Part shown: positions 1-24,384 of the stretch, piece after piece
How positions within the stretch are numbered: position 1 is the first letter of the stretch
Layout: the number at the start of each line of letters is the position of its first letter
Source: a virus
Virus record (IMG/VR): IMGVR_UViG_3300031823_000026
Coordinates: 1-24,384 of that record
Strand: one strand, 5' to 3'
Length of the DNA stretch: 24,384 nucleotides
Made by a program: the position numbers and the translations under genes
Notes under the pieces: generated by a model
Databases searched by the model: none
Told to the model about the DNA's origin: nothing
What the model saw: the letters and a program-made list of their open reading frames with translations, nothing else

Positions 1-113
1 GTGAGCTTATGTCCCACGCCAATAGTGGGTATCCCCACCTGGTCGTGATACATCTGGAGCCTTTCGCCTTCGAGGCCCTCAAGCATCTCTAGTCCTATAG
101 GACTCATGTTCAT
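1..113 (-). CDS. Endolysin, GH24 (T4-type) lysozyme, N-terminus only
   Basis: The gene runs off the left edge, so only about 37 N-terminal residues are visible. They carry the start of the GH24 muramidase fold: an EGxRL motif followed by YHD, then GIPTIGVGH. By family knowledge the catalytic triad is Glu15 (LEGERL), Asp24 (YHD) and Thr30 (PTIG), and all three are present. The enzyme would cleave the MurNAc-GlcNAc bond of peptidoglycan at the end of infection. The ATG at 113 overlaps the stop of the upstream holin-like gene (ATGA), so the two are probably translationally coupled as a lysis pair. No signal peptide is seen in the visible part. A second in-frame ATG lies at 107. Confidence 0.85.
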   Translation of the reverse strand, partial: MNMSPIGLEMLEGLEGERLQMYHDQVGIPTIGVGHKL

Positions 114-388
114 CTGTCTCGCCTATACTCCTCACGAGCCTGTAGCACCTGTACGCTCCCGGCAAGATCGTGCACTCTAGTCGAGATTCCTTCGACTCTT
201 CTCACTAGCCCACCCTGATCGTCCGTTCCGAGCAAGGTGACATGCAGAATGCTCACCGACATTGACAAGTCGCTCACAGCTCCTCGAAGATCGGTTAGCA
301 CCTTCACTGCTTTCCTACCTAGCCACCCCATCAGCGGCAAGCCGATAGTAAGAAGCAGCGTGTTTACTTCACTCGATCCGAAGGTCAT
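110..388 (-). CDS. Putative holin: one TM segment plus coiled-coil
   Basis: A 92-residue protein. Residues about 8-26 form a hydrophobic segment (VNTLLLTIGLPLMGWLG) followed by basic RK residues. The rest is an amphipathic, heptad-like stretch ending in a charged tail (REEYRRDR). One N-terminal TM helix plus a cytoplasmic coiled-coil just upstream of an endolysin is typical of small phage holins and related lysis proteins, and that position is the main argument. I chose the ATG at 388 because it overlaps the stop of the upstream gene (ATGA). It could instead be a virion or lysis-accessory membrane protein; no holin family signature was recognised. Confidence 0.55.
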   Translation of the reverse strand: MTFGSSEVNTLLLTIGLPLMGWLGRKAVKVLTDLRGAVSDLSMSVSILHVTLLGTDDQGGLVRRVEGISTRVHDLAGSVQVLQAREEYRRDR

Positions 389-1086
389 GGCTCTTGAATA
401 TCCCAAAAGATGCCGTCAGGCTTACGCAGCGTTGCGAAGTCTGGCGACAAGGTTGGTATCTCAACAGCTGAGTCGACGGCCTCGGTCTGCTCGTGTTCCT
501 CAACAGGCTTGTCAGCAACCCACTTATCGAACGCGTCGTGGTGATATGTCGCTTTCGCTTTGTCCTGAGCCTCGTCCTCGTAGTAGAGCGCCGATGCGAG
601 AATCACCATCCCTCGATGCCACGACAGCGGAATCACTGGCACATCTGATGTCTGCGTCAGCGCCGAGTAGATCACCTTATACACGAACTCGATGCAGTAC
701 GCGCCATCTGGCGGCGGTAGCACCTGGAAGTACGACTCAATGTACGTCCACTTATCCGGCTTACCGTTCTGTATCAAGTTGTTCGGGCTCGCGTTGTAGT
801 CCTGCTCTGCGAGAACATTCGTGCCGACGTACGTTAGCTCACGGCCATTAGTCCTATCCCAGGCCTTAAAGATCACGTCGGTTAGCTGGCTAACGCTATA
901 CTTGTCCTGCCCAACTACTGTCGTGAACTGAGCTCTCGCTCTACGCCGCTTGAACTTGTACTTGTCAAAGATCTCCTGCCCCGCGTCGTTAATGTGCTGG
1001 TCAAGATTCGGCGTATCCGGCACGTCTGTCGTGCTCGGATTCCCGATCCTTATCCGCAAGCGACTTCTAAACTCGCTTAGATTCAC
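385..1086 (-). CDS. Head-tail connector / adaptor-like protein
   Basis: A 233-residue protein. The N-terminus (LSEFRSRLRIRIGNPS, then DQHINDAGQEIFDKY) matches the general pattern of phage adaptor proteins: a helix, an RxRxG-P turn, then a second helix with hxxhINxAxxEI that lines the connector ring. The middle is beta-rich (YFQVLPPPDGAYCIEFVYK) and the end acidic. By analogy it would sit below the portal or between connector and tail tube. The GTG start at 1086 is preceded by GAGGAGG at good spacing. Its place after the tail-surface genes and before lysis, far from the portal, is unusual for a connector, so the exact role is uncertain. Confidence 0.5.
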   Translation of the reverse strand: MNLSEFRSRLRIRIGNPSTTDVPDTPNLDQHINDAGQEIFDKYKFKRRRARAQFTTVVGQDKYSVSQLTDVIFKAWDRTNGRELTYVGTNVLAEQDYNASPNNLIQNGKPDKWTYIESYFQVLPPPDGAYCIEFVYKVIYSALTQTSDVPVIPLSWHRGMVILASALYYEDEAQDKAKATYHHDAFDKWVADKPVEEHEQTEAVDSAVEIPTLSPDFATLRKPDGIFWDIQEP

Positions 1087-1096
1087 GCGGCCTCCT

Positions 1097-1756
1097 CTAC
1101 ATGCACGGCGCTTGGAACGGCACGATGATCGCTACGTAGAAGCAGAACTCCTTTGGCTGAGACTCCCAGTTGGGCTCTGCTAGGATGACGATTAGCCCTA
1201 GCGACTCCCAGTTCGGGAAGCGCGGTGCCTGAATCAGCGACGTCAGCGACTCCCAGTTCGGAAATCTTGGCGCCTGAATCAGTCCTAGCGCTTCCCAGTT
1301 CGGATATCTCGCCGCAGCGACGTTCTGCTGCGATAGCGACTCCCAATTTGGGAACCTTGCAGCAGGAACTATAGCTAAGGCCTCCCAGTTCGGGAACCTG
1401 TTTGCAATGAGAGCAGATACCGCTTCCCAGTTAGGGAATCTTGCGCTGCTAAGAAGCCCTAAAGCCTCCCAATTCGGATATCTAGGCGCCGCAATCGCTC
1501 CTAATGCCTCCCAATTAGGATATCTCGGAGCAAAAATGCCTCCGAGAGCCTCCCAGTTGGGATACCGAGGCGCTGCAATGCCCATTAGCGCTTCCCAATT
1601 TGGGTATCTCGGCGACGAAACAGGGCTTATCGCCTCCCAGTCAGGGAATCTAGGCGCAGCGACGCCTCCTAAAGCCTCCCAGTTAGGAAAGCGAGGTGCG
1701 AATATCCCGCCTAGCGCTTCCCAATTAGGGAACCTATTCGCCGTTACTACTGACAT
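1097..1756 (-). CDS. PNWEAL tandem-repeat protein, probable virion surface or fibre protein
   Basis: A 219-residue protein, almost all repeats. After MSVVT come 14 units, mostly 14 residues long, with consensus A-P-R-(F/Y)-P-N-W-E-(A/S)-L-G-x-I-x. Units 10, 12 and 13 are 15-16 residues and unit 14 is degenerate. Repeats end near residue 198, followed by a short tail ending VPFQAPCM. The motif PNWE recurs in the 633-residue protein two genes upstream. Synonymous positions differ between units: Pro of PNWE uses CCA, CCC, CCG and CCT, and Asn uses AAT and AAC. This shows old repeats held by protein-level selection. I recognise no family. A trimeric beta-structured shaft or spike is one inference. 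It overlaps the upstream gene by TGATG; no strong SD is seen. Confidence 0.8.
   Translation of the reverse strand: MSVVTANRFPNWEALGGIFAPRFPNWEALGGVAAPRFPDWEAISPVSSPRYPNWEALMGIAAPRYPNWEALGGIFAPRYPNWEALGAIAAPRYPNWEALGLLSSARFPNWEAVSALIANRFPNWEALAIVPAARFPNWESLSQQNVAAARYPNWEALGLIQAPRFPNWESLTSLIQAPRFPNWESLGLIVILAEPNWESQPKEFCFYVAIIVPFQAPCM
1185..1741 (-). repeat. 14 coding repeats of about 42 bp (PNWEAL units)
   Basis: On the plus strand the repeats appear as a periodic cTCCCA(G/A)T(T/C)NGG core about every 42 bp, from TCCCAGTTGGG near 1178 to TCCCAATTAGGG near 1721. The units have diverged at third codon positions and differ in spacer length (42-48 bp), always by multiples of three, so the reading frame is preserved. 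They are coding repeats, not a CRISPR array or iterons. Confidence 0.9.
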
Positions 1757-2526
1757 CAGGTCGTATTACCGCTTAGTTGAATCTCCAACTGCGAGCCGGA
1801 GACTCCGTAGTCAAACGCTCCGTCATTCGCGAGTAGCGCTTGCCTGACCCAGATGCCGATGTAGCTGCCGTTCGTCAAGTTCTGACTATTCGGCACGTTG
1901 ATCGCAGTGCCAACTCCCTGAAACGTGATGCCTGCTGGCGCCGTCAGTCGGTTCGTGATCGTGTTCACGTCGTTTAACGCAGTCTCGAGGCCGATGCTGA
2001 TGCGTCCCGAAGGGTCAGCGACCAGCGTTACTGTTGCGCCTGTTAGCGTTAGCGATGCATCAGTGTTCTTGAAGAACACCTTGTCGTACCTCGTCACCGC
2101 GGTCGAGCTCGACGCTGATTTCTTGAACAGCGCGGTGTCCTTGTAGTAAGGATGCCCAGCGCTGTTGAACCCGCCGATCAGCGTGCCAGTGCCCGTACCT
2201 TGGTATACACTGATCACGCCTGCTGGCAGCGACGCGAACGTAACGTCGAGGATGCGCTGATAGGTGTTGACAGAGCTAACCTCAGTCGTTCCGTTCATAG
2301 CGAGCGTCTCAGTGGTATAGACGCCACTAGCGGTCCTGCCGCTGATCGTGATGTTCATCGTATCGCCACTGTTCGTCGACACGAAGCTAATCACAGCCGC
2401 AGCGGTTAGATGATTGATCGCTCCGCAGCCGCATGTGAGATCAATAGCTCCGCCGCCTGTGCTCACATCGTCATTCGGCCTGTTCACAGCCGCGAGGAAT
2501 ACTAACTCAGCATTTGTGATTGACAC
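1756..2526 (-). CDS. Beta-rich virion structural protein, unknown
   Basis: A 256-residue protein made mostly of Thr/Ser/Gly/Val-rich stretches such as TMNITISGRTASGVYTTETL and SLTLTGATVTLV, the look of a beta-sandwich tail or head-surface protein. The N-terminus has a CGCG motif at about residues 32-35. I do not recognise the family. The GTG start at 2526 has a strong SD (GGGAGG) five bases upstream. It lies between the two PNWE-containing proteins, so it may be part of the same appendage. There is no signal peptide or TM segment. Confidence 0.7.
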   Translation of the reverse strand: MSITNAELVFLAAVNRPNDDVSTGGGAIDLTCGCGAINHLTAAAVISFVSTNSGDTMNITISGRTASGVYTTETLAMNGTTEVSSVNTYQRILDVTFASLPAGVISVYQGTGTGTLIGGFNSAGHPYYKDTALFKKSASSSTAVTRYDKVFFKNTDASLTLTGATVTLVADPSGRISIGLETALNDVNTITNRLTAPAGITFQGVGTAINVPNSQNLTNGSYIGIWVRQALLANDGAFDYGVSGSQLEIQLSGNTT

Positions 2527-2536
2527 TATGTCCTCC

Positions 2537-4438
2537 CTAGCAGGTGCAGTTCGGGTCTATGGGTGCCCATGAAGTGAACGGCACCGTAATCGGAGCCACG
2601 TCTGTGAACCCCGGCGCAGGACACGTCGAGCTCGTCGCTTCCCAGTTTGGTGAGCGCACAGCGACCACTGGCGGTATCGCGTGGCCGGCAATAGAGATGA
2701 CATGTGTCTTCGCCGGGCGTATCCGCTGCTGAACGATCGTAATCTGCGGCGCGAGGCGCAGTGGTACCGTCGAAGGCGCACCATGCACATAGATGACGTT
2801 CGTCTTCGCCGGACGATGAGCCACCTGCACCACATGCACCTGCACCGTTGGCGGCTGAGGTGGCGGAGGCGGCACTGCCGCGTTGCGTATAAAGACGAAC
2901 TTGCCGTACGCTGGGCGGTGCTGGACCTGCACGACATGCACTTGTGGCGCGAGCTTTGCGGGTACAACAGACTCCGCACCGCGAAGCTGTACGATGCTCG
3001 TCTTTACATGCTGCCTTGAGCGCTCGACAAGGACCGCCGTGTACTGCGGCGCGCTCGGCGCTATTAGCCCGCCAGGATTGTGTTGCGAGATAACGTGCGT
3101 AGCAGGCGGGCGGATTCGAGCCTGCACGACATGTATCTGCTGCGGAGGTGGTGGAACTGCCGGTGCCACAAGCGGGCTGCCCCGCAGGAACACAACGCGC
3201 GAGAAGAACCGTCCACGAGTCGCTGGCGACGGTCCTGCTACCGCAGGTGGCGCAGCCGGCGGAGCCGGGGCTCCCTGTATGTAAACTACACGCGTCGTAG
3301 GCGGACGAATCCGAGCCTGTACCACATACGGCTGTGCAGGTAGCTTCTGCGGAACAGTCGACTTCGCGCCATGAACATAGACGACATGCGTCGGCTGCGG
3401 CTTGTTGCGAGCCAGGACGACATGCATCTTCGGCGCTGGCGTAAACTGACCGCCGCGTAGCGCGATGACATGCGTAGGCGCAGGACGATTGCGTACCTGG
3501 ACGACAACTGGCTGAGTCGGCAGTCGCTGTGGAACGGTAGACGGTGCGCCATGTATGTAGATAACATGCGTGCCTGGCCGATGCGGCTGAGCGGCCTGCA
3601 CGATGTGTATGCGACTGTTCGCAGGCGCAGCCGGCGGCACGATACCACCGCGAAGCTGCAACACTCGCGAGAATAGCCTGCCTCGCGTAGCAGGTGGGAT
3701 GCCAGCCGTAGGCGGCGGAACAACGACTCGCGGAGCGTGTAGGAATACGATCATCCCTACCGCTTGATGCGCTCGTCGTGCGGTCGTCCGAGCGACGCTA
3801 ATGATCTGCGATACACCAGCGAGCAACGGGCGAAGCGCGGCAGTGATGCCGTTGTTCAGCGCTGCGACTGACGAAGTCGTCGTCTTAGCCGCCGTTGCGC
3901 CAGCCGCTACAGCGAGGAAGTCCCCGCTATCCATAGACTGCGGATCACTCGTGCCACCTTCCGCGCCGTTCATTCGTTCAGTGAACGTCTGTCCACTAAA
4001 CGTCGCGCTCTGCGCCTGGAAGCCGCAGATACAGACACAGACTGCGCCAGGCGTCTTGGTCGTGATCGAAGGGCACGTTCCGGTCACCGACGATGTATTG
4101 ACACTGTTCGTCGCTGCCACGTCCATCGGAGTGTTAGGATCAACTCCGGAGTAGCCAAGAATCCAGCCGATAGCTGTAGTGCTCGTGAAGCCGAAGGCGT
4201 TACTCGCTACGTTGCCTAAGGCCCAGTACGCTGCTGTTCCACAGGTCGCACCGTTGTCTGACTTTGCGATCAGCGTCCAGCCAGTCGGCGGAGTAATCGT
4301 AATGCCTGTCCCACCGTCATACTCGAAGCATGCGATCAGTATATCCGTCGGGAGCGTACCGGCAGGATTAGCAGGGGTGAGTGTCGTCCCTGCATCCATC
4401 AAGACCTGCGCCGATGCCGCTCTAAACGCTATCGCCAC
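2537..4438 (-). CDS. Large Pro-rich repeat virion protein with beta-domain head and PNWE tail
   Basis: A 633-residue protein in three parts. Residues about 1-205 are a beta-domain (DILIACFEYDGG, GWTLIAKS, LGYSGVDPNTP) resembling both halves of the 502-residue protein at 5387-6895. Residues about 206-594 are roughly a dozen imperfect 28-36 residue units with core VVQxRxRPxxTHVIYxxGA and Pro-rich linkers (VPQKLPAQP). The last 39 residues contain PNWEA, then ITVPFTSWAP and a Cys-rich end (DPNCTC), resembling the end of the PNWEAL repeat protein. It is probably a tail-surface or fibre-like protein, anchored by one end; function is unknown. The GTG start at 4438 directly follows the upstream stop and no good SD is visible, so the start is uncertain. 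Confidence 0.75.
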   Translation of the reverse strand: MAIAFRAASAQVLMDAGTTLTPANPAGTLPTDILIACFEYDGGTGITITPPTGWTLIAKSDNGATCGTAAYWALGNVASNAFGFTSTTAIGWILGYSGVDPNTPMDVAATNSVNTSSVTGTCPSITTKTPGAVCVCICGFQAQSATFSGQTFTERMNGAEGGTSDPQSMDSGDFLAVAAGATAAKTTTSSVAALNNGITAALRPLLAGVSQIISVARTTARRAHQAVGMIVFLHAPRVVVPPPTAGIPPATRGRLFSRVLQLRGGIVPPAAPANSRIHIVQAAQPHRPGTHVIYIHGAPSTVPQRLPTQPVVVQVRNRPAPTHVIALRGGQFTPAPKMHVVLARNKPQPTHVVYVHGAKSTVPQKLPAQPYVVQARIRPPTTRVVYIQGAPAPPAAPPAVAGPSPATRGRFFSRVVFLRGSPLVAPAVPPPPQQIHVVQARIRPPATHVISQHNPGGLIAPSAPQYTAVLVERSRQHVKTSIVQLRGAESVVPAKLAPQVHVVQVQHRPAYGKFVFIRNAAVPPPPPQPPTVQVHVVQVAHRPAKTNVIYVHGAPSTVPLRLAPQITIVQQRIRPAKTHVISIAGHAIPPVVAVRSPNWEATSSTCPAPGFTDVAPITVPFTSWAPIDPNCTC

Positions 4439-4897
4439 TTACGGATGATCCACGAGTGGATGGTCAGGGTCTGTTGAGAGTATGTCACGCGTCGCGTCTG
4501 GATCGATGATCTCCTCACGTGGACGAGCGGTAAGCAGATGCCTCATCATCGCCTCGTCAGAGATCGTCGGGTCAATAGTGCCAACGTGCCTGGTGAACGC
4601 CAGCAGCACTGATCCCGGCTGAAGCACTCTACCACCTGCCATCGCTTCAACCGCCGCGATCCTATCCTTCGCATGAGCGATCATCGACTCCTGTCCATGC
4701 TTCGCTACCCACACCCGCGGGAAGACGACGCACACTCCGCGCTCGATCCACTGAGCCACTGCTACATCTCTATCCGGTTCATCCCACGTCCGCCAGCGCG
4801 CCACTGGCCTCAGCACCGGCGGTGGATAGGGACGAGCCGGAGCTGCCGCCTCCTGTGGCGGAAACGGCAGCTTCCGAACGATAGGCTCGTCGGCCAT
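4439..4897 (-). CDS. Hypothetical protein in the virion gene block
   Basis: A 152-residue protein that I do not recognise. The first 35 residues are Pro/Ala-rich (PFPPQEAAAPARPYPPP). The middle is a mixed alpha/beta stretch (VAQWIERGVCVVFPRVWVAKHGQESMIAHAKDRIAAVEAM) and the end is Asp-rich (DATRDILSTDPDHPLVDHP). It is the only gene in this block that is not Thr/Ser/Gly-rich, so it may be a chaperone or linker rather than a surface protein. The ATG at 4897 sits four bases after the upstream stop; the stop touches the GTG of the 633-residue gene. Confidence 0.6.
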   Translation of the reverse strand: MADEPIVRKLPFPPQEAAAPARPYPPPVLRPVARWRTWDEPDRDVAVAQWIERGVCVVFPRVWVAKHGQESMIAHAKDRIAAVEAMAGGRVLQPGSVLLAFTRHVGTIDPTISDEAMMRHLLTARPREEIIDPDATRDILSTDPDHPLVDHP

Positions 4898-4900
4898 CTG

Positions 4901-5371
4901 TTACTCTTCGAACTCGATGTACGTCCGGCTGTTGACCACTGCTGGAGCGTTGTCTCTCAGCGCGATCCCGAGCAGCGTCGCGCTGCCGGAGAGGTTCGTC
5001 TGCGCCTCGCGACCAAGCGGAGACTGAATCACCAACAGTCCGCCGTTAGGCGTCACGAGCCAGTGCTTGAACGGCGTTAGCACTGTCGGCTCAGCGGTGT
5101 AGTCGGTCTGACCCGTCGCCGTCGCTGCGCCGATGCCTCGGATGAGGTACGGTGTGAACGCAGTGCTCGTGCCTGCCGTCGCCTGCGTTGAGCCGACAAG
5201 CTCCACCAACACCGGCACGTTGCTCGCCGTCACGCCGTCGAACGAGTTGCTGATCTCACACAGAATGCACTGGCGGTTCGTGCCAGGAATCACGTTGCAG
5301 CATGTCTTCGCCGTGTTGGCTACAAGAGCCGTCGCGGTCGTCGAACTCTTCACTACGAAACCCGCTGCCAT
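4901..5371 (-). CDS. Virion structural protein, unknown
   Basis: A 156-residue Thr/Ala/Val-rich protein. The N-terminal half holds a short Cys cluster (KTCCNVI, QCILCEISNSF). The second half has beta-like strands (HWLVTPNGGLLVIQSPLG, SATLLGIALRDNAP). Small proteins of this composition are common among phage head or tail surface subunits, but no specific family was recognised. The ATG start is preceded by GGGAGG at about five bases. It is expressed with its neighbours as part of the late operon. Confidence 0.65.
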   Translation of the reverse strand: MAAGFVVKSSTTATALVANTAKTCCNVIPGTNRQCILCEISNSFDGVTASNVPVLVELVGSTQATAGTSTAFTPYLIRGIGAATATGQTDYTAEPTVLTPFKHWLVTPNGGLLVIQSPLGREAQTNLSGSATLLGIALRDNAPAVVNSRTYIEFEE

Positions 5372-5386
5372 ACGACCTCCCTGAGG

Positions 5387-6895
5387 TTATGTGACTGACC
5401 GCTGAACCGCCTGCGACCTCACAGTAATCTGCGGCGGCCCCCCTGCTACTGCCGGCGCCTTAAACGCCGCGATGATGCCAGCGAAGAATCCTGCGCCTCC
5501 TACGTCATTCGTAGTATTCCATGTCCAAGTAATCGCTGTACTATCCGGGTTGTAGTAGTGCCCCTTCCCGTCGTCTAGCGTGAAGTTCGACAAGCCCCCG
5601 TCTTGATCGCTCGCAAGTCCGTTGCCGAAGAGGGCCGCCGCTGGAGCACTCACTCCCGTCATTGTGCCCGTAAACTGATCCGACCCGCAGACTACGAGTC
5701 CAGCACCCGTCGGCGAGAACCCTGTTACGACCTGAAGCGTTGCGCTCTGTGTCGTCTGATTCCCGTCGAACGCAGCATCCTTGTCATACGGCGAAGCCGG
5801 CGCGCCCGCAATGTCCATGAACCTAAAGTGAATCCCATCTCCCGAGACCATTGCGCTCGCGAGCGTGATCGTCACCGTCATGTTCGGATCAGATGTTGTA
5901 TTATCCGCGTGTAGCATGTTCTGAACAGTGTTTGTCGCACTCGCATTGTGATGCGGACTGTTTGTTGTGTGCGAGTAGCTATTGCTCTTCGAATCAGTAA
6001 CCGTCGAGATATGCTGCAGCGCCGTGGACGACGAGCAGATGAACAGATTGCCAAACGTCGGCACCTGAATCGCCGCGAAGCCAGGCCCGTTGCCCATCAC
6101 TCCGTTGAACGCCCAGCCAAAGTGATGTACGCCCTTAACGTACATGCCAGTGTTCGTCCCGCCGCTCGAACCGGCAGTAAACGCCACCGCGACTGTCGTG
6201 CAGGAATGTGCGCTATTGACAGTGATCGTCGGCGTGATCGAGACCGCTGACGACTGCACGTAGAACTGGCACGGTTGCCCCTCAACACCGTCCGCTGAAA
6301 GGAAGGTGAAGTTAGTGCCTACCGTGAAAGTATACGGTGTGCTGCCACTGGCATCAGCAGCATACTGCATGATGAGACAGCCAGACGACGTTGGCGTGAA
6401 GGCGCCTGTCGCCCACGCGGTATTGCCAGTAACATCAGCTCCTGACGATCCTGCCGTCCACGGAGTGCTCGTCGCGACTCCAGCCCACTCGGAGAAGGAC
6501 ACACAGACATCGCCGCCCGTCTGACCACCGCCAAAGGTGATTGTCAGAAGCTTCGCGCCAACAGCGGAGTTCGCAAAGGCGAAGCAGTAGACGTTTCGAT
6601 TGCCGCCTGTCTGCGACTTAGCGAGCGTCCATGCGCCGTTCACGTCGTCAGACGCAGCGACTGTGATCCCTGCCACAACGTCGCATGTTACAAACGCGAC
6701 GAGGCAGTTACCCGAGATCGTCTTGTTTGGAAACGGTACCTTGAAGGTGACCGCTGCGCCTGCATCTCGACGCCCCGTGTTGTGATACTGCACGAGCGTA
6801 GGAGTGCTGACTCCACCCTGGATAACTAACCGTCTGTATTCACCCTTCCACCAGATATAGCCCTTTGGACGCCATGCGCAGTGCATCGCCTTCAT
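5387..6895 (-). CDS. Virion protein with two tandem beta-domains
   Basis: A 502-residue protein. The N-terminus is basic and Trp-rich (HCAWRPKGYIWWKGEYRRLV). Two similar Thr/Ser/Gly-rich beta-domains follow. The first has NCLVAFVTCD, GAWTLAKS, FSEWAGVATSTPW and CLIMQYAADAS; the second has NLFICSSST, TDSKSNSYS, FMDIAGAPASPYD and GAGLVVCGSDQF. The same layout is found in residues 1-205 of the 633-residue protein, so this is a shared module. The C-terminus (PPQITVRSQAVQRSVT) resembles the start of a repeat unit of that protein (APQITIVQQRIRP). It is probably a tail or fibre component. I chose the ATG at 6895 because it overlaps the upstream stop (ATGA); a longer start to 6946 would overlap the upstream gene by 55 bases. 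Confidence 0.7.
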   Translation of the reverse strand: MKAMHCAWRPKGYIWWKGEYRRLVIQGGVSTPTLVQYHNTGRRDAGAAVTFKVPFPNKTISGNCLVAFVTCDVVAGITVAASDDVNGAWTLAKSQTGGNRNVYCFAFANSAVGAKLLTITFGGGQTGGDVCVSFSEWAGVATSTPWTAGSSGADVTGNTAWATGAFTPTSSGCLIMQYAADASGSTPYTFTVGTNFTFLSADGVEGQPCQFYVQSSAVSITPTITVNSAHSCTTVAVAFTAGSSGGTNTGMYVKGVHHFGWAFNGVMGNGPGFAAIQVPTFGNLFICSSSTALQHISTVTDSKSNSYSHTTNSPHHNASATNTVQNMLHADNTTSDPNMTVTITLASAMVSGDGIHFRFMDIAGAPASPYDKDAAFDGNQTTQSATLQVVTGFSPTGAGLVVCGSDQFTGTMTGVSAPAAALFGNGLASDQDGGLSNFTLDDGKGHYYNPDSTAITWTWNTTNDVGGAGFFAGIIAAFKAPAVAGGPPQITVRSQAVQRSVT

Positions 6896-7740
6896 GCGCC
6901 CCACCCTGGGTCTTGAGTCCACCATACCTGCACGAGACCCCACCAAATGCTCTGAGCGAGCACGGGACCACTGTTAATGTTCCGTCCGAGCGCCAAGCCG
7001 TAGATGTTATTCGCCGCTGGGCTAATACCAGTTCGATTTACGCACAGGTTGTTATCGAACCACCAAGCGTCGACTCCATTGCCGCTTCCGCACTTCCAGT
7101 GCATCCGATAGCGATGCCAGCCGCCATCTCTCGGCGCGAAGCCAGCGCTCGCGTAGCTGACGTTGAGGTTCGTACTACCCGTGGGCGGATACGATGCAAT
7201 GAAGTTGAGGTCCTGCGTGCCCGTCCCGCCCTCTACCCCAAGCGACCAGCGGTCTCCCGTACCGTTGATCCGTCCAAAGATGAACTTATAGCCAGGATCG
7301 CATCCACCGCCTGTTTGTGAGCGGTTATCTGCCGCTGACCAGCCACTCGAAAACATCGCCCAAATCTCAAGCCAGATTTCGACTTGAGTCGAAGGTAGGT
7401 TGATATTCCGCCCTACAGACGGATCATTCGGTGAGGCGCATACTGGCGAAGCCGGCTGATCGTAGCGCATAGACTGGCTCAGGCTGTGTCCCCCGGCGTT
7501 CAGCCCTACGCTGGTATCTAGCCAGATCGTCCCCGTGTCAGATGTCGGGCAGCTCCCGTTACCACCGCTGTTCCCACACACGTCTTCGCCTGTAGACCAC
7601 CAGGGCTTCGATCCGCCAGACATCAGGTTCGCCGTGCTGCTATACGACGAGAAGTCCTCGATTAGGTCTGCAGGCGGTCCGCCTCCAGCAGCAGGTGGCG
7701 TCACTAATCCCCCATGCCGAGACGACTGAGCAACGATCAC
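6892..7740 (-). CDS. LamG / concanavalin-like jelly-roll virion protein
   Basis: A 282-residue protein with a Gly/Pro-rich N-terminal linker (PPAAGGGPPADLIEDFSS) and then a jelly-roll-like domain. Typical pieces are QVEIWLEIWAMFSSGW, GYKFIFGRINGTGDRWSLGVEG, DGGWHRYRMHWKCG, then DAWWFDNNLCVNRTG and YGLALGRNIN. The strand order (wide-face strand, W-H-R-Y-R, W-x-D-N/G-x, G) fits LamG or glucanase/lyase-type lectin folds. It may bind or trim host surface polysaccharide. No catalytic Glu/Asp pair can be named, so binding is the safer call. The GTG start overlaps the upstream stop (GTGA). Confidence 0.6.
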   Translation of the reverse strand: MIVAQSSRHGGLVTPPAAGGGPPADLIEDFSSYSSTANLMSGGSKPWWSTGEDVCGNSGGNGSCPTSDTGTIWLDTSVGLNAGGHSLSQSMRYDQPASPVCASPNDPSVGRNINLPSTQVEIWLEIWAMFSSGWSAADNRSQTGGGCDPGYKFIFGRINGTGDRWSLGVEGGTGTQDLNFIASYPPTGSTNLNVSYASAGFAPRDGGWHRYRMHWKCGSGNGVDAWWFDNNLCVNRTGISPAANNIYGLALGRNINSGPVLAQSIWWGLVQVWWTQDPGWGA

Positions 7741-8111
7741 GAAGCCACCATAGTGCCGCCTGCCGAGGCGAACGCAAGGGCATTGTTGAGCACGAAGCGT
7801 ACCTGGGCGTTACTAGTCGCTACCACCCGCTGCGTCGGATCACCAGTAGCTCCAAGCACCACGCCGAACTCGAGCGTAGTGTTGAGTTGTAGCCCTTCCA
7901 TGAAGGGTCCAGGGAACGTAGCAGCGCCTAGCACCTCCCACGTAGTGCCACCGTCTGGCGAGTAGTCACACTCGATGGTAAGGCCTAGCGTCAAGTTCGC
8001 CATGTCGAGTTCTAGCACATAGCGACTACTGCCCTCCGGCACGCTCCATGGACCTAGCGTCGAAGCGCCAAGAACGATCGTTAGCGGAGCTATTACCGTC
8101 GTCGCTGCCAC
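7737..8111 (-). CDS. Small beta-structured virion protein
   Basis: A 124-residue protein composed of beta-like strands: STLGPWSVPEGSSRYVLELDM, LTIECDYSPDGGTTWEVLG, VRFVLNNALAF. The SPDGGTTW turn is common in phage tail or decoration proteins. No family is assigned. The GTG start overlaps the upstream stop by one base (TAGTG), so it is coupled to the gene before it. There is no TM segment or signal peptide. Confidence 0.65.
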   Translation of the reverse strand: MAATTVIAPLTIVLGASTLGPWSVPEGSSRYVLELDMANLTLGLTIECDYSPDGGTTWEVLGAATFPGPFMEGLQLNTTLEFGVVLGATGDPTQRVVATSNAQVRFVLNNALAFASAGGTMVAS

Positions 8112-8449
8112 TAGTCAACCTCGAGGAGCGTGAAGACCTTGAATACTCGATCGGCCTTGACAGGTATCCCGCTGATGACTCGCATCGCATGGCAAGCCGG
8201 TAGCGGGATGTTGAACGCTGACCGCGGCGAAGCGACTTTCACAGCGTCGCCCTTATGGTAGAACCAGCACCAGTCAGCATCCTTCTCCGGTTGCACCTCG
8301 AACTGCATCGTCTCGCCAGTTAGCTCCGCTGGCGCGTAGATAGTCACCACCGCTATCGTCCCCGTACGAGCGTGAATCTCGATAGGGTTCGAGGCCTTCT
8401 CGCCCTTCTTGATGACTAAGTCACCAAGACGATGTTGATGCTTAGCCAT
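8111..8449 (-). CDS. Small virion protein, paralogue of the upstream gene (copy 2)
   Basis: A 112-residue protein that is a diverged duplicate of the product at 8452-8823. Both begin with a MA-H-H-LG-L-I pattern and share (V/T)I(F/Y)APA-L in the middle, then a W, and near the end N-IPL followed by RVF-(T/V)(F/L)TL--(Q/L)VD. It probably forms a beta-sandwich ring or decoration subunit in the virion. The ATG at 8449 lies three bases after the upstream stop, with GAGAG as weak SD. An extended start at 8611 is possible but would overlap the neighbour by 160 bases. Confidence 0.65.
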   Translation of the reverse strand: MAKHQHRLGDLVIKKGEKASNPIEIHARTGTIAVVTIYAPAELTGETMQFEVQPEKDADWCWFYHKGDAVKVASPRSAFNIPLPACHAMRVISGIPVKADRVFKVFTLLEVD

Positions 8450-8451
8450 GA

Positions 8452-8823
8452 TCAGCTCTCGTAATCCGCGTCGACTTGAGCGCAGAGCGTGAACACTCTG
8501 GCTCCACCGACCGCGCTTGTCGCGAACATGCGAAGCGACCTGAACCCGGCGACGAGTGGAATATTCACGGCTAGACCTGCCCCAATAACTATCGTCGTGC
8601 CAGGCTGCCACTGCAGCACGCTCCAGACCTCGTTCGGAGAACGGATCGGTGAGACCTCGACGTTGATGACCTCAGGCAGCGTAGCTGGCGCAAAGATCAC
8701 CAGGCTCGACATAGCGCCTAGCACAGCCTGCACCTGTCCAGGGCTTGAGCCTGTGTACGCAGGACTGAATGTCCCGCCGTTCGGGATGGTAAGCGTCCCT
8801 AGGTCATGTAGATGACGAGCCAT
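8452..8823 (-). CDS. Small virion protein, paralogue of the downstream gene (copy 1)
   Basis: A 123-residue protein with strands SSLVIFAPATLPEVINVEVSP and VIGAGLAVNIPLV, ending RVFTLCAQVDADYES. The overall pattern matches the next gene downstream, so these are tandem duplicates. No database family is recognised. The start at 8823 overlaps the end of the upstream gene by about 20 bases. An SD (GGAG) is present but distant, about 13 bases from the ATG, so coupling to upstream translation is likely. Confidence 0.65.
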   Translation of the reverse strand: MARHLHDLGTLTIPNGGTFSPAYTGSSPGQVQAVLGAMSSLVIFAPATLPEVINVEVSPIRSPNEVWSVLQWQPGTTIVIGAGLAVNIPLVAGFRSLRMFATSAVGGARVFTLCAQVDADYES

Positions 8824-9100
8824 TTGATAGTATCATCTCCACAGTCGTCGGCGTCTGAACCGTGGCTCTACTACCGTCCTTAACTACTCGGTAGCGTGCG
8901 AGTTTCTTCTCGTCTAGCGAAGCTGCGATGCCTTCGGACAAAAGTAGGCTCCAGGCGATACCTCCTTTGTCAACGATCTCTAAGATGACACGCTCTTCTT
9001 CTCCCACAGGATAGGCGACGACAGCCACCTCGTTCCCTTGAGCTGGCTGCCAATCGCCTTCCCATGAGCCCGTCACTCCGACTGCGATGAGTCTCTTCAT
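8804..9100 (-). CDS. Hypothetical small protein just downstream of a palindrome
   Basis: A 98-residue protein (MKRLIAVGVTGSWEGDW...). It has a small beta-rich body (NEVAVVAYPVGEEERVILEIVDKGG), a helix with DEKKLARYRVVKDG and a hydrophilic tail. No family is recognised. The ATG at 9100 was chosen because it is the first start after the upstream gene ends at 9126. The AGGAG is unusually close (one base away), so the start is uncertain. The perfect 18-bp palindrome at 9108-9125 fills the gap before it. Confidence 0.55.
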   Translation of the reverse strand: MKRLIAVGVTGSWEGDWQPAQGNEVAVVAYPVGEEERVILEIVDKGGIAWSLLLSEGIAASLDEKKLARYRVVKDGSRATVQTPTTVEMILSNGSSST

Positions 9101-9107
9101 ACTCCTC

Positions 9108-9125
9108 TTGTCCAAATCTGGACAA
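9108..9125. promoter_or_regulatory. Perfect 18-bp palindrome, copy 1 (TTGTCCA-AATC-TGGACAA)
   Basis: Two perfect 7-bp arms separated by AATC. It fits exactly between the stop codon of the 255-residue virion gene (ends 9126) and the SD of the next gene. It is one of four copies with identical arms in the window. The form is that of a dimer-bound operator; no such protein is known here. Confidence 0.6.
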
Positions 9126-9893
9126 CTATGCGCCGCCGCTATACTCCGGGTAGTCTGAAAGATACCACACGTCGTAGTTCTGCACGCCGTTCGGCGCTGA
9201 CGCCGGGGCGTACGTGCCTCTACGATCCTGCGCTGCCCCCGCAGCGGGAACTGAGATGACGCCTGCGGTCGAGATTGTGATCCCTGTAAGGGCCAACAGT
9301 CCCGTCGCGACAAGCGCTCCGTTCACGATCTCCTTCTCCGCCGCCCCAGCGAGGCCAGCAGCGGTGCCCACTGAACAGATCACGTCCAAGCCGAGCACTA
9401 CGCCATCACCAACTGTGATCGTATCGGTAGAAGCGTTACCTGCCGAAGTGATGGTGATAGATGTGATCCTCTTGAACGCGCACGCGGACGTGTAGGTCTT
9501 CGATGTGCCTGTGGCCGAGACGGACCAGTTCTCACTGATCGCGACACCGTACACGTCGGTACCGAAGATCGTACCGCTCACTGCGACAATGGACGTTGCG
9601 TGAGTGACTGTAATCACCACGTTACGCCCACCTGTGAACGGCCCGTAGGTCGGCAACAGCGTCGCTGCCGTACCTGCGGTATTCGCCAACGTCCCGTTCA
9701 ACGGCAGGTTGGTCGTTACTGCGTTCGGCCCCGACGTTGCCGTCGTGATATCATTTGCTGCCGCCGTCGAGGGAGCAGGCCACGTTTGGTGATACACCAG
9801 TGACCCACCCCTCTGGATGCCGCGGCGGTTGGTTGTGACCGCCCTACCGCTAGGGTAGGGGTAGGCCGAACCTGTTAATGGTTTCAGCGGCAT
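9126..9893 (-). CDS. Virion structural protein following the major capsid gene
   Basis: A 255-residue protein. After a basic N-terminus (TTNRRGIQRGGSLVYHQTW) the body is strongly Thr/Ala/Gly/Val-rich beta structure: RNVVITVTHATSIVAVSGTIFGTDVYG, ITSITITSAGNASTDTITVGDG. It comes directly after the major capsid protein, where head fibre, decoration or head-completion proteins usually lie. No specific family is named. The ATG at 9893 has AGGAG six bases upstream. There is no signal peptide. Confidence 0.65.
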   Translation of the reverse strand: MPLKPLTGSAYPYPSGRAVTTNRRGIQRGGSLVYHQTWPAPSTAAANDITTATSGPNAVTTNLPLNGTLANTAGTAATLLPTYGPFTGGRNVVITVTHATSIVAVSGTIFGTDVYGVAISENWSVSATGTSKTYTSACAFKRITSITITSAGNASTDTITVGDGVVLGLDVICSVGTAAGLAGAAEKEIVNGALVATGLLALTGITISTAGVISVPAAGAAQDRRGTYAPASAPNGVQNYDVWYLSDYPEYSGGA

Positions 9894-9902
9894 GTCTGTC
9901 TC

Positions 9903-10796
9903 CTATGGCGAGCCGTAGACACCGCGCCAGTCTCCGAAGCCTGACCCGTTTCGACGAGTCAACTTGAACTTAGCGTCACCTGTCTCGAAATCGTCTGTAT
10001 TCGTTAAACGAGGTGCGCGACGGTCAAAGTAATTGAGATCGTGGTTGTCTGCGATGATATACCACGACAACGGGTCCGTGAGATAGTGCGACAGCAGCGG
10101 CGTCAACCCTTCACGGGACAACTGGTTGATGTCGTTCTGGTTGCTGCCTGGCAGCTTCTCCGATTTCAGGATCTGATTGACGATCCAGTGGTCGCCAGGG
10201 TTGTAGAGCACGTACTTCGGAATGAACATGACGGGCAGGCCAGACTCGTCGTTCAAGGCATGGAACGCCTCGATGGCAGCCTGAACTGCGGGCAAGCTGA
10301 TGCCGGTGTCCGTCACAGGGCGATTAGTCGCTGACAGGCCACGCAGCGTCGTGTGGCTCGTCGAGATCAGCGACACGCCTGCCTCGAAACCGTTGATCGC
10401 TGTGTTGAACGCGTTGTTCAGCACTGCGTGCGCCACGATCTCGAAGTTGTTCCTTGCGGAGCGACCCAGAGCCTTCGACATCTTCGCTCCCATGATGCCG
10501 TACAGATCGTCCTCCATCATCTCCTCGGTGATTCTGAATCCGAGGCCGAACGTGGTCCAGAGATAGCGGACCAGCACTCCCTGAATCGCGTCCTGGAACG
10601 TAACCGGCTGACCTTCCGCCTTGCTCAACAGTGTGCCGAAACCGGCGATGGGGAAGTCTTCCTCATACGCCCGTTGGCTCTTATTCATGTTGATCCAGCG
10701 ATCGCCCTCGGTCGGACGTTCCTTGTACGTCTCGAAGACGATTTTCCTAAAGCCAGGCGCCAATAAGTTCGAAAAGGCGCCACGAACCATGACCAT
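9903..10796 (-). CDS. Major capsid protein (HK97-fold, Mu gpT-like family)
   Basis: A 297-residue protein. The N-terminus (FSNLLAPGFRKIVFETYKERP), then KSQRAYEEDFPIAGFG, resembles Mu gpT-like and related HK97-fold capsid proteins as I remember them. Later features are also typical: TFGLGFRITEEMMEDDLYG in the spine-helix area and LPVMFIPKYVLYNPGDHWIVNQIL in the A-domain. No delta-domain or protease is visible; a separate scaffold gene lies upstream, which fits. The ATG at 10796 has GGAG eight bases upstream; a second ATG lies at 10790. It builds the icosahedral head shell. Confidence 0.8.
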   Translation of the reverse strand: MVMVRGAFSNLLAPGFRKIVFETYKERPTEGDRWINMNKSQRAYEEDFPIAGFGTLLSKAEGQPVTFQDAIQGVLVRYLWTTFGLGFRITEEMMEDDLYGIMGAKMSKALGRSARNNFEIVAHAVLNNAFNTAINGFEAGVSLISTSHTTLRGLSATNRPVTDTGISLPAVQAAIEAFHALNDESGLPVMFIPKYVLYNPGDHWIVNQILKSEKLPGSNQNDINQLSREGLTPLLSHYLTDPLSWYIIADNHDLNYFDRRAPRLTNTDDFETGDAKFKLTRRNGSGFGDWRGVYGSP

Positions 10797-10812
10797 TGTC
10801 TAGGCTCCTTTC

Positions 10813-11310
10813 CTAGCTTGAGAGTGCCTGTAGGTTGGCATCGAGGAAGCGAACGTAGAAGATACCGTTCACTACGTCGATGTCAATGACTCTGACCCGC
10901 GTATTCGCGGTAGTAGAAAGCACCTGCCAGAACGACCGGATACCTGCACCAGTCGAGATGTTCACGTTCGCGATGTCCTGCGCTCGTGTCAGGTATGCTA
11001 CCGCCGGTGTTACGAGACTGCTCAAGCCCACGGTGACGTCGCCAGTGAGAATCTCCACCAGCATCTGATTCACCGGATACGGCTGAGGCTTCAGACCGAG
11101 GGCAACTTGCGGTGCCGTTGGCGCAAAGCCCAAACAGATTCCGAGAATCGCTGCCGGGTTCGCTCCGCACTTCTTGACGTTGTTATCCGCCGTATCGAGG
11201 AACACTAGGTCCCCCGGCTGCGACGTGTCCGTTGAGAGGAACGTATACTGCCCTACCCGTCCCTCCGCTTGCGGATTGCCGTGAGCGATGAAGGCTGGAA
11301 ATTGCGACAC
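10813..11310 (-). CDS. Head decoration-like protein
   Basis: A 165-residue protein between scaffold and major capsid genes, the standard place for capsid decoration proteins. Its N-terminal pattern (FIAHGNPQAEGRVGQYTFLSTDTSQPGDLVFLDT) and the AAILGICLGFAPT segment recall the DUF2190 / lambda gpD-like type, in which a beta-barrel subunit cements the shell at its symmetry axes. The GTG start at 11310 follows GAGGAGG by four bases. The assignment is by position and appearance; no signature residue settles it. Confidence 0.6.
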   Translation of the reverse strand: MSQFPAFIAHGNPQAEGRVGQYTFLSTDTSQPGDLVFLDTADNNVKKCGANPAAILGICLGFAPTAPQVALGLKPQPYPVNQMLVEILTGDVTVGLSSLVTPAVAYLTRAQDIANVNISTGAGIRSFWQVLSTTANTRVRVIDIDVVNGIFYVRFLDANLQALSS

Positions 11311-11319
11311 TATGCCTCC

Positions 11320-11814
11320 TCACTCGTCCACTAAGAGACGCTCGACCGGGACTCTGATGCCATGCCGATCCCGGAGCTCTTTCGAGACTGCCTCTGCTAC
11401 GCTTCGCACCTCTGTCCGATGAGCCTCCAGACGACTCTTGTGAAGCTCGCGCTGCCGTTCGACTTCCTCCTCGTGCTTTTCACGAGAGACCCTCATCAGT
11501 CTCACCTCACCCACCTGTGCACGGACACCTGCAGCTTCGCACTCCCCTTCGGGCACGGCTTCGTACCCATCGTCTACCGAGATTTGGATCTGCCCAGCGT
11601 CGTCCGTGTTGTTGTAGCGGTAGTGATGCTCAGGGTCTTTCTTCTCCAACGGCGACGCGTCGAGCATCCTCGCCCGAGGCGTGCGCTCACTAGCGCCGCT
11701 ACGCTTCTGACCCTCGACTCGACTGAGCTTCCGAGCAATGTCTTCGAGCTGCCTCCGAAGATCAGACCTCGTTGGCTCAGGAGCCTTCTCGTCTACTGGC
11801 CTGCTTTCCGCCAT
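11320..11814 (-). CDS. Charged helical protein near the scaffold gene, unknown
   Basis: A 164-residue, very charged protein (E, R, K, D, S). It has coiled-coil-like segments at residues about 17-38 (RSDLRRQLEDIARKLSRVEG) and about 108-150 (SREKHEEEVERQRELHKSR, VAEAVSKELRDRHG). It lies between scaffold and decoration genes and could be a scaffold partner or a head-assembly factor. No family is recognised. The ATG at 11814 overlaps the scaffold gene's end by 22 bases and has GGAGG about ten bases upstream. Confidence 0.65.
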   Translation of the reverse strand: MAESRPVDEKAPEPTRSDLRRQLEDIARKLSRVEGQKRSGASERTPRARMLDASPLEKKDPEHHYRYNNTDDAGQIQISVDDGYEAVPEGECEAAGVRAQVGEVRLMRVSREKHEEEVERQRELHKSRLEAHRTEVRSVAEAVSKELRDRHGIRVPVERLLVDE

Positions 11815-12632
11815 AGAACGTAGTCCTCCTCTGACATACCCATCGTCTTGGCGATCTCCTTCGCCACAGGATCAAGACCTCCGTCGCTCGTCATGACGGG
11901 GGCTCTGATGGTGGACACTGTATGCGCTCCAGCACCTGCGGCCTGCGCTGCGCGAGCATCCTCGGCAGCTTTCGTCTTGGCGCGCTCTGCGCGGTCGTTG
12001 ACGAGAGTGTCGAAGTTTCCTGTCTGTCCCCTGAACCAGGCCATGAAGTCGTCCCAGTTCTTGAGAGACGTCAACGCCGCAGGGTTCGGTAAGCGCTGAA
12101 TCGCCTCGTCGATCTTCCGGCCGAAGACACGGAACTCGTCAGGGTACTTACGCTCGGCCTGTTCACGAGCGGTCTCAGCGTTGTTCTGCGCGAGGGAGCC
12201 CAGACGGGAGTTGACGTTGTCAATAAGAACCTTCTCCCGCTTGGCAAGAAGCTTGTCAATCGCAGCGAGGGGATTGTCTTGGAAGAGCTTGTTCATCTCC
12301 TCCGTAGACAGGTCCTTATCCTCAGCCGAGATTGGCGCAGCCGACGCAGGCGTAGCGCGAACTGCGGCAAGCGCACGCTCACGAGCTTCCTCGCTGATAC
12401 GTAGCGCTTCCGAGAGCGCCTTCACGCGAGGATCGTCAGGCAGCGCAGCTTGCGCTTCGGCGCGCATCTTCGCGTCGGCTTCAGCTTTCTTCTTCGCTTC
12501 AGCTTCCTCAGCAGCTTTCTTCTCAGCTGCCTTGGTCTCCTCGAGCTTCTTCCCTACGTCCTCGAGATATACCTCTTCCCTCAGGCCGGCAAGGACCTCT
12601 TTATCGCTAACCGGCGCGGCAGTATCAGCCAT
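11793..12632 (-). CDS. Capsid scaffold-like protein
   Basis: A 279-residue protein. Residues about 20-75 are an uninterrupted Lys/Glu/Ala coiled-coil (EETKAAEKKAAEEAEAKKKA). The middle is mixed (LSTEEMNKLFQDNPLAAIDKLL) with more helix, and the last 40 residues contain TMGMSEEDYVLWRKAGQ, a small helix typical of scaffold C-termini that bind the capsid protein. Composition and position between portal and capsid genes support scaffold. The start is set at 12632 (MADTAAP) because GAGGGAG lies six bases upstream; an earlier ATG at 12662 lacks an SD. It would be lost or degraded on maturation. Confidence 0.7.
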   Translation of the reverse strand: MADTAAPVSDKEVLAGLREEVYLEDVGKKLEETKAAEKKAAEEAEAKKKAEADAKMRAEAQAALPDDPRVKALSEALRISEEARERALAAVRATPASAAPISAEDKDLSTEEMNKLFQDNPLAAIDKLLAKREKVLIDNVNSRLGSLAQNNAETAREQAERKYPDEFRVFGRKIDEAIQRLPNPAALTSLKNWDDFMAWFRGQTGNFDTLVNDRAERAKTKAAEDARAAQAAGAGAHTVSTIRAPVMTSDGGLDPVAKEIAKTMGMSEEDYVLWRKAGQ

Positions 12633-12906
12633 CTCGTTCTCCCTCAAAGTTCGAGTTATCAATCTCGTGAATCAACGTTCTCGGCATCTCCAGTGCGTCC
12701 CTCAGCCCCTTAACCCGTCCTTGCAAGTTCCGCAAGTTGGGGTGATCCTCCTCCGCTTCCAGGAGTCGCTGGCTTTGCTGGAGTAGGGCCTCGAGCCGGG
12801 CCTGTACCAACTGGAAGGCCCTGTTGCCCTCCAGGTCCACCATTTCGTCCCTGAGCGTCTCCGCCGTTGCCTTGTCCTGGGGCAGCTCCGGGCTGAGCGT
12901 GGGCAT
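12625..12906 (-). CDS. Small coiled-coil protein overlapping the portal 3' end
   Basis: A 93-residue protein (MPTLSPELPQDKATAETLRDE...) in a different frame from the portal, overlapping its last 197 bases. Residues about 10-75 form amphipathic helices (NRAFQLVQARLEALLQQSQRLLEAEEDHP). The start at 12906 has GGAG about ten bases upstream. It ends eight bases inside the scaffold start, linking portal and scaffold translation. No family is recognised; it could be an assembly helper. The longer start at 12966 is less likely because it lacks an SD. Both this frame and the portal frame look coding. Confidence 0.6.
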   Translation of the reverse strand: MPTLSPELPQDKATAETLRDEMVDLEGNRAFQLVQARLEALLQQSQRLLEAEEDHPNLRNLQGRVKGLRDALEMPRTLIHEIDNSNFEGERDG

Positions 12907-14830
12907 TGAGATATTTCTCCAAGTCTGGTAAGTAGTCCTCTGGATTACGAATATCGTACTTCGCAATCAGGTCGCGGAACAGCTTGCGGGCCGTGGACAT
13001 GACTTCCTTCACCATCTCGGTATACTCCGGCATGCCCTGCTTAGACGCTACGATACCCGCTTGTCCCGCTTCGAGCACTTTCTCAAGGTACTGCATCATC
13101 ACCTGAATGAGCGACAACTGCATCTGCTGCTGAGCTTGGCGATTGGTCGAAGCGTCGGTAACGGTCAAGTCAACCGCAAACGCTCCGTTGATGTTCTCCT
13201 GAGAGACCATCTTGAAGAACTGCTTAACGTCTGTAGCGATCTTGTCATCGCCGAAGATGAGGTCCTCGATCCCGCCAGTGCCGAACTGAATCCAGATGCT
13301 AATGCAGAACTCCATGATGTCAGCAAAGCCCTGGCGGAGATTCTCTAAGACCTCCTCAACACGCTGGGTGCCCTCTTTGATAAGAGCCAAGGTACTCGTA
13401 GCGGTGGCTCGAGTGCCAATGATCGGAGACTCCCGTCCTTGCAGATAATCACTAACACCCGTCCGCTTCTCGACCATGCCGAAAAGGTTCTGCCGTTCGG
13501 CGAGCGTGGAAGGGTAGATATCCCCGCTAGCGAACGGTATGAAATCTTTTGTAGGCTCGTCGACAAAGAACACTCTCCCAGCGTAGAGACGCGGCACCTG
13601 CTCGATGCCAGAGTTCTTCTTCGCGATGAACATGCGTATGTTAGCGATATACGCATTGTCCTGCGCCATACGGTGCCACTTCGTGATCGCGTCTTGAAGG
13701 GACTTGACCATCTCCATGATGCCCAAGCCGAGCATGGTATCACTAGCGATCGTATACGGCACGATCGTGTAGGGCTTCCGCTGATGGAAGTACCAGTTCA
13801 GCCGGAGCTGGAGAAGGGTCCGAGTGTCCTTGTGGTACGTAGCGACGAGGTGCGAAGGCGGCTTGCCTGGGTAGATCGCGTAGTCAAACCACGCCTCGTA
13901 GACAGTGATCTCGTTGGCAAAGGTAGTGCGAAGCGCGTGCTTGTTAGCATCCTCACGGGCTTGCTCGACAGCAGTGCGAACGCCAATAGTCTGCTGGCTT
14001 CGCACGGATTCGACGTTAGTGATCTTACCTGCGGCTTCGAGAATCTTGAGCGCTTCGTAAGTCGTCCGCTGACGCTCGAAGATGATCGGGCACTCGTCTG
14101 GTGTCTCATAGAACGGCGGGAAGAGGAGATCACCTAGGTGGATGCCGAAGACTCGCGGGCCAGCAAAGCGAACCTGCGGGACTTCGACGACCTCTGAGTA
14201 GTCGTCGTTGTAGCGGAAGACCTTGTACTCGTCACGGTCGTAGACGGTCTTAAAGGCCATAGTACCGAGTTTGACGCACTCGAGAATGCGCGGAGACGCA
14301 ACGCGACGAAGCTCGAGGTAGTTCTTCTGGTACTTGTCTACGAAGGCCTGCACAGACGGCATCAGCTCGAGGATGTCCTTGCGAAGCCCTTTCCAAGTGA
14401 ACACTGGGTCTTGCTTGAAGATACCAATGTCCAGCCTGGCGTGGATAGGATCCACTGCCATCGCGCCGACAGGGATGACCTCCCTCGAGGCGCCGCGGAA
14501 GGGCTCAAACTGGACAGAGTCAGGAGTGACTGCGCGGTAGGCTTTCTCCTGATCGGCCCAAGCGCTTTGTAAGTCCTGCTGAGCAGAGTCGAGGTCATTC
14601 AGCCACTGGTCGAGCCAGATAAGGAGCCGGCTCTTCTGTTCCTCACTGATATCCAAGATCGGCGGAGGTAGCTCCTTCCGCTTAATCGCTGGCGTATCCT
14701 TCGGCTTAGACGTCTCGTCAACCTGCTCAACGAATCCCGCGTCGCGATCGAGAATCGCATGATGCGTGTTCCCAGGCTCGATCTTCGCGTCACGGAACTC
14801 GAATTCGCTAGGAGGAATAGAGGCGTCCAT
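12710..14830 (-). CDS. Portal protein
   Basis: A 706-residue protein, the right length for large podovirus-type portals. Features: an N-terminal linker, a helix-rich body (LLIWLDQWLNDLDSAQQDLQSAWADQEKAYRA), and the segment about 88-130 (VTPDSVQFEPFRGASREVIPVGAMAVDPIHARLD), which I take as the clip-to-wing region. Further on come long helices (MLGLGIMEMVKSLQDAITKWHRMAQDNAYIANIRMF) and a C-terminal Gly/Pro/Gln-rich disordered tail. It forms the dodecameric DNA channel at one vertex. The ATG at 14830 follows the preceding stop by two bases. It is downstream of both terminase genes, as in many phages. Confidence 0.8.
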   Translation of the reverse strand: MDASIPPSEFEFRDAKIEPGNTHHAILDRDAGFVEQVDETSKPKDTPAIKRKELPPPILDISEEQKSRLLIWLDQWLNDLDSAQQDLQSAWADQEKAYRAVTPDSVQFEPFRGASREVIPVGAMAVDPIHARLDIGIFKQDPVFTWKGLRKDILELMPSVQAFVDKYQKNYLELRRVASPRILECVKLGTMAFKTVYDRDEYKVFRYNDDYSEVVEVPQVRFAGPRVFGIHLGDLLFPPFYETPDECPIIFERQRTTYEALKILEAAGKITNVESVRSQQTIGVRTAVEQAREDANKHALRTTFANEITVYEAWFDYAIYPGKPPSHLVATYHKDTRTLLQLRLNWYFHQRKPYTIVPYTIASDTMLGLGIMEMVKSLQDAITKWHRMAQDNAYIANIRMFIAKKNSGIEQVPRLYAGRVFFVDEPTKDFIPFASGDIYPSTLAERQNLFGMVEKRTGVSDYLQGRESPIIGTRATATSTLALIKEGTQRVEEVLENLRQGFADIMEFCISIWIQFGTGGIEDLIFGDDKIATDVKQFFKMVSQENINGAFAVDLTVTDASTNRQAQQQMQLSLIQVMMQYLEKVLEAGQAGIVASKQGMPEYTEMVKEVMSTARKLFRDLIAKYDIRNPEDYLPDLEKYLNAHAQPGAAPGQGNGGDAQGRNGGPGGQQGLPVGTGPARGPTPAKPATPGSGGGSPQLAELARTG

Positions 14831-14832
14831 AG

Positions 14833-15027
14833 CTAGTCAGGCCATCCGAGTGCGTAGCGGTGTCCCATCTTCACATGCCACCTCTTGTGACATACTAGGC
14901 AGACCATGACCTTGGGCCATAGCTCAGCCTCGTCACCGAAGAGGCTTACGGGCGCTAAGTGATGCTCCTGAAGCATGGACTCCTTTCCGCAAACGAAGCA
15001 GCACTTGGCTTCGCCGTTCTGCGGCAA
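14833..15027 (-). CDS. Small HNH-like zinc protein
   Basis: A 64-residue protein with C10xxC13, His22-His23, then C43xxC46-H47 and H51: FVCGKESMLQEHHLAP followed by MVCLVCHKRWH. This order (CxxC, HH, CxxCH) is the HNH/McrA treble-clef layout, but the usual Asn is replaced or not visible, so nuclease activity is uncertain. The start is a TTG at 15027 with AAGGCGG nine bases upstream; no ATG is available in this frame that would keep the first CxxC. It lies just before the portal gene. Confidence 0.6.
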   Translation of the reverse strand: MPQNGEAKCCFVCGKESMLQEHHLAPVSLFGDEAELWPKVMVCLVCHKRWHVKMGHRYALGWPD

Positions 15028-15041
15028 TCCGAACGTCCGCC

Positions 15042-15209
15042 TTATGGCCAGAAGGCTAGCTTCCTCCGGTGGATGAAGATGCTTGCTTCCCAGGAGAAGG
15101 GAGTTGGCACGAGGCCGTCAAGCAACTTGGACGCCCATAGCTCCACGGTGTAGGCGGCGCTAGCGCGAGCTTTGCGCTGCTTCAGAACCTTCTCGACTTC
15201 GGCGTTCAC
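15042..15209 (-). CDS. 55-aa hypothetical protein (GTG start)
   Basis: The reading frame starts with GTG at 15209, overlapping the upstream stop (GTGA), and ends in TAA at 15042-15044. The product is 55 residues: a basic helix (EVEKVLKQRKARASAAYTVEL), then a mixed stretch ending in HRRKLAFWP. GGGAAG lies about eleven bases upstream. No family is recognised. It fills a stretch that otherwise has no gene, in an operon where all neighbours overlap, which is the main reason to call it. Confidence 0.5.
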   Translation of the reverse strand: MNAEVEKVLKQRKARASAAYTVELWASKLLDGLVPTPFSWEASIFIHRRKLAFWP

Positions 15210-15376
15210 TTGCGCTTCTTCCCGCGTCGACCTTGCGCGTAAGCGACGGCGATTGCCTGAGCGTCGGCGCGTTCTTTGCCGAACTTAGACTTCGTCCGAG
15301 CATAGGTCGCGCCCTTATGGAACTCACGGATGTTCTCAGAGCGAGTCTTCTTCGAGGTGCCTTTCTTGAGCGGCAT
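15206..15376 (-). CDS. Small basic phage protein, MPLKKG family
   Basis: A 56-residue protein starting MPLKKGTSKKTRSENIREF, with QAIAVAYAQGRR near the end and a KKRK tail. The start MPLKKG, SENI and QA(I/V)AIA are the marks of a small basic protein family common in phages near portal and terminase genes, function not established. The start at 15376 overlaps the upstream stop (TAATG). It is probably DNA- or RNA-associated because of its charge, which is inference. Confidence 0.7.
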   Translation of the reverse strand: MPLKKGTSKKTRSENIREFHKGATYARTKSKFGKERADAQAIAVAYAQGRRGKKRK

Positions 15377-15720
15377 TAGGCGATCCACCAGAGCAGGGCT
15401 GTCACTGCAGTGGAGCCGACAAGGCGCCAGACGAAGTCTGCAGTGGACCAGCCGTATGGATCAGGCTTGCGCTCGTAGTAGTAACTCGCGGCGTTGTAGA
15501 GTAGCCACCCTATCGGCAGCCACCAGGAGAGCCAGACTAGTGGGATATGGAAGATGGCCTGCTCGACGAGGCCGCCGAGGCCCTCGTTACTCCAGGTGGG
15601 CCAGTTGTTGATCCCGAAGGGCTCAGCCTTCTCGAGCTTGACGATAAGGGCCTGAACCACTTTCAGGAGCTGTGACCCCGTAGGGGCTGACTTAACGGGC
15701 ACTGGCGTAGGAGCAGTCAT
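15376..15720 (-). CDS. Two-TM membrane protein (holin-like?)
   Basis: A 114-residue protein. Residues about 55-78 (AIFHIPLVWLSWWLPIGWLLYNAA) and about 95-113 (FVWRLVGSTAVTALLWWIA) are Trp-rich TM helices; the N-terminus is soluble with a helix (SQLLKVVQALIVKLEKAE). Two TM segments in a small phage protein suggest a class II holin-like role, but it lies between HNH and portal genes rather than next to the endolysin, so other membrane roles are possible. The ATG at 15720 overlaps the HNH stop (ATGA); AAAGG lies four bases upstream. Confidence 0.6.
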   Translation of the reverse strand: MTAPTPVPVKSAPTGSQLLKVVQALIVKLEKAEPFGINNWPTWSNEGLGGLVEQAIFHIPLVWLSWWLPIGWLLYNAASYYYERKPDPYGWSTADFVWRLVGSTAVTALLWWIA

Positions 15721-16088
15721 GATGCCTTTCTCAGCCAAGGGTGGACCTTCTCATGGCAATCGGCGCATCTCACTGAGGCGTTCCCTGGGTCAAGAGCAAG
15801 GTGAACAGCCAGAGCCACGCGACGATGATGATGGACAATACGGCCGTAGCTACCACAAGATTGACAAACGAATCCGTCTCGGTCGAGGACCAGTTGCCGG
15901 AACTCCTGGTATTCGGGAGTGTGTTCAAGCTCGCTCCTTAGCCGACCCCAGCGAGAAAGGAACCGCTTGCGGTTGATCTGAAGGTTCTTACGCTTGCGAA
16001 GCAGGGCAGTCATATCGGACATGACCGCTGACGCGGGCCGTAGTTGTCCAGAATTGGACAAGGCGGACGTGTCCGGGAGGACGATCAT
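15717..16088 (-). CDS. HNH endonuclease next to large terminase
   Basis: A 123-residue protein. The HNH domain is at about 70-117: C75xxC78, His86-His88 (IVHHHRRV), Asn103 (DPGNASVRC), C108xxC111-H112 and H116. This is a complete metal-binding beta-beta-alpha nuclease fold. HNH proteins encoded beside TerL are known to assist DNA packaging and cos cleavage, and this position fits. The N-terminal 65 residues are basic and helical. I chose the ATG at 16088 because GGAG lies eight bases upstream and it overlaps the TerL stop (TGATG). A later ATG at 16022 would place the palindrome at 16044-16061 outside the gene. Confidence 0.8.
   Translation of the reverse strand: MIVLPDTSALSNSGQLRPASAVMSDMTALLRKRKNLQINRKRFLSRWGRLRSELEHTPEYQEFRQLVLDRDGFVCQSCGSYGRIVHHHRRVALAVHLALDPGNASVRCADCHEKVHPWLRKAS
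16044..16061. promoter_or_regulatory. Perfect 18-bp palindrome, copy 2 (TTGTCCA-GAAT-TGGACAA)
   Basis: It has the same arms as the other three copies and the same GAAT spacer as copy 4. It lies 27 bases after the TerL stop, inside the HNH reading frame if that gene starts at 16088 but before it if translation starts at 16022. Confidence 0.6.
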
Positions 16089-17710
16089 CAGTTGAGCTCC
16101 GCGACTCGTTGCGGACCCCAGCGATGGTCCTCAGCATCGTAGCCGATGTCTTCGAGCTCTCCGGGAGACAGCTCCTCGATATCAGGGCCCTCGTAACTAC
16201 GCGCTATACGGCGTAGCACCTGAGCTTCGCTCTCTTTGTACTTTCGCATGCGCTCAGGGCTTAGGAGGCCGCGCCAGAGTTGGGTCTGAAGCGCCAAGGC
16301 GTCGGCAACGTCATCGTTGCGGCCGAGGGGATACTCAGCGAGCTCTGTGCGAAGCAGGTGCTGAGTGGGCAGAACATAGAGATGCCCTGTAGCTGCGACT
16401 GGTTGCAAGCCGCGGATGTGCGACTTCTGCGGCCCTCCGGGCTTGACCGGGACGACGTAGATGTAAACTCCATGGCGCTCACACTCCGCTTGGAGATGAT
16501 ACTTGAGACTCATCTCGTAGCCGACCTTCTGGATGCCCACGCACCGAGGATGAAAGCGCTTCGCGATAGCGATTAGCTTCGCAACGACCTCGAGAGGGTT
16601 CGCTCTAGCGCCCCAGGCATCGAGGACAATGGCGTCACCCTGCTCGGTCGTGCCGACCGTAACCACGGCGTCACGGTCAGAGGTAAGCTTGTCACCATAG
16701 CGCACGTCGACTGTGGTAGTGATGTCCAAGTCCGCGACTTCCACCACTCGTTCAATCTCACCGTTTCGATCGTAGAGAACGATGCTTTCTTCATCCGGGC
16801 TCCAGCGCCAGAACTTGAGGTCTTGGACATTGAAGTCTTGCACCGCCACGTTACGGGGATTGTTCATGTACTGACAAGAGAACTGATACTCGCCGCCAAG
16901 GATCGGATCGTTGCGGATGTCTGCTAGCGCGTCCAAGCCTAGGCGCTCGGGGAAGATGGCCTTGCCGTCCTCGATCGCTCCACGGATGTATCTCGCGATC
17001 TTAGGACCGAAGCGCTGCATGGCGTAGGAGTAGACATCGTAGAAGGCCCATCTCGTTCCGACGACGTCGAGGGTGTCGGTCTCAGGGTTCACCATGAGGG
17101 AGTACAACTTCGCGAAGCGATTGATCGTATCATCCATGACCAGGCGGCTCTTCGCGGCTTCCTCCGAGATGAGGTCATCAAAGGTCATATGCGTGTAGTG
17201 CCGCGATGTCATCGCGCCTGTCATACCGATCGAGTCGACCGTAGGCTCTGCGTAAACGCCCTTGCGGTTGAACAACAGCTCCTGCTGCGACCAACGCTTG
17301 GGGTCGCTAGGGATCAGGTGCGAATAGAGCGCTCGGAAGACCCTGTTCGACTCCGCGTGCGTGCGAATGATGCTGAGGAACCTCTCCGCGTTCGTCGCAG
17401 TCTCGTTCGCCAGCAATATTCGATGCTCAGCGTTCTGCGCGATCTTCTGCATCACGCGAGCGATGTTGATTGTGGTCTTGAAGGTGCCTCGAGGATGAAG
17501 CACCAGCTTGAAACGCGCAGGGTTCCCGTCTAGCCAGGCGCAGAGCGGCCCATGACAGGACGCCGTTAGGTCCTTATATCCGAGCACATCGCGAGCGAAC
17601 ATGAACAAGTTCCTCGACGCCGCCTCTGCGAGGTCCCGCCGGATGTCCTCAGGCTGGCTCGCTACGCTAGCGTCTACCCTTGGCAGGTCTCGCGATGGCT
17701 CTAGACTCAT
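16088..17710 (-). CDS. terL: Terminase large subunit (ATPase and nuclease)
   Basis: A 540-residue protein of typical TerL length. Walker A-like motif HPRGTFKTT at 72-80, Walker B HMTFDDLIS around 174-182. The RNase H-like nuclease domain begins near TTTVDVRYGD (Asp335), with a middle motif around 391-400 (VGIQKVGYEM) and the final acidic motif NDDVADALA (465-473, with Asp466, Asp467 and Asp470). It powers DNA translocation into the head and cuts concatemers. The ATG at 17710 overlaps the upstream microprotein stop (ATGA). The stop overlaps the HNH start. Confidence 0.93.
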   Translation of the reverse strand: MSLEPSRDLPRVDASVASQPEDIRRDLAEAASRNLFMFARDVLGYKDLTASCHGPLCAWLDGNPARFKLVLHPRGTFKTTINIARVMQKIAQNAEHRILLANETATNAERFLSIIRTHAESNRVFRALYSHLIPSDPKRWSQQELLFNRKGVYAEPTVDSIGMTGAMTSRHYTHMTFDDLISEEAAKSRLVMDDTINRFAKLYSLMVNPETDTLDVVGTRWAFYDVYSYAMQRFGPKIARYIRGAIEDGKAIFPERLGLDALADIRNDPILGGEYQFSCQYMNNPRNVAVQDFNVQDLKFWRWSPDEESIVLYDRNGEIERVVEVADLDITTTVDVRYGDKLTSDRDAVVTVGTTEQGDAIVLDAWGARANPLEVVAKLIAIAKRFHPRCVGIQKVGYEMSLKYHLQAECERHGVYIYVVPVKPGGPQKSHIRGLQPVAATGHLYVLPTQHLLRTELAEYPLGRNDDVADALALQTQLWRGLLSPERMRKYKESEAQVLRRIARSYEGPDIEELSPGELEDIGYDAEDHRWGPQRVAELN

Positions 17711-17832
17711 AGGCCCGCTTGGCGTCTACGCCCTTTCATCTGCTTCCCCTTACGAAGCTGCGAGAGCATCTGCCTCGGCTTTACGCGAGACAGTATCTCC
17801 TTGTAGATCTTGCTCCGCGGCTTCTTAGCCAC
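17707..17832 (-). CDS. 41-aa basic microprotein before terL
   Basis: A short frame with a GTG start at 17832 and a TGA at 17707-17709 that overlaps the TerL ATG. The product is 41 residues and very Lys/Arg-rich (AKKPRSKIYKEILSRVKPRQ, then KGKQMKGRRR). The SD is weak, and the start lies inside the end of the previous gene, so coupling is likely. No family is recognised. It is supported by tight overlaps at both ends and by similarity in charge to its two upstream neighbours. Confidence 0.5.
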   Translation of the reverse strand: MAKKPRSKIYKEILSRVKPRQMLSQLRKGKQMKGRRRQAGL

Positions 17833-18076
17833 GGCTGCGCCTACGGCGCTTACGAGTGCCAGGGACTCCGTCTCTTAATCCACTCGGCGCAGCCGCCATA
17901 GCCTTAGCGACATGAGGATGCACTGCACGCCCCGGCGAGGGATGATGGAACACTTGATTCCCCATCTTGGCGCGCTGCTGATGCTCAGGCCAAGAGGGCG
18001 TGTCCTTCTCCGCGTGCGCAGCGATCTCGGCGTCTACTTGCTGACGCATGGAGACCTTACGCTTCTTGCGAGCCAT
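17825..18076 (-). CDS. 83-aa basic microprotein
   Basis: The product starts MARKKRKVSMRQQVDAEIAAH and ends GTRKRRRRSRG. It has a basic N-terminus, a short helix and a very basic tail. The ATG at 18076 follows the preceding stop by one base, with GGAGGG seven bases upstream, so translation is well supported. No family is recognised. Its charge suggests nucleic acid binding, perhaps in packaging. Confidence 0.6.
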   Translation of the reverse strand: MARKKRKVSMRQQVDAEIAAHAEKDTPSWPEHQQRAKMGNQVFHHPSPGRAVHPHVAKAMAAAPSGLRDGVPGTRKRRRRSRG

Positions 18077-18077
18077 G

Positions 18078-18269
18078 CTAGAGCCCTCCGTAGCCTGGAT
18101 GACTCTTGCCCTTATTCCAGGGGCGCTGGCCCTGCTTGAAGCCCTCCCTCGGGCTCCCCGTCAACCCGCTGCGCTTCGCGCTCGATGCTCGGCCGATCTC
18201 CCGAGTCACCGTTCCCTTCGTGGACTTGTCGTAGTGCTTTGTGGCCTTCTTTCGCTTGCGCGTTGCCAT
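18078..18269 (-). CDS. 63-aa basic microprotein overlapping terS
   Basis: The product starts MATRKRKKATKHYDKSTKG and contains PWNKGKS near the end. The ATG at 18269 has GGAGG nine bases upstream. It overlaps the last 158 bases of the small terminase frame in a different frame, and both frames look coding. The PWNKGK motif recalls short basic motifs found with HNH or NUMOD elements, but no domain is certain. It is the first of three consecutive basic microproteins. Confidence 0.6.
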   Translation of the reverse strand: MATRKRKKATKHYDKSTKGTVTREIGRASSAKRSGLTGSPREGFKQGQRPWNKGKSHPGYGGL

Positions 18270-18771
18270 CTGGGTCTGCCTCCAGTTCGACGCGGACAAA
18301 GTCGCCTGCGGCTACGCCGGCGAAGCTAGCTTTGACCTTAGCTGCTTCGACGAGTGCCGCTGCTAAGTCCTTCGCGTCTGCCGAGTCTAGGTTCCACGAA
18401 GTGACTGTCCCACGGAAGGTCTTACTTGTCTCGGGGGTTCTGTCGAGGATATCGCTAGACGCCTTCAGCGCGATGTGCTCGTTGTTCGACTGGATGAGTG
18501 CTTGCATGCGAAGCGCAGCCTTACGCGCAAGCAGCTGAATCGTCGCGCTTAGCGTTATCGTCTTATCCGCCAGCGCTCTATCCGTCTCATCCAGGATGCC
18601 AGTTACCACTGGATTTCCTGCTCCTATTAGCGAACTCAGATACTCATCACTAACGCCGACCACGCGACACGCCTCCCTCCTACTTTTAACCGCGCCGGTA
18701 GCATACAGCCTCGCCGCTTGCCGCAGGCGCGGTCCTGGCTTGACTGCGCGAAAATCTGGCCTTCCCGGCAC
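18112..18771 (-). CDS. terS: Terminase small subunit-like protein
   Basis: A 219-residue protein. Residues about 16-50 (RQAARLYATGAVKSRREACRVVGVSDEYLSSLIG) form a helix-turn-helix of the kind seen in small terminases; a long helical middle follows (ATIQLLARKAALRMQALIQS). The last 50 residues are hydrophilic and overlap the next gene. TerS recognises the packaging site and loads TerL, here two to four genes downstream. The GTG start at 18771 has GGGGGAG six bases upstream and the promoter at 18799-18827 lies just before it. The call rests on the HTH and position. Confidence 0.7.
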   Translation of the reverse strand: MPGRPDFRAVKPGPRLRQAARLYATGAVKSRREACRVVGVSDEYLSSLIGAGNPVVTGILDETDRALADKTITLSATIQLLARKAALRMQALIQSNNEHIALKASSDILDRTPETSKTFRGTVTSWNLDSADAKDLAAALVEAAKVKASFAGVAAGDFVRVELEADPDGNAQAKEGHKALRQVHEGNGDSGDRPSIEREAQRVDGEPEGGLQAGPAPLE

Positions 18772-18798
18772 TCACAGCTCCCCCCATAGGAATCGCCC

Positions 18799-18827
18799 AT
18801 GATAACACACTCGCCCTCAGTTGTCAA
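18799..18827 (-). promoter_or_regulatory. Late leftward promoter, sigma70-like
   Basis: On the minus strand: -35 TTGACA (18822-18827), a 17-base spacer, -10 TATCAT (18799-18804). The start would be near 18792, about 20 bases before the terS GTG. It is the only strong promoter found for the long leftward operon. The spacer begins with ACT, as in two of the rightward promoters. The 18-bp palindrome at 18860-18877 lies about 33 bases upstream of its -35. Confidence 0.75.
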
Positions 18828-18859
18828 TGGGGGTACCATCGCTCGGCGCTACGCGCCCC

Positions 18860-18877
18860 TTGTCCATTTCTGGACAA
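18860..18877. promoter_or_regulatory. Perfect 18-bp palindrome, copy 3 (TTGTCCA-TTTC-TGGACAA)
   Basis: Identical arms to the other copies. It lies about 33 bases upstream of the -35 of the late promoter, in the divergent non-coding region. This is a reasonable place for an activator or repressor that controls the late operon. Confidence 0.65.
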
Positions 18878-18910
18878 CTACCATAGCTCTCCCTTAGAGC
18901 GATTTCTATT

Positions 18911-18947
18911 GCGCGAAAAGTTGAAGACCACTATGCCGTTTTCGCGC
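18911..18947. repeat. Inverted repeat GCGCGAAAA / TTTTCGCGC
   Basis: Nine-base perfect arms at 18911-18919 and 18939-18947, separated by 19 bases. It is not followed by a T-run, so it is not a classical terminator. It could be a binding site or part of an origin. Confidence 0.5.
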
Positions 18948-19110
18948 GACGCGTTTCGGGGATAGGGGGTATCCGAAGGCGGCGACCCCTCCCGCTACGA
19001 TTCGACACACCCTGGCGAGCTGCACGCAGCGCTGTCGCGACGCCGTCGTGGCACCTTGCATGTTGCCAGCGATCGGGCATGTTACGGCGCAATATCCTGC
19101 ATTGCATTAT

Positions 19111-19137
19111 GCAAGTTGTTGTGCCGCAACAACTTGC
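19111..19137. repeat. Hairpin: GCAAGTTGTTG / CAACAACTTGC with 5-base loop
   Basis: Perfect 11-bp arms at 19111-19121 and 19127-19137 with loop TGCCG. It partly overlaps the neighbouring TTGCATTATGCAA palindrome. There is no poly-T tract. It is a stable hairpin in a non-coding region, possibly an RNA element, a bidirectional terminator or a protein-binding site. Confidence 0.6.
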
Positions 19138-19364
19138 GCCACGGCACGGCCCCTGCAATAGGTGACCCGTGCAGGCGCGGCACGCGCGAGGACGGCGCGG
19201 CGACCACACGCTCGGGGACAGGCGCTACGCGAATACGGCCGGGTCCGGGCGGCAACTGGTCGGTCCATCCCGTCCGAGCACGCTCGAGCCCTGAAACTAC
19301 ACCCATGAGGCGGAATGTCAGGGGGAAGTTGGACGATCTATCACAATTCCCCTTGGAGGTTAGC

Positions 19365-19760
19365 ATGACTGAGCTATCCAAAGACATTCCCGCAATCCTA
19401 GCGAATCCCGCATCTTACGGGTTTGAGTTTAATCTTGAGACTGTCGAACGTGACGGTATCAAATACGAGAACATACCCGTGATGAAGGTGACCGAGGTTG
19501 CGAAGTTCGAAGCGGCTTTCCCTGGAACGTTGCTGAAGACGAGCAACAGCCAGTCGATGAAAGTGAATTCGCAACGCGTCGGTAGGGATGCGGCGGCCAA
19601 AGGGGTCAAAGACCCTCAGGCGATTCGCACTAAGAATGTTCAGTGGCTGCTAGGGATTCGAGTGGCGAGCGTGCCGAAGGTCTATGTTGGACCTAACGAC
19701 GAGACGTTCGCCACGAAGGAAGAGGCCCAGGCAGCTTGGATGGAGTTCGCAGCGAAGTGA
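19365..19760 (+). CDS. Hypothetical early protein, first rightward gene
   Basis: A 131-residue protein (MTELSKDIPAILANPASYGF...). The ATG at 19365 has TTGGAGG five bases upstream, an excellent SD; a longer in-frame extension to 19056 is low-complexity and unlikely. The sequence is an alpha/beta mix with a basic centre (NSQRVGRDAAAKGVKDPQAIRTKN) and a C-terminal helix (TKEEAQAAWMEFAAK). I recognise no family. It stands alone between two non-coding regions. The strong SD suggests high expression. Confidence 0.75.
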   Translation: MTELSKDIPAILANPASYGFEFNLETVERDGIKYENIPVMKVTEVAKFEAAFPGTLLKTSNSQSMKVNSQRVGRDAAAKGVKDPQAIRTKNVQWLLGIRVASVPKVYVGPNDETFATKEEAQAAWMEFAAK

Positions 19761-19792
19761 GGAGAACTCCCCTGACAGACCGCCCCGCTCTC

Positions 19793-19823
19793 AACTACGC
19801 CCCGTCCGTACGAGGGGCTAGTT
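19793..19823. terminator. Hairpin after the first rightward gene
   Basis: Arms AACTA-c-GCCCC and GGGGC-TAGTT form ten base pairs with one bulged C, 33 bases after the stop codon. No T-run follows, so it is only a possible terminator. Confidence 0.4.
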
Positions 19824-19846
19824 GCGCTTCGCGAGGGGCGTTGTAA

Positions 19847-19891
19847 GGACAGGTGGACCTGTTAGGATACAGGCAGGTCGGGCTCCTGTCC
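19847..19891. ncRNA. Compound hairpin, possible structured RNA
   Basis: The outer stem GGACAGG (19847-19853) pairs perfectly with CCTGTCC (19885-19891). Inside, ACCTG pairs with CAGGT, or alternatively CCTGT with ACAGG around loop TAGGAT. The 45-base element is not a canonical tRNA. It lies in the non-coding region before an AT-rich tract. Confidence 0.4.
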
Positions 19892-20016
19892 CCCATGCCG
19901 CGCAAAGAAATAATTTCATACATCGAAAGTGAGCAGAGTTCAACTGAGCGCCAGTGCAGAGAAGGGACTGCCTTTGTTGTATATAGCAAAAAATATATAT
20001 ATAGATATATAAATAC

Positions 20017-20046
20017 AACTAAACACAACTATAACTAAACACAACT
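20017..20046 (+). repeat. Direct repeat AACTAAACACAACT x2, next to AT-rich tract
   Basis: Two perfect 14-base copies at 20017-20030 and 20033-20046, separated by AT (period 16). They are immediately preceded by an AT-rich tract (repeated TA from about 19978). The pairing of short direct repeats with an AT-rich tract resembles origin iterons but could be a regulatory binding site. Confidence 0.55.
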
Positions 20047-20182
20047 GGCCATCTCTCACTAGCGCGCTACTTAGCACCATGCAGACGCATGTATGAAATT
20101 AATTCTTTGTGAAGGCTAGGGGACAGGTAGCAGACCTTACTCAGACCCAACAGGTAGTCAGGGACCATACATCCATGTGGCC

Positions 20183-20211
20183 TTGACAACTAAATCGAGT
20201 TATGTTATATT
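20183..20211 (+). promoter_or_regulatory. Early promoter P1, sigma70-like
   Basis: -35 TTGACA (20183-20188), a 17-base spacer, -10 TATATT (20206-20211). It drives the HTH gene at 20242. A GGGTT-T-AACCC palindrome, within a larger ATTGGG/CCCAAT inverted repeat at 20209-20227, covers the start site and could be an operator. Confidence 0.8.
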
Positions 20212-20227
20212 GGGTTTAACCCCCAAT
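20209..20227 (+). promoter_or_regulatory. Operator-like inverted repeat at the P1 start site
   Basis: Outer arms ATTGGG and CCCAAT enclose an inner GGGTT-T-AACCC. It overlaps the -10 edge and expected transcription start of P1 and is followed by the SD of the HTH gene, so autoregulation by that protein is a possibility. Confidence 0.45.
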
Positions 20228-20241
20228 ACGGGTAAGGAGAC

Positions 20242-20781
20242 ATGCCAGAACTCGATTTAGGGCAACTTCAACGCGTCCAGCGTATGATCGGTCAAGCGCG
20301 AAGCGTAGGAATGAGTTTGAGCGAGATCAACTCATACATGGACAAGCCGGAAGAACTCGAGGCAGAAATCGCTCGACGGCAGCGCGAGGCAATGAGTAAG
20401 ATTGGCGGCAACTACGAGGCGAAGATAAGAGCATTTAAGGAGCGACGACTGGCGATAACAGCAGCATATGTCGCAGGAGCGAGCCTCAATCAGCTTGGAC
20501 AGCTGTTTGATATCTCGAATCAGACAGCTCGAGGAATCGTGCAGAAGGAGCTACCACAGGAGATCGCTCAGCAGATCGCTCGTGAGCGAACGGGCAAGGG
20601 TCGTATATGGAACTTCGAACAGGTCGAGGTGATGTTTAAGTACTTCTCAGAGAATCGAGGAAGGCTTCTCGAAGCCAACGTGCTAGTCGTTGCTGCAGAG
20701 CTTCAGCGTGCGGCGAGGCAGACGAAAGAAGACGAGGAGATGAATCTTCCTGGTGACATGACGCAGCGGCTCGCGCCGTGA
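20242..20781 (+). CDS. Helix-turn-helix DNA-binding protein
   Basis: A 179-residue protein. The N-terminal 60 residues are helical and charged. Residues about 71-101 (AITAAYVAGASLNQLGQLFDISNQTARGIVQ) are a good HTH: a helix, GASLNQLG turn, then recognition helix ISNQTARGIVQ. The C-terminal part has a helical EQVEVMFKYFSENRGRLLEA. It is probably a phage transcription regulator or a resolvase-type HTH without the catalytic domain. AAGGAG lies two bases before the ATG. It is first in the P1 transcript, with an inverted repeat at the promoter. Confidence 0.65.
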   Translation: MPELDLGQLQRVQRMIGQARSVGMSLSEINSYMDKPEELEAEIARRQREAMSKIGGNYEAKIRAFKERRLAITAAYVAGASLNQLGQLFDISNQTARGIVQKELPQEIAQQIARERTGKGRIWNFEQVEVMFKYFSENRGRLLEANVLVVAAELQRAARQTKEDEEMNLPGDMTQRLAP

Positions 20782-21008
20782 GGAAGATACTCATCTGCGC
20801 GACTAAGCCTACGCTACAGCCGCTTAGAATCGTGAACGAGCTCGGCGATGCTCAGGGTGAGATCGAGAAACAAATCGAGCTACATGACGCTAAGGACCAA
20901 CGAAAATTAGCGGAGACCGGGTCAACTCGAGGACGGAAGGCGATTCAGTGGCATAGCGCTATTTGTATCGAGATCGAGGTGCCACTAACCGCAATTTCAG
21001 AGTCTTGA
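20778..21008 (+). CDS. Hypothetical 76-aa protein
   Basis: The GTG start overlaps the HTH gene stop (GTGA). The sequence begins with a hydrophobic strand (RKILICATKPT) and has a basic centre (HDAKDQRKLAETGSTRGRK). The end (SAICIEIEVPLTA) is beta-like. No family is recognised. It ends inside the -35 area of promoter P2. Confidence 0.55.
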   Translation: MRKILICATKPTLQPLRIVNELGDAQGEIEKQIELHDAKDQRKLAETGSTRGRKAIQWHSAICIEIEVPLTAISES

Positions 21009-21033
21009 CATCTGGATTAAGATGCATTATATT
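21005..21033 (+). promoter_or_regulatory. Early promoter P2, sigma70-like
   Basis: -35 TTGACA (21005-21010), 17-base spacer ending GATGCAT, -10 TATATT (21028-21033). It is close in sequence to P3. It serves the cluster from the zinc finger gene onward. Confidence 0.8.
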
Positions 21034-21086
21034 TGCGAGGTGCGGGAATCCGCATAGGTAGGTCAACATTGAACCGGGAGTGGGAT

Positions 21087-21320
21087 ATGGCAGACAGCCC
21101 CGATTATGCTTGTCCAGAATTGGACAAGAACACGGAGTGGCGCTGCGAGAAATGCGGCGCAGTGAATCACGTCCTGGATGCAGAGTGTCAGTGGTGCGAA
21201 GAGGAGGACGTAAAAGAAAAGGACGAGACCGACGAGCGAGACGCTGCTTGGGAGTCTGAGCAATGGCTACGCAACATGGAGGGATACGGGGATTACGAAG
21301 GCCCTGTCACCTGGCCATGA
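21087..21320 (+). CDS. RanBP2-type zinc finger protein
   Basis: A 77-residue acidic protein. Trp18, Cys20, Cys23, Asn27, Cys34 and Cys37 match the RanBP2-type finger pattern (W-x-C-x2-C-x3-N-x6-C-x2-C) exactly. The rest is Glu/Asp-rich and ends EGPVTWP. In other organisms this finger binds single-stranded RNA or ubiquitin; the target here is unknown. The ATG at 21087 has GGGAG about eight bases upstream. Its codons 8-14 (ACPELDK) carry palindrome copy 4. It is first in the P2 transcript. Confidence 0.75.
   Translation: MADSPDYACPELDKNTEWRCEKCGAVNHVLDAECQWCEEEDVKEKDETDERDAAWESEQWLRNMEGYGDYEGPVTWP
21110..21127. promoter_or_regulatory. Perfect 18-bp palindrome, copy 4 (TTGTCCA-GAAT-TGGACAA)
   Basis: It lies inside the start of the zinc finger gene, about 77 bases downstream of the P2 -10. 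Same arms and spacer as copy 2. A site here could act as a roadblock to P2 transcription. Confidence 0.55.
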
Positions 21321-21643
21321 TAAACACCTTCCGCCTACACGCGAAGTGGACTCGTCGCGTGCCTCGGCCAGCTCCGCCGAAGGCGCCGCTAAAGGCGCGG
21401 AGTGATGATATTCCAGTCGACATCATGCAGTACATGCGAGGCCATATCCATCTCGCAGACGTCTGGGCAGAGCGCAAGTGGTTCGAGCTGGAGTGGTTCC
21501 TGCTCTCGCTGCGCGGGCTCTTGCCCGAGGAGAAGAAGAAAGTAGTGAAGAATTACCAGATACACCACGTTCACCTCAAACCAGAGCAGTACTTCCTGGC
21601 ATTAGAGACGCTCACAACTCGGCTAGGAGTCAAGCTCACATGA
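21317..21643 (+). CDS. Hypothetical 108-aa protein
   Basis: The ATG overlaps the zinc finger gene stop (ATGA). The N-terminus is basic and Pro-rich (KWTRRVPRPAPPKAPLKARS). A helical part follows (ERKWFELEWFLLSLRGLLPEEKKKVVKN), then a His-rich part (YQIHHVHLKPEQYFLALETL). No family is recognised. It overlaps the next start in the same way. Confidence 0.6.
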   Translation: MINTFRLHAKWTRRVPRPAPPKAPLKARSDDIPVDIMQYMRGHIHLADVWAERKWFELEWFLLSLRGLLPEEKKKVVKNYQIHHVHLKPEQYFLALETLTTRLGVKLT

Positions 21644-21795
21644 AGCCCTGGGCGAGAGGTCAAAGCGAGGAGACCAAGGACCTCGAGAAGGCGATCAAAG
21701 AACGCCAAGCCGCTGACTTCGCTGCCTCGAAGGAGAAATCCCTCGCGAAGCGTGCAGCGAAGCTGGCTAAACGGGCTGCAAAGGAGGCATCGTGA
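21640..21795 (+). CDS. 51-aa Lys/Ala-rich protein
   Basis: A short reading frame from ATG at 21640, overlapping the upstream stop (ATGA), with AGGAG about ten bases before. The sequence (MKPWARGQSEETKDLEKAIKERQ, then AKRAAKLAKRAAKEAS) is a single basic amphipathic helix, similar in composition to nucleic-acid-binding peptides. Its end overlaps the next GTG start (GTGA). Confidence 0.6.
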   Translation: MKPWARGQSEETKDLEKAIKERQAADFAASKEKSLAKRAAKLAKRAAKEAS

Positions 21796-22130
21796 ACAAG
21801 AAACGGCTTTGCGAGATCGTTGACAAGTACAAATATCGCTTGGTTGAAGGGACGCTGGTTGATGAGCGCTTCGGCGAGCCTCACTACTGCATCATGGGCG
21901 CTTGCCTTCACGAAGCTGGCATCGACGCCGCGCTCAGAGTCCATAACGGAAACGGCGGCAATCGTATCTGGGACGCCTTCCAAGAAGAGCTGATCGCGCT
22001 AGGCTTTTACAGCGCAGAGGAAGTAACCGAACTCATCAGCGTCAACGACGAAACGCAGTATCGTGACGAGTACGGGACCGAAGTAGTGCCTACTCACGAG
22101 CGCCTGCACGACTTCCTGGCATGCGAATGA
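21792..22130 (+). CDS. Hypothetical 112-aa protein
   Basis: The GTG start at 21792 has AAGGAGG four bases upstream. The sequence is acidic and mixed: VDKYKYRLVEGTLVDERFGEPHYCIMGACLHEAG, then AFQEELIALGFYSAEEVTELI. No family is recognised. The stop overlaps the ATG of the lipoprotein gene. Confidence 0.6.
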   Translation: MNKKRLCEIVDKYKYRLVEGTLVDERFGEPHYCIMGACLHEAGIDAALRVHNGNGGNRIWDAFQEELIALGFYSAEEVTELISVNDETQYRDEYGTEVVPTHERLHDFLACE

Positions 22131-22564
22131 AGCGCCTTCGTGCAGTCACAGGATTGCTCGCTATCGCAGGCTGCGAGCGCGCAGCGATCACTGATCCGCC
22201 TGCGACGTTCTTCTGCGAAGCACTGCAGGCAACGCCAGACACGCTTGCGCCAGTCTACCATGCCTTCGCGGGGCCATTGCACTTCGCGGGATGCCCACAA
22301 GTGTTCCCGCTTTCAGGCGTCTGGACGATAGATGTGCAAGTCGCCTATCGAGGCTCAGTAGGAGAGCACCTGGTCGGCGTGCAGATCAATCGTCGCTCTG
22401 TCGCTATCGGCGAGCTCTTTTCGCCTGATAGCGTAGACGACTTCGTTGCGTTCGTCTCGACCGTTGACACAGTCGCCGCAGGCGATACGCTGACCATTAC
22501 TGGCGGCAGCCTCCATGGAGTGTACACTGTACCAGCGTGGAGCTTCTTGAGGCTGAGTCACTAG
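22127..22564 (+). CDS. Predicted lipoprotein
   Basis: A 145-residue protein. Positively charged start (MKRLRAV), hydrophobic stretch, and lipobox IAGC with the lipidated Cys at residue 16, followed by a mature beta-rich domain (VWTIDVQVAYRGSVGEHLVGVQINRRS, DTLTITGGSLHGVYTVP). This is a phage-encoded lipoprotein in an early gene group; such proteins often block superinfection, but no family is recognised. I chose the ATG at 22127 because it overlaps the upstream stop (ATGA); an ATG two codons earlier also exists. Confidence 0.65.
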   Translation: MKRLRAVTGLLAIAGCERAAITDPPATFFCEALQATPDTLAPVYHAFAGPLHFAGCPQVFPLSGVWTIDVQVAYRGSVGEHLVGVQINRRSVAIGELFSPDSVDDFVAFVSTVDTVAAGDTLTITGGSLHGVYTVPAWSFLRLSH

Positions 22565-22966
22565 GTGCCAAAGATATTCGTCTTTGGGTCGAACTTACGT
22601 GGCCTCCACGGAGGCGGCGCAGCAGCGTTCGCATACGAGAAGCGTGGCGCTATCTACGGCCAAGGCATCGGTATGCAAGGAGACAGCTACGCTATACCGA
22701 CTAAGGATGAGCGCATCAGAGCGCTACCGCTCACCATCATTCAGCACTACGTACAAGCGTTCTTGCTTTTCGCGCAGCTCAATCCCGACCTCGAGTTCGA
22801 AGTGACTCGCATTGGCTGTGGCTTAGCAGGCTACACTGACGCTGACATAGCTCCGATGTTCAAAGGAGCGCCGGACAACTGTGAGCTACCTGAAGGGTGG
22901 AGAGAATGGACGAGCATAAGGGAATCTCCTAGCACAGCGGCTGATCTTAGCGATGATGACAGTTGA
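22565..22966 (+). CDS. A1S_2505-type phage protein (macro-domain-like)
   Basis: A 133-residue protein. Blocks VFGSNLRG (6-13), HGGGAAAFA (15-23), IYGQGIGMQG (30-39), SYAIPTKD (41-48), and RIGCGLAGY (82-90) then DADIAPMF match this phage-associated family, whose fold resembles macro domains. Macro-like folds bind ADP-ribose-type ligands, so a role in nucleotide or counter-defence chemistry is possible but unproved. The GTG start lies just after the lipoprotein stop; the next gene starts inside its end. Confidence 0.8.
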   Translation: MPKIFVFGSNLRGLHGGGAAAFAYEKRGAIYGQGIGMQGDSYAIPTKDERIRALPLTIIQHYVQAFLLFAQLNPDLEFEVTRIGCGLAGYTDADIAPMFKGAPDNCELPEGWREWTSIRESPSTAADLSDDDS

Positions 22967-23147
22967 CGAACTGCCGGCGATGAGAGAAGGCCTCATCTTT
23001 GCAGACAAGACGATGCTTGATAAGATGATCGAGGAGGAAGGCATAACTCGTGAGAGGGCTCAGGTCGTGCTAGAGTCTCTTGCTAGTCGCCAAGCGATCA
23101 TCGCTCGCATCGCAGAGCTTGAGCGCGAAGCGGCGATGCGGCATTAG
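22953..23147 (+). CDS. Hypothetical 64-aa helical protein
   Basis: Starts MMTVDELPAMREG and is mostly charged helix (DKTMLDKMIEEEGITRERAQVVLESL, IIARIAELEREAAMRH). It overlaps the macro-like gene by 14 bases. No family is recognised. It is last before promoter P3. The SD is weak, so coupling to the upstream gene is likely. Confidence 0.55.
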   Translation: MMTVDELPAMREGLIFADKTMLDKMIEEEGITRERAQVVLESLASRQAIIARIAELEREAAMRH

Positions 23148-23156
23148 TGGGAACTA

Positions 23157-23185
23157 TTGACAACTCGAGTTAGGTGCATTATATT
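23157..23185 (+). promoter_or_regulatory. Early promoter P3, sigma70-like
   Basis: -35 TTGACA (23157-23162), 17-base spacer with GAGTTAGGTGCAT, -10 TATATT (23180-23185). It shares the ACT after the -35 and the TGCAT before the -10 with other promoters here. The gene at 23240 starts about 55 bases downstream. Confidence 0.8.
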
Positions 23186-23239
23186 GGTCCCATGGGGGCG
23201 AAGTGCCCTCTCGCATCACCATGAAGCGGGGGTGTCGAA

Positions 23240-23611
23240 GTGGAAACCAAGCTAATTCAGCTTACGCTCTCTGAGCGTGAGGCCGAAGCACTTGACGGTG
23301 CTCTAGGCATCGCGTCAGTTATGCTCGCGCGCATGCATCCTGCACGGGCGCTCATAGTTGGCAGCTCGCTAACGACCGTCCTCGCTTTCGATGACGAGGA
23401 AGTCGCAGAGATGCTCGAGTGCGAGATGGCCAACGCTTGCGGAGTTCCATGCCTGCGGCATCACGGGAAGCAAGCAGACAAGAAGCACTACGCTGCTGCG
23501 GAGCATGAGACAGTAGAGCTCCTCAAGCGCCTAGGCATCAAGATTCACGAGTTCTGCAAAGATTACCGCAACGAGAAGATTGCACTCTACCCCGATCGTC
23601 AAGAAGAATGA
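23240..23611 (+). CDS. Hypothetical 123-aa protein
   Basis: GTG start at 23240 after a G-rich, SD-like stretch. The sequence begins METKLIQLTLSEREAEALDGALG and contains a helix with VLAFDDEEVAEMLECEM, Cys and His residues (CGVPCLRHHGKQADKKHYAAAEH) and an acidic end. The Cys/His pattern may bind metal, but no domain is certain. It is first in the P3 transcript. Confidence 0.6.
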   Translation: METKLIQLTLSEREAEALDGALGIASVMLARMHPARALIVGSSLTTVLAFDDEEVAEMLECEMANACGVPCLRHHGKQADKKHYAAAEHETVELLKRLGIKIHEFCKDYRNEKIALYPDRQEE

Positions 23612-23645
23612 GCAGTTACCTATACCCGAAAGGGGGTGATTACAC

Positions 23646-24116
23646 GTGACAGCCACTGCACCAACAGCAACGTCGAAGCTGACAGTCCAGGCCCCTGCAG
23701 GCTCGCATTTCGAGTTTCGCGAGGTCAAGACCGCTCACGGGCAGCAGTCGCTGGGATTTGTTCCCATTCTGGTCTGGGACTCCCTCGACGGTCAACTCGC
23801 GCATTACGGCGAGGAGGCTCTGCTCGGAATGTCAGACGGTACGTCGCCGCTTGTCAGCTACCAGGGCATCGCACGGCGTATGGTCAAGGCGAAGAAGAGC
23901 ATGGACGAGATCGCACAGGCCGAAGTGGACTTCAAGCCTGGCACACGCGAGATCGGCCAGTCGACGCCGAAGAGTCGTGCGAAGAACGCTGCGGCCAAGG
24001 CTGCCGAGAAGCTCGGCGGCGAGGCCGGGGACACGATCGCTGCTTTCCTCGACAGACTCAGCAACGGGGATATCAGCGAAGAGGAACTGCGGCTCCTGGC
24101 GAAAGCCAAGGCGTAG
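23646..24116 (+). CDS. Hypothetical 156-aa protein with near-perfect SD
   Basis: GTG start with AAGGGGGTGATT upstream, almost the full complement of the 16S rRNA 3' end, so expression should be high. The N-terminal half is beta-rich (HFEFREVKTAHGQQSLGFVPILVWDSL). The middle is helical and basic (IARRMVKAKKSMDEIAQAE, STPKSRAKNAAAKAAEKLGG). The C-terminus (IAAFLDRLSNGDISEEELRLLAKAKA) is helical. No family is recognised. It may be an abundant DNA-associated protein, which is inference. Confidence 0.7.
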   Translation: MTATAPTATSKLTVQAPAGSHFEFREVKTAHGQQSLGFVPILVWDSLDGQLAHYGEEALLGMSDGTSPLVSYQGIARRMVKAKKSMDEIAQAEVDFKPGTREIGQSTPKSRAKNAAAKAAEKLGGEAGDTIAAFLDRLSNGDISEEELRLLAKAKA

Positions 24117-24124
24117 GTCGCAGC

Positions 24125-24346
24125 ATGACGCAAAAGCTGGCTCTCATAGCAGCCCTGCGGGCGAGGGATGAAGGCTGGATACAACAGTCCCTCGGCATCA
24201 CTCCCCCCGCGGCCAGCTCTGGGCAGGCATCGTGCGAGGGAAGGTTGAGACGCCTTCCTTTGGAGGTTCAAGTCCTCCCTGTCCACTATGGGGCGAATGA
24301 GGAGGAAAGTAGCGCAGCGGCGGAGCACGCTCTGACCGAACCGTGA
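24125..24346 (+). CDS. Possible small protein overlapping a tRNA-like element
   Basis: An ATG at 24125 opens a 73-residue frame (MTQKLALIAALRARDEGWIQQSLG...). The first 45 residues look like a normal helical protein; the later part coincides with the tRNA-like element at 24220-24285 and reads like non-coding sequence. No good SD. It could be a short gene that ends elsewhere or a chance frame. Confidence 0.3.
   Translation: MTQKLALIAALRARDEGWIQQSLGITPPAASSGQASCEGRLRRLPLEVQVLPVHYGANEEESSAAAEHALTEP
24220..24285 (+). tRNA. tRNA-like element with 8-nt anticodon loop and short D-arm
   Basis: Acceptor arms TGGGCAG (24220-24226) and CTGTCCA (24279-24285) pair over seven positions with one G-U. The T-arm is perfect: GGAGG, loop TTCAAGT, CCTCC (24262-24278). 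The anticodon arm GGAAGG / CCTTCC (24239-24244 and 24253-24258) encloses an 8-base loop TTGAGACG, in which T33 would be followed by GAG. The D-arm region is only about 12-13 bases, far shorter than the usual 18. No CCA is encoded. It may be a real reduced tRNA, a decayed one or a mimic. Confidence 0.45.
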
Positions 24347-24384
24347 AATCGGATAGTACCTCAATGGAGCAACGGCGCCTAGCA

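Follow-up and report, generated by a model that had tools for sequence, protein, structure and literature searches.

This study concerns a 24,384-nucleotide stretch of an uncultivated virus record (the window), whose terminase, portal, and capsid genes belong to known PHROG families. It contains a gene that encodes little besides a 14-residue unit, and we asked what such a protein might do in a virus particle. The relevant features of the window are the following.

385 to 1086, minus strand: SU10-type head-tail adaptor (PF24175, E 3.6e-18); the gene that follows the repeat gene
1097 to 1756, minus strand: WEAL-repeat protein, 219 aa, 14 units; orthologue at L185:841-1344 (BLASTP 9e-18)
1756 to 2526, minus strand: partner protein, 256 aa, from a family with the motif RYDK...ADPxxRI...T.NR.TAP.G.TF; a longer relative of PHROG 13135 (unknown function)
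2537 to 4438, minus strand: 633-aa virion-cassette protein with an N-terminal region, about seven RPxxTHVI-type repeats, a C-terminal PNWE unit, and the cap-like tail PNWEATSSTCPAPGFTDVAPITVPFTSWAPIDPNCTC
9903 to 10796, minus strand: major capsid protein, which served to find related phages

The repeat gene lies within a virion/tail cassette, as the original prediction had placed it, and its start codon shares one base with the stop codon of the 256-aa gene upstream (TGATG). The further claim that the lysis genes come immediately after it is almost correct. The adaptor gene comes next, and the lysozyme-like and 3TM-holin-like ORFs follow, after a 98-aa ORF, beyond the adaptor of a sister strain (assigned by eye). 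That strain, record IMGVR_UViG_3300031753_000030, is 99.86% identical over window positions 7681 to 20796 and has an identical repeat gene.

The peptide, not the DNA, repeats

The array consists of 14 units, 13 with PNWE and one with PDWE, in agreement with the original description. Successive Trp residues are 14 residues apart in eleven intervals, 16 in one, and 15 in one, and the frame is kept throughout. The unit consensus is [AP]PR[FY]PNWE[AS]Lxx[IL], a hydrophobic W0/L3/I6 pattern runs across the units with strict period, and the protein ends in the cap NWESQPKEFCFYVAIIVPFQAPCM. Series of six TGG codons at exact 42-nt steps occurred five times in the window and never in 100 dinucleotide shuffles.

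The DNA is far less regular, with TRF matches of only 67% in the repeat gene. A codon count bore out the earlier statement that all four Pro and both Asn codons are used across the units; the R, F/Y, A, and L codons also vary. The comparison of synonymous and nonsynonymous differences that had been proposed for the units gave unequal rates: over the RFPNWEAL core, unit versus unit, pS was 0.88 and pN 0.086 (pN/pS about 0.1), whereas the six residues between cores gave a pN of 0.515. An exact dN/dS for the units cannot be stated because pS is saturated. From the low core pN relative to both pS and the inter-core pN we concluded that the repeating entity in 1097 to 1756 is the peptide and not the DNA, which has drifted to saturation; the peptide has indeed been conserved while its codons varied. 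Selection for codon diversity (against recombination) and plain divergence cannot be separated as sources of the codon variety.

The same values bear on the idea that the array has no specific binder and is only a disordered spacer or a linker of low complexity. The failure of AlphaFold2 to give a confident structure would suit such a linker, but the core pN/pS, the spacing fixed at 14, the conserved cap, and the recurrent pairing with one partner family all argue against it, and we regard it as very improbable.

Relatives of the repeat unit

The window protein had no credible family match in Pfam, PHROG, or PDB, and none at E<=10 to PHROG 6079 ('tail protein'). The statement that it belongs to no recognised family is therefore literally true of the protein itself, but it does not hold for the repeat, since at least six other phage lineages have the WE[AS]L repeat, likewise with a period of 14 residues, and four of these relatives match PHROG 6079. 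A pattern for three WE[AS] units recovered several unrelated phages with strict 14-residue arrays. The profile-HMM search proposed with the original prediction likewise found relatives: a profile from the window units alone detected L209 (1.7e-13), L184 (1.7e-5), and L185 (9e-4), with the best reversed decoy at 0.75, and a second-round HMM detected L198 (2e-38), L199 (1e-34), and L254 (6e-56), the last a contig of a Pyrinomonadaceae MAG.

Because these loci had been picked by the WE[AS] pattern, we compared them again with the W, E, and A/S columns left out. Position by position, L209 (p 0.0006) and L185 (p 0.005) matched the window units and L184 did so weakly (0.03); on that test alone, L198, L199, and L254 showed no match. 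L185 is independent of the WE[AS] pattern, as it shares a contig with L156, a locus recovered via its capsid protein. L185 is the nearest relative, and its repeat gene ends just upstream of an adaptor gene 62% identical to that of the window; the window adaptor is 62-73% identical to those of relatives G002 and G007. The terminal cap NWESxx..[FI]CF is common to four proteins, that of the window (NWESQPKEFCFY), L185 (NWESVKEFCFY), and the products of two L209 genes (NWESCKPICF and NWESEQAFCF), and is absent from L184, L198, L199, and L254. The window protein, with W-E-[AS]-L-x-x-[IL] at a 14-residue period, thus belongs to a family of strict period that is present in several unrelated phages and whose nearest members share a cap.

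Arrays with Trp every 14 residues but another motif form a wider class, in which some arrays are part of proteins with lipase or phosphoesterase domains (L200, L071). Compared position by position outside the Trp, the window units gave p values of 0.04-0.8 against these arrays (L080 0.12, L104 0.08, L071 0.04). Because the units do not clearly match by position, the tie of the window protein to the wider class rests on shared neighbourhood.

Several other candidates were discarded. Pfam matches to KRTDAP (keratinocyte) and MOTS-c and a PDB match to TUBGCP6 were below cut-off or due to repeat composition; tblastn of the repeat against INPHARED returned only an RNA-phage replicase at E>=3, that is, by chance; and a match to Verrucomicrobia phage P8625 was dropped as antisense to an annotated gene. 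WE-pattern matches in genome contigs were mostly frame artefacts or other repeats, with only L254 convincing, and in a PNWE double-motif scan of IMG/VR the sister strain had the only true PNWE array. Arrays of the W[DN]S.Y..V 'NSANW' type show 4-3-4-3 heptad spacing, by eye a coiled coil, and differ in kind from WEAL. They occur as long [NS]SANW[DN]S.Y..V arrays of period 14 in L051, L060, L096, and L135, with heptad-like hydrophobic spacing, and are probably coiled-coil fibres.

A partner gene accompanies the repeat gene

The overlapping upstream gene, which the original prediction did not mention, is the main clue to the array. A homologue of it lies close to every non-truncated WEAL-repeat gene. 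A partner-first search with an alignment of four sequences returned nine loci, six on known repeat carriers and three on contigs (L347, L348, L163) that end before the place where an array could be read. When the partner HMM was run over 355 loci plus reversed decoys, it detected, apart from the loci used to build it and their duplicates, only L080, L104, L037, and L058. All four carry Trp-every-14 arrays of another motif (LRWD- or SWRL-like); the array adjoins the partner except in L058, where about 1 kb separates them. Two further carriers, L360 and L361, each with an array, came from a later partner-first scan. The pairing is not universal: the same scan gave L362/L363, in which a partner homologue (3501-4241, 40% identical to that of L104) lacks any array of period 14 within 3.5 kb, and in the first broad scan the majority of Trp-14 arrays had no partner in the flanks covered.

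Short forms of the partner (L080, L104, L037) match PHROG 13135 at about 1e-33, and a profile from the long forms finds the short ones at 5.6e-16 to 3.7e-8. The window partner differs from PHROG 13135 in being the longer form, of about 250 aa, and scores only E 0.016 against it directly; its link to PHROG 13135 runs through the long-form profile. A search of the PDB with the partner profile found nothing, and PHROG 13135 had no match in 396 genomes of the L254 phylum, where a control likewise had none. The WEAL family and some of the wider Trp-every-14 arrays are thus genetically paired with one partner family (1756 to 2526; PHROG 13135). As Trp-unit genes in unrelated phages almost always adjoin the same partner gene, these results suggest that repeat and partner form a two-protein virion component not described before.

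In several relatives, though none was seen in the window, the partner gene adjoins a gene for a small zinc-ribbon-like protein (C[GA].[DN]FN...PFDG....C..C), often situated between two partner paralogues.

L156:17859-18209, L209:10898-11278, L184:151-816 (minus strand), L348:3672-4037, and L163:4480-4854: zinc-ribbon-like protein, beside the partner gene

The pairing in cultivated phages

Among cultivated phages, relatives of PHROG 13135 were found in KVP40-like vibriophages and in Alteromonas schitovirus A5. KVP40 gp15 is 450 aa long; residues 1-222 match the T4 gp15 tail terminator (PDB 4huh, 5.6e-53), and the remainder is a Trp-14 array present as a C-terminal extension. The gene right after gp15 encodes the partner (PHROG 13135, KVP40.0353). 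A long gp15, taken as one covering at least 80% of the KVP40 protein, is present in 52 of the 2,142 INPHARED records with a gp15 homologue, and the partner in 54 records, exactly those 52 plus A5 and a 3-kb KVP40 fragment. As the 52 are close relatives, essentially one clade, they count as one or a few events instead of 52 independent ones. The A5 gene that precedes the partner shows an aromatic periodicity of 14 residues (P 0.004). The array genes are part of virion/tail cassettes; among KVP40-like phages, gp15 itself carries the array as an extension. Virion proteomics of a KVP40-like phage, 6E351A, form part of what PMC12028318 reports.

Structure prediction and the role of the array

The original prediction proposed a solenoid or a triple-beta-spiral-like shaft, and the monomer structure prediction suggested with it was carried out. 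AlphaFold2 gave no confident fold for the repeat protein, either alone (pLDDT 42) or with 49 alignment rows (pLDDT 33), a pseudo-alignment that may be poor, and the two runs disagreed in secondary structure, one showing helices and the other strands. Neither proposal is supported by these models. The lack of a confident fold would fit folding that depends on a partner or on oligomerization and is proof of neither.

A monomeric solenoid, with one beta or alpha coil per unit, would account for the strict period and the W0/L3/I6 pattern. AlphaFold2 is usually good on solenoids, however, and here gave a pLDDT of only 33-42 and inconsistent secondary structure; moreover, the lone unit on the 633-aa protein (2639-2650, minus strand), at its C terminus, cannot form one. 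We consider this fold highly unlikely.

The main alternative to docking, described below, is a homotrimeric, self-supporting fibre shaft, in which three chains would be wound with one unit per step and the partner would be the tip, base, or assembly chaperone. Triple beta-spiral shafts, as in adenovirus fibre and reovirus sigma1, are built of short repeats of about 15 residues with Pro/Gly and hydrophobic positions, and the window repeats are also short, with Pro/Gly and hydrophobic positions. A varying number of units suits adjustable length, the alignment-based model placed one strand in most units (pLDDT 33, unreliable), and the Trp-14 arrays on lipase- or phosphoesterase-domain proteins recall the tail-fibre shafts that carry domains of these types. 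The window repeats differ in their period of 14 instead of the 15 of adenovirus-type spirals, in their invariant Trp, and in the existence of single units. T4 gp15 is hexameric, so trimers formed by the KVP40 arrays, which are tethered to gp15, would need a break in symmetry. Single units on another protein and an array on gp15 are therefore a poor fit to a self-contained trimeric shaft, which, with no confident monomer fold obtained either, we think unlikely.

The reading we prefer, and hold tentatively at little short of an even chance, is that the window protein is a virion protein of almost only 14-residue Trp units that serves as a multivalent scaffold on which partner subunits dock. The array is low in information, its period is fixed, it has 1 to about 40 units on varied host proteins, and its partner family is constant; these properties, together with the absence of a confident monomer fold, led us to favour docking over a self-made shaft. 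The repeat protein would be translated right after the partner, and each unit would be a short docking strand, anchored by its Trp, for one partner subunit, so that the window protein would offer 14 sites and its 633-aa neighbour one. Partner subunits assembled along the array would then form a fibre or decoration on the tail or neck, with a length that can be adjusted, and the cap may terminate or anchor the array. We infer docking from the pairing, which admits other readings: the partner could instead act as a chaperone or a cap, or form the adjoining segment of a fibre.

A broader proposal, possible but more doubtful, is that aromatic-every-14 arrays are a general phage docking rail, fused to or beside tail and neck proteins and loaded with PHROG 13135-family subunits according to unit count. 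The window protein would be its free-standing 14-site form and KVP40 gp15 its neck-anchored form.

Relation to described systems

Among known families the nearest to the repeat is PHROG 6079, whose Trp-14 repeats are N-terminal and precede another conserved region. It has the same Trp every 14 residues, and its repeat part matches L198 (4e-20), L199, L184, L254, L080, and L104, but the window protein has nothing like its C-terminal region. KVP40-like gp15 resembles the window in having a Trp-14 array followed immediately by the partner gene and differs in that the array is fused to gp15 and its motif is DIDWSTR-like instead of PNWEAL. The SU10-type podovirus cassette (genus Kuravirus; PMC9509320) has its likeness in the PF24175 adaptor directly downstream and in the portal and terminase families of the window.

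The repeat class thus overlaps PHROG 6079, and what looks new is the two-gene module. No description of the pairing was found in the open-access literature searched, which leaves out most subscription journals. Trp-repeat arrays and PHROG 13135 have been annotated apart, merely as 'tail protein' or 'unknown', and the pairing joins them in one module that spans unrelated phages: SU10-type podovirus-like, tape-measure-bearing, T4-like vibriophage, and schitovirus. With KVP40 the module can be tested in a cultivated phage, both for the identity of the protein bound to the gp15 extension and for the purpose of the structure. If one subunit does dock per unit, the module would be a simple virion decoration encoded by length and copy number.

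Variation in the surrounding cassette

Window positions 5423-7680 have no counterpart in the sister record, which carries other versions of two virion-cassette genes there (L155:13117-15545). The two strains are otherwise 99.9% identical. In the swapped cassette, a 519-aa and a 597-aa protein both end in VRSQAVQRSVT, and 4000-5422 is divergent too. Gene-version swaps between strains are often seen in host-recognition cassettes. This resemblance would suit a multivalent receptor binder, whose exposed Trp residues would bind a host surface sugar while the partner attached the array to the virion, and repeated aromatics are compatible with sugar binding. Receptor-binding parts usually diversify, however, and the core is very uniform although the neighbouring genes swap; the neck position of the KVP40 array, on gp15, would also be odd for primary receptor binding. 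We therefore consider such a role quite improbable.

In L162, a relative by capsid, the slot before the adaptor is occupied by a pectin-lyase-like protein (by eye), and in L160 by a 1,413-aa protein with a phosphodiesterase match; the slot is therefore variable. The syntenic counterpart of the 633-aa protein in L156 has three WE units at its C terminus. The roughly seven repeats of the 633-aa protein itself (2537 to 4438, minus strand) are of the VVQxRxRPxxTHVI type with irregular spacing, a second type of repeat adjoining the PNWEAL protein. Farther along the window, an HNH endonuclease gene (15717-16088, minus strand; phrog_144, 1.3e-11) lies just downstream of the large terminase gene.
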